From assembly GCA_006503475.1 (NCBI GenBank), contig RSEH01000025.1:152243-216242 (forward strand): 64,000 nucleotides of DNA, in the 5' to 3' direction. Below are positions 1-64,000 of this stretch, piece by piece. The notes under the pieces were generated by a model. That model saw only the letters and a program-made list of their open reading frames with translations, was not told the DNA's origin and made no database searches. This DNA is from Stentor roeselii (Eukaryota; Ciliophora; Heterotrichea; Heterotrichida; Stentoridae). Position 1 is the stretch's first letter. Each line of letters starts with the position of its first letter. A program made the translations under genes and the position numbers.

Positions 1-236
1 AACCTCTATAAAATCATTTTATTTACCATACTAATTAAACAAAATATATATGAAAATCTGAAATACTCATCATCAAAATATTCAATAATTCCAAATCAGT
101 CATTCGATTTGCAGCCAGCCTAAAATAATCAAAAAAAAAACTCAAACCCAAACATTTCCACTCCATAAAATCCTTTAATAGCCAAACCCAAGAAAGTATA
201 AATATTTATAATATTTTGTTAAGCACCATTAAATCC
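1..236. other. Left edge, 5' flank of zinc-finger gene
   Basis: No gene is visible. The plus strand is rich in A and C and poor in G, with runs such as CCAAACCC. The same composition precedes several other genes here on their sense strand, so this is probably the promoter and short 5' leader of the zinc-finger gene starting at 237. A frame is open from a TTG at 216, but the first ATG is at 237. Confidence 0.5.
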
Positions 237-704
237 ATGGATCTCCCTGAATCTCAAACAACTCCGAAGCTTCCCCAAGTGCAAAGCTTGGCCGTCGTAA
301 CATTTCCCAGAAAAAGAGACTACCCGGCCTGTCCCAAATGTGGCCTAATGTTCTCAAAGGACCTTGAGCTCAAGATGCACCTGGACCAGGAGCAATGGAA
401 TGAATATAAACAAGAAAAACATGCTGACAACCTTATCTGTGAAGAGTGTTGCATGTTCTTTGAAACTAGTAAAGGCTTCATGCAACATATCGGAAAAATT
501 CATGAAAAAAAATACAAGTATACGAAATGTCAGCTTTGTGACAAAAAGTTTAAAAACAAATATGCTGTGAAGTTCCATATGAAACAAGTTCATGAAAAAA
601 CTACGAGGGAAAAATGCCCTTGTTGTGATAAAGACATTTACAATAAATACTTGCTTCCGAAGCATTTGTTGAAGTGTACTAAAAATGCCTTGAGGTTTAG
701 ATAA
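237..704 (+). CDS. C2H2 zinc-finger protein (155 aa)
   Basis: A small protein made mostly of four zinc-finger-like units. Unit 1 (C32/C35, H48) lacks a well-spaced second His. Units 2 (C68, C71, H84, H89) and 3 (C98, C101, H114, H119) are canonical C2H2 fingers with aromatic and hydrophobic core positions. Unit 4 (C127, C130, H143, C147) is C2HC-like. The family binds nucleic acids or proteins; no target can be inferred. Another short C2H2 protein lies at 31900-32325. The start is the ATG at 237, because the frame upstream contains only a TTG. The gene ends with TAA. No recognisable domain lies outside the fingers. Confidence 0.8.
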   Translation: MDLPESQTTPKLPQVQSLAVVTFPRKRDYPACPKCGLMFSKDLELKMHLDQEQWNEYKQEKHADNLICEECCMFFETSKGFMQHIGKIHEKKYKYTKCQLCDKKFKNKYAVKFHMKQVHEKTTREKCPCCDKDIYNKYLLPKHLLKCTKNALRFR

Positions 705-947
705 TCTAGAATAATTTGGAAGCCAAAAAATGGATGTTTGATGACGTGGTTTAAAGTTTAATCCACTGGACATGGAGTATGGGATTTTAGGATTCTTTGT
801 TTATTATGCTGGTTGAAGAGGCTCATAATCTTTAAAGAATGTTAAAAATAGATAGCCTATTCATCCAAACTTAAAATCATCTATGTACCAAAAATGATTT
901 TTGATTTATTGACAACTTGAAGAATTATTAAAGTTTTTTTAAAAATC

Positions 948-1577
948 CTAGGACTTTACCTCATCAATCACAGTTAAGATCCTCAATGCATGTTCATGTT
1001 CTTTATTAAGCCTTTCTTGAGCAGAGATATACTCTTTCCTCATGATACAAAAGTTCGCCTGGTGCGTTTCTTCTGTTTTTGCAAAATTCGTCTTTAAACA
1101 AGAAATTTTATTTTCAGTTTGCTTGTATTGATGCATCCAATGAGAATACTCCTTTTCAACATCCCCTATTTTTTTTTTTAGTTCTGATGTGAAATTTTCT
1201 ATTCTCAATTTTTCTTTTTCAGCATCCAAAGCCTGATCCTGAAGATTTCTTAAAGTTTTTCTAAGTTCATTTTCTTCATCCATCCTCTTTCCAATAATAA
1301 AATTTTTTATTTGAAGAGATTTTTCTTCAGCATTTTCAAGATTTTTCACAATATTTGCAGATTTTGGGTCATTTTTTTTTTTTATCAGGTCCAAACAAAA
1401 AGACTCTAATTCATTCAATAGTTTTTCTTGTTCGTATTCAGATTCAAGTTCTTCTGATATGGAAAGATAGTTTTCAAGGGTTCTGACTTTCTCTTGAAGT
1501 AAAGATTTCAGCTGGTCCTTTTCAGGGACTGTCGAAGATACACTCGGCGCAGCATCTAAAGTTTTTTTTGTTTTCAT
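948..1577 (-). CDS. Coiled-coil protein of unknown function (209 aa)
   Basis: Unrecognised. After a short polar N-terminus, almost the whole protein is charged and heptad-like (E, K, L and Q rich), predicting one long helical coiled coil. There are no signal peptide, membrane segments or catalytic motifs. The chosen start is the ATG at 1577; the frame continues upstream to a TTG at 1634 but without an earlier ATG. It lies in a minus-strand series with the kinase gene that starts at 2658. Small coiled-coil proteins of this kind are common among ciliate cytoskeletal and basal-body components, but nothing here proves such a role. Confidence 0.6.
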   Translation of the reverse strand: MKTKKTLDAAPSVSSTVPEKDQLKSLLQEKVRTLENYLSISEELESEYEQEKLLNELESFCLDLIKKKNDPKSANIVKNLENAEEKSLQIKNFIIGKRMDEENELRKTLRNLQDQALDAEKEKLRIENFTSELKKKIGDVEKEYSHWMHQYKQTENKISCLKTNFAKTEETHQANFCIMRKEYISAQERLNKEHEHALRILTVIDEVKS

Positions 1578-1707
1578 TATAAAAACGCTAAGATACTTAA
1601 AAGAATTTAATTTATCACTTTTGAATCTTGCCAAGGAATAAGTAAAACATTAAGAGACACTCTAATAAATCTACATTAAACTTAATCAATTAACAATCGA
1701 TACAAAA

Positions 1708-2658
1708 TTATTGCAAAAAAGAATGAGATAATAATTCACAAACATTTGGTCTTTTGTAAGGATCTCTTTCAAAACATTTGTGAAAAAAATCCTTCAAGTT
1801 CTCTGAATAGGTATCGGAAATCTTAGGAACTTGATTTGTTTGGCATACTATTCTGTCTAGTTCGAGCTGATTTGATACTTCGTGCCATGGCTGCTTACCG
1901 GTGGCCATTTCGACGACAAGACAACCGAAGCTCCAAATATCAGCGAATCGTCCGTGTCCACTTGCCGATAGAACTTCAGGAGCCATCCAATTAAGAGTTC
2001 CAGCCACCGACCTAGTTTCTTCAATTCCTAAAATATTCTTAGCAGATCCAAAGTCCGCCAGTTTACAAGCCTGATCAAAAAGAATATTATTCCCTTTCAA
2101 ATCCCTATGAACAATATTATGAAAATGCAGATATTCAAGTCCTTTCAGTATTTCTTTCGAGCACTTTTTGATGAAACTTTCCTGAAAAGGTCCAAACTGA
2201 TTCAAAAGTGTTTCAACAGTGCCTCCAGCGATAAATTCCATAAAGATAAGCAAGACATCAGAAAGCATATGAAATCCTTTATATTCAACAATATTCGGAT
2301 GATGCAGCTGACTGAGAATCTTGAATTCTTCACAAACCGAATCAACATTGAAGATACCCACCAAAGGAATCTCCTTGATGGCCAAAGCTTCATCATTCTC
2401 TTTATTTCTTCCCATTAAGACTCGGCCGTAGCTTCCACAGCCGATGAGCCCTGAAGTTTCCCAGTCCTTGACTGGATTTTCTAGTTTTAAACACGCTTCT
2501 TCAAGTAACAGCTGATTGTAAAATGACTGCTGACTTGGAGTGAAGTAGTGAGAATCAGAGTAAAGGACTTTTGTGTCTATTGGGTTGTTTTCTGTTTTTA
2601 GCTTTGGTAGGATTTTTAAATGCTTTCGAGGATTCAACCCGCAGCATTTCCCTCCCAT
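1708..2658 (-). CDS. STE/MAPKKK-type protein kinase (316 aa)
   Basis: A serine/threonine kinase domain fills residues about 67-316. The glycine loop GCGSYGRV is at 73-80, the ATP-anchoring Lys is K95 in AIKEI, the catalytic loop is HRDLKGNN (Asp186), the Mg-binding DFG is at 202-204, and the activation segment ends GTLNWMAPEV. All catalytic residues are present, so it should be active. The APE-region pattern and the HRDLKGNN loop resemble MEKK/NPK1-type MAP kinase kinase kinases. The N-terminus MGGKCCG, with Gly2 and two Cys, suggests N-myristoylation plus palmitoylation and membrane attachment (inference). A palmitoyltransferase is encoded at 14216-14797, without proof of a link. The ATG at 2658 is clear and the gene ends in TAA. 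Confidence 0.9.
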   Translation of the reverse strand: MGGKCCGLNPRKHLKILPKLKTENNPIDTKVLYSDSHYFTPSQQSFYNQLLLEEACLKLENPVKDWETSGLIGCGSYGRVLMGRNKENDEALAIKEIPLVGIFNVDSVCEEFKILSQLHHPNIVEYKGFHMLSDVLLIFMEFIAGGTVETLLNQFGPFQESFIKKCSKEILKGLEYLHFHNIVHRDLKGNNILFDQACKLADFGSAKNILGIEETRSVAGTLNWMAPEVLSASGHGRFADIWSFGCLVVEMATGKQPWHEVSNQLELDRIVCQTNQVPKISDTYSENLKDFFHKCFERDPYKRPNVCELLSHSFLQ

Positions 2659-2826
2659 TATTTATGCAGGTTATTGTTTTGAAATGGGGAAGTCTTGGGT
2701 AAGTTTTTTGGAAAGACCAGAGAATCTTGGTGGTAAAATAAAAAATATGAGAAATTAAAGAAAATTCGTATTTTTTCTTTAATTTTAATAAACTTCTTCA
2801 TTTCCTTACTGTTATCTTCACTTTAA

Positions 2827-5163
2827 CTAAACTACCATCTCTATCTTCTCTTTTCGTCTGCAGCAAGTCCAATTTTTAACTTCAGGCAAAACTGCTAAAC
2901 TATGACTGACGATCATGCTCAAGTTCTGAGCCATGCACCACATAAAAGCACTAAGCGCGCTATTCGGTTCCGCTAAAAAAACAATAAAAAACACTACAAC
3001 AGCCAACAACCCTCTCAACACCAACGGCACTACAAGTCTTTCAAAGCCTTCACAAGCTGCGATTCCACTTCCCGCGATCATAAGCCAAGCGAATTTATGC
3101 ACACCGAATAAAAACCCTGTAAAAATAGGAAAATCGTCAGGATTGACTCCCCAGGAATGATTTCCAGCCCTAAGCGAAATATCAAAGCCAAAAGTGCCAA
3201 ACATGAGAATATATGAAGAGACTCCTAAGATTAAAATTTCTTTCGCTTTGTTCGTGTGAATGAGGATTGAAAGAGAGGGTAAAAAGAAAAAGACCAGGAA
3301 GGACCTTTGGTCCTGACTTGCGATGAAGAAATATAAAATTGAAAGAGGAACTGGAAGGATTTGACGCTTGTTTGGGTGAAGGACTGTAAAAAAAGTGAAA
3401 AAAAGAAGAGAGAGGTAAAAAAGTCGACTTGTCTTTATCATTGATTTTGTCTGGTCGGTCATTGAGTAGTCGGTTATTAACTCGTAGTAAAGTATCAGCA
3501 GAAGAAGCCATATGGAGAAAAGGCTTAAATATCTTTTGAATTTGGTTAGAGTAGAAAAATGGAAAAACAATTGGATTTGGAATATTAGAAAATGAGTGTA
3601 GTACTGAGAAAAGTCTTGAGTCGGGTTAAATTTCTTCGCTTGAGTTAATAGGAAGTAAAGAGAAATCAAGGATATTAAAAATGATGGGTTTGAAGAGATA
3701 CAGTCTTGAAACTTGTACTTTAGAAGTGATATGGAAAAAGAGTTGCTTTTGAATTTACTTAGAGGATGCAGTGAAATATTGTAGAAAATTATGCAGATGT
3801 TCAGGGTAATCAAGGGATAAGTCAAAATATTCTCTATTCTTTTACCATCTTTTGCAAATAAAAGCACAAGAATATGCTCAAAAGTAAGCAGAAAAGATTC
3901 AATTCCCATCATTTTCCAAAGTAAAAAAAATAAAAAACCAGCTAAAATGATAAGAAAAATAATAAAAACGCTAGAATTTTCTTGAGATTTTACCCTAATT
4001 TCAAGATCTTTCACATATTTCAAGAGTTCCTGATATCCAAGTTCCATTTGATTCATTTCAATGCCTAGTACCTGACTAAGTTGAAATTCTTTAATTTTCA
4101 AGGCATTGACTTGAGACTGATCTGCTTAACTCCTACGATTATTTTGTATGCTTCGAGGCCATCCAGTAGCAGCTAAAGGAATAGTAGCATTAATTAAATA
4201 CGCTGCAAGTATCGGTGCAACGTCTTCATTGCTAATCCATTCTTCCTTCCAATGACTTCCAAAAGAATAAACAAACAAAAACCCTTCATTCCCATTATCC
4301 ATCTGACATCCATGATTACAAATTTCATCTTCTCCAAAGTAAAGCTGCCCTCCATGATCACTGGAAACAACCAGCAAATACTCATCTTTAAACCTGCTTT
4401 TTTCAAAGGCATCAATGATCGCTTTGATATCAGCAAGCAAAGTAGAAGCACCAGCTAAAGTAGTCTGATGAAGTCCTGCATAGTTATGATTATAACTGTC
4501 CATAATCGTAGTATAATAAATAAAGTTCATTTTTTTCCATTCAGTCCATTTCCCCAACAAATCAACAACTGACTCTACATCAATTTCCTTTTTCAACTCA
4601 TTCGACCTTTCCCTTACCTTCTCCCGAGCCTCTTCTAAAGACTCCGCGCCGTCAGTCTTAACAATAGAAGAAAATGCGAAGTTGTAGTTAATTCTAGAAA
4701 AAGGGTATTTTTCTCTGCCTTTGTGACGTTTCACTGATGCAAACCGCGACTCTCCCAAAATATCGATCACGGGGAAGTTGGACCCGATGATTTTAAAGGG
4801 ATTTGAAAGTTTATCGAGAATTGTTTCTTCTCTTAAGAACTCTCCGACGTAGTTTCGTGACTGACGCCCGAGAAGCTGGGTTGAGGATATCGCTGCTGAT
4901 TGAGGGTAGCCCTGGTTTCGAATGTGGAAAAAGGATGAATGGTTTGAGTAGCTGGATAAGTCACCGGTTAAGTATGATGAGTAAGCGTCGCACATTAACC
5001 AGATTAGATTCGGTTTCATTGGGAATTGGTTTAGAGATGGAGGACGACGATTTGAGGATTTTAGTTTGTAGAACTGTGAAAGGAGGAGAGATTCGTTTGT
5101 GAAGATTAGGATTGTTAGGGTTAGACTGAATAGAAGAATCAGCAGCCATAGGGTCAGTCTCAT
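2827..5163 (-). CDS. GPI ethanolamine phosphate transferase-like enzyme, one 15-nt intron (773 aa)
   Basis: Two apparently separate open frames (5163-4126 and 4101-2827) are joined by a 15-nt intron at 4122-4136. The 5' exon encodes a signal-anchor helix and a lumenal alkaline-phosphatase-like domain: Asp59 in MCDAYSS, D222/H226 and the metal site SSDHGG (D269, H270), followed by the P-L-x-x-x-G exit typical of PIG-N/PIG-O/PIG-G proteins. The 3' exon encodes a multi-span hydrophobic region of roughly ten helices. This two-part architecture is that of ER enzymes that add phosphoethanolamine to GPI mannoses. Which of PIG-N, -O or -G it matches cannot be decided by eye. The length is short for the family (usually 850-1100 aa). 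The start is the ATG at 5163 and the stop is TAG. Confidence 0.75.
4122..4136 (-). other. 15-nt spliceosomal intron
   Basis: The sense strand reads GTAGGAGTTAAGCAG. It carries an in-frame TAA. Its removal fuses the catalytic exon to the membrane exon in the same frame, as expected for GPI ethanolamine phosphate transferases. GTA at the start, CAG at the end and A at position 10 match the other introns in this window. Confidence 0.85.
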
Positions 5164-5397
5164 CTTTTTTATGGAAGGATAAGAGGAGGTTTATAAGGAA
5201 TGATTATTTTAGATGTTATGAGAAAGGAATGATTGTTGTTAGGTGTTATAAGTTAAGACTTATGTTTTATTTTGAATTTTTCTTTTTATTTACTTAATTT
5301 AAGGGATTTATGAAAGTTTATATTTGAAATTTTCTTATAACTTTAATTGTGAAATGTTGTGGAAGATTTAGGCTTTTCTTTTATTACTTTCATTAGA
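5164..5397. other. Intergenic, 5' flank of GPI-transferase gene
   Basis: An AT-rich spacer of 234 bp between two minus-strand genes. No open frame or RNA gene was recognised. It presumably holds the promoter of the gene starting at 5163 and the 3' end of the USP gene. Confidence 0.4.
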
Positions 5398-7029
5398 CTA
5401 GCTATTTCCATGGTAAAATCTCTGAGATTTCGAGAGAAATCGACAACCACATTGTTTTTCTACTGTTTTAAAGACCCCTTGGCATCTGCTGCAAATACTA
5501 AATTTTTGAGAACACTTCAAGCACAAGTCCCCTCCTTGACTCTTACAAACTTTGCAGTAGTTCTTTCCAAATCTACCAGTCAAGCTTCTTCCAACATCCC
5601 TCAAAACCAAAGCATCCAAATTTTCTCTTTTTTTTTCTTCTTGCCTTATTTTCTGGTACTTTTCCTTATCAAACCTCTGAGAACCCCTTCCAAAAATCTC
5701 AGAATTTCTTGTCACATCTAAATTTTTTTGAAAGTTGAAAGTTTTGCTCTGTTTAAAGTTGCTGAGTTTAAAATGATAACTTGATTGAGAAGGTTCGAGT
5801 ACAAAAGACTGACAATTCAAGCATTTTTTTTGAAGCTCGCCGTTAAGATGTCCGCATCGGTCGCAAGACCAATAAAACTCAGAAAAACGCGATTTTAAGC
5901 AAAAATCGCAGAAAAGGTTGAAGTCTGGATTCAAAGCTGAACATTCACAGGTCCAGAAGTTTTGATTATTTTCTAAAGATTTTAACATTTCTTGTAACAT
6001 GCAACGCTTTTCGAGATCTGCTATTAGAGAAGGTGAAAGTTCTTGGTATTCGTGGGAATCGGTTGAGTAAAATAGAGAAACTGGCCAGAAACCTGTTGAT
6101 ATTGCGTCTTTGAGCAGGTCTTCGTAGGATTGAAAGGGTTTTACTAGGTTGTCATCGCATTTATACCACTTTTGGTCGAAGGTATAGCAGAAGTAATGAA
6201 ATTTGTTGTAAAAAACTAAGGATTTTAGGTATAGAGCTGATGGAAAACCTTCAGATATTGACAATTCTGGAATGCAAAGCTGAACACTTGAAAGCATCTG
6301 ACAGACCTGTGTACTCGAAGGTTGTTTATGCCAGACAAGAGCGATTATAAAATTCGAGCTACTACTTGTCACATATATAAACCGACCAGACTGTTTCACA
6401 GAGCAGTTGCTTTCAGGACACATCTCAACAAGAGAAACTTGAGTCTGTTGTAAAAACCTTTCAACCATCTTTCCCTTGACTTTAACAGCCTCTGAACATA
6501 AAAGAAACTCCTCATCAGGCAGGTCTAAAAATTCAAAAGGCGTCATGATTTGAACCATTTCATCAGCGTAAAAATTCATTGAAAAAGTGCAAGTGTCCCA
6601 AGTCAATATCTCAGATGTTGCTTGACAGAGACATTGATACTGTTCAAAGACTTTAAGTGAAAATAACTCATGAGCGATGCAAAGGTTTTTATTTTCCCCG
6701 GAACACCCTGAGTCTTGATGGATTATTTCCAAAATCGCTAAAAAGACCTCGAGTGAATCGGCAGGTTCTTTTAATTGAAACTTGTTGAACTCAAAGTAAA
6801 ACTCACTTAAGTAACTTCGAAGCTCTGATGGGTCTAAAGACTTATTTTTTTGGTAGCTTGAGAATAAACTTTGGAGGATTTGAAGTAAGGTGGATATTGG
6901 ACTTTGATTATAGATTAGAGCTGTTGTGAATTGGGAGTTGTGAAAACTAATTGAAAAGTACAGGATTTGTAGAATTGAATTGAGAAAACAGTTGTTTTCT
7001 CCTTTGTTTTGAATGCCATTGAAGCGCAT
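5398..7029 (-). CDS. USP-type ubiquitin peptidase-like protein with RanBP2-like zinc fingers (543 aa)
   Basis: The N-terminus is a ubiquitin-specific-protease Cys box (NKGENNCFLNS, Cys14 as nucleophile). The His box follows around 276-293 (FHYFCYTFDQKWYKCDD, His278 and Asp292/293), giving a compact catalytic core of about 315 residues. The spacing and the Cys box beginning near residue 5 recall the USP53/USP54 group; human members are catalytically weak or inactive, whereas here Cys, His and Asp are all present. C-terminal to the core are two RanBP2-like CxxC...CxxC fingers (about 358-376 and 389-408) and a further Cys-rich cluster near the C-terminus. Such fingers often bind ubiquitin or RNA. 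The start is the ATG at 7029 and the stop is TAG. It diverges from the K+ channel gene, 133 bp apart. Confidence 0.75.
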   Translation of the reverse strand: MRFNGIQNKGENNCFLNSILQILYFSISFHNSQFTTALIYNQSPISTLLQILQSLFSSYQKNKSLDPSELRSYLSEFYFEFNKFQLKEPADSLEVFLAILEIIHQDSGCSGENKNLCIAHELFSLKVFEQYQCLCQATSEILTWDTCTFSMNFYADEMVQIMTPFEFLDLPDEEFLLCSEAVKVKGKMVERFLQQTQVSLVEMCPESNCSVKQSGRFIYVTSSSSNFIIALVWHKQPSSTQVCQMLSSVQLCIPELSISEGFPSALYLKSLVFYNKFHYFCYTFDQKWYKCDDNLVKPFQSYEDLLKDAISTGFWPVSLFYSTDSHEYQELSPSLIADLEKRCMLQEMLKSLENNQNFWTCECSALNPDFNLFCDFCLKSRFSEFYWSCDRCGHLNGELQKKCLNCQSFVLEPSQSSYHFKLSNFKQSKTFNFQKNLDVTRNSEIFGRGSQRFDKEKYQKIRQEEKKRENLDALVLRDVGRSLTGRFGKNYCKVCKSQGGDLCLKCSQKFSICSRCQGVFKTVEKQCGCRFLSKSQRFYHGNS

Positions 7030-7162
7030 TAGATTTATTTAGAAGTTGACTAAAGTTAATTATTTATCTTCTGTAGGATACTTTGATATCATTTTTTATG
7101 GATATTTGAATATCTTGAGATTTATTAAAATCTTAATTTCTAGATATCGGTTTTAAACGAAC

Positions 7163-9166
7163 ATGCCGGGATTATTAGAATTACCTGAATTTTCTAATCT
7201 CTTATTCGCAATAATATATTCTATCATCTTTATAATGAGGAAAAAAACTGTGATTTCCAGTATCGATGCAAAAGCTTTAAAAATTCTCGCACTTAAAGGC
7301 AAGCCAATCAAATTATCATGCCAGGTAAATAACAAATTGATTTCCCTTGAAAAACCATTGAATTTACTGAAAAAATCTTCAAAAAGCAGCAATATTTCCC
7401 TTCAAAATTCAATTTCCATCTCAGAACTCGAGTTAAAAATGAAAGACCCAACAGAAGCACTTCACGAAAAGCATAAAAATCTAGTCCTAGCATCTCAAAG
7501 TCTTCCAAAGTACTTTTTCGATCTTTTCATCGGCCTTTTAATCCTCTACTCAACAATTTCCTCTCTTTTTTACCTGGCCTTTGTGAAAAGTAACGCCGAA
7601 GACTACTTCACCGACATGGTCATTTCTTTAGTCTTCTTGACTGACTTAATTCTCTCATTTTTTACTTCTTTTACTGATAAAAAGGGAAGAGAAGTGAAAA
7701 ATTTGCAACTTATCGCGAAAAATTATCTAAAAACTTGGATGATTCCTGATTTTTTATCGTTGTTGCCTTTGAAACTGATGTTTAAATGGTCAAATGTTGA
7801 ATATTGTCTTAGACTTCTGAGGTTTTTGAAGATCAGGAGATATGCTCGACTTGTCAATATTTTGAAAGTTTCTCAATATTTATGTGATTTTTTTAGGGTT
7901 GAAAGCAAGCTGAAGAGGAGAAAGTTTTGTGTTATTTTTGGATATCTTTGGGATTTGGCTATGATTTTCACTTTTTTGTTAATTGTTTGCTTTGCTGTTG
8001 CTAGTCTTTGGTGGTATTTTTGTGGAAGGATTAAGGTTTACTTTAAACAGAAGGAGAACTTTATTGATAGTTTTGGATTGGATAAGGAGGATGAGTTTAC
8101 AAGAGCTTTAAGGACTTTGCATTTTGTTTTTTCGACTATGGTTACTGCTGGATTTGGTGATTATTACTCAATGAATTCATATGAAATGATCATTAACATA
8201 ATTTTCATCTTACTAGGTCCAAGTTTTTTCGCTTATCTTATGGGAAGTGCAATCGGAATAATAAGAGAGCTCCATTTCCTCTCAGCCAAGCAAAACTACT
8301 CACAAGACTTCAACAGATGGTTATCTTTGATATCAAGTAAAAGCAACAAGCACATCCCGCTCAAGCTGAAGATAAAAATCAACAACTTTTTATGCCATTT
8401 TCCAAAAGTTGACCTGCTAGGATCGATAGCCAACAAGTCACTAGAAACAGATCCCGAAGAAAAAGTCTTAGAAGTTCACAACAATTACATGAAAGAGTTA
8501 CCAGATTACTATAAACATCAAATTCTCGACTTTTTATTCGCTGAGATTTTTTACTGTTTCAAGTACTTCTTCGGAAATGACAAGCATTTTAAATACCTTC
8601 TCTCCCTTTACTTCCAACCAAGACTATTCAACCAAGAAGTAATTCTAGAGATAAAAGAAAAGGTCTTCGAAGTCCTGTTTGTAATCAAAGGAAATCATCA
8701 GCTTGAAAATCAAGAAGGAGAAGTTTTATGTTCTTTGGACAAGTACCGCATAGTAGGAGACTTTTTCTGTTATTTTGATAAAGAGTCTTCTTTTCGGTTC
8801 AGAGCAGTTGGAATACTCGAAGGATTCGCAGTCCCTGCCCACGTATTCAAAGTGATCGCGAAAGAACTGGGCACAATTGATAAATACTTCAATGTAGTCA
8901 AAGAAAACTATGAAAGAATTCTCGATAACGGAAAAGAATCAGGTAGAAGTTGGGCAACTTTTAACTCATCAGCTATAATGAACGTTGATGAAAAAGAAAA
9001 TGTTGTAAATCTTATTCAAAGTAAAAAAAATCAAAGATTATCAGAAAAAACATCAGATGAAATAATCAATCAAGTCCTAAACCGTTACCGAAGACTAAGA
9101 ATCGATTTAAAATCACGAGTATCAGGAGGTCTTTTAAACCTCTTAATAAACAGTTCAAATATTTAA
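7163..9166 (+). CDS. Voltage-gated K+ channel, EAG/CNBD class (667 aa)
   Basis: A six-helix cation channel: S1 about 117-141, S2 about 150-170, an Arg/Lys-repeating S4 (about 212-236), S5 about 260-285, a pore loop with selectivity filter TAGFGDYY (328-335) and S6 about 340-368. GFGD is the filter form used by EAG, HERG and plant Shaker-type K+ channels. After S6 comes a C-linker and a cyclic-nucleotide-binding-like beta roll (about 490-600) without an obvious intact phosphate-binding cassette, so nucleotide gating is uncertain. Ciliates have large families of such channels controlling ciliary beating. The start used is the ATG at 7163; the first 24 residues are unusually hydrophobic, so the ATG at 7235 (MRKKTV) may be the true start. 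The stop is TAA. Confidence 0.88.
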   Translation: MPGLLELPEFSNLLFAIIYSIIFIMRKKTVISSIDAKALKILALKGKPIKLSCQVNNKLISLEKPLNLLKKSSKSSNISLQNSISISELELKMKDPTEALHEKHKNLVLASQSLPKYFFDLFIGLLILYSTISSLFYLAFVKSNAEDYFTDMVISLVFLTDLILSFFTSFTDKKGREVKNLQLIAKNYLKTWMIPDFLSLLPLKLMFKWSNVEYCLRLLRFLKIRRYARLVNILKVSQYLCDFFRVESKLKRRKFCVIFGYLWDLAMIFTFLLIVCFAVASLWWYFCGRIKVYFKQKENFIDSFGLDKEDEFTRALRTLHFVFSTMVTAGFGDYYSMNSYEMIINIIFILLGPSFFAYLMGSAIGIIRELHFLSAKQNYSQDFNRWLSLISSKSNKHIPLKLKIKINNFLCHFPKVDLLGSIANKSLETDPEEKVLEVHNNYMKELPDYYKHQILDFLFAEIFYCFKYFFGNDKHFKYLLSLYFQPRLFNQEVILEIKEKVFEVLFVIKGNHQLENQEGEVLCSLDKYRIVGDFFCYFDKESSFRFRAVGILEGFAVPAHVFKVIAKELGTIDKYFNVVKENYERILDNGKESGRSWATFNSSAIMNVDEKENVVNLIQSKKNQRLSEKTSDEIINQVLNRYRRLRIDLKSRVSGGLLNLLINSSNI

Positions 9167-9201
9167 ACCTAATCACCATAAATCCACCTAAATTACTTTA
9201 A

Positions 9202-9804
9202 CTACTGCAAGCTATCAAAGAACTCTTGCCACTGAGCAGCAGTAATAAATTCACTAGCATCAGGCACAAAGACTCCATTCAAGATATACTGCGGAGTTCC
9301 AAAAATAAGTCGACTTGTTGCGTATTTCCAAGAAACTCTCGAGTTCCAGTTATACCCGTCATCATAAAGCGCGTTTAAAACTTCATTAAAACTCACTCCG
9401 GTCGCTTGTTGGGTGTACTGCGCAACTTTATTATTCACTGTTGTAAAGTCCCAGTTCTTCGAATTCGTCAAAATCAAGTTCAAATGTCCGAACATGAAAG
9501 TCGTGTAGTCTAAAAATTTGCTTGGGTAATTTTTTTGAATGTACCTTCCTGCTTGCGCCACCACAAATGAAAATGAATGGTAAGGAAGGGGAAAGATGTG
9601 AATGTTTAGACCTAACCAGTTCTGGTTAGATTGCCAGTATTGAAGAAGACCTGGATATGCATTCGAGGAATCTATGCATAAATGGTCGTAGAATACGTCT
9701 AGGGTGTAGTTGGATCCGGCAGGACCTAGGAAGAAACCGTCTTTTGGACTTGGAATCGGAGTTAGTTGTTGAGCTGAGACTAGAGAGAAAAAAAGCACCA
9801 ACAT
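9202..9804 (-). CDS. Secreted DsbA-like thioredoxin-fold protein with CxxS site (200 aa)
   Basis: The N-terminus MLVLFFSLVSAQQ is a signal peptide, so the protein enters the secretory pathway. The rest resembles the DsbA/Thioredoxin_4 fold: a beta strand leading to FYDHLCIDSSNAY where the active-site CxxC belongs, a helical insert, and near the end GTPQYILNG, the cis-proline loop. The active site reads C-I-D-S, so the second Cys is missing. It could act as a monothiol isomerase or chaperone rather than a dithiol oxidase (inference). No ATG precedes 9804 in frame; a TTG at 9822 would add six residues. The stop is TAG. Confidence 0.7.
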   Translation of the reverse strand: MLVLFFSLVSAQQLTPIPSPKDGFFLGPAGSNYTLDVFYDHLCIDSSNAYPGLLQYWQSNQNWLGLNIHIFPLPYHSFSFVVAQAGRYIQKNYPSKFLDYTTFMFGHLNLILTNSKNWDFTTVNNKVAQYTQQATGVSFNEVLNALYDDGYNWNSRVSWKYATSRLIFGTPQYILNGVFVPDASEFITAAQWQEFFDSLQ

Positions 9805-10243
9805 TTTTATTAGGGTGATCAAGGGTTTGGATTTGGAATTACTTTGGATCGGAGGTGGGTGGGATTTATGGTAGCTGTGAAGGAGCTTGGAGAGGTACTT
9901 TTAAGAGGATTAATTTTTTAGTTATGAAATGTTAGAATTGTGAGGTAAGTATTTAATAATTATGTAGATATAGTATTTGATATGTTAAGAACTGATATAA
10001 TATTTTGATTTGAACTTTGGGTATTAATTGTAAAGAATCATTATAATCGTATCGAACCTAAAAAAGATATTGAATAGTTACAATCCTACCATAATCAAAA
10101 ACTAAAAAAAATCCTACAAACTCATGAAAAACAATCCAAAAATCGCTTTTCATAAAAATCCTACTCAATTAAATTAATAAAAAACCCTTTATCTTCAAAC
10201 TCAGCCTTTTGCAATAAAACCTTTATTCAATTCCAAATATTAA
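9805..10243. promoter_or_regulatory. Divergent intergenic region
   Basis: 439 bp between a minus-strand start (9804) and a plus-strand start (10244). The left part is G-rich and the right part C/A-rich on the plus strand, so both genes are preceded by C/A-rich sense sequence. No open frame or RNA gene was recognised. It presumably contains both promoters. Confidence 0.5.
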
Positions 10244-11431
10244 ATGACTGAAACCAAAAACTACGTGATTCGTTTCAACAAAGACCAGACATTTTCCCCA
10301 AAGACTCTTCCGAGCCTGTCCTCTCCTCACACTCCAATCCTCCGATCACTAAGTCCATCAATCCGTACAAAAGAAGGTTTTTCAGGCCATTTAGATCATT
10401 TCCCATCTCTATCCAAGCTAAACACTCCAAAAGTGAACCATTTCGGCCGGTTTCTAAGTGAATCAAAAGTCTCATCAATAAACCCAAGCCGAGTGATCGA
10501 GAACAGTTGTGGAAAAGTAAAAATAATTGCAGCAAACACAAATCCAGGCTTTTTAAACAAAAGAAACGAGGACCGAGTGAAGATTATCCTGAACTTAAAA
10601 AAACCAGTCCTTTTTTCTGAAGACTTGTGGCCAAAGTCGTCGTTTTACGGTCTTTACGACGGGCATGACGGGAAATTCTCAGCTGAGTTTTTGAGAGAAA
10701 ATCTTCATGATTTCATTTTACTCGATAAAAACTTCCCTTTTCGTCTCAAAGAAGCTGTTTTTGAAGGTTTTCGAAATACTGAGAGAAAGTTACTTGAAAG
10801 TAGCGAAGAACAAACAGATTTTTCTGGAGCTTCTGCTGTTGTTTTTATTGTTGTTGGAAATAAATGTGTTGCTGGGAATCTTGGAGATGCTGTTGCTGTT
10901 TTAAGTGTTGATGAAGGGAGAAAAGTTGTGAATCTTAGCAAGGAACATAAAACTTTTGATGAAAGTGAAGTGAAAAGAATTGAGGAAAAGGGAGGAAGCT
11001 TGTTTTCTGAATATTTTATTGATGATAAGGGATTTAAATGTGAAAAAGGACCTTTGAGGATTAATCCTGGAGGACTTAGTGTGACTCGATGCTTTGGATC
11101 TCCTCAGGCGAAAATGAAGAAATTTGGAGGGATTAAAGGAATGATTTTAGATCAACCTTATGTCAGAGGATTTAAGGTTAAGGAAAATTTTGATTTTGTT
11201 TTGTTGGCTAGTTCGGGATTTTTTGATAAGATGAATTGTGAAGAGGTTGTTGAAAAGGTCTGGAATGGGATTCGGTTATGTGAAAATGATGCGAGTCTTG
11301 AACAGAAACTTGATGCTGGAGTTAGGAAATTGTTGAAAGATGCTTTGAAAAATAGGTGTGAAAATAATCTTACTGTTATTTTGATCGGGTTTAAGAACCT
11401 TGTTCAAGCTCTTAATGAAAAATTGTATTAA
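10244..11431 (+). CDS. PP2C-fold protein, probable pseudophosphatase (395 aa)
   Basis: The order of PP2C/PPM motifs is complete: KRNED (106-110), YDGHDG (138-143), GASAVV (195-200), GNLGDAVAV (211-219), LSKEHK, GGLSVTRCFGS (276-286), ASSGFFD (322-328) and NNLTVIL (374-380). The first metal Asp (D139) is kept. The metal-binding Asp of the usual xSDGLWD motif is Ser324, the Asp of the usual DNxT motif is Asn374, and FGD is FGS. Loss of two core metal ligands predicts an inactive or strongly altered phosphatase, as in known PPM pseudophosphatases (inference). The first 90 residues are Ser/Pro-rich and probably disordered. The start is the ATG at 10244 and the stop is TAA. Confidence 0.85.
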   Translation: MTETKNYVIRFNKDQTFSPKTLPSLSSPHTPILRSLSPSIRTKEGFSGHLDHFPSLSKLNTPKVNHFGRFLSESKVSSINPSRVIENSCGKVKIIAANTNPGFLNKRNEDRVKIILNLKKPVLFSEDLWPKSSFYGLYDGHDGKFSAEFLRENLHDFILLDKNFPFRLKEAVFEGFRNTERKLLESSEEQTDFSGASAVVFIVVGNKCVAGNLGDAVAVLSVDEGRKVVNLSKEHKTFDESEVKRIEEKGGSLFSEYFIDDKGFKCEKGPLRINPGGLSVTRCFGSPQAKMKKFGGIKGMILDQPYVRGFKVKENFDFVLLASSGFFDKMNCEEVVEKVWNGIRLCENDASLEQKLDAGVRKLLKDALKNRCENNLTVILIGFKNLVQALNEKLY

Positions 11432-11613
11432 ATTGTAATTTAGAATTTAAAGAATTAGAAGTTTGTGGATTACTTTAATTATTGCAAGTATTAAAAGTGA
11501 TCCTTTTAATTATTCATATTTTTATCTTTAATAATAATCTTGATGTTCATGATATTAAATCATCTAATGAAAGGAGTAGATAATTAAACCATTTCCCAAA
11601 AAATTAATAAAAA

Positions 11614-14181
11614 CTATTCTAAACTTTTCTTTAAAGCTTTAATTTGAATGAAAAGTCCATGAAAGATATGACGACCATTCAAAACCTTGTTCAAGCCCTC
11701 TACTTTTTCCCAAAAAATCTCATCAATTTTATCGTTTTTCTTCACAAGAGCAAGTAAAGTACACAACAAATTTTTAACAATACAATTCTTAACCTTCAGC
11801 TTGACATCACTTTTTTCAACTTTCCTAGCACACTTCAGAACTTTCATCAAAAAACCATGACTAGTCCCTTTCCAAGCCTTCGCTAAAACTTTCATCACTT
11901 CAGAAGCCTGTATCTGGGTATTAGGATTTCTTCCACTGACCACATATTCTAATATTTTTTCAAAAATTTCTAAATTTTCCAAGTTTTTCGTTAAAATTTC
12001 AAGTAAAACCTCGATTTTAAGACTATTACTGTGTTTTTCAAAAAATTTCGCAACTAAATCCTTTAAAATTTTTTCAAATTCCTGTTGGTCAAGATTTTGA
12101 AGGATTTTTAAGAGACTTGCCATGTTTTTAGCAAGAATTCCAGAAAGATTTTTATCATTAGTAGCTGATTTAAAGCAAAACAACAGTAAATCTTTAATTT
12201 GATCTTTATGGCTTATCTGGACTTCCAGTTCTTTTTTATGAATTTTCTGTAAAATCGCTGAAATTCGATTGACAAGGTTTCTGTTTTGCTTTACTTTACT
12301 TGCAGATCTCAGAGCAAGCAGCAGACTGGTGTAAACTTTCAGTTTGTGATCAATATTTTTTGACTTTTTTATCACGATTTCTAAAAACTCCGAAGATCTT
12401 GTCAAAAAAGAGTCACGAACGAGTTTTTCTTGAAGTTTTGAGTTGTTTTGTTCGTTTAATAAGTTATTTTCTTGACTTTCTTCTTGATTTTCTTCTGGTT
12501 TTTCCTCGATTTCTATTGAAAACTGCCCAGTTTCCATGATTTTGCAGAGCTGAGATAGAAAATCTTCTGAAATTTCATTCACGAAGTCTTTAAACACTTT
12601 ACTAACAGCGAACCGCATGTACCCCACTGGTTTAGCAAGAGAAGAAAGCAGAAAAATCATAAGTTCATCTAAATTTTTCGCTTTTCCATTGACAATCTTC
12701 TTTAACACCCTGAGAAAATCATTGAAATCTGCTGAATTTCCATATAAAATCCCTTCAATCGCCAACATTTTCAAAACTTTTACCAAATTTTCCATTTGAG
12801 TCGATGTGACGATTGCAAGGTCTCCCGCTTGTCGTTTTCCTGAATGGTTCTGAGAAGCAAGAATTTCGAAATTTTCAGCTTCTTTCAACTTTTCTAGAAC
12901 TGAACCTGCCACTTCTGAGTCTTGACGGAAAAACTTTAAAATCATGTCGGCTAAGCTGAAGTCGTTTGCGAGGTTTAAAACTTTTATTTTCGCTGCTTCT
13001 GAGGAAGAGTCTTGGTTTAGGCTGAACCTTAAAAGCTTTTTAATGCCGAGTTTCTGTAGTTCAGGAGTTTTACATATCAAGTAAATGACATTTACTGCGA
13101 AATTCGCTTTTTTTCCGGTTTGGAATTTGAAAACTTCTTGAATTAGCCATTTTTTCGCACTTTTATCTAACTTTTCGATGATTTTTTCGAAACAGGACTT
13201 GAAAAAATCAAGGACTTTTAAAGATTCAACCATTTGTAGCAATACGGTCATTAAGTTGACTTTATGTTTGTATTTTTCAATGAAGTCTAAAAATATTGTT
13301 TTTGCTTTTGAAGCGATTTCGTGTTCTCTCATCTTTTTAACGAATAAATTATCCTGCCAGACGTTCCAAAAGCCCGGAGTTATCACCTGGCTTAAGTCAG
13401 CACCTTGCCGGTGAAACTCCAGGAAAAGCAAAAAGCTGAGATGAACTCTTTTATCTCTTTTTTTGTCTTCGATATTTACATCTTTTTCTACAAAGACTTC
13501 CCAAAGTTGACTTTCCTTTCCGGTGGATATTGAGGATGAGACTAGTAGTTTCCAGATCTGGTGAAGTCTTGGCATTACTTTGCATGAACCTTTGAAGATC
13601 AGCTGCTTGTGACGACCTGCTAGGTTTAGCACGCCTTCTGGTTTCATCGACGAGTAGTTAATCATCAACAAGTTCAAATCTTGCTCAGCTCCTCCAAGTT
13701 TTGGAAGCCTTTTTCTCTCAGGGTCCGATGCGATTCCAACAGCGACAAGTTCTTTAAGACTTGATTTTTGTTTAAAGATCTCAACAATTTTCTCAGACAA
13801 GGTTTGTGGAGGTCTTTTCTCAGCTCTTATCAGCGAAACATAGATCAAAACTTCAGCTGTCATCACTTGGAACGGACTGACTCCAGAATGGTCCAGATTT
13901 TGGAAGTAAGAAGAGATATGTTCGAGTTTTAACTGGAATTCTCGAAAAATCATCGTCAAACCCATGGAAAACCCGATTTTCGCTAGTTTTGAGCCAGTCA
14001 AGCCCTTTAAAAGACGGTCTAGAGTGTATTTCAGGGAATTTGAAAGGTTTCCCAGAACTGTACTCACTGAAGATAAGTCAGTTTTCAGTGTTTGGCTCAG
14101 TGAGGATACTGCTGGTCTAATCATGTCTTCCTGCCCGGAAGCTAGATCAGAAAAGATGATTAGGAAACCTTTGGACTCCAT
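11614..14181 (-). CDS. Pol5/MYBBP1A-like nucleolar protein (855 aa)
   Basis: A long alpha-helical, HEAT-like protein. The N-terminal block with YTLDRLLKGLTGSKLAKIGF and the later NLAGRHKQLIFKGS resemble the conserved start of the DNA polymerase phi (Pol5 / Myb-binding protein 1A) family, which despite its name works in the nucleolus in rRNA synthesis. It is shorter than human MYBBP1A or yeast Pol5, which is common in protists. An acidic low-complexity stretch (E/N/Q rich) lies near residues 555-575, where the family has its acidic insert. The start is the ATG at 14181, only 34 bp after the stop of the palmitoyltransferase gene, so its promoter must be tiny or lie inside the upstream gene. Confidence 0.65.
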   Translation of the reverse strand: MESKGFLIIFSDLASGQEDMIRPAVSSLSQTLKTDLSSVSTVLGNLSNSLKYTLDRLLKGLTGSKLAKIGFSMGLTMIFREFQLKLEHISSYFQNLDHSGVSPFQVMTAEVLIYVSLIRAEKRPPQTLSEKIVEIFKQKSSLKELVAVGIASDPERKRLPKLGGAEQDLNLLMINYSSMKPEGVLNLAGRHKQLIFKGSCKVMPRLHQIWKLLVSSSISTGKESQLWEVFVEKDVNIEDKKRDKRVHLSFLLFLEFHRQGADLSQVITPGFWNVWQDNLFVKKMREHEIASKAKTIFLDFIEKYKHKVNLMTVLLQMVESLKVLDFFKSCFEKIIEKLDKSAKKWLIQEVFKFQTGKKANFAVNVIYLICKTPELQKLGIKKLLRFSLNQDSSSEAAKIKVLNLANDFSLADMILKFFRQDSEVAGSVLEKLKEAENFEILASQNHSGKRQAGDLAIVTSTQMENLVKVLKMLAIEGILYGNSADFNDFLRVLKKIVNGKAKNLDELMIFLLSSLAKPVGYMRFAVSKVFKDFVNEISEDFLSQLCKIMETGQFSIEIEEKPEENQEESQENNLLNEQNNSKLQEKLVRDSFLTRSSEFLEIVIKKSKNIDHKLKVYTSLLLALRSASKVKQNRNLVNRISAILQKIHKKELEVQISHKDQIKDLLLFCFKSATNDKNLSGILAKNMASLLKILQNLDQQEFEKILKDLVAKFFEKHSNSLKIEVLLEILTKNLENLEIFEKILEYVVSGRNPNTQIQASEVMKVLAKAWKGTSHGFLMKVLKCARKVEKSDVKLKVKNCIVKNLLCTLLALVKKNDKIDEIFWEKVEGLNKVLNGRHIFHGLFIQIKALKKSLE

Positions 14182-14215
14182 TAACTCTATTACTAACAGC
14201 TTTGCATTCTTACTA

Positions 14216-14797
14216 TTAGCTATAGGCGATCTTTAGTCTAAAAAACAAGGTGGTAATTGAATAAATCAGCAGGAGAAATGTGCAGATTATCAGCCCGTAA
14301 AAGTATTTTATTGTTTTTCGTCCTACGCATTTACCGAGAAGGCAGTAGTGGTCGTCGTACTCCTCAATGCAAACTCTGCACTTCTTACAATGCTCAGTAT
14401 AATCTTCCTTCAGCAAGTTACAGTCACTACATATCTTATCAAGTGCATAATTAAAGTCACTACTCGATTTCATCTGAAGTGTCGGAATAACCATCCCAGG
14501 GTTACTCAAAGAGCAAACAAGATAAAAGAAGAACTCCGCAAAAAACACTAAAACTCCAACAACTAAGTTAATTTTCGATACTTTCCGACTAACATCAATG
14601 ACAAAAACCAAAAAAACAATGAATAAAAAAGCGAAAGTGCATGCAAAGGCCGGCCCTAACTATTTCTTACAATGAGGTCCAAGTGTGATGCGAGGACTAC
14701 CTTCGCTATCAATTAAAAAACAATGAACTTTTCCAATCTTTTGATATCTGGTGTTAGGAGAGGCGATTGCTGAGATGTCAAAAGTATTTCGTTGCAT
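14216..14797 (-). CDS. DHYC-type protein S-palmitoyltransferase, one 15-nt intron (188 aa)
   Basis: Exon 1 starts at the ATG at 14797 and ends in GPHW across the intron at 14656-14670; an open frame without an ATG (from 14611) is thus extended by about 60 residues. The product has ITLGPHW before TM1 (about 44-64), as in many zDHHC enzymes, TM2 (about 70-91), then the Cys-rich domain: CxxC (118/121), HCxxCxxC (131-137) and the catalytic D144-H-Y-C147. DHYC in place of DHHC is a known functional variant (yeast Akr1, Pfa5). One helix (about 160-180) follows and then the stop at 188, so the usual fourth helix and TTxE region are missing. It lies 43 bp after the giant USP gene and 34 bp before the Pol5-like gene, same strand. 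Confidence 0.85.
14656..14670 (-). other. 15-nt spliceosomal intron
   Basis: The sense strand reads GTAAGAAATAGTTAG, with an in-frame TAG. Splicing creates the conserved GPHW motif across the junction and supplies the only ATG start for the DHYC enzyme. It has A at position 10 and TAG at the acceptor. Confidence 0.92.
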
Positions 14798-14840
14798 TTT
14801 TTTGTTATAAGACCATCTTTATCGATTATATTGATGTTAA

Positions 14841-17800
14841 TTATAAAGAATCAGTCTCGCTTTCGTCTGTATTGTAAAAGTCGTTGTTGTTATAAGGCTG
14901 TTCTGGCTCTAGTTCTTCTATCTTGAATATTTGTCTTAGTTTTGAGTAACACTTGATGACTTCTTCGCTTAAATGACGAGTGTTGTCTAGATAGTCCCAG
15001 TAATAAACGTTGTTGTCTGATTTTGATGGATTTGAAAGAACTTCTTTGAAGATTCTTTCGTTCTCTGTTGTTATTAGAGAAAATTCTTCGTATTTTAAAA
15101 GGTCGCTCCACCAGACTAACACTGCGTTGAAGAAATGAAGAGGACGGCTTCGGAGCCAGTGGTCGAGGAATGTGTTTTCGGATTCGCTGTTTTTGTAGAC
15201 TGGAAGGGTAACCAATAGTTTCGCTCTTTCATATTTCAAGGAATCTTTGATTGTTAAAAGGTGAAAACCCACAAAGAGTAAGCTATTGAATCTATTTTGC
15301 TCGTATTTCACATCAAAAATACTAGAAACAAACTTCCATAATGCTATCCGACTTGCTGATAGATTTTCCCATAAAAGATGAGTTAAGATGTGAATAGAGT
15401 CATAATTTTTCCCTGCAAGGACTAGCTTTTCAATGGTCTTACAGGACAAAAGATCGTTTTCTTCTGGGTCTTCGAATTTGAATGATGAAAGACTTGCGTA
15501 GAAAGGCAGGTTGTTAGAGGAAATCATTGATCTGGTCTTGGAACGTCTTGTTAGGTTTGCTGCTGTTTCAATTAGCGTGAGTTTATCAGAGTAAGAATTT
15601 ACCTGCACGCCAGCAATATCTGCCGTAAACTGACTAATCAAATTAAAAGTCACAGAAAAATGAGAAAAAAGTTTAAAAATCCTCTCCTTCTGTGATAAAA
15701 TCGTGATTACTGCAAAGACCTCACTAGATGCCTTCATATTATTCATAGCTTTCCTAACCAAACCAGAGAAAAACATCTTAAAAAACCTTGCAGTAGCCGA
15801 AAAATACTCATCTTCCAAATCAAAACTCGACCCAAACAACTCCAACTCTTCCCCACAAGGTTCAAAAGAGTTCTCAATAACCAAAACCTTGATTTTTTCA
15901 ATTAAATACTCTTCTTCATCAACAGCAGCCTGACTAATAACCTGCACTAAAAACGTTCTAAACTCATTTTTCACCTCTTCTCTCGAAAAAATCAAAACTT
16001 CTGCTAAAATTCCGAAATTTTCAATAAAAAACTGAAGAATCCAAACAGAAAGTCCATTATTTCCTTTAAACCATCCATTCAGCTTCGAAAGCCAAGAAAT
16101 GAAATTCCCTGATTGTCTAGCTCGAAGAAGAGCTTCAAACATGTAAATCGTTGCGATTTTTACTAAAACTTCAGAAAATTCTCGATTTTCATTCATGTCT
16201 GCCCTGTGGGCAGACACTTGCAAGACGATCTCGAAGACTTCAGGGCGAGCTTCAAGTTCAGTCCAAGAGTTTCCAGTGATTTGTTGGCCATTTTGCATTA
16301 ATAGTCCAAGTTTCCATCTTTTATGCAAGTCTTGGGTGAGACTGAGTTCTTTTTTCCATTGAAAATAGCCTTCAAGTTGAGAACAAGCAAGAAAATCTTT
16401 CAAGAAATCTGAATAACTGGAACTGAAAAAGAACTTATCTCTTAAAAACTCTTTATTTTCTTTTCTGATCTTTGAACGAATTTTATTGACAGGGTTGATG
16501 AAAAGTCCCTGTGGTTCTTCTTTATCTTGAGAAAAATCATTGATTTGGGTGGATCTCTGGTATATTAAAAGATAAGCATTTCTTGTTTTAGGATAAGAAA
16601 CTTCATCAAAATTCCAGTTTTGAAGGTTTTCACTTCCAAAACACTCTTCTTTTAAATGACTAACGTCGAAGTACTCGACATGTTTATCGTCAAACTTGAA
16701 CCAGGAGCCTCGGTCTCGGTCTTTGATGATTGAAAAATAATGTCCAACGTCTGCACTGCCGGAATGGACGAGAACTCCAACAAGGTCATAAAGATAATAA
16801 GAGTCTTCTGAATGAGAACAGTCACTCCAGGTTTTAAAGTCGATACTCGTGGGGAATTCACAGAAATCGTTTATTTTAGTTCTTTGCATTGTGTTGTAGT
16901 TGAACTCGAAACGCTTCAAGTGGATTATCACGGTGTTTGAAAGGTCTGATATCAGGCAACGCTTCTCTGCTGGGATCTTTTTGTCGTATTGGTCGCAGTA
17001 GTACTGGTTGTCTCCGTCTAGAATGTCTTCTTTTACGAATAGGTCTAGGGCTTCTGAGAGGGTCTTTTTGTTTATGATGTCTAGGGAAATGCGGTAGAAG
17101 GTCTCTTCTCTTAAGCTTTTGTAAGGAAAATCTGCCTCGAGTGACTTGATTTCGTGAACGAATTTACCTCCTACGCAGACTTGAAATAATGTTCTGTGTC
17201 TGGTAGGTTTCAAAATCTCTTCAATTTTATCATGCAACAAATTAAAAAACTCATCCACATCCTGCTGTTGTTTAACATTCAAAGCAAGTCCATCATAATC
17301 CTTAAAAGCCTTGCAAAACCCAGTCGGTTCAAAGAACTGTTTATCACTTTCCTCTAAATTCCAAAAGACCACTTTCAACTGAAACAGTAAATTATCCCCT
17401 AAGTCTTCTTCCAAGTCCTCAACAAATATCTCAGCTTCCTGAATTCCTTTTCGAAAGCTTTGAATCATGAAAAGCTGTTGAAGCAGCGAGTTTAAATAAC
17501 AAGTCGCTCCAAAATTGCGAAGTCCAACAAAGCCTGTCGAGCTTTTTCCTGTTATTTCTGAGTCGAAGTTTGAATTCAAGAAGTCTAACTCGCTCCGGCC
17601 TGGCAGATGCGAAAGACTCCTGTAGTCGGTCAGGATACTTCTGGGAAGGTGGTAAGCTGATAAACCTTCTAGAAGAGAGTTGAAGTTTGGACGAGAGTAT
17701 CTGGCTAGGTTTAATAATAATGCAAATGCTGACCTTCTTGAGGACTCTTGGGTGAACTTTGCTGGGTGGTTTTCTCCGTCAATAAGAGAAGAATAAACAA

Positions 17801-20800
17801 CCTTTATCAAGCCCGTACAATCAGGAGGTGAAAAATCAAGTAAAGTACTAGCAAGATTCAAATACCCCTTAAGTAAACTTTCCTCCTTATCCCCAAAAGC
17901 TCCAGGATCCTTCAACAGCCTTTCAATAGTTTCTAAACTTTTATCCAAAAGTATCTTCTCGGAGTATCCTTCCTTAATAAGCTGAACAAGTACTTCAAAG
18001 TACTCATCACAATGATTATGTGAGTTTTCAGGCAATTTCTGAAGAAGCACCTTTAAGAAGTAATTAACAGGAGCTTCTAAGTTTCCAGGTGGACTGGGAA
18101 TCGATTCAACAATAGAGAGGATAGTGAACTTGATCGACTCTCTTACTTTACTTTTTTCAGAGTCCAACAAATAATTGACAAGACTGTTAAAAGAGTCTCT
18201 CTTATAAATCTCGCTGAGTAGAAATGGATGACTGATGATCAAAGGTACCATGAAGTCCAGTGCACGTTCTATTAAAGAAGTTCCATCAAGTTCTTTACTT
18301 GCACAAGTTTCTATTATTTCTAGCATCTTTCCTGTCAGTTCTAAGAAATCAATACTTTTGACTTGCTCTGATGTACTTTGTAGCTGGTCGATTATAAAAA
18401 CTTTTAAAGTCTTGATAAGATTTTCAAGACATACTAAAAATGATTTGCTTTTGTCGTCAAATCTTTGAGATGTCATCACGATTTTGTAGAGATGATCTAT
18501 ACCTCCTGATAGGTAAAACTTTTCTTTCCAGTTTTCGGAAAGTTCTGAGGTGAGGATATCTTTGATAATATTCAGGCCATATAACAATTTATGATGACAA
18601 ACAGAACTAAGAATACTTTTCCAACCTTCATCAAGTTTATGAATTTTCTCAAGAATCAAAGGATTCACAGGACATTTCGCTAAAAGTTTCCAGACCCTAT
18701 TGCTAATATTTTCATTTCCCAAATCAAAAAGTGTGAAAAGTAAGTTAAAGTAACTTTCATTACTGCTTAAAATTTCACTGACACTCTTACACCCACCATC
18801 CCCTTTATTTTTCTCTACTTTTTCCTGAATATCATTCAAAACCTCCTCATTAACAAGCATATTAACAGCATCTTCCAATGAATTATTCGAGTTTTCCAAA
18901 GCAGTAATTAAAACATCTTCACAAAATCCCTGAAAAATCGATTTCAAAGTTTCTAAATTTTCCAAAAAATTTTCTTCAGCTTTTTCCAGTTCTTTGCTTA
19001 TTTGAAAAACCGAAACAAACGACTCCGGCCCTAATTCAAGGTCTTTAACAGTTTTTCTTTCAAGTCTAAAGCTGATTTTTTTATTTCCCAGGAATAAAAC
19101 AATTTCAGAGGTGGTTAAAATTGGACTGATTTGGGAAACGATGAGAGTTTTAAGGGAACTCACAAGGGTCTTACTGAGAAGGCTTAGTTTGAAGGACTTG
19201 GGATAAGTGTTAGGGACTTGGTTTTTTATCAGGATTTCTGTTGTTTCTGATTTGTTTTCGAATTCTTGCAAGAATTCTGTTAGGATTATCACGCAGCGAA
19301 GGATTTGGGAATAACTGTCTTGGTCTAGATGGATTTGAACTCGCTCTACTCCTTCTGTTATGAACTCTCTGATGTTTATTAAAAAGTCGTCGATTTTTTG
19401 ATCTCTTGGATGGGATAGGGTTTTGTATAGGGTGTGGATGAAACGAGAAGCGATACGGAATACGCTTTTTTGCTTTGATTTTAGGATTACTTCCCATAAG
19501 TATTGCATTCCTAGAAGGCTGCTTTCTTTTGCTTCGATATGTCCGTGGAAGTCACTAACAATCAACCCATGCTGTTTATTCAAGTTAATAAAAAGTTTTT
19601 CAAAGCACTTAAAACCTTCATAGCTCATAGACCTTGCATCAAGTTTCAAAAACAAGTCAGTAAAAACAAAATGAGTAATTTCCTCATTAACCAAAGCGCC
19701 TCCCATGAACCAAACATCAATACATCCAGAAAGCCACCCAAAGAAAATCTCAAATTCTTCCTCACAAACAGCATTTAAGACCATAGCTTCCCACAAGACC
19801 TGCAAATGTTTAATCTGAAAGGTTTCCGAACTAGATTTAAACAAAAACTTGATAAAATTGAGTCTAAACTTCAATTCTTCAAAGAAACTCATATCAGAGT
19901 CCTTAGAAACCTTAAGTGCCCTGAAGACTTCCGCATGTTTTTTTCCTCTTTCCTCACTTTCATGTGAATCATCATCACTAGAGCAGGTAAAGCAGACATC
20001 TTCTCGTTCATCATCAAGTTTTTCTCCAGTTAAAACAAGCTGAGCAAGTTCAACAGCTTCAGTCTTAAACAATAAAAAACTAGTGAAAAGTTCAGATAAT
20101 AAATGATATTCTCTGTCTAATGTTTTTACTATAGTTGCCTTTGACTCGTCGTAGTTAGACCGAATGTCGCTATAGGAAAGAACTAGTTCTTCTAGTAATT
20201 TGCAAGAAGTGACTATTGAAGAGTTTCTTTTTAAATTTTCAATGCATTTTGATAGAAACTTATGTCGATCACCTCGACAGTTGTAAGTTGATAGAAGGTC
20301 TTTTAAGATAAGATAAGCTTGTTTTGAGATGCTTGAAGCGACTTCTGTTGTGTCTTGAACCAGTTTCCATAAAAAGTCAAGGACTTCAGTGTAAGTGAAT
20401 GAATCTTGACGGATCATTGTAAAGTTTTCTTTTAACTCTTCTGGTTCTTTCCAACAACCTTCGCCTTTCTCGTCGTTTGACCTTGATGAACTTTTTGAAC
20501 TGTTTAATGCGAGATTTTTTATTAGTGATAAGGTGGATGAATCGATTTCGTTTAAGTCAAGACTCACGATTTTGCTGAATAGAAACTGAAGGTCGGATAG
20601 TTTAAAGGTTTCGCATAGATCAGTGAAGAGGTTTATTAAAGCAACTCGGTCGGTTTCATGTTTTACTACTGCGCAGTCCCATAGTTTGCCGATGTTGTTT
20701 TTGTCGAACCTGTTATGAATATACAATAACTTGACCAGTTCTTTCGACCTTTTCACAAGTTCCGGATGAGTACTACTTCCAAATATAACATCCAACAAAT

Positions 20801-21737
20801 CATGTCTCTCAACCCACTCAATTAAAACTCCAGCCTCAAGCTGTTTATTTTCACTTCGAAAACCAAGATCTTGAACATCGCCAATCTTCGAATTAATATC
20901 AACCAATCCAGCAATTCTCTTTTCAAGATACTTCGAAGTTAAAAAGCGATAAGCCAAGCTAAGTTCCGCAGCAGTCATCACCTTAAAACACTTACCTTTG
21001 CTATACAAAACATGCAAAAAGTTATCAAAATAATTCAAAAACTTCTTAATTTCCCCTTTTTGCATATTTTTCATCTCATCATCTGAAAAGTTCATAATTT
21101 TCATTAAAATCTTTTCCTTCAAGTCCTTACAGACCCTTCTCCAAAAATCCCGTTCAGAGATTTTCTCGAAACTCGCGAAAAACGCGAGGATTTTCACTAA
21201 AAACTTATAAGGAATGACTTCAGTTGACAAAAGAACAAGTTTCGAAAAGCCGAGTTCTTGAATAAACAAGTTAATATTGACAGTGAATAAGAAATTTGGT
21301 ATACTTGAAATGATTTTAATCGTCGGCTCGTTTGACTGTGACTCTCTATACTGGGGCAATGAGGAAATGTAAGAGATTTGAACTGTTTCTGGTATTTGTG
21401 TAGAGCGACTTGAGTAGTAAGGGTTGTCAAAGTTCAAAATTCGCAGAAGGATTTCAAGAAGTTCAAGAGAGTCTTTCTTCAGTCGCGGGAGGATGTATTT
21501 TAAAAGGGTTTGAAGGAAATCGTTCACTTTTAAATGGACCTCGCATGGGAAGTGGTTGTAATCACGACAGAGAAGAGCTTCGCTTAGGAAGGTTAAACAC
21601 TTGTGGAATGATGGGCTTGGACTTGAGAAGAACGGCTGGATTGAATCTAGGAATGGACTTGGGTCTGTTGAATCTAAATGAAGAGTACCTTGTTTGAGAA
21701 GGCGCTCGTAATCGGAAAGGAGAGGGTCTTCTACCAT
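14841..21737 (-). CDS. Giant ubiquitin-specific protease, USP9X/24/34-like (2298 aa)
   Basis: A very large USP. The peptidase domain lies at about 1400-1760: Cys box FGATCYLNSLLQQLF with Cys1413, the QQQDVDEFF motif, a CDxY...KxCxI zinc-ribbon-like segment, and the His box DVGHYFSIIKD with His1666 followed by WFKFDDKHVEYF. The flanks (1-1380 and 1780-2298) are helical armadillo-like repeats as in USP9X, USP24 and USP34, which edit ubiquitin on trafficking and signalling proteins. A UBA-like helix pair (SLEDAVNMLV) occurs near residue 950. All catalytic residues are present. The start is the ATG at 21737 and the stop TAA. The gene shows a striking alternation of G/T-rich and C/A-rich blocks (see findings). 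Confidence 0.9.
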   Translation of the reverse strand: MVEDPLLSDYERLLKQGTLHLDSTDPSPFLDSIQPFFSSPSPSFHKCLTFLSEALLCRDYNHFPCEVHLKVNDFLQTLLKYILPRLKKDSLELLEILLRILNFDNPYYSSRSTQIPETVQISYISSLPQYRESQSNEPTIKIISSIPNFLFTVNINLFIQELGFSKLVLLSTEVIPYKFLVKILAFFASFEKISERDFWRRVCKDLKEKILMKIMNFSDDEMKNMQKGEIKKFLNYFDNFLHVLYSKGKCFKVMTAAELSLAYRFLTSKYLEKRIAGLVDINSKIGDVQDLGFRSENKQLEAGVLIEWVERHDLLDVIFGSSTHPELVKRSKELVKLLYIHNRFDKNNIGKLWDCAVVKHETDRVALINLFTDLCETFKLSDLQFLFSKIVSLDLNEIDSSTLSLIKNLALNSSKSSSRSNDEKGEGCWKEPEELKENFTMIRQDSFTYTEVLDFLWKLVQDTTEVASSISKQAYLILKDLLSTYNCRGDRHKFLSKCIENLKRNSSIVTSCKLLEELVLSYSDIRSNYDESKATIVKTLDREYHLLSELFTSFLLFKTEAVELAQLVLTGEKLDDEREDVCFTCSSDDDSHESEERGKKHAEVFRALKVSKDSDMSFFEELKFRLNFIKFLFKSSSETFQIKHLQVLWEAMVLNAVCEEEFEIFFGWLSGCIDVWFMGGALVNEEITHFVFTDLFLKLDARSMSYEGFKCFEKLFINLNKQHGLIVSDFHGHIEAKESSLLGMQYLWEVILKSKQKSVFRIASRFIHTLYKTLSHPRDQKIDDFLINIREFITEGVERVQIHLDQDSYSQILRCVIILTEFLQEFENKSETTEILIKNQVPNTYPKSFKLSLLSKTLVSSLKTLIVSQISPILTTSEIVLFLGNKKISFRLERKTVKDLELGPESFVSVFQISKELEKAEENFLENLETLKSIFQGFCEDVLITALENSNNSLEDAVNMLVNEEVLNDIQEKVEKNKGDGGCKSVSEILSSNESYFNLLFTLFDLGNENISNRVWKLLAKCPVNPLILEKIHKLDEGWKSILSSVCHHKLLYGLNIIKDILTSELSENWKEKFYLSGGIDHLYKIVMTSQRFDDKSKSFLVCLENLIKTLKVFIIDQLQSTSEQVKSIDFLELTGKMLEIIETCASKELDGTSLIERALDFMVPLIISHPFLLSEIYKRDSFNSLVNYLLDSEKSKVRESIKFTILSIVESIPSPPGNLEAPVNYFLKVLLQKLPENSHNHCDEYFEVLVQLIKEGYSEKILLDKSLETIERLLKDPGAFGDKEESLLKGYLNLASTLLDFSPPDCTGLIKVVYSSLIDGENHPAKFTQESSRRSAFALLLNLARYSRPNFNSLLEGLSAYHLPRSILTDYRSLSHLPGRSELDFLNSNFDSEITGKSSTGFVGLRNFGATCYLNSLLQQLFMIQSFRKGIQEAEIFVEDLEEDLGDNLLFQLKVVFWNLEESDKQFFEPTGFCKAFKDYDGLALNVKQQQDVDEFFNLLHDKIEEILKPTRHRTLFQVCVGGKFVHEIKSLEADFPYKSLREETFYRISLDIINKKTLSEALDLFVKEDILDGDNQYYCDQYDKKIPAEKRCLISDLSNTVIIHLKRFEFNYNTMQRTKINDFCEFPTSIDFKTWSDCSHSEDSYYLYDLVGVLVHSGSADVGHYFSIIKDRDRGSWFKFDDKHVEYFDVSHLKEECFGSENLQNWNFDEVSYPKTRNAYLLIYQRSTQINDFSQDKEEPQGLFINPVNKIRSKIRKENKEFLRDKFFFSSSYSDFLKDFLACSQLEGYFQWKKELSLTQDLHKRWKLGLLMQNGQQITGNSWTELEARPEVFEIVLQVSAHRADMNENREFSEVLVKIATIYMFEALLRARQSGNFISWLSKLNGWFKGNNGLSVWILQFFIENFGILAEVLIFSREEVKNEFRTFLVQVISQAAVDEEEYLIEKIKVLVIENSFEPCGEELELFGSSFDLEDEYFSATARFFKMFFSGLVRKAMNNMKASSEVFAVITILSQKERIFKLFSHFSVTFNLISQFTADIAGVQVNSYSDKLTLIETAANLTRRSKTRSMISSNNLPFYASLSSFKFEDPEENDLLSCKTIEKLVLAGKNYDSIHILTHLLWENLSASRIALWKFVSSIFDVKYEQNRFNSLLFVGFHLLTIKDSLKYERAKLLVTLPVYKNSESENTFLDHWLRSRPLHFFNAVLVWWSDLLKYEEFSLITTENERIFKEVLSNPSKSDNNVYYWDYLDNTRHLSEEVIKCYSKLRQIFKIEELEPEQPYNNNDFYNTDESETDSL

Positions 21738-21975
21738 TTATGGGATAGATGAGAATAGTGATTTTTTTAGAGTACTTGTCATTAGATTCTGTTGAAATTA
21801 TTGGTAGTGTTATCTAGACTTGTTTAATATATTTAGATGATAGGTAGTTACTTCACTGTGATGAAGTAGAGATAAAGGTTTTTTAAGTTAATTATTCTTT
21901 AGTGGATCATTTTGAAGTTCTTTTCGTGAAGATTTTCATATGGTTAATTTAAAGAACTATTCCATTTCCTTATAA
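21738..21975. other. Intergenic, 5' flank of giant USP gene
   Basis: 238 bp between minus-strand genes. Nothing beyond AT-rich sequence and the expected USP promoter is visible. Confidence 0.4.
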
Positions 21976-23025
21976 TCAAAATTTACTTGTGCTAAGTGAC
22001 ACCCCAGTCGATGTGTTCCCGATGCCAGCAAACCTCAAATCAAGTTTTTTATGAAGCAGACTCACCTGAGACCTGTTAACAAAACACTTGAAGTAAACCT
22101 TCATAATTTTTTTCATCCTTTCCATCAATTCCTTCACCCCGTCATTAGAAACCTCAGAAATCCCATCAAAAACTTGCATCAACTTCTCAGAAAACTCTGA
22201 AACTTTAGATTCCTTTCCTAAGTCTTGTTTAAATCCTGTTAAAATTTTATCAAGTTCTTCAACTTTTGAATTCAAAAACTCGAAATTTTTCCCGTTTTCC
22301 GCGAAAGAAACTTCAAAATCATTGAGAAAATTTCCAGTTTTTAAGTGATTTTCAATTAATTTTTCAGAAGTGCCTTGAAAACTTGGAGTGGTGACCATTA
22401 ACATATCAGCAGACCATCCATTTCTAACATCAGGTTCAAAATTCTTGATTTTTTCGTGAATTTCTTTAAAGTCATTCGGAATTTTCACTGAAATTTCTAA
22501 AGTCTCTGAAAAATTTACAAGAAAATCTTGTTTTCCGATGGTCACTTGAATTTTTTCTGAATTATGTGGAATTGGTTTGATTTCCATTGAAAAGTTGAGA
22601 GTTTTGGATGAATTTTTGCATTCTTTGCAGGAAAAATCAAGAAAAGTAGGTTTTTTACATTCAGAGCAAGTTAAATTTTCTTGAATTTCCAGTATTTTTT
22701 TCTTACCTGAGCGAAAAGTGACTCCTTTTCTTTGTTTTCCTGATGAGGGTCGTTTGCTTTTATGAATATTTCCCTCGGAGTTTCTTTTTTCACTTGAAAA
22801 AGTACTGTGAATGATCCGTTCGATGTGTTTCTGGATGATTGAACTGGACTTTTCCTTTTGAAAAGGGGCGGAAGGGCTGTGATGAGTGATTTTTGACCTT
22901 AACTTAGAGGCACTGGATGCTTTTCGTTTGTCTTTAGAGGAAGGAATCATGATTTCAAGAGCGTCGACGGGGTCTTTCAAGAAACTGGTGCGGCTAACTT
23001 TCGCTTGATTATTAAGGGAGTTCAT
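21976..23025 (-). CDS. Unknown protein with CxxC zinc-binding pair (349 aa)
   Basis: Unrecognised. Residues 1-110 are basic and Ser/Lys-rich, probably disordered. Around 118-136 two CxxC pairs (LTCSECKK and SCKECKN) could bind one zinc. A beta-rich segment (about 140-195) and a helical, coiled-coil-like C-terminal third follow. There are no signal peptide or membrane segments. Its ATG (23025) is only 17 bp downstream of the CFAP20 stop codon on the same strand, so transcription may be coupled to CFAP20 or start within it. Co-location with a ciliary gene does not by itself prove a ciliary role. Confidence 0.65.
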   Translation of the reverse strand: MNSLNNQAKVSRTSFLKDPVDALEIMIPSSKDKRKASSASKLRSKITHHSPSAPFQKEKSSSIIQKHIERIIHSTFSSEKRNSEGNIHKSKRPSSGKQRKGVTFRSGKKKILEIQENLTCSECKKPTFLDFSCKECKNSSKTLNFSMEIKPIPHNSEKIQVTIGKQDFLVNFSETLEISVKIPNDFKEIHEKIKNFEPDVRNGWSADMLMVTTPSFQGTSEKLIENHLKTGNFLNDFEVSFAENGKNFEFLNSKVEELDKILTGFKQDLGKESKVSEFSEKLMQVFDGISEVSNDGVKELMERMKKIMKVYFKCFVNRSQVSLLHKKLDLRFAGIGNTSTGVSLSTSKF

Positions 23026-23042
23026 ATTAATAAGCCATTTAA

Positions 23043-23615
23043 TTACTGTTTTTGCAAGGGTAAAAACAACTTAAACTCTGGAGGCAGTTCTTCTTCAGAG
23101 TACAGCCGATCACTAAAATAAATCCTTCTCAATCTGCAGTTAGCATGAAGTTGCACACGCAGAGTTTCAATATAATTCGTTCCATACGCCCTTCGTGTGA
23201 AGTCACTCAGATTGAACTGAATCTGGTTCCACCCTTCATCCAGCCTCATGGGCATCGTGCAAATGAAAGGCTTGACTCTGGTGGTGCTTTGATAGTTCGA
23301 AGCTCTGAACCGCCTTCGAATATTTTTATCATCTAAAACTTGCACTTCAAATGTGAAGTACTTCTTCAGATTCTTTATTATCATCACTAAAAACGGCAGC
23401 TTTATGCCAAGAGTGGCATTTGCTTCAGCTGGACATGTAATGAAAGTCGTTGAGACGTTCGTTCCCATTATTTCCAGAACTGAACTCTGGATGTCTGTGT
23501 CAGTTATTCGCTTGATGTGCCCGTTTCGCACTGATTTGTCCCAGATCTGCAGAGGCTTCGCACCGATACTGTAGAGGATTGATAAAAAACCTGATTGGAA
23601 TGTATTTTTGAACAT
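23043..23615 (-). CDS. CFAP20: Cilia- and flagella-associated protein 20 (CFAP20/BUG22)
   Basis: 190 aa, colinear with CFAP20 from animals, algae and other ciliates (about 193 aa), without insertions. Conserved blocks include the N-terminus [74 protein letters not shown] and [21 protein letters not shown]20 is an inner-junction protein of axonemal doublets and is found at basal bodies; loss alters ciliary beat and tubulin modification. The start is the ATG at 23615, matching the family start exactly. The stop is TAA. Confidence 0.98.
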
Positions 23616-24043
23616 GTATAATGGAATTTGAGTTATGAATTTGGAGGATTATCATGGAAGGTCACTTCTGGATTTGGATGTTTAGGTGTTGGAAGGAATT
23701 TTTTGGGAATGGGTTGGAATGGGTTTGAGTGAGTGGATGGATTTTTAAAGTTTTGAAGAGAAATTAAGAGTTTTATGATTTTGAGAGTGGAAAGTTGAGG
23801 GTTGGATGAGTAGGGTTTTTTATGGTTTTGGAAAAGGATTTTTTGTTTTATAGTCGATGATTGATGAGCTCAACTTAAAATAAAAGTTTTAGGTGTTATT
23901 CTATAATTTTTTTGTTTCAATCACTTGAGAAACGAAATAGTGAAAGACTTGAAAATATTTAATTTTTTGACCTGGTTTATTACTCTCTAAAACTTCATTA
24001 ATTTTTCCTTTACTGGGAAATTTAAGCCTTTATAAAACCATTG
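23616..24043. promoter_or_regulatory. Divergent intergenic region upstream of CFAP20
   Basis: 428 bp between CFAP20 (minus) and the gene starting at 24044 (plus). The plus strand of 23640-23840 is strongly G/T-rich (GGGTTGGAATGGG and similar), meaning C/A-rich on the CFAP20 sense strand. The part nearest 24044 is plain AT-rich. No open frame was recognised. Confidence 0.5.
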
Positions 24044-25015
24044 ATGAAAATAGCCAATCATAATGTTGTCATCCTCAAGAGATTCAATAAAAAACCTCTA
24101 GGGCTGAAAACAGTTTCAAAAAATATCGATAAAAGTTCTCAGGACTTGAAAAATACGAAGATTTTTGATGAGCATTTCCAGATCGGATCTGCCCTTCCAA
24201 AGTCAACTCTAACCTTTTTTAATGCTCCAAAGGCGATAAGGCCACCCTCTGAAATATTTGCTCAGCCTATTTTAAGAGCTGCTTTTGAAATTGATATGCA
24301 GACTGCTTCGATTCCATGGGAGGATTATCAAGAAACTTTGAAAATTTCAAAGACAAATCTTACGAAAGTTAAAGAAATTTATCGGCCATTAAGGAAAAAT
24401 CTCAGTCAAAAAATCCTCCATACTAAAAGCGAAGACGGTTTAGACGATTTTCTGAAGTCCCACCGAAGTTCAATCCGAGAAGAAATAAAGCAAATATTCG
24501 AAAGAGAAATTTCCAAGCAAGAATCCCCTGCAAAGGTGAAAAATTCCCGAAAGTCTTTTTCAGCCTCATTTTACCGTCCAAAGACTCACGCATCAAGAAA
24601 TCTAAACCATTCATCGCTGAAGCCAGTAGAGAGCATAACCCAATCCCTTTCAATAAAAAAATTCGAGAACATCAGAACACAAGAGTTAAATTCAAGACCA
24701 ATCACATCAGAAAAGTCGACAATTTCAACAAACAAGCAAAAACTCTGTGATTCAAGCGACCTAAACCTAAACTCATCAAATATCGCAGTCCGTATAAAAA
24801 AGCGCAACATGATAATAACTGAATCAGCCTCATCTAAAGCGATCCATTCAAATCCCCAAAGAGAATTCTTATTACCAGCGCCATTCGCAGGTAAATTCAA
24901 AGGTCGAAAGATTCAAAGCAAGTTCGGTGCAATGTTCGTTCCATTATCATTAAACCCAATAACCCCCAACCACTTTTTAAACAGTTCAAATGAAGACCAA
25001 ATGATTTTCAACTAA
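24044..25015 (+). CDS. Unknown basic, Ser/Lys-rich protein (323 aa)
   Basis: Unrecognised. It is hydrophilic with many Ser, Lys, Asn and Arg and no membrane segment; a short helical part lies around 75-155 and the rest is probably disordered. The last 50 residues are more hydrophobic and Pro-rich (LLPAPFAG, FVPLSLNPITP). The start is the ATG at 24044; a TTG immediately before it is ignored. Its stop codon lies 6 bp from that of the converging peptidase gene, so the two 3' UTRs must overlap or be almost absent. Confidence 0.6.
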   Translation: MKIANHNVVILKRFNKKPLGLKTVSKNIDKSSQDLKNTKIFDEHFQIGSALPKSTLTFFNAPKAIRPPSEIFAQPILRAAFEIDMQTASIPWEDYQETLKISKTNLTKVKEIYRPLRKNLSQKILHTKSEDGLDDFLKSHRSSIREEIKQIFEREISKQESPAKVKNSRKSFSASFYRPKTHASRNLNHSSLKPVESITQSLSIKKFENIRTQELNSRPITSEKSTISTNKQKLCDSSDLNLNSSNIAVRIKKRNMIITESASSKAIHSNPQREFLLPAPFAGKFKGRKIQSKFGAMFVPLSLNPITPNHFLNSSNEDQMIFN

Positions 25016-25021
25016 TTAACT

Positions 25022-27028
25022 TTAACTATTCTCAAACTTTTCCATGATCCAAGCCGTGGTATTGACGATTAAGTCGAAACTTGCAGCTTTTCCAAGAACT
25101 CCATGACCTTCATCATGATACCAAAGCATTTGGCAGTCTTTTTGATTAGCCTTCAAAACTCTAAACATTTCTTGACTTGTAAAGGCTGGAACTCTTAAAT
25201 CGCCGCTTCCTGCGCAGATGAGTACTGGGCAGGTAATAAGTCCAGCTCTTGACACTGGAGAAGCCGCGTACATCGCCCGGTACTGCTCTGGAGACGGGGG
25301 AAGCGCCAAGTCCGAGGCGCAGACCTCGGCGAGTCCCCAGTCGTTGATGTCAGTCGCCAGGTGCATTGAAGCGACGTCGAGGGCGCCGTTGATGGTCACA
25401 CATCCTGAGAGTTCCATTCTTGAGGCAAGGTGAGTGCTCAGGAAGCCACCGTGAGAACCTCCGAAAGTAATTACTTTTGAACAACCTGTTAAGGACTTTG
25501 CTTGGTTTATTGATTTTATACAGTCTTCTACGTCTAGATCTCCGATCTTTCCCAGGAGGGTTGTGAGGAGATTGCTTCCGAAACCGGTTGAACCTGAATA
25601 GTTTATTAGTAAAATACTCATGTCTTGTAAGGATCGTAGAGATGTTGAGAGAGCGTAACCTGAGAATGAGATTGAATGAGGACCTCCGTGGAGAACTGCT
25701 AAAAGGTTCTTGGTACCGGGCTTGTGGTAGAGAATACTTTTTAGGTCTGATGATTCACTTTTGATTAATGTTGTTTCGATCTGGTCGAGTCTTGCTCTGA
25801 TTTCATTTTCTTTCGGATTAAGGTCCTGATGCAAACAGCTCTCAACCAAAACAGGGGACAAATTGTTAGAAATATTCAAAAGATAAACCTGATCAGGAGT
25901 CTTGAAGTTGCTTGCCTTGACCATAACAGTTCCAGCAAAGACATCTAAAATAGTACTTAAATAAGGTTTCTCCAGAGGCAGCACTAGTTCTTGAACATCA
26001 CCTGAAAGATTAACTGAGAAGAGACATTCACTTGCATCATGATTAGAGGAAAAAACGATTGTTTCGTTATCTATCCAATTATAAGTGGATAGTCCTTCAT
26101 GAAAACCATAAATTCCGTTGAATTTTGAATTAAATTCAAAAACTCTAGGAACGAGTTCTCTTGTCTCGCCAGTGTTCAGGTCTCGAATCACTAATGAAAC
26201 GCACATGCAGTGAGATATGCTTCCGATAGGGACTCCGTAAAATGTTAAAAACCTGCCATCTGGACTGAATTTTGGGAATAAAGTTCCCATATAACTGCTT
26301 CCTCCCTCAACTTCTTCGATACCCTCATCCTCGACCCTTCCTTTAAACATTTTAGTCTTCCTATTAATCATCGCCGCCAAGCCCAATTTAAACCCAAATT
26401 TCTCAAACCCTACAAAATAAACCTCATTAGTCCCAGGTCTAAAAACCGGTTGAGCAGGCCAAACATTTTCAGGTGTTTTAAAAAGACAAACATCATTACT
26501 TTCCACTTTATAAACAAAAAGTTGCGGTTCCACGACATGTTTAAGTCCTTCACCAAAGTTTTCCTTATACCAATTCTGATTCCCCGAGTTTTCCTCACCA
26601 CTCCAAAAATTCGAGCTTTTTTTCTGAATAGCTTCAGCAGAATAAACCACAAACTTATCGTCATGGTTCCAGGCGGCTTTTCCGAAAGGCGCAGCCAAAG
26701 ACAAGACCGAATGAATTTTTTTCAGGTCTTTGACTTGCAAAAGACGAGATGAAGACCAAAGTTCCCAGGACAAGTCTTCCTTTTTTTCACCTTCTTGAAG
26801 GGCAAGGCGAAGGGATCGAGAAGTGCTGAATGATGAACTTTTGCATGATGTTAAAGCGAAGGATGTGTTTAGGAATTTCAAGTAGTCTCGAGACTTGGAC
26901 TGAACTGGCTCACTTACTGAAAGAGATAAAATACCTGAGTTTGAGGAGGTTAGGATACCGGAGTCTACTGAACTTGACATACGTGCAAGGGATTCTAGAA
27001 GTTTTGCTAGTTCTTGAGACTTAGACAT
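25022..27028 (-). CDS. Acylaminoacyl-peptidase-like serine peptidase (668 aa)
   Basis: An S9 family (prolyl oligopeptidase clan) enzyme. The N-terminal part (about 50-420) is beta-propeller-like, with signatures such as PKFSPDGRFL. The C-terminal alpha/beta hydrolase has HGGPH (oxyanion region), nucleophile Ser525 in GGSHGGF, Asp610 in GSGDLRVP and His642 in DEGHG: an intact triad. GGSHGGF followed by THL is the form seen in acylaminoacyl peptidases (APEH), which remove N-acylated residues from blocked peptides in the cytosol; no signal peptide is present. A paralogue is at 29837-31840 on the same strand. The start is the ATG at 27028 and the stop TAA. Confidence 0.85.
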   Translation of the reverse strand: MSKSQELAKLLESLARMSSSVDSGILTSSNSGILSLSVSEPVQSKSRDYLKFLNTSFALTSCKSSSFSTSRSLRLALQEGEKKEDLSWELWSSSRLLQVKDLKKIHSVLSLAAPFGKAAWNHDDKFVVYSAEAIQKKSSNFWSGEENSGNQNWYKENFGEGLKHVVEPQLFVYKVESNDVCLFKTPENVWPAQPVFRPGTNEVYFVGFEKFGFKLGLAAMINRKTKMFKGRVEDEGIEEVEGGSSYMGTLFPKFSPDGRFLTFYGVPIGSISHCMCVSLVIRDLNTGETRELVPRVFEFNSKFNGIYGFHEGLSTYNWIDNETIVFSSNHDASECLFSVNLSGDVQELVLPLEKPYLSTILDVFAGTVMVKASNFKTPDQVYLLNISNNLSPVLVESCLHQDLNPKENEIRARLDQIETTLIKSESSDLKSILYHKPGTKNLLAVLHGGPHSISFSGYALSTSLRSLQDMSILLINYSGSTGFGSNLLTTLLGKIGDLDVEDCIKSINQAKSLTGCSKVITFGGSHGGFLSTHLASRMELSGCVTINGALDVASMHLATDINDWGLAEVCASDLALPPSPEQYRAMYAASPVSRAGLITCPVLICAGSGDLRVPAFTSQEMFRVLKANQKDCQMLWYHDEGHGVLGKAASFDLIVNTTAWIMEKFENS

Positions 27029-29836
27029 TTATTTGGATGAAGGGTTTTGGGTGGTTAGGGTTGGGATTTTTGGGGTTTGGTTATTGAGAGATTTTTAGTT
27101 TTTTTGAGGAGATGATGGAGGATTTGTAGGTGATTAATTATTTGTCATTTTTAAGTGGGTATTCAAATTGATTTTTTATAGTTTTATGATGGTTGGTATA
27201 AAAAATATGTAATTTTTTAATTTGAAGTAATTTTTTGGTTTTCAATATGAACCCTGATTAACTTGTTTTTTATATAAAAAAAAAATTAATTATAGCTGAC
27301 CTTAGTCTTAAGTACCGAAATAAATTGATAGGCTGATAAATCTAATGCAGTAAGTAGTGGAATAATATATTTCGAATTTCAAGTCCTTTTTACAGTTTTT
27401 TAATCTGACTGCTTCAGAATTGAAGTGGTTTTGGCAAGAAGAATATGTCCCCGCTTGTCCTATTGACGGTTAGGTCAAAGGATGGCCTGCCAAGTAATTA
27501 AGACCTATTTAAATAAATCAGGTGTATCATCAAATTCCTTACTTAACTTCGAGATCCAATTTTAGACCTCACGATTCTTCATTACAGGATAAAAATTAAT
27601 GAATTGAAGTCTTCAAATAGAGGCATATTTTTAAGGGAAACTTAACAAGTTGAATTAGAAAAAACTGGGTTTGAAGCGGTTTTTAGTAATATGAATAAGA
27701 TCTGATGCCAGCATCTTGAGAAATAATCAATAATAAAAATCTATCGAAATATTAGCAGATACTCTCTAATTTTACTACTTTTAAAACAAGTGGTGTCGAA
27801 GCTTACTGAAAAAATACTTAGGCGAATTGATTTGAAACCTCCAGTTTTTTCATAGTTATGAGATTATTTAATACTTTCCACCAAATCTCAGATTGAAAAT
27901 GTAATTAAAATATGAAAATTTTAAAGTTTTTCGTGCTTTGAAGTTCCAGAAAAAGGATTAACTGGTTTATATGTAAGTTAAAATTATTCAATTAATTTTA
28001 CCTATAATGAAATGACTTTTTGATTGCGAGTTGAATATTGAAAATCAGTATGAAGCTCTTGCCAATAGAGATAAGAACTCGATGGATATTGATATGGTTG
28101 AAAGCTGTTTTATGGTTAAAAAAATATTCAATAAAAACTCTTAATACTTCAACAATCGTAAATATCTTAATAGTATTAATAGCTCTACAATTTTAAATAA
28201 TCTTCAAAAATTTGTAGACTATTGTTATTGAAATATTGATTGCAATCCTATTGAATTTCAATTATTATACAGATGATGATATTATGTTAAAGATAAAGAT
28301 GGGATAATCATCAGCTAATCAACAATCAAGAACAATGTGGAATCCCCGACAGAGGAAAGTATTTCAAAATGATTCAATATTTTAATTGTAGAAATTTTTA
28401 TCCATATAGCAGGATTTAAATTAAATATTTGGGTTTCCCTCACAAAAGCAAGATTATTTGTTTCATTCGTAAAGCTGACCCTATCTATATTTGATTTTCA
28501 ATCGCGATGCTATCTTTCTTTCTGATTAAACTTTTGCAAATTTAAGAGCATTCAATATTTAATGGATAAAATTATGATACTGCTCGTTGATATGAAAGAA
28601 AAATTTAATTATTACTAAGATAAATGATTACTGCTGATAATTTTATAGATACATAAAAAGGTGGTGATCTTCTAATGAACTGCACAGTTTACAGTAAAAT
28701 TCATAGAATAAATTCAAGCAAATACTAAAATACTTGGTTGGCTACCTATGAATACGGTTTGATCCACCCAATTAAATTATTATTCTCAACTTTATTTTCA
28801 AGATTTCTTTGGTTTTATATAAAATATACCTTGAAGATTTTTTCATAGAAATTTAAATGAATCTTCATAAACTTTCCAATTTAATTTAGAATATGCGTTT
28901 AATTATGTAAGATGCAATCATTATTTGAATTCTATGGCCACTTAAATGCAATAATTGTCACCCATATATCTCTTGCACTTACCAATTCAAAACTTAATGG
29001 TTTCCTAATTGCCCCCAGGATAATATTAGATAAAAACTCTAAAAAATGCATGATGCGAGCAGATATTTTTAAATTTTTAATATAAGACTTTGAAGCTGGT
29101 TATTTCATAGATCTAAATTTTGTAGGCAGAAGGACCTTCTTCAATTTATCTTATCCTAATAGGCCAGTATTTTACCAACTCCTTATTACAAAAAATTGAC
29201 TAGTTCTCATTTTACTCCTACCAAAGAATTTCGGGTTTATCATTATTAGAATGATATCAATAAGAGAACTTAAAGACCCTCTCGCAGTTTCAGTTCTTTT
29301 TAATGATTCTCATGTTTTTCTCCAAAGCGATGAAATTTGTTAGCTTATCTATTTCTCAGTGTCTAACTTTTGATTCAATTAAAGAGGATTATTGTGTTTC
29401 AGATAGTCATATAAGATTTGGTTTATGCTTGAATTAATAAAAAATCGATGATTGGGATGCTTAAAATTTAGAAAGAAGATTCAGCGAAATTTTTTTAGAT
29501 TATTTATATAGAAGATTGAGAATTTCAGTAATGCTTAGGTCGTTCATGAATAATTCAATTTTAATTAAGATATATACTACATCAATACTCTAATAGTAGA
29601 TAACTTTAAATAATAAGCAAATAAAAATTGTATTTGTTGAATATTTGATCAATAAAATATGATTAAATCGTTAATTTAATCCTTTTAATTAGTCTAACTT
29701 TAATTAATATTAAAATTGAATAGAAATAAATATCAAAGTTATTCAAACCTCTTTTTTACATGAAAATCAATATTTCTCTAATAAAATTACTAAAGTTCCA
29801 AATTCTTTTATTCTATCATATCAAAAATCCATAATT
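27029..29836. other. 2.8-kb gene-free spacer between peptidase paralogues
   Basis: No intact gene, RNA gene or clear repeat. The first ~130 bp are G/T-rich, as expected upstream of the 27028 start. The remainder is AT-rich. Short protein-like stretches can be read in the plus frame at about 27370-27490 and 28050-28530, interrupted by many stops, but stop density is not clearly below chance for this base composition, so I do not call a pseudogene. This is one of only two gene-free stretches above 1 kb in an otherwise packed window. Confidence 0.5.
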
Positions 29837-31840
29837 TTAATTATCCCATTTCAATTTTCCCAGAATCCAACAAACAGATTTCACAATAAAATCATAAACA
29901 TTCTCTTTACTCTCAAAATCATGTCCTTCATTCTGATACACAACCATTTCCACATCCCTTCGAAAACCCCTAATAAATTTAAACAGCCCATAGCTAATCT
30001 GTGGCAAGACACAACAATCCTTATCCCCAACAGCAATAAGCACAGGACAATCAACCATTCCCGCTTTAAAACTTCCAGACGGCCAACAAGCCTGTTCAAG
30101 GCATTCAGGATGCAAAGGCAATTGAAACCCGCATCGAAAGACTTCAGCGAATCCCCAGTCAGGAATATTAGAAGTCAAAGCCATCGAAGCCAAATCATGA
30201 ACTCCATTGACCATAACAGCTGCCTTCAACTTTTCAGCACAAGCGAGATGAAGACTTAAAAAGCCTCCATGCGACCTTCCATAAGAAACCACTTCGGAAC
30301 ACCCTGTGATGATCTTCGCTGAGTTGATTGCCTGGCGACAGTCTTCAAGGTCCAGTTCTCCAACTCTTCCCAGAAGGCTTTCAAGTGAATCTTCTCCAAA
30401 TCCAAGAGACCCTGAGTAGTTGATGATAAGAACTGCTAAATTGCACAGCGAAAGTAAACTTGTCAATAAGCTGAAACCTGAAATGCCGGAAGAATGAGGA
30501 CCTCCATGAATCAAAGCGACTATGGCCGTGATATTTGAATTGTAATGTAAAATGTGTTGAATTTTACTTGTTTCGCTTGGGATTATAGTTGTTTTGAATT
30601 GGTTTTGATTGGGATTTAAGAGAAGGTCTGAGTGGGTTAGAGGCTTATGGATGCAGTCTTCGATTAGGGTTGGTATCATTGAATTTGATTTGTTTAGGAT
30701 GAAGACTTGCCCTGGGTTATTGAAACTGCTGACTTTTAATAGAAGAGTTTTTTTTAATATGTCGAGGATTGCACAGGAAAAAGGCTTTGATGTTGGAAGT
30801 TTGATTTCATTTAGAGATCCATTTAAATCCACTGAAAATAAACAGTCACTGCACATGTGAGGTGAAGGGAATATCAAAGTAGAATCATCAAGCCAGTCAT
30901 AAGTTTCTAATGTTTCATGGTATCCGTAAATCCCGTTGAACTCAGAATTAAACTCAAAAACTCTTGGGACTAGTTCTTTAATCAAATTCGTTTGCAAGTC
31001 CTTAACAACCAAACTAACACACATCACATGAGCCAAACTTCCTTCAGGCACTGCAAAGCAGCTTAAAAACTGCCCATTAGGACTGAACTTGGGGAACAAA
31101 ACAGCCATAAACCCAAAAAACCCATCAATTTCTTCAACTTCTCCATCAACCCTTCTCTTAAACATCTTACTTTTCCTGTTAATCATCCCCGACAATCCAA
31201 GTTTAAAATCAAATTTTTCAAACCCAATAAAATAAACCTCATCAGTCCCAGGTCTGAAAATCGCCTGAGCAGGCCAAATATTTTCAGGTGTTTTGAATAA
31301 AATGACTTGATTTTTTTCTATTGAATAAAGAAAAAGCTGAGGATCGATAACATGTTTTAGTCCTTCTCCGAAGTTTTCTTTAAACCAATGCTGATTCCCT
31401 GAGTTTTCTTCACCTGTCCAAAAATGAGAACTTTTGATGGGAATGGCTTCAGCTGAGTAAATAAAAAATTTATCATCATGGCTCCAGAATGGTTTTCCAA
31501 AAGGTGAAGATGAAGTTAGTACTGAATGAGTTTTTTTTAAAGGAAGGACTTGCAGAAGACGAGATGATGACCAGAGTTCTAAGGTTAGATCTTCCGGAGA
31601 CTCTTCTTGAAAGCACAGCAGGAGGGACCTGGACTGATTAAATGAAAAACTCTTGCAGGTTGGAAAAGGAAAGTTAGAATTAATGAATTTTTTATAACTT
31701 CTTACAGCACTTTTAGTCACATCTTCAGAATGCATGCCTAAAACAAGAGAATCTTTTGAAAATAACACACCAAAGTCAATGAAACTTGTTATTAACGTCA
31801 AAGATTTCAGTTTACTGGAGACATCATTAGCTATTTCCAT
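29837..31840 (-). CDS. Acylaminoacyl-peptidase-like serine peptidase, paralogue 2 (667 aa)
   Basis: Colinear over its full length with the peptidase at 25022-27028: shared blocks include FKTPEN, WPAQ, FRPGT, EVYF, PKFSP, LVPRVFEFNS, HGGPHS and the paired catalytic segments. The nucleophile motif is GRSHGGF (instead of GGSHGGF), the Asp is in VGDKDCCV, and His640 is in NEGHD; the triad is intact. The change around the Asp and His loops suggests a different substrate pocket (inference). Same orientation and divergence throughout indicate an old tandem duplication rather than a recent copy. The start is the ATG at 31840 and the stop TAA. Confidence 0.85.
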   Translation of the reverse strand: MEIANDVSSKLKSLTLITSFIDFGVLFSKDSLVLGMHSEDVTKSAVRSYKKFINSNFPFPTCKSFSFNQSRSLLLCFQEESPEDLTLELWSSSRLLQVLPLKKTHSVLTSSSPFGKPFWSHDDKFFIYSAEAIPIKSSHFWTGEENSGNQHWFKENFGEGLKHVIDPQLFLYSIEKNQVILFKTPENIWPAQAIFRPGTDEVYFIGFEKFDFKLGLSGMINRKSKMFKRRVDGEVEEIDGFFGFMAVLFPKFSPNGQFLSCFAVPEGSLAHVMCVSLVVKDLQTNLIKELVPRVFEFNSEFNGIYGYHETLETYDWLDDSTLIFPSPHMCSDCLFSVDLNGSLNEIKLPTSKPFSCAILDILKKTLLLKVSSFNNPGQVFILNKSNSMIPTLIEDCIHKPLTHSDLLLNPNQNQFKTTIIPSETSKIQHILHYNSNITAIVALIHGGPHSSGISGFSLLTSLLSLCNLAVLIINYSGSLGFGEDSLESLLGRVGELDLEDCRQAINSAKIITGCSEVVSYGRSHGGFLSLHLACAEKLKAAVMVNGVHDLASMALTSNIPDWGFAEVFRCGFQLPLHPECLEQACWPSGSFKAGMVDCPVLIAVGDKDCCVLPQISYGLFKFIRGFRRDVEMVVYQNEGHDFESKENVYDFIVKSVCWILGKLKWDN

Positions 31841-31899
31841 TTATCTCTAAAAATTCTCAGAAAACTTACGAAAATTGTCTTAAAACTATTCTACTCTGA

Positions 31900-32325
31900 T
31901 CACTTATTAATCTTTAATAAAACCGGGATAATCGGCAACTTTAGACGATTTTCCAAGTCACTTCTTTCATGGCAAACCAAAGGCAAAATCGGTTTAATCA
32001 AATTAGAAATAATTTCCTGAACAGCGACTTCTTTCGGATCTTTATAAATCCTAGAAAGTTTCAATTCAATGATATCAATAAGTCCATTTCGATTTCTTTT
32101 CTTTACCTCTAAAGGAATTTCAAGTCCAGGGATTTTCTTTGACCGAAAGTGAGATTTTTCATGTCCTTGCAAATTTTGCTTACTTGCGAACATCTTTGAA
32201 CAGACCTGGCAAGTAAATTCTTTGATGAGTAGATGGTTGGAATTAATATGGCGACGAAGGTTGTACTTGGTTTTGAATTTTTTGTCGCAGTCTTGGTAAT
32301 AGCATTCATGTTCAAAGTGTTCCAT
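31900..32325 (-). CDS. C2H2 zinc-finger protein (141 aa)
   Basis: The N-terminal half carries two consecutive classical C2H2 fingers: CYYQDCDKKFKTKYNLRRHINSNH and a second starting CQVCSKMFASKQNL with two His. The C-terminal half has a basic linker and a helical region with no recognised domain. A nucleic-acid-binding role is likely from the family; its target is unknown. The start is the ATG at 32325. The gene ends 59 bp upstream of the start of peptidase paralogue 2, same strand. Confidence 0.8.
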   Translation of the reverse strand: MEHFEHECYYQDCDKKFKTKYNLRRHINSNHLLIKEFTCQVCSKMFASKQNLQGHEKSHFRSKKIPGLEIPLEVKKRNRNGLIDIIELKLSRIYKDPKEVAVQEIISNLIKPILPLVCHERSDLENRLKLPIIPVLLKINK

Positions 32326-32788
32326 TTATGATTTATTGATAACTGGAAGAATGGCTTATAAGGATTCCGCTTTTTTTCGTAAGTTTGACTGGAAATGAAA
32401 ATTTTGGATTTTTTGGGGAAGGTTGAGATTTTTAATGAATTTTAGAGGAATAGAGAAGAGAAAAATGTGAGATTTAGGGTATTTTAAGTTTGAAACGTTT
32501 TTATTTTGAATTGTCTTTAGGATGTGGCTTTGGTTTAGGTAGTGGTTTGGGGTTGGAGATAGGATTGTTTTGAGGTAAGTGGGATTTTTTTGGATTTGCG
32601 GGAAAATTAAGAATTTTGAATTTGAATATAATATTTTGATTATTTTTTTATTTTAGTAAATAGCAAATGACTTATTATTCGAGAACTGTTTTTTTCATCA
32701 AATTTAGAGATATTCTTGCAGAGTTATGAATGAGATATTTTTTTTATTATAATCTGGATTTTTACTACTTGGATTGCTAATTTTAAAT
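32326..32788. promoter_or_regulatory. Divergent intergenic region upstream of POC1
   Basis: 463 bp between a minus-strand start (32325) and the POC1 start (32789). The first 280 bp are strongly G/T-rich on the plus strand, then AT-rich close to POC1. No open frame or RNA gene was recognised. Presumed promoters of both genes. Confidence 0.5.
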
Positions 32789-33922
32789 ATGCAAGTGACT
32801 TTACCTCCAACATCACGCCCTGGTCCAACAGACCCCCAACTAAAGCGAACCTTCAAAGGTCCTCGAGGTGCGATAACCTGCGCACTGATAGACCCAAGCC
32901 AAAAGCTCCTTCTCTGCGGATCCGAGGACTCCTCCCTAACCCAATTCAATTTCAACCCGTCCAAAAAGCACCTTGTCCTTCCCGGTCATACAAACAGTAT
33001 AACCGACATTGCTTTTTCTCCTCTCGGCAGTTACTTCGCTTCTTCATCCCTCGACAAGTCAATCCGTTACTGGCAAGGCTCATCTTCCCTTCAACTAAAG
33101 CATCACACATCAGCAGTGCGTTCAGTGACCTTCTCATGTGACGGGCAGCTTCTCCTATCAAGTTCCGACGACTTGACCGCGAAGATCTGGAACACAACAG
33201 AGCGAAGAGTGACCCAAACCTTTTCAGGTCACGAAAACTGGGTCCGAGACGCGAGGTTCAGTCCAGACGCTCACTTTATAGTCACCGGGGGAAACGACAA
33301 GCTTCTTAAAATGTGGGACACGGAAACTGGAGCATTTTTAGGAAACTTTCCCAAACAAGGCTCAGCAATTCGCATGATTCGATTCAGTCCGGACGGCAAC
33401 TGCGTTGCCGTTGGTGATTCAAAACTTCGCATATGGGATGCACGGTCAAAGCTGGTACTTCAAACTCATGATTTGCAGGTTAATTCTTTAGCTTTTCATC
33501 CTTCTGGACATTTTTTGTTCACTGCTTGTGCGGATGGCGCTGTTAAGATCTGGGATTTACGGCAAAGTTGTTGTATTTACACGTTATTGGCTCATAAGAA
33601 CTATGCTGCTACGTCTGTCAGTTGTAGTCTTGATGGGAATTATTTTGTGTCTGGCGGGAAAGATTGTCAGGTTCATGTTTGGAAGACTTCTGATCGCCCG
33701 GGTTTCGGTGAAATCACTTTGGAAAGTGACAGGTTGTTTGAAAGTGCAAGGGTCGGAAGTGAGAAGGAAAATAACATGCCTCGAGAAGTGACTGACACGA
33801 TTGATCGCCTTGTGGATCAGATGGAAGTCGTGACTAATACTCTGATGGTCCTTGAGCAGAGAGTTTCGAAGTTTGAAGAACATGTCGGGTTTTTGAATGA
33901 GACTGTCAAGAAAGTGGAGTAA
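32789..33922 (+). CDS. POC1: POC1 centriolar WD40 protein (377 aa)
   Basis: Seven WD40 repeats span about residues 10-300 (for example the FKGPRGAITC start, IRYW, AKIWN, LKMWD, LRIWD, VKIWD and VHVWK ends). A C-terminal helix (about 325-377) then holds the POC1 signature: TIDRLVDQMEVVTNTLMVLE with regularly placed leucines. POC1 stabilises centriole and basal-body triplets; in ciliates it is needed for basal-body integrity under ciliary load. The chosen start is the ATG at 32789 (MQVTLPPTSRPGP); the open frame reaches a TTG at 32774. The stop is TAA. The next gene starts 37 bp downstream. Confidence 0.95.
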   Translation: MQVTLPPTSRPGPTDPQLKRTFKGPRGAITCALIDPSQKLLLCGSEDSSLTQFNFNPSKKHLVLPGHTNSITDIAFSPLGSYFASSSLDKSIRYWQGSSSLQLKHHTSAVRSVTFSCDGQLLLSSSDDLTAKIWNTTERRVTQTFSGHENWVRDARFSPDAHFIVTGGNDKLLKMWDTETGAFLGNFPKQGSAIRMIRFSPDGNCVAVGDSKLRIWDARSKLVLQTHDLQVNSLAFHPSGHFLFTACADGAVKIWDLRQSCCIYTLLAHKNYAATSVSCSLDGNYFVSGGKDCQVHVWKTSDRPGFGEITLESDRLFESARVGSEKENNMPREVTDTIDRLVDQMEVVTNTLMVLEQRVSKFEEHVGFLNETVKKVE

Positions 33923-33959
33923 GTTAATGAAGAATTAAGATAGTAAATATTATTGAATT

Positions 33960-34853
33960 ATGATGTGTCTTGGGAATCAGGGTTTATGTGGACTTGCTTA
34001 TTGCTTTGCTGGGGTTTCTGGAGTTTATCTTGTGGTCACTGTAAGAGATTATTAGGTTTGGGTCATGGTCAAGTGCTGGAGAAGAAAGGAAAAAAAACTG
34101 CTGGTTGGGTATTTGTTTACACTGATGTCGATGGTTGTTCATTACTTTTTCACGACTTCTGATTACAATGGGATATTTTTTGTTAAAGAGTACTTCCAGA
34201 TGATTTCACAGGCGTATATCTGTTATTATTACTTGTTTCAAATGTATTTATTATTCGAAAGACACAACTTTTGGACTAAACTTGGAACTGCTTCGATTAT
34301 TTCAGTCGTTGTTTACATCTCTGCTATTGGAATTTACTTTATTGTTGTTTCTACTGTTTTAGGTCCTAATGTTTTTTATTGTTCCAACCCCGAATGGCTG
34401 ATGATCACAGGTGCAAGTTTCATATTTTCAGTAATTTTTTTTAGTGTTGGAGTTATTGTAAGTCAAGATCTCAGATCAAGAGACTTGCTGTATAAAAATG
34501 AGGTCTTGAAAAAAATGAAACAATTGTGGGTGTTAATTTTGACTTATATTGGGTGTTCTTTTATACAACTTATTAGTTTCGGGATTTACATGATTTTAGA
34601 ATCGAAAGAATGTGTTGTTTTAATTGAGTCTAGTCTTGGGGGGACTATTTTTTTATTGATTTTTTTTAGAGGACTTAGTGACTACCCGCTGATCTCTGTT
34701 CTTTTATACCAGCTCTGGAAGCTCCGTCCTCTGAAGGACCAGCCTAAGGTTCGACTTTCAGAAGGTACTGATGTAAACAGAGATTCTGCGTTTTTTCCTC
34801 GATTGACTATCAGTGAAAATGAGAGGAATTCAAATAATTTTTCAATAGAATAA
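33960..34853 (+). CDS. Seven-transmembrane protein, one 15-nt intron (292 aa)
   Basis: Exon 1 (33960-34040) starts at ATG ATG and encodes the first membrane helix; the intron at 34041-34055 restores the frame of a 262-codon open frame that otherwise starts at an internal Met. The spliced product has seven hydrophobic helices: TM1 about 10-35, TM2 about 45-63, TM3 about 75-95, TM4 about 103-125, TM5 about 140-163, TM6 about 180-202 and TM7 about 212-240. A hydrophilic Ser-rich tail follows. The topology fits a GPCR-like or TOM1/THH1-like protein, but no family motif is strong enough for a name. Its start is 37 bp after POC1 and its end 35 bp before the WD40 gene. Confidence 0.8.
34041..34055 (+). 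other. 15-nt spliceosomal intron
   Basis: GTAAGAGATTATTAG, phase 0, containing an in-frame TAA. It lies between ...LVVT and VWVMVKCW and completes the first transmembrane helix of the seven-TM protein. Confidence 0.9.
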
Positions 34854-34888
34854 CTTTTCATACTTGTTAAACTTGGATAATTAATTTG

Positions 34889-36658
34889 ATGGAGACAGAC
34901 CAAGTTAAGGTCATTAAAAGCAACAGAGGGTTATACCAGTTAGTTCCGATTAAATATCAAGGAACTGGCTTAAGGATCTCGAAAAAGAATAAATATCTAG
35001 TTTATAGCTCGAGGGAAGGACATGTCGTCGTTTATGACCCGAAAACATGTAGCACTCTCATGGATGTCAAGGTTTCTGATGGAAGCTTGTGGAACTTGGA
35101 TATATCTTCTGATGAGTCCTTGATTATCGCTGGTGGGGTTCAAAATGAGATTTATCTTGTGAGATTCCCGTTTGGTGAAATCTTGCCTTCGTTTACCGGA
35201 CACACATCAGAGATCAACCATTGCGTTTTTTCATCAGACTGTTCTTCAATCTATTCAGCAAGCGACGACGGTAAAGTGCGCTATTTCGACGTAGTTTCTC
35301 ATTCAAGCGAAGTCCTTCTGGACCACGGAAGAATAGTATACGCATTCGACCTATCATCAGACGAGCGAATGATAGTAAGCGGAGACAGTTCCGGACAAAT
35401 AAAAATCGTGACACTAATCGATAGAGAACTAAAAGAATGCAGTTCAAATAATTCAGTCTGGTGCTTAAAAATCTCTCCAAACAACCTTTTATTTGTTTCA
35501 GGAAATTCAGCTGGGGTGCTTGAAGTCTGGACAATGACAGGAGAACTCATAAAGACCCTCAACAGCAGGCATAAGGACAGACTCAGATGTATTGACTTTG
35601 GTGATAATGATGAAGTCTTCGCAAGCACTGGAAATGACCACCTTGTAAAAGTTTGGAAATGTGACAACTGGCAAGAAGAAGTCACTTTTGACCTTCATTC
35701 AGATTGGATAAAAGCTGTTGTTTTTGATAGATGCAATAAAACTTGGAATTGTATCAGTGATGATCGATTCATTAGTATTATTTCTCAAAGTAAAAACAAT
35801 GGAGGGATTCATTTAGATGTCCAAGGAGAGATTTTTTATATGGAAAAAATTGGACATTTAATGGTTTTTAATCATGAATTTATCTTTGTTTGTGATTTTT
35901 TAACTGGAGATGTTTTGAATAAAATCGCTCATAAAGGAAAAATTCTGAAAATTTGTGAAAGAAACGATGGAAATTTTTTAATTTGCTTTGAAAATTCTGT
36001 GAAAGTTTTAAATTCGAGAAATTTGCAGTTCCTTCCACAGCAGATTGAAAAAATTGGTTGTGAGGTACTTTTGAGCCCGAGTTACTTTTACAGGATTTCA
36101 AGTCATGAGCTCGATGCATATAGTTCAAGTGTTTTTACGCATGTTTTTTCATTAGTAGTAAATGACTTTGACCTACTTTCTAGTAAAAAAATCGGTTTTT
36201 TCAATGATCGGACATTTATTGGGCACAATAATGTTTTGCATATTTTTAATAAATCTGACTTGCTTCGATCCTTTCACTTTGAAAGTGAAATTCAAGATGT
36301 TGTCCAAATTGATGAAAAACGATTGGTTGTTATAGTCAACTCTTTGACAGTCATTTTGGTGAAAAATCTGGAAATTTCCTCAAAAATTAAAATCGATCAA
36401 GACATTCCAATAAGCTTAACTTTTAAAGATCAAAGCATTTTCGTCTACAACAAAACCACAATAAACGAGTACTCAAAAAAAACATTAAAGCAATTAAAAA
36501 CCATTACTTTTCATGAATCTCTTAAAAATTTTCAAGTCTTTGGAAAGTTTTTTGTGGTCGTTCAAGAGTCAGGTCTTATAACGATTCATCAACAATTGAA
36601 TGAAACTTATATCGTAAAAGATGAGGACACCCCAAAATTGAAAATCCAGAAGAATTGA
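34889..36658 (+). CDS. WD40-repeat protein (589 aa)
   Basis: The N-terminal half (about 20-300) holds at least six WD40-like repeats (for example FTGHTSEINHCVFSSDCS, VRYFD, HKDRLRCIDFGDN and VKVWK). The C-terminal half is beta-rich and looks like a second, more diverged propeller (about 310-580). Two-propeller proteins usually scaffold complexes, for instance in cilia or vesicle coats; no orthologue is recognised. The frame is open from a TTG at 34886, but the ATG at 34889 (METDQVK) is used. The stop is TGA, which shows that TGA is a true terminator here. It converges with the H1-like gene, 48 bp between stops. Confidence 0.8.
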   Translation: METDQVKVIKSNRGLYQLVPIKYQGTGLRISKKNKYLVYSSREGHVVVYDPKTCSTLMDVKVSDGSLWNLDISSDESLIIAGGVQNEIYLVRFPFGEILPSFTGHTSEINHCVFSSDCSSIYSASDDGKVRYFDVVSHSSEVLLDHGRIVYAFDLSSDERMIVSGDSSGQIKIVTLIDRELKECSSNNSVWCLKISPNNLLFVSGNSAGVLEVWTMTGELIKTLNSRHKDRLRCIDFGDNDEVFASTGNDHLVKVWKCDNWQEEVTFDLHSDWIKAVVFDRCNKTWNCISDDRFISIISQSKNNGGIHLDVQGEIFYMEKIGHLMVFNHEFIFVCDFLTGDVLNKIAHKGKILKICERNDGNFLICFENSVKVLNSRNLQFLPQQIEKIGCEVLLSPSYFYRISSHELDAYSSSVFTHVFSLVVNDFDLLSSKKIGFFNDRTFIGHNNVLHIFNKSDLLRSFHFESEIQDVVQIDEKRLVVIVNSLTVILVKNLEISSKIKIDQDIPISLTFKDQSIFVYNKTTINEYSKKTLKQLKTITFHESLKNFQVFGKFFVVVQESGLITIHQQLNETYIVKDEDTPKLKIQKN

Positions 36659-36706
36659 TAGTTAAGGATTAAGAATAGTTTGATTAATTTGAATCATTTT
36701 TTAAAA

Positions 36707-37120
36707 TTATTTTATTTTTTTTGATGATCTGGTTGATGACCTTGGAGTTCGGATTGGAGACCTGGATGGAGTCTTTGATGGAGTCTTTGCTGGGGTCTTT
36801 GAGGGAGTCTTTGAGGGGGTTTTTGAGGGGGTTTTTGATGGGGTCTTTGCTGGAGACTTTGACACTGAAGTTTTGGCAGGTGTCTTGGCAGGAGATTTTG
36901 CTTCAGCCGGAGTTATTACTATTGTAGGGGCATCTTTAGCAGGTGATCTTTGAGCTTTCACTGGAGTTCTACTCCTAGACCTAGTAGTTGGTCTATGTTT
37001 AGGTGACTTGACAGCAGACTTAGGCTGTTGATCATCAGCCTTATCTTTGACTGGGGTGTTTTTAGCACTTCCAGACCTTGATCTTGTAGCATTGCTGGCC
37101 GAGTTAGTTCTAGCAGGCAT
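36707..37120 (-). CDS. Histone H1-like Lys/Ser/Pro-rich protein (137 aa)
   Basis: Entirely low complexity: Lys, Ala, Pro, Ser and Thr with Arg, and no globular domain. Residues about 75-125 consist of S/T-P-x-K units (SPAK, TPSK and TPAK in series). Ciliate macronuclear linker histones are known to lack the winged-helix domain and to be regulated by phosphorylation of such TP/SP sites, so a linker-histone role is likely (inference). The start chosen is the ATG at 37120 (MPARTNSAS); an upstream in-frame ATG at 37189 would add 23 hydrophobic residues that look like untranslated leader. The stop is TAA. Confidence 0.7.
   Translation of the reverse strand: MPARTNSASNATRSRSGSAKNTPVKDKADDQQPKSAVKSPKHRPTTRSRSRTPVKAQRSPAKDAPTIVITPAEAKSPAKTPAKTSVSKSPAKTPSKTPSKTPSKTPSKTPAKTPSKTPSRSPIRTPRSSTRSSKKIK
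36767..36860. repeat. 12-bp tandem repeat inside the H1-like gene
   Basis: About eight imperfect copies of a 12-bp unit (plus strand GAGTCTTTGATG-like, with GGGGTTTTTGAG and GGGGTCTTTGCT variants). Each encodes one S/A-K-T-P unit on the minus strand. The copies vary mainly at synonymous sites. Confidence 0.8.
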
Positions 37121-37262
37121 ATTAAAAATATAAAAAAAATTTAGATATGGATAGTTTTTTAATGAAAATCTTGATTTTGATTGGTCCATTTTAATAAGAA
37201 TTAATTCAAAGATTTAAATGTAAGTGGAGAAAAGTATTAAGCTAGAACCTATCCAGTTAATA

Positions 37263-38966
37263 TTAAATCGTCGGCTCAGACTCAGGACAAGCCTGAGGTT
37301 CTAAGACTTTAATGTCACAAGGGTTGTCCTTCATAATTTCATCCTTTTTAATCACTTCCACCCGTTTCCCTCCGAAGTACTTTTCAATGCTTGGTTCGAA
37401 GGCTTCCCACATCCTGTGAAACTCTTTCGTGTAGAGCTGCGCCAGGTAAGGTTCATCTAAAACGACAAGATTTTCTTGGTTCTTGTTAACTGCTTGCTTT
37501 GTCCAGTTGAAGCTGCCAGTGATGAGGAGGTAATCATCGATTACACAGAACTTGTGATGCATTTGTGCCCTGGGGTCAAGGTCGACTCTAACTTCAATGC
37601 CTTCGTTATACATATTCATGATATCTGATCCTTGCATTTTCATCAGGTCATCATCGGAAATTATTTGAATGTGGACTCCTCTCGCCCTAGCATTTCGGAT
37701 TTCTTTCGCTAAGTCATCATTCGTTAAAGTGAAAACAGCGACTAAAATCGATTTATTTGCTCTTTTCAAGTACTTTATCAGTTTTTTCTCTGAATCTGGG
37801 TTAGGGAAAAAAAAAGCATCTTTGATTCTAGTCTTAGGATCGAGTGACTCATTAAAAAGAACTTGAATGCAGCTTTTTCCCCAAGCTGCATGAGTTGGGT
37901 TGTTCTGAACTAAGTCAAAGACTATTTTCAGCATTTTATTAACAGTCTCTTCATCCAATAAAACTGAATTCAAGTAGCTACTCAGTAAAGGCAGAGCATT
38001 TAAATCCCCAGCAGATTTAATTACCAGTTCTTCAACATCCCCCACTGTGATAACCTTAACATCCTCTTGACTTTTCACGATTTCTTCAACATTTTCATCC
38101 TTTTTCTTCTTCTTATAAGGTTTTTTCTCGTTCGGGTCAGGAGGCGGTTGCACCTTCGTGGGGTCCAAAGGTCCTCCGAAGTACTTCTGAACACTAGGTT
38201 CAAAAGCAAGCCACATTCTATCAAACTCCTTCGTATAAATCTCACAAAGTTCAGGATCATCAAGAACCACAAGGTTCTCCTGGTTCTTATTCACTGCTTG
38301 CTTAGTCCAATTAAAGCTTCCAGTGACAAGAAGATAATCATCAATGACACAAAACTTATGATGCATCTGGGCACGTGGGTCAAGGTCTACTCTTATTTGA
38401 ATCCCTTCATTGTACATGTTTCTTATATCAGATCCTTGCATTTTCAACAAGTCGTCATCTGAGATGATGCGAATATCGACTCCTCGAGCTTTCGCTCTTC
38501 GCACTTCAGTCGCAAGGTCATCGTTGGTCAAAGTGAAGACTGCGACGATCAGGGTCTTTTTCGCGAGTTTCAAATATTTTATCAGCTTCTTTTCGGAATC
38601 GGGATTCGGGAAAAAAAAAGCGTCTTTGATGCGAGTCTTCGGGTCAAGTGATGATGAAAAGATCGACTCGATGCAGACCTTTCCCCAAGGAAGCAGCGCT
38701 GAAGAGGACTTGACGTGAGTAAGGATTGAGTCTAAACAGGACCTGATCACGGAAGCACTCATTGAAGAGTTTAGAACCAATGACGTCAGACTTTTGATGG
38801 AAGTTGAGTCTCCCACGTGTGAGTCGATGAATGATGTTATTTCGCTTATTGGGACTTCTGTATGGATAGGCTCTGGCGCTTGTGGAACTGATTCTTCTTT
38901 TAAGCTACCTTTTTGTGTGTCTTTCTTCTCGCCTCCTGTTCCCGCCTTTTTACCTCTTGGTGGCAT
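37263..38966 (-). CDS. Tandem-HKD phospholipase-D-family protein, PLD6/Zucchini-like (567 aa)
   Basis: Two nearly identical modules of about 240 residues (roughly 40-260 and 320-545), each with LDPKTRIKDAFFFPNPDSEK, a beta-alpha core and one HKD motif (H202-x-K204-x4-D209 and H470-x-K472-x4-D477) followed by GSFNWTKQAVNKNQENLVV. A Lys-rich linker (about 280-300) joins them. Single-HKD relatives (PLD6, Zucchini, bacterial Nuc) must dimerise to build one active site; here both halves are on one chain. Substrates in the family are cardiolipin or single-stranded nucleic acid; no mitochondrial anchor helix is visible, so the target is open. The start is the ATG at 38966 and the stop TAA. Confidence 0.88.
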   Translation of the reverse strand: MPPRGKKAGTGGEKKDTQKGSLKEESVPQAPEPIHTEVPISEITSFIDSHVGDSTSIKSLTSLVLNSSMSASVIRSCLDSILTHVKSSSALLPWGKVCIESIFSSSLDPKTRIKDAFFFPNPDSEKKLIKYLKLAKKTLIVAVFTLTNDDLATEVRRAKARGVDIRIISDDDLLKMQGSDIRNMYNEGIQIRVDLDPRAQMHHKFCVIDDYLLVTGSFNWTKQAVNKNQENLVVLDDPELCEIYTKEFDRMWLAFEPSVQKYFGGPLDPTKVQPPPDPNEKKPYKKKKKDENVEEIVKSQEDVKVITVGDVEELVIKSAGDLNALPLLSSYLNSVLLDEETVNKMLKIVFDLVQNNPTHAAWGKSCIQVLFNESLDPKTRIKDAFFFPNPDSEKKLIKYLKRANKSILVAVFTLTNDDLAKEIRNARARGVHIQIISDDDLMKMQGSDIMNMYNEGIEVRVDLDPRAQMHHKFCVIDDYLLITGSFNWTKQAVNKNQENLVVLDEPYLAQLYTKEFHRMWEAFEPSIEKYFGGKRVEVIKKDEIMKDNPCDIKVLEPQACPESEPTI

Positions 38967-39139
38967 TTTTATTTAAGTTTTTTGGCATTTTGGTTTCGGG
39001 ATGTTTAACGAATTTTCGAGTTTTGGGTTTTGGACTTTTAAGATTTTAAGGCTTTTGAGTGGATTATTTTTAGGGAAATTGGAGAAAGTGATTATAAATA
39101 TTTAGATTTAGGATTATTTATTGAAGATAGTTATATATG

Positions 39140-39580
39140 TTAATTAGACGTCGGTTCTTTGGTCTTTATATGATCTAAATCTTTTTCTTCTTCTTTTGTG
39201 ATAAAGAAATCCATCTGCCCCAGTCTATTAGCAAGAAATTCTTTTTCACAATAAAAACCTGCCGTGATTTTCCTGCCAGAATAAAACCGACCGTCCATAG
39301 TTTTAACAAACAACTCAGCAGAGACCTCATCATCAAAAAGCAGATAAATCTGAACATTTCCACTTTCATTAAAAAAAACAGCTAAATCTTCAACTTTTCC
39401 AAATCTTTTCGCTTCATCTCTGACGTCATCTTCGCATTCCTCATCGAATTCTTCAACCATGTTGATTAAAACAACGACTTTAGACCTTCTTTTGAGTTTT
39501 TTTTCATGTTGAAGATGAAGATTTTCTTGTTTTCTGACCCAGTTTTTGTAAAGATTAGGTGTTTCAGGGTTATATTCCAT
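39140..39580 (-). CDS. UHM/RRM-domain protein, SPF45 (RBM17)-like (146 aa)
   Basis: Residues about 33-125 form a U2AF-homology-motif RRM: VVVLINMVEE (beta 1), an acidic helix EFDEECEDDVRDEAKRFGKV, a beta sheet with VQIYLLFDD, a second helix and the UHM R-x-F loop as GRFYSGRKITAGFY. The wording resembles the UHM of splicing factor SPF45/RBM17, which recognises ULM peptides of SF3B1 and U2AF. No G-patch is present, so it is a minimal UHM protein. In a genome whose introns are 15 nt such a splicing factor is of interest. Start: ATG at 39580, only 7 bp from the divergent ATG at 39588. Confidence 0.78.
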   Translation of the reverse strand: MEYNPETPNLYKNWVRKQENLHLQHEKKLKRRSKVVVLINMVEEFDEECEDDVRDEAKRFGKVEDLAVFFNESGNVQIYLLFDDEVSAELFVKTMDGRFYSGRKITAGFYCEKEFLANRLGQMDFFITKEEEKDLDHIKTKEPTSN

Positions 39581-39587
39581 ATATAAA
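39581..39587. promoter_or_regulatory. Seven-bp spacer between divergent start codons
   Basis: ATATAAA separates the ATG of the UHM gene (minus) from the ATG of the 149-aa gene (plus). Both promoters and leaders must overlap the neighbouring coding sequence. Confidence 0.7.
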
Positions 39588-40037
39588 ATGTCTGAACAAG
39601 ACGTAAAACGCAGTCAAATTTTAAAAAGATCAGCGAATTCTTGCCCGTCTATTGATAATGTTTCGAGTCCTTCAGGTGACTTTGAAAGCACTTATGAGGA
39701 TAGCTTTAATCAACTTCATGTTTATCATAAGACTTGGGACTGCAATAGAGAACTTTGTAAAGTCACTGAGTACAACGAATCACTTGAGTACTCGATCACT
39801 GATGAAGAAATTGAAATACCTGGAAAGGTTCAGGGAAAGATCACGGCTTCTATTCTTGAAAAATTTCCTAAGTTTTCTGTTGCTAGTCTTTGTATCAGTG
39901 AATCTTCTGCACAGGATATAAGGAAGTCTGTTTTGGATTATAAGGAAGAAAGTAAGGATAATGATGCGAAAGATGAGAATTTTAAGATTGAGGAGGAACG
40001 CATCGACTGTTCCTGCAACACATGTGTGATATGCTGA
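39588..40037 (+). CDS. Unknown acidic protein with Cys-rich CVIC tail (149 aa)
   Basis: Unrecognised. Hydrophilic and Ser/Glu/Asp-rich with no membrane segment. The last nine residues are CSCNTCVIC. The final CVIC fits a CaaX box, and the extra cysteines next to it could be palmitoylated, so membrane anchoring is plausible (inference). If instead the cysteines bind a metal, the tail would be a short metallothionein-like cluster. It starts at the ATG at 39588 and ends with TGA, followed by a 79-bp convergent spacer to the coiled-coil gene. Confidence 0.65.
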   Translation: MSEQDVKRSQILKRSANSCPSIDNVSSPSGDFESTYEDSFNQLHVYHKTWDCNRELCKVTEYNESLEYSITDEEIEIPGKVQGKITASILEKFPKFSVASLCISESSAQDIRKSVLDYKEESKDNDAKDENFKIEEERIDCSCNTCVIC

Positions 40038-40116
40038 AATTATTGACGATAAAAAGAGGACTAATTTAAGGAATAATTAATGATAATCCTAATTTAAAAA
40101 ATCCATAAAATTACAT

Positions 40117-41859
40117 TCAATCTCTACTTAAAGTCCTCATCAATTTCGCATCAGGAGCAGGAGTAATCGAAACAGCATGTCTTTTATACTTCTTAGCACT
40201 AGCTAAAAGTGGTAACATAAGATCAGGTGACTCTTCAAGCGACTCTACTTTTTTCGGTGAGTTTCCAAAGACAATCCGTGCACTATCAAGAAGTTTATCA
40301 ATTTCAGGAGGTAAACTTTGACTGATCCATTCAAAAAGCGAGTTCAAATTATTAAAAGCTTCATTTCTTTGTCTTATTTTCAGACTTCCTGAATCATTCG
40401 TTTTTAGAAGAGTCTTGACAGTGACAAGCTGAAACATGACAGCCATTTCGAGTTGTTTATGAAAAACATCTAAAGCTTGGTTTAGAACTTTCACCTCTTC
40501 TCTTCGTGCTGTACAGTCGAACATCGCGTATATGTCTGACTTGTCAGCTTTTGAGTCGAGTTGGTATTCTAGGTCTTTTACTGCTGAGTACTTTGTCATG
40601 AATTCTTTGAAGTGGGACTTGAATTGCTTGTATGAAGAGTTGAATTTTGAGATCTGCTCTTCTACCTCTTGGACTGAAGTGTGCGCCAATAGCAATTTCT
40701 CATCAAGCATTTCTTTCTGCTTAGAGTCAATTTCTTTAAAATGGTCAAAATCCACTGCCAGTAGCAATTTCGGCAGAAATTCCTTAATAGCAAAGACATC
40801 ATCTTTACTAGCCTTATCAAGAATAATCTCATCATATCTTTCAAGTACCCTATCAAAACCTTCTATTTTCCTGTTAAAAAGTCCAACTTTTTCATCTAAA
40901 AACTTAACTTGAGGCATAAAATCATTTTTGAACTTATCAAAATCCTTCTGATTAGCTTTATCATCAATGAAAGACGAGACAAGTTCAATATCTTTAATCC
41001 AAGGACGTGTTTGTAAAAGTTTTTGTATTTTTTCAGTCTCGCGTTTTTGACTGGAAGCGATTTTTTCTTGTTGTTTTTTGAAAAAATCTTGGGTGTTGTT
41101 GGTTTCTCGAATAAGACTCAATAGTTTATCCACTTCATCATTAAGCAGCTTTCCAGTCACATATTGTTCAAATTTATTATCAACGTTTGAAATAAGTCCT
41201 AATTCGATTTCTTTTACAAGGTCTTTCGAAGCGAAACTGACCATTTGTTGGTTAAGGACTCCGAGTTCTGAGTAGAGTTTCTCGATTTGGTCACTTGTAG
41301 GACACCCTGAAAGCATATCTCGAACCTGTTGAACTTCTTCAAGAGTAGCTTTTGTCGCCATTTTTTCAACCAATCTAGTGATTTCATAATAAGGCGCCTT
41401 TAACAGCAGGTCCTCTCGGGCATCATCAATATTTTTCTGTAGAAGGTCGATATTTTCATTTGTGATCTCTTCAGTTTTTTTTATATCCTTGATCGAATTC
41501 GCGATTTCCAAGATGGAAGAATGAAATCCAGAGGTTTTTTCTTCAACCTGCTCTAAAGCAGACCGAATTTCATTTTTAAGAACCTTGATTTCTTCAGTAG
41601 GTCCAACGATTTTGGAAGAAACTTCTCTCATTATTTCAGCTTTGATTTCTTTCGCTAACGGATTCAAGTAAACAAAAGTGCTTCTTTCAAACAAGGGTTT
41701 TCTCTGTAAAAGTCCTTTAAAGTCTCTAAGAATAGGAATGAAATCGATGAGTTCTTGTTTAACAGCATTGTAATTGTCTTTCATGTCATCAATTCCTTTC
41801 AGGAGGACTTCCTGTGTTGCTTGGATTGAGGACAGAAGTTGTGAGTTTTGATTGTCCAT
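40117..41859 (-). CDS. Long coiled-coil protein (580 aa)
   Basis: Unrecognised. Almost all of the sequence is heptad-like and charged (K/E/D/L/Q), with breaks around residues 170-200 and 440-460, predicting an extended rod with a short non-helical C-terminal tail (HAVSITPAPDAKLMRTLSRD). There are no membrane segments or enzymatic motifs. Such proteins are typical of basal-body or fibre scaffolds in ciliates, but no orthologue is recognised. The ATG (41859) lies only 13 bp after the stop of the small membrane-protein gene on the same strand. The stop is TAG or TAA within an AT-rich convergent spacer. Confidence 0.7.
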   Translation of the reverse strand: MDNQNSQLLSSIQATQEVLLKGIDDMKDNYNAVKQELIDFIPILRDFKGLLQRKPLFERSTFVYLNPLAKEIKAEIMREVSSKIVGPTEEIKVLKNEIRSALEQVEEKTSGFHSSILEIANSIKDIKKTEEITNENIDLLQKNIDDAREDLLLKAPYYEITRLVEKMATKATLEEVQQVRDMLSGCPTSDQIEKLYSELGVLNQQMVSFASKDLVKEIELGLISNVDNKFEQYVTGKLLNDEVDKLLSLIRETNNTQDFFKKQQEKIASSQKRETEKIQKLLQTRPWIKDIELVSSFIDDKANQKDFDKFKNDFMPQVKFLDEKVGLFNRKIEGFDRVLERYDEIILDKASKDDVFAIKEFLPKLLLAVDFDHFKEIDSKQKEMLDEKLLLAHTSVQEVEEQISKFNSSYKQFKSHFKEFMTKYSAVKDLEYQLDSKADKSDIYAMFDCTARREEVKVLNQALDVFHKQLEMAVMFQLVTVKTLLKTNDSGSLKIRQRNEAFNNLNSLFEWISQSLPPEIDKLLDSARIVFGNSPKKVESLEESPDLMLPLLASAKKYKRHAVSITPAPDAKLMRTLSRD

Positions 41860-41872
41860 TATTAGAGGATTA

Positions 41873-42136
41873 TTAGTTATTTTTTTTCTCTTTGTCTGAA
41901 GGAAGACTTGGGTGTTGTCTTCGTGTGTGTTTCAAGTAGTCCAGAAGGATGTCAACAGTGAGAAGAGTCAAGCAAAGCCCTCCACTGGACAAAGTGTATC
42001 TTAATAAAGGAGTGGCTCTAGGAGGTGTTGAATAGTAAAGAAAGAAGGTAAGAACAACGGAGCCTGTCATTTGAAAAGCTATTTGTTGAAGCGAGGTGTA
42101 TTCTGGGTACCTTCTCGACATTAATAATAATGTCAT
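41873..42136 (-). CDS. Small two-helix membrane protein (82 or 87 aa)
   Basis: Two hydrophobic segments (about residues 18-38 and 52-70 counting from the first ATG) are followed by a hydrophilic tail ending in SDKEKKNN. No family is recognised; size and topology resemble small mitochondrial or ER membrane proteins. Two in-frame ATGs exist: 42136 (MTLLLMSRR...) and 42121 (MSRRYPEY...). If 42136 is used, the first codons overlap the start of the divergent gene at 42130; with 42121 they are 8 bp apart. The second looks more natural because MTLLL is encoded by the repeat-like ATTAATAATAATG. Confidence 0.6.
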   Translation of the reverse strand: MTLLLMSRRYPEYTSLQQIAFQMTGSVVLTFFLYYSTPPRATPLLRYTLSSGGLCLTLLTVDILLDYLKHTRRQHPSLPSDKEKKNN

Positions 42137-44814
42137 CTAGTGAATCAGAAGAGTAAAAAACACACAGGTCGCCAACAAAAGTGCTTTGGAACCACTACAG
42201 CCACCTCAACAAAGGCACTGAGTTCGAACAGATCTACAACAGGTACCCCCAGCCCCTCACCCGTCAAGCACATCTGAAAGACCTGATAACCGAAACCCAG
42301 ACAAACCTGAACTACTCCATCCCCAACGCTTACAATTCTTTTAAAACAAGAGACAACCCGAACGACCCCAGTGATAAAGTCCATTTGCAAGGAATCACTT
42401 TCAAAGCTTTTATCAGAAGACTGGGAAACTTGATATTAGAAGAGATTTACAGGGCAGGGTCTTATGATAAAACACTTTCTGAATTCATTCAGGATGTCAG
42501 AGGAGATACAATGTCTGAATCTAGCTTCGGCTCGAGAAGTTCAAGTCAGTCTTGGTCTGGGGAAAGTGAAAATAATGAATTTGGAAAAAAGGTCTCTAGG
42601 GAATTTGATGTTTCTGAAATAAAACCTGCTTTGTCTAGGGAGTCTTTTAGGTCTAGTAGAAAAAACTCAGGATCGGAAGGATCACAGAAAAATCTTAAGT
42701 TTAGAAGAAAAAACAGTGAATCTGAAAATTCATTGAAAAATCAAGATTTTCAAAGAAAAAGTAGCGCATCTGATGATTCTCGTAAAAATCGAGGGGCTAG
42801 AAGTAGAAAAAGTAGTGATTCAGAAAAGTCTCCTAAACATCAAGCCTCTCGAAGCGGTTCTGATGAAGAAAAGTGGAAAGTTGAGAAAAGTGTTGAAAAA
42901 AGCTTGGAGGTACCAAAAAAGGAAGAAAAAAAGGAAATAAGAGGAAAAGTTGCTAAAAATGAAGAAGAAAAGGGAAAAAAACCACCTTTGAACAAATCTA
43001 CTAACAAAAACGATCAAAGTCTAAAAAAAGTCCCTACGAAGAAGTTGAACACTTCAACAAACGACTCAAAATCTTCTGCAAAAATACAAAGCAAGAGTCC
43101 CTTGACCAACTCAAAAAGCAAAGCAAAAAACCCGAGCATCTCCGAACTAAAAGACCGAAATTCCAGTTCTTCCTCCAGCAAGAAAAACTCAATTCTTTCA
43201 TTAAAATCTTCAGAAAAAGCAATAGGAGAAGTACGACAAGAGCTATCAAATCAAAATATCCCAAAAGACTCTCCTGGCGACCCTCTTTCAAATTTTCTAT
43301 TAGGAATTTCAATAGAAAACTCTAAAAAATCATGGTTTTCAACAGAAATCCGAGGAAAAGAGTCAGAATTCAAGTCTTTTTTTTCTCAATTAAACGACGG
43401 AAAAGAGTTTTTAACACCCAAGCTGATGCCAGAAGCTTTTGAACAATCACTAAAAAGACTAAAAGTCCTTCCACACGACCATCACAAAGACTGGTTCAAA
43501 AACATTCACGAAGCTCTTCACCCTACAAAAATGATTCAAAAGTTAGGAAGTAAGCCGAAATTAGAAATTCCTCGAATAAGTTTCGTGGATTTCATTGAAA
43601 TAATGAACCTCTGGGGAGAAAAATACATAAAAGAACAAGGAACTATCGTCGGGGAACTGATCAGGTCTATAGACGACTATAAAGAACTCTGGGAACAGTC
43701 TAAAGACTTCAAACTTTCTGAAAACTTACGAGAACTTATCGCGAGACTTGAAGTAATCCTCAAAAAATACCTTCAAAGTCACTCAAATGAAGAGTCTTTA
43801 GAAGAAAAATACAAAAAAAGCCTGGAAGACGTTTTCCAGTTTTACTCTAAAGTCCAGAAAATTCAAGGAACTGACGATACTTTCGAAGCACTTGAATCAA
43901 GTAACACGAATTTAAACCTGGGAAGTTTTTTAAAGTTTTGCAATGATTTCAACATTCTTCTAATCCGTGGAGAAGAAACTCGAGGACTGTCAAAAGAGGT
44001 TCTTGCTTCGATATTCAAAAAAACTGCGAACAACACCCGATTGATGTCTTTCACTCAGTTTCTCGAGTCATTAAATAAAATCTCTGAAGTTTTTTACACC
44101 CCAGAGCTAGACAAGCAGTTAAACACGAATTTCGCTTACTTGCCTCTAGTGGAAAAACGAGTAATGCTTTACAAACAAATGGACCTCGACAGTTTCTCCA
44201 AGTACCATTCAAAGAAAAAAGCCTTTGGAATTTCATTTAGTCCTGAGAAATACTCAAGAATTCCTAATAATGAATCAAGTCAGAAGTACAAATTCAAAAT
44301 CACTGAAGAAGACTCAAAAAAACTTGAAGAATGGAAAAAAAATAAAAATCTTCGAGAATCTCCTTTACCTTTAAAACCAGTTAAAGAAATTGCGAAGGTT
44401 CTTGTGAAAGAAGTTAGCAAAGTTCAGAAAGATTTTACAAGAGTTTCTCATCCTGTTATTAAAAAAAGTGCAAAAAACTTGCCGAGTTCTGGATATGCTC
44501 AAAGGTCGAGAATGAAAAAAGGAGCTGAGGTTAAAGTTGAGGATAAGGAAGAGCTTGTTGAAGAGTATCAGGAAAGTGCACAGGATTTGGAACCTCAACC
44601 GAAAATTATCACTATTCAAGCACTTAATAGTTTGAAGTATCATGAAATTGATGAGGATTTTGCTGTTAGGGATTTGATTATGGATGAAAGTGATGAGTTT
44701 TTTGATAAACTTTATGGAATTGAACCGAAGTTGATGGGGATTATGAAAATGCATGATGAGAAACTAGCGAAAGGACAAAAAGTTGTGGAGAAGAATAAGT
44801 ATAGAGGTAATTAG
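42130..44814 (+). CDS. Large Ser/Lys-rich protein of unknown function, one 15-nt intron (889 aa)
   Basis: Exon 1 (42130-42152) encodes MSSSESEE; the intron at 42153-42167 joins it to SPTKVLWNHY, giving an ATG to an open frame that otherwise has no proper start. Residues about 15-125 are helical and look structured. Residues 125-370 are extremely rich in Ser, Lys, Arg and Glu (RKSS-like motifs) and surely disordered. Residues about 380-720 are again helical, with EF-hand-like spacing not convincing enough to call. The C-terminal 150 residues are mixed charged. No homologue is recognised. The gene ends TAG and is head-to-head with the small membrane-protein gene. Confidence 0.75.
42153..42167 (+). 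other. 15-nt spliceosomal intron
   Basis: GTAAAAAACACACAG, with an in-frame TAA. It joins GAAGA to GTCGCC (E-E-S-P) and supplies the only ATG start for the 889-aa protein. Confidence 0.85.
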
Positions 44815-45120
44815 AATATTTGTGATAGTTTTGTGGTTAAGATAATGTTTTGATATGTTTTATGGTATTTGGTTTCTGATTAGATTATTAAGATAATGTT
44901 TTTGATTATTTTTTAAATTTATGTTGATATTTGTTTGAATGTTTTGATATATCGAAAATAATATTTATTGAATAAAGGATCAGTTCTTATTAAAAATAGA
45001 AATCTCTTATCCTCATGCAACTAAAACTAAAACCTTAAATTATTTAAGAAAAATACTTAAAACTCCTCTCATAAATCAACCCTCTAAAAATTCCCTAAAA
45101 CTCCAAACAAAACCCTAAAT
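44815..45120. other. Convergent 3' intergenic region
   Basis: 306 bp between two stop codons facing each other. The left half is T/G-rich and the right half C/A-rich on the plus strand. No gene was seen. It presumably holds both polyadenylation sites. Confidence 0.4.
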
Positions 45121-46191
45121 CTAAAAGGTATTTAATTTAGTAGTAATCAAAATCCTCAAAGTCTGATCAAGAGCACAAAACACTCCAAGTCCCATTTTAT
45201 CAGGATGCCAATCAAAGCTATTAATCGGCTGAGTGCTGAAATCCTTCTGATTAAGTTGAGTAACAGTTCCAGGCACCCCCATAGGTTTTCCATTTTGATC
45301 ATCAACTTGTCTCTGCCCGGGATAATTATACTTATAAAGATTCACAGATCCATTTCCTCCAAGTGTCATAAAAATATCTCTATTCTGAGGAGTATGCCTG
45401 ACATTCCAAAGTGTCGCTCCATGAACCTTTTCAGTCATTCCCGAGAAACCCCCAGCAGCAGCATTAAAAGTTCTAAGATCAAATACATAAAACCTTCCTT
45501 CTAAAGTAGCAGCAACGAGTTTATTCATCATCGCATCCCTTCGATCGAATTGAAGGCCACAAACGGCATTAGCGACGTTATGATCCCACTGTAAATAATT
45601 TGTTCTTAGGTCAAAAATCTTGATATCGCCGTTGTCATATCCTGCTGCCAAAACACGTTCTTGGTCATTGTAACAGTTTCCAAATGTCACTGCCCAACAG
45701 TCGGGCTTCACCTCTTCAGCTGCTTCGAGTGAGACTACTGGTGACGACTGCCGCGGGTCCCAGACTCGCACACATCCATCTCGCCCGCCAGTCACCAGCT
45801 CGGGGGGGCCGTATCCTGAGCTGCCCGCTCCATCAATTGAGTTGATGATGCCTTCATGGGCTTTCACTGAAAAAGACTCTTTTTGGGTTTCCAGGTCCAG
45901 GATTGAAAGATTGCCGGCAAAGTCCCCACAGGCGATTGAACGCGAGGCTAAAGAACTTGCTCCAAACGTTCCGCATTTGTAACCCGGACCTCTTGAAAGA
46001 TCGAGTACTTGCTTTAACTTTCCCTCTACTTGTTGAGACATTTGGAAGATCTGGAAGACTCCTTTCGCGCTTGGGGATTGACCGAGAAGAATGAAACGGC
46101 TGCTTGATGGGATCCAACGGGTCTCGAAGGGAGTGAAGTTTAGACTTTTGTTGGCTAGCTCGATTATTTGAGGAGCGGATGTTGTGTCCAT
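45121..46191 (-). CDS. WDR92: WDR92/Monad WD40 protein, dynein arm preassembly (356 aa)
   Basis: Full-length match by eye to WDR92 (DNAAF10, Monad). Conserved blocks: FNYT/FETRWIP-like start, KCGTFGASSL, CGDFAGNL, IINSIDG, ELVTGGRDGCVRVWDPRQ, DCWAVTFGN, ERVLAAGYDNGDIKIFDLR, MNKLVAATLEGRFYVFDLR and the C-terminal STQPINSFDWHPDKMGL...TKLN. WDR92 works with the R2TP/prefoldin-like chaperone to assemble axonemal dyneins. Length and both ends match the family, with no intron-sized insertion. The start is the ATG at 46191 and the gene is divergent from MCTS1, 178 bp apart. Confidence 0.96.
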   Translation of the reverse strand: MDTTSAPQIIELANKSLNFTPFETRWIPSSSRFILLGQSPSAKGVFQIFQMSQQVEGKLKQVLDLSRGPGYKCGTFGASSLASRSIACGDFAGNLSILDLETQKESFSVKAHEGIINSIDGAGSSGYGPPELVTGGRDGCVRVWDPRQSSPVVSLEAAEEVKPDCWAVTFGNCYNDQERVLAAGYDNGDIKIFDLRTNYLQWDHNVANAVCGLQFDRRDAMMNKLVAATLEGRFYVFDLRTFNAAAGGFSGMTEKVHGATLWNVRHTPQNRDIFMTLGGNGSVNLYKYNYPGQRQVDDQNGKPMGVPGTVTQLNQKDFSTQPINSFDWHPDKMGLGVFCALDQTLRILITTKLNTF

Positions 46192-46369
46192 TTAGATTAT
46201 TTTGGAGTTGGTTATGGAAAGTTTGGATTTTTTAGAGATTGGAGGCGTTCATTGTAGATTTGGATAAATTCTAACAGTCTATGATAAATAATGAAAATTA
46301 AATCACTTTCCTTAATCCTTTAATCAATACTAAACTTTTCCAATATTTATCCTAAATCTCTTCATAAAG

Positions 46370-46912
46370 ATGCTGAAAAAGCCAGAAGAAATTCGAAGCT
46401 CAACTCAGCTAAAGTCCTCGGCAATCCGAGGCCTTAAATCATCAGTTTCTGAAAAATTCACAGGAATGGACAAAATCGTTCAAGATTTATTCACACCAGA
46501 CTTTCCTGTGATTGAAAACAAGTTAAAAGCTCCTCACAACGACATTTCTCTCATTTCAGTGAATAACACAATTCTTTTCATTCAGAACTCAGAAGTCACT
46601 TTTCCTCATCTAAGAATTTGTCATCAGTTTCCGAATCTTATGAAAAAGATGCAAGTCGACCGAGGCGCAATTAAGTTTGTTTTAGGTGGAGCGAACATCA
46701 TGTGTCGAGGACTCACGTCGCCTGGAGGTAGGATGGAAGAAGCTGAAGAAGGAGAGTTGGTGAGCATCATAGCCGAAGGTAAAACAACAATCATGGCGAT
46801 AGGAATAATGCGAAAATCAACATCATCAATAAGATCAGAGAACAACGGTATCGGAATCGAGCTTCTCCACTACCTAGGAGACGGTATCTGGAAGATGAAA
46901 CTAGGCAACTAA
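46370..46912 (+). CDS. MCTS1: MCTS1, PUA-domain translation factor (180 aa)
   Basis: Colinear with MCTS1 (malignant T-cell amplified sequence 1, about 181 aa). N-terminal domain with STQLKSSAIRGLKSSV; C-terminal PUA domain with VDRGAIKFVLGGANIMCRGLTSPGG, AEGKTTIMAIGIMR and GIGIELLHYLGDGIWKM. MCTS1 pairs with DENR to recycle 40S subunits and support reinitiation. In a genome with very short leaders and closely packed genes that role may matter (inference). The start is the ATG at 46370 and the stop TAA. Confidence 0.96.
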   Translation: MLKKPEEIRSSTQLKSSAIRGLKSSVSEKFTGMDKIVQDLFTPDFPVIENKLKAPHNDISLISVNNTILFIQNSEVTFPHLRICHQFPNLMKKMQVDRGAIKFVLGGANIMCRGLTSPGGRMEEAEEGELVSIIAEGKTTIMAIGIMRKSTSSIRSENNGIGIELLHYLGDGIWKMKLGN

Positions 46913-46984
46913 TCAAAAATAATCCATCCCAAAATCTCAATTCTATTCCATATCCAATGAAACCAATCGTTTATAAAAAATCAA

Positions 46985-48085
46985 ATGGGTGCAGAATATT
47001 CCTGCTTCGGTAACAATACAGCGAATACCACAAAGACAATGGACGAGTACAAAGTAGAAAGTGCAGTTCAACAACACGCAGACCTGGACATCGGCGATGC
47101 TCCTAAAGAAGAAGAAATAGTTTTACTAATCGATACCGAAAAAGTGCCATCAGTGCAAGGCGCAGTCAGGGGCTTCTTGACTCGAAAACAACTCGAAAAA
47201 CCTTTAAACGAGGCCAAAGAAGCCCGCTCCTGGGTCGACGTTGAAAAAAAATACGAGCTGATAGAACAGCCATTGTCCGAACTTCAAAGCAGCCTCATCG
47301 GGGCCCTTGAAGGAAAACTTGAAAGACTTGACATAAAGCGCCCTGATGACGGAGTCCCGACAGTCTCGAAGCCAGCGATCAAGTTAGAAGACGGGACCAT
47401 CTACCAGGGCGAGTGGGACAAGCAGGGCAAGCAACACGGCCTCGGAACTCTCATCAAAGACGACGGGTCAAAAATCACTGGATGCTTCAAGGCTGGCCTT
47501 TTAGACGGACTTGGACGAATCATTGAGTCTTCAGGACTCGTCTTTGAAGGACAGTTCAAAGATGGAGAACTCAACGGAAAAGCAAAAATTCAGAATAAAA
47601 GTGGAGGAAAATTTGATGGAGAAATGCATCATGGCAAATTGCAGGGAAAGGGAAATGAAGAGTGGCCTGATGGGACTTTTTATCAAGGGGAATATGAAAA
47701 TGGCTTGAGACATGGACAGGGAGAGTTGAAACTGCCTGATGGAAGTCATTATGTTGGAAACTTCTGTCAAGGTCTTATGCATGGATCTGGGGAACTCAGC
47801 TTTAAAAATGGAAACAAGTATGAAGGAATGTTCAAAAATAATAAAATGCATGGAAAGGGAAAATTCATTTGGGCTGATGGAAGGAAATATCAAGGAGGGT
47901 TTAAAAATGAAGTCAAACATGGAAATGGAAAAATGACTTGGCCTGATGGAAAGATTTATGATGGTGAATGGGCTGATGGCTTGCAACATGGAATCGCTGA
48001 TTATACCTTTAAGGGGAAAAAAGGGGAAATTGTCACCAAGAAGTCGAAATGGGAAAGTGGCGCAAGGGTTGAATGGATTGAGTAG
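46985..48085 (+). CDS. MORN-repeat protein with IQ motif (366 aa)
   Basis: The N-terminus MGAEYSC offers Gly2 for myristoylation with Cys7 nearby. An IQ-like calmodulin-binding motif (VQGAVRGFLTRKQ) sits around residues 57-69. From about 135 to 350 there are nine MORN repeats of the form YxGxWxxGxxHGxGxxxxxDG, ending EWADGLQHG. MORN proteins mark membrane-cytoskeleton junctions and flagellar structures in protists. Myristoylation plus MORN repeats suggests cortex or plasma-membrane attachment, with Ca2+/calmodulin control through the IQ motif (inference). The start is the ATG at 46985 and the stop TAG. Confidence 0.9.
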   Translation: MGAEYSCFGNNTANTTKTMDEYKVESAVQQHADLDIGDAPKEEEIVLLIDTEKVPSVQGAVRGFLTRKQLEKPLNEAKEARSWVDVEKKYELIEQPLSELQSSLIGALEGKLERLDIKRPDDGVPTVSKPAIKLEDGTIYQGEWDKQGKQHGLGTLIKDDGSKITGCFKAGLLDGLGRIIESSGLVFEGQFKDGELNGKAKIQNKSGGKFDGEMHHGKLQGKGNEEWPDGTFYQGEYENGLRHGQGELKLPDGSHYVGNFCQGLMHGSGELSFKNGNKYEGMFKNNKMHGKGKFIWADGRKYQGGFKNEVKHGNGKMTWPDGKIYDGEWADGLQHGIADYTFKGKKGEIVTKKSKWESGARVEWIE

Positions 48086-48117
48086 TTAGGTAAGGGTTTA
48101 ATTGTTAGAATTTAGGA

Positions 48118-48999
48118 ATGGAAGGATTGGATTTAAGGGTTAATTTTTTAGAAGAATTTATTAAATTTAATGATTTAATATGTACTATAATGGCCAGTCT
48201 CTATGAATTACCGAATCCACTAAATCATCTAAAACAAGACTTCAACCCTGTAAAAGTCCCAGACTTTCCCAACAGACACGAAAAACTTTCGCAATTCGAA
48301 AGTTTTAACTTGGTGTACCCAAGATGCGTTGAAAACCTGAAACATATAGAAAACCTTCACAAATCCCAATGTGAAAAACCAAGACTTCGAGCCTATCCTC
48401 TTTCCCGAGTAGAAACCCAGAACTTTGCAGAGTCCAGGTCTCCTTCTTTCAAATCGATTCATGAAAATTCTCTTCCAATAACGAAGAAAGTTCCTCTTCT
48501 GCCTTTGCTGTCAATTCGGACTAACGCCATTGAAGAGCTTTACAAAGAAATAAAGGATCTAAAGGCCGGAATCAATGATTTAGAAGAAAAAAACAGGATA
48601 AACTCACAGTGCATTGAAGTAAATAAGCTAAAAATTGCAAATCTTGAAGAAAATTATCAAAAATTAAAGCAAAAGGCTGGACTTGGATTAAGTTCTGAGG
48701 AAAAAAAGGCAGAACTGGTAAATAAACTAAAAAATTATCAGAATGACTGGAAAAAAAACACTGCTGGATTGAATAAAATTGTTCAGGAATTGGAAGTTGA
48801 AGTTAGAAGTTGGACGAAAAAAGTAGAAATTGCGAAAGATCTTGTTTGTAGGCAGGGGATTAATAATCGAGTGTTGAAGAGAAGTATTAAGGACTGCTCT
48901 AGTTTGGAGAGTAACAGTCAGTCTTGTGAGTCTTTGAATTTTACTGAAAGGACTAGGGTGCTTGTGCATAGTCCTTCGTTGAATATTCCTCGAAATTAA
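48118..48999 (+). CDS. Coiled-coil protein of unknown function (293 aa)
   Basis: Unrecognised. The N-terminal half is polar with a Pro/Arg-rich middle. Residues about 135-250 form a clear coiled coil (LYKEIKDLKAGINDLEEKN and following heptads). The C-terminal 40 residues are Ser-rich. The ATG at 48118 is 32 bp after the MORN gene stop; an alternative ATG at 48190 (MASLYELPN) would drop 24 residues of unremarkable sequence. The stop is TAA. It is the last intact gene before a 3.2-kb gene-free stretch. Confidence 0.6.
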   Translation: MEGLDLRVNFLEEFIKFNDLICTIMASLYELPNPLNHLKQDFNPVKVPDFPNRHEKLSQFESFNLVYPRCVENLKHIENLHKSQCEKPRLRAYPLSRVETQNFAESRSPSFKSIHENSLPITKKVPLLPLLSIRTNAIEELYKEIKDLKAGINDLEEKNRINSQCIEVNKLKIANLEENYQKLKQKAGLGLSSEEKKAELVNKLKNYQNDWKKNTAGLNKIVQELEVEVRSWTKKVEIAKDLVCRQGINNRVLKRSIKDCSSLESNSQSCESLNFTERTRVLVHSPSLNIPRN

Positions 49000-51900
49000 G
49001 TGAATGGATTAAGTAGATGATTGGAATTATGAATTGGTTTAGATTTAAGGAAGATGATAGGATTAGAGAGTTCTGCAGGTGTTATTCGTTATGTCTAAGA
49101 ATCTTATTTATGTAAAATTCAGTAATCTTGCATGCATCTTCCTTTAATTTTATTACTTCTTTTATTTGAATTATTAATATGTCTTAATTTGATGATCTGT
49201 TATCATTTAAAGACTGAGAACTTTGAAGTAGTCTTGCAAGACATTAAACTTTCAGACCTGGAAAATCATGAAGTTTTCAATTACTTAACACCTTAAGATT
49301 TTATAAAGTTCTTACAATTCGAATAAAAAATTTTTTTATAACATAAGGTCTTCATCTAAAAGACTCAAATTCAGAGTTAATAAAAAAATCCTGCCTCTGC
49401 AAGTTGCTTTTTTTAACTCACTAAAAACGTGAGGCCTGTTAAAGTGCTTCGAGTTTTTCAACGAAGAAAAAATTGAGCCTCTTGCATTGACTTTTACAGT
49501 TTTCTACGCTGCATTAGGAATGCAAAAGTTCACGATTAATATGCTTCGGCCCATTTTTTCAATTGCGAGACTTGTGAAGACATGCTGCTTGAACGAGCTG
49601 TGTTGACATCTGTCCGCTAGACTTAAGTGAAAGTTGAAGACGTTGCTTGAAGTGTTAAGATCATGGCTTGAGTTTCTTGTTTTAAGATGTGAAAGTTTTT
49701 TTTTTACTCCTTCTCGAATATATCAGTTTTTTTAGTCAATTGAAAAGATTAGAGGACTTTCTGAATTTTATAATTGAGGAATTAAATTTCTGGACGAAGC
49801 TCTTTGAAGTGAATAAAACTCAGTTAAAATGATCATTGTCGAGTTTTTTCTCTCTTTTGGATCAGAGCAAAGACCAGATCGAATATTTGATGTCGAAGAT
49901 TGAGGTTGGATCTTACTTGAACTATAACTGTCAGATTGAGAATGGCTTCTTTGTTGTTAGATTGAAAAACTCAAGTTTTTCATTAGAGAAAAAATTTAAA
50001 AATGATTCTTGGAAATATTTTAGGTTTTTGAATTGTTCAGCTTGAAGTTTCTGGTGAAGTTTGAAAAATGGTGAATTTTTCAGATGTTGTCGGATTCTAC
50101 TGAGCCTTTTATTGATTCAAGTCATGGTTTGTGGCTTTTTGGAGCTCGGTTCAATTTTAGTGAATAGTATCTATGGTTTTTTATATCTTTCAGTTGTTTA
50201 TAACTGTAAGAAGATCCTTGTTTCTAAATTGTTTGAATGACTACCTGGCTTGTCAACCTTGTATGAAACTGGTGTGCGAAATAGATAATTGCGAAAAGGA
50301 TCAGTTTTAATGATCCTTTAAAATATTGTCAGGGCTGCTTATCCACTTGTGAAATGTGCAGGAATAATGAAAATTGAAATCTTTCATCAAAGACTTGTGA
50401 ATCTTGCCCATCTTCATATTTCCAGATCCATATACCTTTCATGCAATCAGAACATTGAACTAAGCCAAGATCATTTATTTTCCTGTTAAAAGGCTATAAC
50501 TTCGAAAAAATTTACAAAGAAAAGCTCTTTTATGCGAATCTGACTGTAATTAAAGATCTTGAAGCTTTTCTCTAGTTCGATGCACCTCTGGAGGCTGAAT
50601 TGAAATCAAATAAAATCACAGATTATCTGAACGACAAAAATTAATTTCAAAGAGAATAAAAGATGAAGAATAAGCAGAACTTAGTGAAAAAGGAGCGACT
50701 ATAAGATTATGTATCACTCTTTCTTACCATAATCAATTACGATGGATCATCTTTTGTTGAGTTCCTAAAACAGCCTAAGTTTATATTGTTTTTTATTTTC
50801 AACGTTTCTTTTCATCCCAACCTGGGGAAATTTTCGTTATAATCAGAAATCAGAAAAAAACTCAGGAATTTTAAGTATTTTTACTTTTCTTACTCGGTAA
50901 TAGATTTGAATTCGACTTATAAAGAATTGGATCTGAAACCAGCTTATTGTTTTTGAATTTTTGACCTATTTCAACCTCTTGCAACTTTTCTAAGTCTTTT
51001 CATTTTTAGAAGTTTTGAGAAAAGTTGAAAAATAAGGATACAAATTTATCCACTTTTCTCATTGTTCAAGTTTACAGTGTTTTAAGGTTCTGGATGCAGT
51101 CATTTTAATTGTTGACTTGTGTGAGAGTTGGATTGGTTTTCAATAAATTGGAAAATTAAGATACTTTATATGACTATCTGCGTTTTAATTATTTAACCTG
51201 GTATTTAGGCTCTTTAAGTTAGTTTTTATTTCATTTTCTTTAATTAAATCAGAAGAGGGCCAGGATAGGAGCTCAAGAAGAGAAACATAATTTTGATAAG
51301 GTGTTTGAAGTCTTTTCTTTGGTTTAAATAAGATTATTTTTATTTGGCTATTTTACTTCATTTAATTTTTTAAGAAAATTGCTAATCGTTACTATTTGTG
51401 CTGATTTCAACAATCAATTTTTTTTTCAAACTGCGACCTTAGCTGTTTTTCTACTTATTATTTGATATTCAGGTTATTTCATATCTTTCGATAATTAAGT
51501 GCTTCCAAAGAGAATTTTTTTAATATGTATAATTGAATCAAAGAATAAACTTATTTCTTTATTATGATTTTATTTGTTATTGTTACATTAAAGATCATGG
51601 CATGACAGAGAACAGGCCCTTGTTTGCATTTATTTAATCGTTGTTACTTCGGTCTTGAATATTTTCTTCATTTTCAGGAATATGGTGAAAAAAATTTCTG
51701 ATTAAGTAAAAGCTAAATTCTGGAAGATGGGGGTAAAGCTAGTGCTGGATTTGTATATCAAGGATACCATTTTTACTAATGAACATGAACAGAGAAAAAG
51801 AATTGTAAAGGTAAGAGAGATAATTATTTTGAGTTCTTTCAGCCTAGATTATAAAATTAATTGATCTTTAATGATAGTTTTACATATTTATCCTCATCAT

Positions 51901-52167
51901 CAGGAAAAATGTGAACATTAGAATTACTTAAAGATTCTAATATTTAATCTTGTTTCTTTCTAATTATTACTTCAAATATATCTTCAATCTGAGTAACCAA
52001 ATCCAAAATCTTGATAAAAAAATCTAACACCTTGACCAAGAATAATTCATCATGATACACAAACATCTAAATCTAACCTATCCTGTAAACAATAAATCAT
52101 TCCCATATAAATCCACCTAATCTTCGCAAAATCTAAATAAATTAAACCCTAATCAACTATTTAATAA
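49000..52167. other. 3.2-kb stretch without an intact gene
   Basis: No intact open frame above 70 codons. It contains the decayed coding relic described separately (49207-50830). The part from about 50850 to 51950 is AT-rich and featureless. The last 200 bp before 52168 are C/A-rich on the plus strand, as upstream of other plus-strand genes, and probably hold the aminopeptidase promoter. No tRNA or other RNA gene was recognised. Confidence 0.5.
49207..50830 (+). pseudogene. Decayed protein-coding relic, F-box-like at its start
   Basis: Plus-strand reading gives protein-like pieces broken by stops and frame changes. At 49207-49330 a piece containing LSDLENHEVFNYLTP, then a TAA, then DFIKFLQFE matches the shape of an F-box. 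49436-49600 is open for about 55 codons (FEFFNEEKIEPLALTFTV...). 49836-50045 is open for 69 codons. Near 50487-50640, YKEKLFYANLTVIKDLEAFL is followed by a stop and more sense-like codons. Base composition is richer in G and C than in neighbouring spacers. I read this as one decayed gene of about 500 codons, possibly related to the F-box-like gene at 55356; the assignment is tentative. Confidence 0.45.
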
Positions 52168-54543
52168 ATGCAAGACTTTCGACTTGATCCGGAATGTGTA
52201 CCAAGCCACTACGACATAGATCTCGACTTGTAACCGAAATTCAGCAATATGCAAACCTTTCACTATACAGGAAAGATGAAAATCTTTCTTCATTTCTTAT
52301 CACCCAAGTCATCATTTAAGATTCATTCAAAAAGTCCAGTTCAGATCCTCTCAATAAAAGACCATCAAGGTTTAGTCTTGAATTTTGAATCTCGACCTTT
52401 TGAGATGATTCAGATCTTTTTACACGAGTTGACTTCTGGCGAGTCTTGCTTTGAAATTGAATTCGAAGCTGACGTTGGAAGAGATTGCAAGGGATGCTTT
52501 GTTACTAGGTCTGAAAATAAAAGATTGATTTCAGAAGGACGAGTCATGGTCACTACTGACTTTGAACCGACACTTGCAAGGCAGGCACTGCCTTGCTTTG
52601 ATGAACCCATGTTTAAGGCTACTTTTGATCTTATCATCAAAGCGGGGGACTGGACTGTGATTTCGAATATGCCAGGAGAACTTGATGAAAATTCAGGAAA
52701 ATGGAAATTTGATCGGTCGCCTCTAATGTCTGTTTACCTTTTGCATTGGACTATCTGCAGACATCAAAAGCTTTCAGTTTATTCAGGAGAAACTGAAATT
52801 TCAGTCTATTCCGACCACCCAGAACATACCAAAAAAAGTCTCGAAATAGCAAAAGATAGTCTAGCATACTTTACCTCAGAATTCCAGGAAGCTTACCCAT
52901 TACCAAAGCTGGACCTAATCGCAGTTTACAGTAATTTTTATTCAGATATGAGTTCTGGAGCGATGGAAAACTGGGGAAGCATAACTTTCTTAGAAGACAT
53001 TTTATACAAGTTACCAGAAGACGCTTTAAACAAGGTAATAAGACACTTCAGGACAATAGCTCATGAAATTTCTCACATGTGGTTCGGAAACCTCGTAACT
53101 TTGAAGTGGTGGAACGACCTGTGGCTCAATGAAGGTTTTGCAAGGTTCATGGAGTTCAGGTGTCTTCAGAGCATTCGACCAGAATTAAATCCTTGGGAAC
53201 AGTTCGCGAGTGAAGTTTTGTATCAAGGACTGTTGTATGACCACCCAGTGAACAGATCACATCCAGTAGAAATTGAAAACATCGGACCTGAAAACATCTC
53301 CACTTTCTTCGACAGCATAAGTTACCTAAAAGGCGCCTCACTTCTCAGAATGCTTGAAGACGTGATGGGTGTAAATTTTTCTAGAGCAGTCTCTCACTAC
53401 ATATCCCTCTACAAATGGAAAAACGTAGAAAGCGAGGAATTTTTAGACTGCATGCAGAACTTCACAGAATACAACATCAAAGACATGATGAAGACCTGGA
53501 CTAAGCAATCAGGATTTCCTCTAATTTTCTGTGAAAAGCAAGAAAATAACACCTTCCTGATAAGTCAGCGTCCATTCGATAAAAGACATTCAGCCTCCTG
53601 GGTGATTCCAGTCCGTTTTCAGACAAGTACAGGAGAATCAGGACTTTTTACCCTTGACCAAAAAGAAATTCTTCTTCCTTTCACTGCGAATTGGGTGCAT
53701 CTCAACTCAGGAGTCACAGGTTTTTACAGAGTCTTTTATAAAAACTGCTCAGATCTCTTCATCTCTGCGAAATCTTTAACAGCTCTTGATAGATTCGGCC
53801 TTCTTCATGATTCTTGCGCATTTTTTCAAGAAAAAATGATAGATATTCAAAATTTTCTTTTCATTATTGAGTCTTTAATACCTGAAAATAAGTTTTTTAT
53901 CTGTGAACTGATGTATTCTCTGTCTTTTCCATCGGAAGACTTAGAAATTCAAGAAAGATTTGAAAAGATGATGTTTAAAAATAGCATCGCTTTGATGGAC
54001 ACCTTTAGAATCGCTTCTTCTTCTCAAGGCTCTGAAGCGGCTCAGTTGCAAGACTTTTATATTCCAAGTATTTTGAAGTATTGGAGAAAAATTCATGAAA
54101 AGATCAAAGCGAATGACTCTGAAGAGTTTGAGGAAAGTGAAGAGAAAATTGATGATGAAGACTTGAATTTTTTTAGAAAATTTGCAAAGATTGCTTTTGA
54201 GGAATCGAATGATAAGAAACTTTTAACTGATGTTTTAAGTTTAAGTTATTTTGGAGAGGATCAGTGGAGTGAACAGGTTTTTGAGGATTTGAAAAGTGGA
54301 TTTGAGATTAGGGCTAATGTTTTTTGGGGAATTGACCAGTTGGTTATTTTGGTTGTCGCGGAGGCTGGGAATGAAGAAGATTTTTTTTATGTTCAGAAGT
54401 TGGTTGGCCTGGTTAAGTATTACTTTCAGTTGAAGAATGGAAATGATGTTGAGTACTTGAAAAAAGAATTGACTGGTGTTTTGAATCGAGTTGAGGATCA
54501 AGAGATTTCTGAGATGATCGAACAATTATTACTTGATAATTAA
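52168..54543 (+). CDS. M1 family zinc aminopeptidase, two 15-nt introns (781 aa)
   Basis: A gluzincin aminopeptidase of the puromycin-sensitive/APN type. The start is the ATG at 52168 (MQDFRLDPECVPSHYDIDL), reached through an intron at 52230-52244. A second intron at 52931-52945 removes five residues next to the substrate-binding motif, giving GAMENWG at 254-260. The zinc site is HEISH (289-293) with the third ligand E312 in LWLNEGFA. A C-terminal helical ERAP-like domain (about 470-781) with an acidic insert completes the usual architecture. There is no signal peptide or membrane anchor, so the enzyme is probably cytosolic. The length is short for the family (about 850-900). The stop is TAA. 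Confidence 0.92.
52230..52244 (+). other. 15-nt spliceosomal intron
   Basis: GTAACCGAAATTCAG, with an in-frame TAA. Removal joins YDIDLD to FNMQTFHYTG, the expected N-terminal strands of an M1 aminopeptidase. A at position 10, CAG acceptor. Confidence 0.93.
52931..52945 (+). other. 15-nt intron without an in-frame stop
   Basis: GTAATTTTTATTCAG. Reading through would insert SNFYSD-like residues between the strand LIAV and GAMENWG. M1 enzymes have five residues there (for example V-PDFAA-GAMENWG); splicing gives V-YNMSS-GAMENWG, exactly five. It has A at position 10 and a CAG acceptor like the other introns. Confidence 0.8.
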
Positions 54544-55355
54544 TCTTGTTGAGTTAAGTGTATTGATATAGGAATTTTAGTTAGTTGGTGTGATTTAGGA
54601 TAACAATTGTAAAATCAAGTCACTACTAAATTTTTTCAATAATGTAAGACTTGTTTAAACTTAATATAACAAAACTCTTAGGTTTTAGATTAACTTTATA
54701 GTAATTTATATGAAGATTCATCTAATAGGTTCTAAATAAATTTTAGGATTTAGCTTATAACTGAAATCATCACATTTAAACACTTTAAGATATTCATTTC
54801 TTGATGCTAATGCTATGATAGAATTTATATTTTTATATGAAGTGATAGTGAATTTTATATAAATTTACAGTATCTAGATGCTTAGAATCGATAAATAACT
54901 GTATCCTTGAAATGATTTTCCATAAATAGACTATTTGATCAAAACCATAAACAGATAATATCAGATCCTAATATGGTGATAATCATTCTATTATCTCCTA
55001 TTTGGATTAATGCTTTATACTTAATCTTTAAAGAATTAAAAAAACAAATACGCATAATTTTGATGAAGTCGCATCTTATTAATTTTCCCAAAAACCCAAA
55101 TACTCAAAGATTTCTAAATCTTTGCGGTCTTAAACTATGAGAATTAACTACTCCTTTCAACAGAGACATACAATTGAATCAAGTTTATTTAAAATGGCTT
55201 CATGATGCTAACCAGAAATTCGTACGACCAAAGAGACTAGACAATCAAAATCTGTTAAAGGACTTTTAACCTAATTAAGTAATTAGAGCACCTCTCTTCT
55301 ATAAAATTAATAAATATAAGAAATTTCTAAGCATATCTCGAATCATCTTTATAAA
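54544..55355. other. Intergenic region with a short open-frame relic
   Basis: 812 bp, AT-rich. A plus-strand frame from the ATG at 54973 to TAA at 55267-55269 is open except for one TGA (55138-55140) and reads protein-like towards its end (YLKWLHDANQKFVRPKRLDN). Otherwise nothing is recognised. The last 90 bp before 55356 form the leader and promoter of the F-box-like gene. Confidence 0.35.
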
Positions 55356-56276
55356 ATGAAATTAATTGAATTGCGAAGAGACTGTCTTCTCGAAATAATT
55401 GAATTTCTGACCTTTCCTGAAATCGTCTGTCTTCTAAAAATCTGCCGATTCTTTCAAAAATTTGTATCAAGCAACCATCAATTCTTTCAAAATCTTTTTG
55501 TAAGAAGATATTTCCTTGAAGATTCAGAAGGTCTCAACAGTTGGAACCAAATATGCATGAAGATTAAAACAGAGAAAAACTCAACAACATCTAAAAAATT
55601 TTATCCATTTTACACCGACGGAGGGACTTACAATGATATAAATAGATATTCCATTCAGAATCTTGTAGGAAATCACGTTTATTGCACAAATTTAAGTGTA
55701 GAGAATAATATTCTTGTCAAGTACTGTGTTAATGACTTCTATCCTGAATGTTACAATAATATCTGTGACCATAAAATATCAGGCACTGTTTTTTATATCA
55801 AAAGCATTGAAGAGTCGATAGATACTCACAGAAAAGAACTTTTGTTAATCAATTCTGTGGAAATCGCCAGTCCTGCATCTGGATACACTTGTCCTGTTTC
55901 TACATTGATGGTTTTTTGCAGTCTTGAAAAAGAGGAAGATTTGGGAATTATTAACTTGTTTCATAATACGTTTGATGTAAATCAAGTTGTTCAAATAGCA
56001 AATAGAATGAAATTCAACCCGATTGTGAAAAAATTGAAAAATTTTACTAAAGTCACTTTTGATAGGAAAGAAAATGGATTAGCTCCATTGTTGTGGGTCA
56101 AGTTGAAAAGTGTTTATCAGAGATCAAAACATAAGTTTTTGTTTAAGGTTCAGAGAGAAAGGTTTGCAAGATATTTCTATTTACTTTTAATTGAGTCTGA
56201 ACATCTAAGAAGAGATACTAGTATTGACTGTGGAAAAGTTTGTCCTGTTTTTAAATTGATTCGAATGAAAGATTAA
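55356..56276 (+). CDS. F-box-like protein (306 aa)
   Basis: Residues about 5-45 match an F-box (RRDCLLEIIEFLTFPEIVCLLKICRFFQKF), the Skp1-binding helix bundle of SCF ubiquitin ligases. The remaining 260 residues form a beta-rich, Cys-containing domain (PFYTDGGT, SIQNLVGNHVYCT, YPECYNN, SPASGYTCPVS) of a kind I cannot name but that probably binds the substrate. No membrane segments. The gene is flanked on both sides by 0.8-kb spacers, unusually roomy for this window. The start is the ATG at 55356 and the stop TAA. The relic at 49207-50830 may have belonged to the same family. Confidence 0.7.
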   Translation: MKLIELRRDCLLEIIEFLTFPEIVCLLKICRFFQKFVSSNHQFFQNLFVRRYFLEDSEGLNSWNQICMKIKTEKNSTTSKKFYPFYTDGGTYNDINRYSIQNLVGNHVYCTNLSVENNILVKYCVNDFYPECYNNICDHKISGTVFYIKSIEESIDTHRKELLLINSVEIASPASGYTCPVSTLMVFCSLEKEEDLGIINLFHNTFDVNQVVQIANRMKFNPIVKKLKNFTKVTFDRKENGLAPLLWVKLKSVYQRSKHKFLFKVQRERFARYFYLLLIESEHLRRDTSIDCGKVCPVFKLIRMKD

Positions 56277-57121
56277 GTTTCTTTAATATAGATAGAGTTT
56301 AGAATTCAAGTCATTAAAACCCAAGAAAAAAACCTGATGCTTTCCGAGGCAGGATTTGAGTTATAATATAGAAATGGGCAAATATCTAAGCTCAAACTTA
56401 GTTCTCCTCAACATTATAACTAAATCCTAGGATTCAATAATATATCTTGGGCCCTCTTGAAGGTTTGCTTATATCAGGCTGATTTCCGAATTTTCTTCAG
56501 TATAATCAGAGATTTTATCCTAGATGGTTTCGGCTGAATATGCTACAACTTTTAATAGTAGTTACAGAGGGATTATCCTCTAGTTATAGAATAAGTACAG
56601 AAAAGTAATCTATTCCATAAGATTTTAAAATCAATCATTTTTTAATTTTGTTTTCAAGACCAGAGTCTAAACATTTTCTCAAGTTTATTCCAAGAAAAAT
56701 GAAATTTTAATAAGTTTTTATTAGTTATCATGATGAAGTTGTATATTGATAATAATAAGACACTGAGATTTTCAAAATTAGAGCTTTAACTTATAAATCA
56801 ATGATGTATTAAGTTAAGATTTTTATAAAATAATTATAAATATCTTTACAGTTTCAATTTTTTCCTACTCTTATCTAAAATTCATTCTAATCATAATTAA
56901 ATATTCATAGAAACAATAAACCTCTATTCTCTTTCATCATATTTCAACTTTCCACTATATTCATTCAATCCTAAAATCATATCATTAAATTTTATTCATT
57001 ACTTTCTTCAAAAGTTCCTAAGCTCTAACACAAAGTTCCTAATTAAGTATTTATTAAAGATAAAAAAATTACTTCAAATATTCAAATATAAAAAAAACAC
57101 TTTTAAGAATTTTTTACTTAA
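56277..57121. other. Convergent intergenic region
   Basis: 845 bp between the stop of the F-box-like gene and the stop of the surface-protein gene. AT-rich, with no open frame above about 40 codons that I would support, and no RNA gene or repeat recognised. Confidence 0.45.
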
Positions 57122-60100
57122 CTAAAGAACGAAGTAAGCGCAAATAGCTGCAAGTATCACTCCAGATGAACTACTGCCTCCATCTTCCGAATAAGTGAAG
57201 TTTGTGCGAATCGGTTCATCTCCACATTCAACATATCCTGGGAAATTGTTGCAAAGCACACAGCTGACTGAATAAACCGAGTAATCCAGGTCAGCTTCAG
57301 TACTGTTGAAGTCATATACCCAAGCATCAAGAGTATCTGCGGTCACATCTTGTTCAGAAGATCTTGATTCTCTATCTTCGCTATCAATTCCATAATAAAC
57401 TTCTTCAGTTGTGCTTTCAATTCCACTTCCATTTACAATAAGGCAGTAAAGAGTTCCGTCTTCAGTTGCAGTGAAGTTGAGGACAAGCTTGTAATCTGAT
57501 TCTTCTGATTCAGAAAATTCTGAATTTTCATCAAATTCAGGGACCGGGTATTCATCAGCATTTATTTCTGTGATCTCAACAGTTCCTCCGACAGCTGCTC
57601 CAAGTGCGGCTTTATCAGCACTAGCAGGTGAGACACTGTTAGTAGGGTCAGCATAAACAGTGTAAACCTGATCAGCAAGCATTCTTCTGTCACTATCGCT
57701 CTGGACCATCTTTTCTTTAGTCTTGAAAAACTTGATGAGTTCACTGATGACTGTCGAGGATTCTGGATCATCATCGAACGAAATGGTTAGAAGAGCGTGA
57801 CTTGGGAAAGCTGCAGTTTCTATTTCGATTGAATCTTTTCCGATATTCCCAGTCAAGTTATCGATGTAGGCATAGACAGTGTATTTACTCGCTGGTGAAA
57901 GCTTATCGAAGGTGTATAGATCGTTGTCTCCTTCTTCAATGATTGTTTGTCCATATACGAAGAAATCAGCTCCTGCTTGTAGTAAACTCTTAACTGTTGA
58001 TTGATAGTCTGCTTCTTCATCGTCAAGTAAGGCTTCAACTTCTGAGTAGTAATCTTCAACTAGGCTTTCGAAAGTTGGTAATGAGTCATCTCCTGATCCA
58101 AGAATATAAGCAATTTCTAAGAGACTCTCATATTCCGTCAAATTATTATCATTTTTATTTTCTCCAACAATGCACCAAGTTAAGATGCCCTTATAATCCG
58201 AGTTGATAGACACAGTGAATCCACTTGACTCAGGCTCTGAATTGCTCAGTTCAATAACAGCTGCATCTCCTTCAATTAACTTATAAGTGAAAGAATAACT
58301 ATCTTCAACTTGGAAGGCGTCAGCCGCATCACCACTCAATTCAATGATGAATTCATAAGTAGTATCTTCAGTGCATCCTGAACAAGAAATAGTGAAATAA
58401 TCAATAGTCCATTCTCCGTTCAAGTCAATTGATTCAGGACTGAAAGAAATACCTAATTCTTCATCTACTGCTGAGAAAGTCAATGTAAGGTCACTGTAAG
58501 GCCAGACCTCCAAGTCTTCTTCTCCACTCAAGAAACCTGCACCGATTGGGAAACTTCCGAAGTTAGGAACTACAATGATTTCTGATTCACTTAGATAAAT
58601 GTCGTATGGGTTGTCAAGGCTTACGTAAACTTTGGTCTTTACTGGAGCGACATATTGATTATCACTTCCACTGAAAGGAGTTTCATCGATTGTCCATTCA
58701 ATATAATAAATCCCAAGTGGAGTTTCTCCAGAGGTTCCAACATAAAACACATAATCATCTTCATAAGTCGCATATTCACTCTCAGCCTCAATTTCAATTG
58801 ACTCAGTGCTTTCACTCCATGTGATCTTAATAGACTCCGCATCGATTTCTCCATCATCAGAGGTAATAACAAAAGGTCCAGTATAAGTTCCAGCAAGTAC
58901 AGCAATATCATCCCCATCATTAACAACAAGACTAGACCAAGCATCAAAATCAACAGTGAAGGCAGTAAAAGCAGCATTTAAGTTATCATAAGAGAAAGCA
59001 CTAATAGTCTCACTATTCTTTCCATAACTAACACAGAACTTTCCAGAGTAATAGTCGCCCTGCCACGCTGAAGGTTCATAAATCCATTCACTTCTCGAGG
59101 AAGATTCACTAGCCTCAGGTGTTCTCAATCCTTTAACAGTAAAAGTAGTCCAATTACTACTTGCAAAGCTTTGAGCCCCTGTCAAAGTGAAATAAACTTC
59201 ATTATCCTCAACAGAACAAGAAGCATCAGCCAAGACTTTAACAGTACTTCCCTGATCATTAATATAATCAATAGAACAAATCAATTCCTCTGAATTTTCC
59301 ATTTCAACCATATAAGGCATTGGGAACATGACAGTGAAAATTCCGCCTTCCACAGCATCAGCCTTCACAAAAGCTGAAAGAGTCAAATCATGGTAAAAGT
59401 GACTGTCGTCGGTATAAGACACGTCCGCGTAGTACAAGTCAATTGAATCTGAAAAGCTTGAAGAGAAGGTCAAGCTCTGCGAGTCAGTCGCGTAGACCGG
59501 CGCTGCCAGAAGATCCCACTCGCTGTCTGTCAAAAAGTAGTCGAAACTTCCCTCGGCTTGAGGGTTGTCCAGGTAAAGAAGGACTGAAAGTTTTTGATCT
59601 GAAGTGTATTGGGTGTTAATTTCACAGGATATCAACCAGTGATTCGCCAGACAACGCAGAATTTCATTGTTTTCGTTTAATGCGTATAACCAGTCCTCGT
59701 CGTAAGCAGGGTTGTTAAAGGTCTCACCTGGAATCGCGTTGTAGTCTTCACTTGCGTCGAAGTGGACCCAGAAGGACTCGGCTGTTGTGTCGTTGAAGGA
59801 TATGGTGAAGTTGTAAACTGATGGGAAACCTGCGTAGAGAAGGTTTGAAGTAAATGTGAAACTTGTGGTGAAATTTGTAGGAGCTGTTGAAACTGAGTAT
59901 TTTTGGTTTAAACTTGTTATTGATGAGTCATCTATTAGTGTTGTTGTTGATGAATCTGGACCTTTTACTGTCACTTTTACGTTTTCAGGAGTTGTGGTTG
60001 TTAGGTCTACTGCGTCGTCGACTACTAGTTTGAAGGTTTCTTTTGGAATACTTTGGGAAAGAGTTATGGTAATTGTGTCTGAGGATTGAGAGACTGATGA

Positions 60101-63100
60101 ATAGGAGTGAGATGTCCAGACACTGTCTTTCAAGTTGGTAATTGAATTGAAACCGGTTATGGCGATTGTTGAACCTGACGGGATTGTCAGTCCAGGTGTG
60201 AATTGAAGACCTAGGTATACATTTTTAGCACCTGAAACATCTGGGAAGACCCAGAGGCTAGATTTACTAGCTTGAGAAGTAACGGTGGTGGCTGCTGTAA
60301 CAGTAGTTTGAGCATCAGTGCCTGATCTTGTCCAAGAAAGATAAGTTAAGCCATTCAATGTTATCGATGCTGAAGTAAACCCTTCTATAGTTGCTACAGT
60401 TGTCTGTGCAGAACAGCCAGACACTGTAACTTCAATACTCTTAGAAGAAGCTATTTCACTTAGTATCTGGCCGGTCCATGTCTTTGAGTCAAGATCCCCT
60501 TCAACAACTGTTCCATCAACTTTAACTACCCAGTTATCTACTCCTCCGTTAGGTGTCCAATCTTCAAGAATGATCGTGAGAGTTGAATATTTGTATATAA
60601 CACCAGTATTTGTTAATTTCAGAGTTACGGTTTGAGTTAAATAATCATATGATTGAGTTTTTGCTGAAGTAGGAGTATATGCTGAATATGTAAGTGAAGG
60701 TCCGCCAGATACTATTTGAGTAATTTTAAACTTTTTGCAAGTTGCCTTTGAAAAAGTTGATGTTAAATCAGCATCAGCACTTTGTGAATATGCATATGTT
60801 AAAATTGATCCTGAACTAGTATACCATCCGGTCTTAACAGTCAAAGTTATAGCTGCACCACTACTTTCAGTAAGGGTAGTTGATTTATAGTAAGCCCGAT
60901 ATGGGAAAGTATCATTTGTACTAACTATACCTTCTGCTGTAGAAGCTGTATAAATATCAGTATCAGCTGTTGAAAATCCTTGTGGCACAATAAGTAAATG
61001 GTCAAAAGTCAAAGCTTGTCCTGTAGTAGTAGTTCCTGAATTTATATTTTCTCCCAAGGTAATAGTTATGTCTTTGTTTGTTTTAATAACCTCAGAAGCT
61101 GAACTAATATCACTTCCTGCAACAACTCCATCGGCTACAGTTGTGGTAGATCCGGTTGAGTCCAAAGCACTTGATAAAAGGTATTTAGTTGAAGTATTAT
61201 TGACATAAATTTCCACCCCTACTTTATATGTTGAACTAGCTTCAACGGCAGGTAGAATGGTTTTAAAGGTTTTCGCTCCAGCAGTCAAGCTTGTTGCAGT
61301 AACTCCTAATACAGTTCCAGATGATGATAAGTAATACTTAGATGTTTCTGAAGTTGGATACTGACTTCCGTCAACTGATTTTGATAATGTGCGAAGGTCT
61401 ATCGCAGTTGAACTCTTGTAAAATGTGAAATAAATTGTTAGGCCGTATCCGTTTGGAGGAGAGTAAGCAACTGGAGTGTAAGAAACTGTTGCTGGATTAG
61501 CATCAACCATTAAATTGAGACAGAATAAACTCAGAGAAGTTGATGAAGAAAATCCATCGATGCTAAATGTGTTCACTAGATAGTACACGATGTCACCTTT
61601 TTTGAATTTTATGATTAATTCTGATAATTCAGATTGTTGAGTAGGGAAATAGGGAGTGTACACCTTGTAATCCGAAGTTCCTACAAATAAATGATAATAA
61701 TTAGTTGTAGCCATATCTCCACCAGGAGTTACTGTGATTTTGGTTGAATCAATTGACGCAGTCGGTAAAGGTGTTACATTGGTAGCTGAAGAATATGTTG
61801 ATGATGTATGCGCCTTGAGAGCTGTGATAAGTGTGGTCGGAAATTGAACTTTATTATTTTGATAAGTTGGTGAAGACGCTGATGAGAAAGGAGCGTGAAT
61901 ATAAATTTTGTCAGATGTTGTAAGTGCAACTGGAGGTTTGAATAATACATATAATCCTTTTGCAGTATCCAAGTACACATTTTTTATTTCAGTTCCTCCA
62001 ATAGCATCAGTTAAATATGCAAGATTGGTATTAGCTAGCATTACTGCTTTGTCAGAAGTAGCAATCGTAATAGCTGTGAAGCCAGTACTATATTTATCAA
62101 CTTCGACACTACCAGCTGATGTAGTATATGATACAATGCTAGATATTGTTATAGTTCCTCCACTTGAAGCTGTTACTTCAGCAATGTTATACAATGTAAC
62201 TGATGTTGAAGCAGCCAAATCTGCTTCAGTCACACTAATATCAATTTTATTTGTATCCTTGACAGTTGCTGTAACTTTAGCACTTCCAGATGAAATTGTC
62301 GCATACGCAGCAGCGTCTGCATCTGCGCTGGCTGTAGTAAAAACTTGAGTAGCTGAAGATGTATACTTGTAATCATCAACTGTTACCCCAGAAAAAGTAA
62401 CTGTAATTTTCCCATTTTTAGGCACAGCATGAGAGATGGTAAACTTTAATCTAAAGTATGCTGCTAGTCCTGTAGGAATAAGAGTGGAGCTGATTTCTGA
62501 ATTGTTTGGTACCCATTCATTAATTGTTATAGTTCCAGCAACGACAGCTGTTGCAGGGCCAGTTCCAGTGTAACCCTTGATAAGAGTTTTTGTTCCAAAT
62601 CTGTAAACTTTAAGATTCCACGAATAGGCACTAGCCGATGTTGCTGATGAAGCAGTGGTGAATCCAGAAAGTCTAAATATAACAGTTGTACCACTAGGAA
62701 CCTCAGTATCAAGGCCAATAAGATAAGCATAATATTCATAAGAAGGACTTAAGGTTGTTCCAGTATTAACAGTTTCTTGAACTAATTTGACAGTCTTATT
62801 GAAATAAATGTCACTATCTACGCCAGTCCAAGAAAGGGTTAAAGTTGTATATTTCAATACTGTGTCAAGTTTAAGCTTGACGTAATCTCCAGGGTACAAA
62901 CGAGCTGATGTTTGAAAGCTAAAATCAAGAGTAACTGCTTGTTCCACACTATATGTTGCATCTGTAGTTGTAGAATAGAAAGAAACAGTTAATTCACCAT
63001 CAATAACGTTGGCTCCAGAGCGAGCTCCTAAGAATCCTAAGGCCATATTTTCTGCATAGACTTCACCATTAACTGAATCTCTTATGACAAAGTGAATAGG

Positions 63101-63439
63101 TCCATAAGCGACATCAGTTCCGAAATCGTTAGTGCAAGTTGCAGTATAGTCTTTTTCTGAGGCACTAAGGCTAGTTAACGAGCAAGTAATAGCATCACCA
63201 GAACTTGAGAGATAAGCGGCTGCATATTTGCCAGTAAGATCTTGATCATCAACATTGAAATTGATATAGAACTTGGCTGCTGATTCAATGTTATTCTCAT
63301 CAAGTTCGATTAGATTGTTTACCCAAGTATTGGGCCATGAAATTTCTCTAGGTCCAAGACCATCACCGTAGCTCAGGTCATTGAAAGCGGCGAAGACACC
63401 TACAAGAATAAGTGCTAAAAACATTGGTATATTTTCCAT
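57122..63439 (-). CDS. Giant GPI-anchored surface protein (2105 aa)
   Basis: The ATG at 63439 gives MENIPMFLALILVGVFAAF, a signal peptide; the upstream frame (ATG at 63556, TTG at 63580) adds only charged leader-like residues. The C-terminus is EDGGSSSSG followed by VILAAICAYFVL, a GPI attachment signal: small residues and then a short hydrophobic tail with no cytoplasmic part. In between there are no membrane helices. Residues 1-1100 are extremely Thr/Ser/Ala-rich with repeated beta-strand patterns (TVTFSG, TITISS); the last 900 are acidic. This fits a stalk or coat protein of stacked beta domains on the cell surface, like ciliate surface antigens (inference). No conserved domain is recognised. 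The stop is TAG. Confidence 0.8.
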   Translation of the reverse strand: MENIPMFLALILVGVFAAFNDLSYGDGLGPREISWPNTWVNNLIELDENNIESAAKFYINFNVDDQDLTGKYAAAYLSSSGDAITCSLTSLSASEKDYTATCTNDFGTDVAYGPIHFVIRDSVNGEVYAENMALGFLGARSGANVIDGELTVSFYSTTTDATYSVEQAVTLDFSFQTSARLYPGDYVKLKLDTVLKYTTLTLSWTGVDSDIYFNKTVKLVQETVNTGTTLSPSYEYYAYLIGLDTEVPSGTTVIFRLSGFTTASSATSASAYSWNLKVYRFGTKTLIKGYTGTGPATAVVAGTITINEWVPNNSEISSTLIPTGLAAYFRLKFTISHAVPKNGKITVTFSGVTVDDYKYTSSATQVFTTASADADAAAYATISSGSAKVTATVKDTNKIDISVTEADLAASTSVTLYNIAEVTASSGGTITISSIVSYTTSAGSVEVDKYSTGFTAITIATSDKAVMLANTNLAYLTDAIGGTEIKNVYLDTAKGLYVLFKPPVALTTSDKIYIHAPFSSASSPTYQNNKVQFPTTLITALKAHTSSTYSSATNVTPLPTASIDSTKITVTPGGDMATTNYYHLFVGTSDYKVYTPYFPTQQSELSELIIKFKKGDIVYYLVNTFSIDGFSSSTSLSLFCLNLMVDANPATVSYTPVAYSPPNGYGLTIYFTFYKSSTAIDLRTLSKSVDGSQYPTSETSKYYLSSSGTVLGVTATSLTAGAKTFKTILPAVEASSTYKVGVEIYVNNTSTKYLLSSALDSTGSTTTVADGVVAGSDISSASEVIKTNKDITITLGENINSGTTTTGQALTFDHLLIVPQGFSTADTDIYTASTAEGIVSTNDTFPYRAYYKSTTLTESSGAAITLTVKTGWYTSSGSILTYAYSQSADADLTSTFSKATCKKFKITQIVSGGPSLTYSAYTPTSAKTQSYDYLTQTVTLKLTNTGVIYKYSTLTIILEDWTPNGGVDNWVVKVDGTVVEGDLDSKTWTGQILSEIASSKSIEVTVSGCSAQTTVATIEGFTSASITLNGLTYLSWTRSGTDAQTTVTAATTVTSQASKSSLWVFPDVSGAKNVYLGLQFTPGLTIPSGSTIAITGFNSITNLKDSVWTSHSYSSVSQSSDTITITLSQSIPKETFKLVVDDAVDLTTTTPENVKVTVKGPDSSTTTLIDDSSITSLNQKYSVSTAPTNFTTSFTFTSNLLYAGFPSVYNFTISFNDTTAESFWVHFDASEDYNAIPGETFNNPAYDEDWLYALNENNEILRCLANHWLISCEINTQYTSDQKLSVLLYLDNPQAEGSFDYFLTDSEWDLLAAPVYATDSQSLTFSSSFSDSIDLYYADVSYTDDSHFYHDLTLSAFVKADAVEGGIFTVMFPMPYMVEMENSEELICSIDYINDQGSTVKVLADASCSVEDNEVYFTLTGAQSFASSNWTTFTVKGLRTPEASESSSRSEWIYEPSAWQGDYYSGKFCVSYGKNSETISAFSYDNLNAAFTAFTVDFDAWSSLVVNDGDDIAVLAGTYTGPFVITSDDGEIDAESIKITWSESTESIEIEAESEYATYEDDYVFYVGTSGETPLGIYYIEWTIDETPFSGSDNQYVAPVKTKVYVSLDNPYDIYLSESEIIVVPNFGSFPIGAGFLSGEEDLEVWPYSDLTLTFSAVDEELGISFSPESIDLNGEWTIDYFTISCSGCTEDTTYEFIIELSGDAADAFQVEDSYSFTYKLIEGDAAVIELSNSEPESSGFTVSINSDYKGILTWCIVGENKNDNNLTEYESLLEIAYILGSGDDSLPTFESLVEDYYSEVEALLDDEEADYQSTVKSLLQAGADFFVYGQTIIEEGDNDLYTFDKLSPASKYTVYAYIDNLTGNIGKDSIEIETAAFPSHALLTISFDDDPESSTVISELIKFFKTKEKMVQSDSDRRMLADQVYTVYADPTNSVSPASADKAALGAAVGGTVEITEINADEYPVPEFDENSEFSESEESDYKLVLNFTATEDGTLYCLIVNGSGIESTTEEVYYGIDSEDRESRSSEQDVTADTLDAWVYDFNSTEADLDYSVYSVSCVLCNNFPGYVECGDEPIRTNFTYSEDGGSSSSGVILAAICAYFVL

Positions 63440-64000
63440 ATTTTTGCGGTATTTATACGAGTGGGGGTCGGAAAATCTACACCTTGATTTATAAAAGTTA
63501 CAATCACTAAATAAACTATCGAGAAAAATGGTTAATTCAGGGGCAGTAAATTTCATAATATATATTTGCAAAATGATCAAATTTCAGCAGATTTCTTTAC
63601 CAAATAAAAACCCATCAGATCTTTTCCAATTTCTAAATCATCTAAGTATCTCGATCTCGATAACCCAATCTTTGTTTCCTACAAAATTTTCCCGATTTCA
63701 AGCTTTACCTACGAACCATGTAAAACGCTTCAATGAGTTTTTGAATCAAATTAAGTATTTAATAAAAGCTTTTAAGAATTAAACAATCCTTAAATCCTCT
63801 CTGAAAGTTCTTCAGTCTCTTGAAATTTTTAAAAATTTTCAGAAAAAATAATTTTTTTCTCATCAGAAACAATCTAAGAGCCTGAAGTTCAAACATTAAG
63901 TTCAAAGTACCAAGGCTTATATTTGGCTAAGTTTTGGTAGGCTGGCTGTTGCTAGTCTTCAAGTTTGAATACTGACCGCAAGTCTTAAATTTAAAATTCC
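63440..64000. other. Right edge, 5' flank of surface-protein gene
   Basis: 561 bp with no gene I would support. An 84-codon plus-strand frame (63528-63782) is discussed under rejected items. Presumed promoter of the surface-protein gene and part of the next gene-free spacer. Confidence 0.4.

What the first reader, a model, noticed from the sequence alone, without database searches (positions are those of the whole stretch)
14841..21737. Quasi-periodic alternation of strand composition inside one 6.9-kb gene
On the plus strand this single ORF switches repeatedly between G/T-rich and C/A-rich blocks. Counting G and C in 60-base lines: 17041-17100 G21/C6, 17341-17400 G3/C17, 18841-18900 G5/C15, 19381-19440 G20/C4, 19681-19740 G5/C23. 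Approximate C/A blocks are 15.60-16.08, 17.22-17.46, 17.78-18.00, 18.60-19.02, 19.56-20.06 and 20.72-21.16 kb, with G/T blocks between. Successive blocks of the same sign lie roughly 1 kb apart from 17 kb to the gene start, and some switches (about 19.55 and 20.72 kb) are abrupt. Gene orientation and reading frame are constant, so transcription alone cannot explain the flips. The pattern looks like strand-biased transitions (A to G and C to T on one strand) whose sign alternates. Closely spaced replication start and stop points or another periodic single-strand exposure could produce it (inference). I know of no description of this.
Basis: partly seen in the sequence, partly recalled or inferred. 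Interest (0 to 1): 0.8.

Follow-up and report, generated by a model that had tools for sequence, protein, structure and literature searches.

The report
Sawtooth strand-bias scars across ciliate genome
All along this ciliate's DNA the two strands trade places in base make-up about once per kilobase, sharply at one kind of point and gradually in between, as if lasting break-and-repair sites had left mutation scars in genes and proteins alike.

Summary
In the 2,298-codon gene (14841-21737, minus; a USP9X/USP24-like deubiquitinase) strand composition flips repeatedly, also at third codon positions after amino-acid control. It is not confined to this gene: 71 long ORFs in 302 kb of the same genome show it (autocorrelation z=63, negative lobe at ~0.5 kb z=-27); E. 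coli does not.

It is not a true 1-kb oscillation but a sawtooth. On either strand, read 5' to 3', composition climbs slowly to G/T-rich, drops within ~70 bp to C/A-rich and recovers over ~500 bp (skewness 0.62, 95% 0.43-0.78). Drops lie ~0.8-1.4 kb apart, irregularly, mostly inside ORFs but over-represented outside them.

Germline segment inversion predicts no sawtooth and is rejected; transcription cannot flip sign inside one gene. Best explanation (~50%): recurrent germline double-strand-break sites whose resected 3' strands lose C and A, the polarity reported beside human meiotic hotspots. Rivals: replication origins, IES-linked breaks. My literature searches found no description of such a genome-wide pattern.

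The parts
14841..21737 (-). 2,298-codon ORF, UBP24/USP9X-type deubiquitinase (UCH domain at residues 1404-1726), the gene of the finding
   Evidence: UCH E 7.4e-45; ARM_UBP24_USP9X-Y E 9.5e-27
15600..15620 (.). sharp K-to-M edge (G/T-rich left, C/A-rich right on + strand)
   Evidence: score 77; third-position keto +0.17 left, -0.66 right
17192..17212 (.). sharp K-to-M edge
   Evidence: score 103; +0.57 / -0.38
17770..17790 (.). sharp K-to-M edge
   Evidence: score 68; +0.42 / -0.47
18555..18575 (.). sharp K-to-M edge
   Evidence: score 68; +0.29 / -0.37
19543..19563 (.). sharp K-to-M edge
   Evidence: score 103; +0.57 / -0.47
20698..20718 (.). sharp K-to-M edge
   Evidence: score 101; +0.54 / -0.47
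21940..21960 (.). sharp K-to-M edge in the gap upstream of the gene (between ORFs 14841-21737 and 21976-23025)
   Evidence: score 75
15197..15217 (.). weaker K-to-M edge candidate
   Evidence: score 37
16098..16098 (.). gradual M-to-K turn; others in the gene near 16850, 17531, 18207, 19108, 20113, 21358
   Evidence: scores 49-89; averaged shape of such turns
1..64000 (.). whole window: 51 K-to-M edges with score above 40, so the gene is a sample of a wider pattern
   Evidence: autocorrelation at 6-20 codons with z above 2 in 22 of 23 ORFs of 250 codons or more

Best explanation
What is shown: the heterotrich genome carries many point-like, strand-symmetric sources of asymmetric composition. 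At each point the + strand is on average G/T-rich for ~500 bp on the left and C/A-rich for ~500 bp on the right, strongest near the point and fading outward. Gradual M-to-K turns lie where the arms of neighbouring points meet. What is inferred: the points are preferred, long-lived double-strand-break sites in the germline (most simply Spo11 meiotic breaks). 5' resection leaves the + strand single-stranded on the left and the - strand on the right for about half a kilobase. C and A on the exposed strand mutate (C to T/G, A to G) during exposure or gap filling. Recurrent over evolution, this shifts silent sites strongly and drags amino acids along. Ciliate germlines have exceptionally low mutation rates per division, so break-linked mutations could dominate their spectrum (inference).
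For: Sawtooth asymmetry on amino-acid-controlled third positions: skewness 0.62 at 50 codons (95% 0.43-0.78), positive in 47 of 71 genes, sign-flip p below 5e-5; positive at all seven widths tested, 0.21-0.62, p<=0.02. E. coli 0.00. Cross-validated profile (edges found with even codons, measured with odd): K-to-M passes from about +0.2 to -0.2 within ~70 bp, localisation error included, and decays to zero at about +/-500 bp on both sides; M-to-K turns pass gradually through zero. At fourfold sites C and A fall and G and T rise on the left, mirrored on the right, with G+C flat, at the 100 best-scoring K-to-M edges of the list (283 kb). Same polarity as human DSB flanks: ssDNA left of the break on the forward strand, C>N and A>N there, G>N and T>N on the other side (PMC7615360, passages, section 4). 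Edges are over-represented near non-ORF DNA (53 of 170, 0.31 against 0.17 expected; M-to-K 12 of 150, 0.08 against 0.16). A step shows at tandem gaps (t=3.3, n=37), borderline at divergent (t=2.0, n=16), not at convergent gaps (t=0.3, n=28), as breaks in promoter chromatin would give. A Spo11/TopVI-A-type domain (TP6A_N, E 3.9e-18) and two Rad51-family genes are in the genome. Where they differ from a homolog, window amino acids follow the local silent-site sign (one-sided p<=0.018 in 18 of 18 homologs that I compared); the homologs' residues do not (p<0.05 in 1 of 18).
Against: No germline breaks, meiosis or micronuclear DNA were observed; the mechanism is inferred from shape and sign alone. 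No GC rise at fourfold sites near edges, so no sign of GC-biased conversion. No motif at edges, but power was low. The fitted spacing implies tens of thousands of sites, denser than hotspots I recall in yeast. The sawtooth is statistical: 24 of 71 genes have a non-positive third moment, and at moderate scores M-to-K turns are as numerous as K-to-M edges (284 K-to-M against 309 M-to-K above score 20; 110 against 80 above 60). The few strongest M-to-K turns (z>=5) are also often near non-ORF DNA (6 of 20, 0.30 against 0.17). Simulated edges with linear taper of 700 bp give more skewness (0.74-1.34) and box arms less (0.38-0.49) than the observed 0.62, and none gives the observed dip at 1.26-1.44 kb.
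Confidence: 0.5

Rival explanations
1. The sharp edges are very closely spaced replication initiation sites; the leading strand is A/C-rich as in yeasts, and the gradual turns are termination zones.
For: [quoted passage not shown] Sharp at origins and gradual between is the human origin pattern (PMC3459929 passage). Human origins carry local mutational footprints (PMC9645720, passages). Strand-symmetric arms.
Against: Replication GC-skew jumps are ~9% in S. cerevisiae and return to average over ~20 kb. Here the fourfold GC-skew jump at selected edges is about 0.9-1.1 (from frequencies; inflated by selection) and decays in 0.5 kb. Efficient origins every ~1 kb would be needed. Sign is opposite to human origins.
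Confidence: 0.15
2. The edges mark germline-limited inserts (IESs): each insert site is repeatedly cut, or is a break or pause site in the germline, and scars its macronuclear flanks.
For: Density: fitted spacing 0.8-1.0 kb would give roughly 44,000-56,000 sites in 44.4 Mb; Blepharisma has about forty thousand IESs, ~70% intragenic with slight intragenic depletion, in a 41-Mb somatic genome (PMC9942856 and PMC9942806, passages). Edges lie mostly inside ORFs and are over-represented outside them.
Against: No PiggyBac DDE_Tnp_1_7 match in this genome, though that search rang in no control genome. TA is not enriched at coding edges (40.4 against 41.8 expected); at all 130 edges TA 90.7 against 81.7 and TATA 6.0 against 5.0, neither notable. 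Programmed excision is somatic and not inherited, so a germline leak must be assumed.
Confidence: 0.17
3. Germline scrambling: macronuclear segments lie in alternating orientation in the micronucleus and inherit its strand bias, so each flip is a segment junction.
For: Would give abrupt sign alternation inside one ORF; fairly regular blocks of ~550 bp roughly mimic the autocorrelation (misfit 0.105 against 0.058 for the best sawtooth).
Against: All five simulated inversion models give sawtooth skewness between -0.03 and 0.02, against 0.62 (0.43-0.78) observed. The cross-validated shapes of the two edge types differ.
Confidence: 0.03
4. Transcription-coupled mutation or selection within genes (as the 5'-C, 3'-G skew of fungi).
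For: First 300 bp of ORFs are M-biased on the sense strand (-0.041, t=-2.9, n=79) and last 300 bp K-biased (+0.045, t=3.5, n=88), the same direction as in unicellular fungi (PMC3315797, passages).
Against: Sign flips repeatedly inside one ORF of constant direction. Phase-locking of the longer profile to gene starts or ends is not significant (p=0.83 and 0.25). R-loop exposure of the sense strand should make 5' ends K-rich, the opposite (inference).
Confidence: 0.05
5. Functional codon or protein patterning (domains, mRNA structure, translation).
For: Positions 1 and 2 and amino acids also shift with the blocks.
Against: Amino-acid-controlled silent signal z=63 against 40 synonymous shuffles. 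17 of 18 homologs, at 67% identity and below, show no significant sharing at residues that differ.
Confidence: 0.02

Closest known systems
Strand-asymmetric mutation beside human meiotic DSB hotspots (Hinch et al. 2023, PMC7615360)
   Same: Point source, opposite strands affected on the two sides, C and A mutated on the exposed strand, kilobase scale
   Different: There seen as rare variants near PRDM9 hotspots with ~2-kb flanks; here it has reshaped silent sites and amino acids, arms ~0.5 kb, a site per ~1 kb, and breaks are not shown
Replication-origin skew jumps / N-domains (Marsolier-Kergoat 2012, PMC3459929; Murat et al. 2022, PMC9645720)
   Same: Sharp jump on one side, gradual return, strand-symmetric; polarity agrees with yeast leading strands
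   Different: At selected edges the amplitude is ~10 times that of yeast and the length scale ~40 times shorter; opposite sign to human
Skew jumps at Candida albicans centromeres (as described in PMC3459929, section 16)
   Same: Very large (74%), short-range GC-skew jump judged unrelated to replication
   Different: At centromeres with ~3-kb arms; here in the regions sampled throughout, with ~0.5-kb arms
Opposite GC skew at 5' and 3' gene ends of unicellular fungi (PMC3315797)
   Same: C-biased 5' ends, G-biased 3' ends, also at fourfold sites and with amino-acid effects
   Different: Here most edges lie inside ORFs and the pattern is not phased to gene ends
Blepharisma IES landscape (PMC9942856)
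   Same: Similar number and density of sites, mostly intragenic, heterotrich ciliate
   Different: IESs are germline inserts; no insert or excision has been seen at these edges

Membership tests
Meiotic DSB-hotspot mutational asymmetry | Antisymmetric flanks about a point (strand-symmetric K|M step) | tested here: met
Meiotic DSB-hotspot mutational asymmetry | C and A lost on the strand left exposed by 5' resection (left, + strand) | tested here: met
   20-100 bp left A .21 C .08, right A .49 C .19; polarity
Meiotic DSB-hotspot mutational asymmetry | Arm length of resection scale (about 0.5-2 kb) | tested here: met
   zero at about +/-500 bp
Meiotic DSB-hotspot mutational asymmetry | Preference for promoter or open chromatin (PRDM9-independent type) | tested here: inconclusive
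   over-represented near non-ORF DNA and at tandem gaps, borderline at divergent gaps, absent at convergent gaps; most edges are intragenic
Meiotic DSB-hotspot mutational asymmetry | Locally raised GC from biased conversion | tested here: not met
   fourfold G+C flat, 0.27-0.35; not a universal feature, but membership is not claimed
Meiotic DSB-hotspot mutational asymmetry | Physical breaks at the sites in meiosis | not testable with these tools
   no germline or break data
Replication-origin skew domains | Sharp jump at origin, gradual return between | tested here: met
Replication-origin skew domains | Return to average over half the inter-origin distance (many kb) and jump of order 10% | tested here: not met
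Scrambled-germline (inverted MDS) footprint | Both edge types equally sharp | tested here: not met
IES-site footprint | Edges coincide with germline inserts | not testable with these tools
   no micronuclear sequence; TA not enriched at coding edges (low power)
Transcription-associated skew | Constant sign along one gene, or phase fixed by gene ends | tested here: not met

The most novel reading that the evidence does not exclude
The somatic sequence is a readable fossil map of tens of thousands of recurrent germline break sites, possibly the insertion sites of germline-limited DNA, about one per kilobase. Each site scars its flanks with a strand-polar mutation gradient strong enough to set codon usage and pull protein sequence. 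Break-associated mutation, not replication, would then be the main source of germline change in this ciliate.
Probability: 0.3. Interest if true: 0.9.

Novelty: new variant of a known kind. Interest (0 to 1): 0.72.

Why it matters
If right, the positions and polarity of germline breaks (or another single-strand-exposing event) can be read from one assembled somatic genome without meiotic material. It would test whether meiotic repair dominates mutation in lineages whose mutation rate per division is extremely low (7.61e-12 per site in the Tetrahymena germline; PMC5585995, passages). It also warns that codon usage and amino-acid composition in such genomes reflect local strand history: a source of bias for codon-adaptation, dN/dS and protein-composition studies.

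Tried and rejected
Gene-phased oscillation: an averaged profile seemed to oscillate with ~1.1 kb from the start codon; a circular-shift test gave p=0.83 (starts, 43 genes) and 0.25 (stops, 52 genes), so I dropped it.

Strict periodicity: no 1-kb peak. Randomly or mildly regularly spaced point edges with ~0.5-0.7-kb arms give the main shape of the autocorrelation (best misfit 0.058) and of the spacing (observed CV 0.61; simulated 0.59-0.64 at shape 3 and mean 0.8-1.0 kb). At a stricter score CV is 0.45 (the finder itself forbids spacings under 350 bp). Mild regularity is possible.

Germline inversion (scrambled MDS): an early favourite, rejected by the sawtooth.

Motif at edges: k-mers near edges looked AT-rich, but that list mixes in non-ORF edges; with posterior-weighted positions nothing stands out for the number of words tested (78 coding and 130 total edges; best GATCA, z 2.8). 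A small TATA excess at 0-30 bp could not be checked at coding edges (count below its listing limit) and was 6.0 against 5.0 at all edges.

Protein-level test of the same sawtooth in 36 homologs: inconclusive (skewness P0001 0.15, homologs pooled -0.03, positive in 16 of 36).

Paralogs: 8 of 40 pairs share block sign at one-sided p<0.05, including the two closest (r=0.43, 0.63) and some distant ones, most others not (40 of the 269 pairs found, highest identity first). Pairs are not independent. This suggests turnover but is not decisive.

rRNA search for naming the organism: tool gave no answer; not repeated.

Full report
What and where. The window is the end of a 216,242-base contig of a 44.4-Mb, 522-contig genome. 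Many contigs carry CCCTAACA arrays (220 forward, 327 reverse matches to a three-unit probe; the places listed lie at contig starts, or at ends where I know the contig length), the telomere repeat of Blepharisma (PMC9942806, passage). The gene's nearest named protein relatives are Blepharisma stoltei (56% over the UCH region) and Stentor coeruleus (53%), with unnamed environmental sequences up to 78% (best 120 of 833 listed). The ORF uses 28 TGG and ends in TAA. I take it as a heterotrich macronuclear genome; the species is unknown. The gene is a UBP24/USP9X-type deubiquitinase.

Observation. All five quoted counts are exact and 200-bp keto variation lies far outside 500 synonymous shuffles (0.160 against a maximum of 0.092). 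At third positions GC and TA skew move largely together, GC skew from -0.70 to +0.80 per 50 codons. In the window 22 of 23 ORFs of 250 codons or more have third-position keto autocorrelation above synonymous shuffles (z above 2 at 6-20 codons; the exception is 34065-34853).

Genome-wide test. I read 302,306 bases in 30 stretches. The sample is not random: 26 stretches came as loci of UCH-domain or P0001 matches; the other four (104 kb of contig C170 with the window, 10 kb of its other end, 40 kb of C91, 19 kb of C59) were taken by position. In 71 ORFs of at least 400 codons, after subtracting each amino acid's mean, third-position keto autocorrelation is 0.063 at 33-90 bp (z=63 against 40 synonymous shuffles), crosses zero near 0.3 kb, is -0.029 at 453-510 bp (z=-27), near zero at 1 kb and slightly negative again (-0.010) at 1.26-1.44 kb. 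Leaving out the finding gene changes little. The same pipeline on 200 kb of E. coli K-12 (52 ORFs) gives values between -0.006 and 0.002 in the lag bins shown (no shuffle z computed there). In 243 kb at all positions, purine content and GC content decay without a comparable negative lobe.

Sawtooth. The third moment of the step between left and right means tests whether up and down switches differ in sharpness, and it is unchanged by reverse complement. At 50 codons skewness is 0.62 (95% 0.43-0.78), positive in 47 of 71 genes, sign-flip p below 5e-5; it is positive at all seven widths tested. The finding gene alone gives 1.09. E. coli gives 0.00. With edges located on even codons and measured on odd ones (161 K-to-M, 183 M-to-K), K-to-M passes from about +0.2 to -0.2 within ~70 bp and fades to zero at ~500 bp on both sides, while M-to-K passes gradually through zero over ~200 bp each way. 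Simulated point edges give the main shape of the autocorrelation and positive skewness; the observed 0.62 lies between box arms (0.38-0.49) and 700-bp linearly tapering arms (0.74-1.34), and no model gave the dip at 1.26-1.44 kb. Telegraph models of inverted segments give skewness -0.03 to 0.02. Edge numbers and spacing fit a mean of 0.8-1.0 kb with mild regularity; detected edges in the 104-kb contig stretch are 1.3 kb apart on average at the stricter score. The apparent 1-kb rhythm is therefore mainly a by-product of ~0.5-kb antisymmetric arms.

Spectrum. At the 100 best-scoring K-to-M edges of the list (made on 283 kb), fourfold bases 20-100 bp left are A .21 C .08 G .245 T .465 and 20-100 bp right A .49 C .19 G .08 T .24, against .355/.153/.150/.341 overall; G+C stays within 0.27-0.35. 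These edges were selected on the signal, so the amplitude is inflated; the unbiased third-position amplitude is the +/-0.2 to 0.3. Both C and A are lost on the left and both G and T on the right, so it is not cytosine deamination alone.

Location. K-to-M edges (z>=3) are near non-ORF DNA in 53 of 170 cases (0.31 against 0.17 expected) and M-to-K in 12 of 150 (0.08 against 0.16); among the 20 strongest M-to-K turns it is 6 of 20, against the trend. A K-to-M step is seen across tandem gaps (n=37, t=3.3), borderline across divergent gaps (n=16, t=2.0), not across convergent gaps (n=28, t=0.3); an earlier run with a lower ORF limit and 19 kb less gave t=3.1 (n=35), 3.0 (n=11) and 0.3 (n=23). ORFs are mechanical, so short introns may split genes and blur these classes. 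Phase-locking to gene ends failed its test, although the first and last 300 bp differ on average. No motif was found.

Evolution. Where the window protein differs from a homolog, the window residue follows the local silent-site sign (r 0.05-0.12, one-sided p<=0.018 against all 18 homologs compared, which I chose from the 120 listed) and the homolog's does not (p<0.05 in 1 of 18). The pressure is lineage-specific and shapes protein. Paralog comparison is mixed (8 of 40 pairs share sign).

Mechanism. A two-sided point source with opposite strands affected, fading over half a kilobase, is the geometry of a double-strand break with 5' resection. The polarity agrees with that described at human meiotic hotspots: ssDNA left of the break on the forward strand, C>N and A>N on the forward strand, G>N and T>N on the other (PMC7615360, passages, section 4; that the first set lies left is my reading of text and figure legend). 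Spo11-like and Rad51-family genes exist here. Ciliate germlines have some of the lowest mutation rates per division recorded (PMC5585995, passages), which could let break-linked mutation dominate; this is inference. Replication origins are one rival: the sign fits yeast, but S. cerevisiae jumps are ~9% and fade over 20 kb (PMC3459929, section 16). The same paper used this logic to judge the 74%, 3-kb skew jump of Candida albicans centromeres as unrelated to replication. IES sites are another, because their density in Blepharisma is alike (PMC9942856, passages); no PiggyBac domain was found (whose control was silent).

Literature. Searches on skew in ciliates, DSB and strand asymmetry, replication skew, centromere skew, and hotspots with base composition (listings only, except the papers named) showed no report of a genome-wide kilobase-scale sawtooth. 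Subscription papers are mostly not held. The statistical pattern I regard as established for the 302 kb read; the break mechanism as about even odds.

Noticed in passing
window 1-64000 and loci, ORF ends: Averaged over genes, the first 300 bp are C/A-biased and the last 300 bp G/T-biased on the sense strand, like the 5'/3' skew of unicellular fungi (PMC3315797, passages); promoter breaks might explain both.
   Followed up: partly
57122-63580 (-): 2,152-aa ORF (TTG as first listed start) with no Pfam match at E<=0.001; its strand-bias blocks are weaker over the 5' half.
   Followed up: no
25022-27028 and 29837-31840 (-): Two neighbouring ORFs 51% identical to each other; the first is a prolyl-oligopeptidase-family peptidase (Peptidase_S9). 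Their block signs do not match (r=-0.09).
   Followed up: partly
47808-47952: 69-bp tandem repeat, 2.1 copies, whose unit reads like MORN repeats (recalled motif, not tested); it lies in ORF 46985-48085.
   Followed up: no
36765-36862: 12/24-bp tandem array (8.2 or 4.1 copies) inside the short ORF 36707-37189.
   Followed up: no
5398-7029 (-): A second, weaker UCH-domain gene in the same window (contig 158366-159259, E 1.3e-12); the genome has at least 92 UCH matches, many in open frames of 1,500-2,700 aa.
   Followed up: no
window end (64000 = contig end 216242): The contig ends without telomere repeats at this side, while other contigs carry terminal CCCTAACA arrays.
   Followed up: no
whole genome G000: No PiggyBac (DDE_Tnp_1_7) match, although Blepharisma, Condylostoma and, weakly, Stentor have homologs (PMC9942806, passages); the search had no ringing control.
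   Followed up: no
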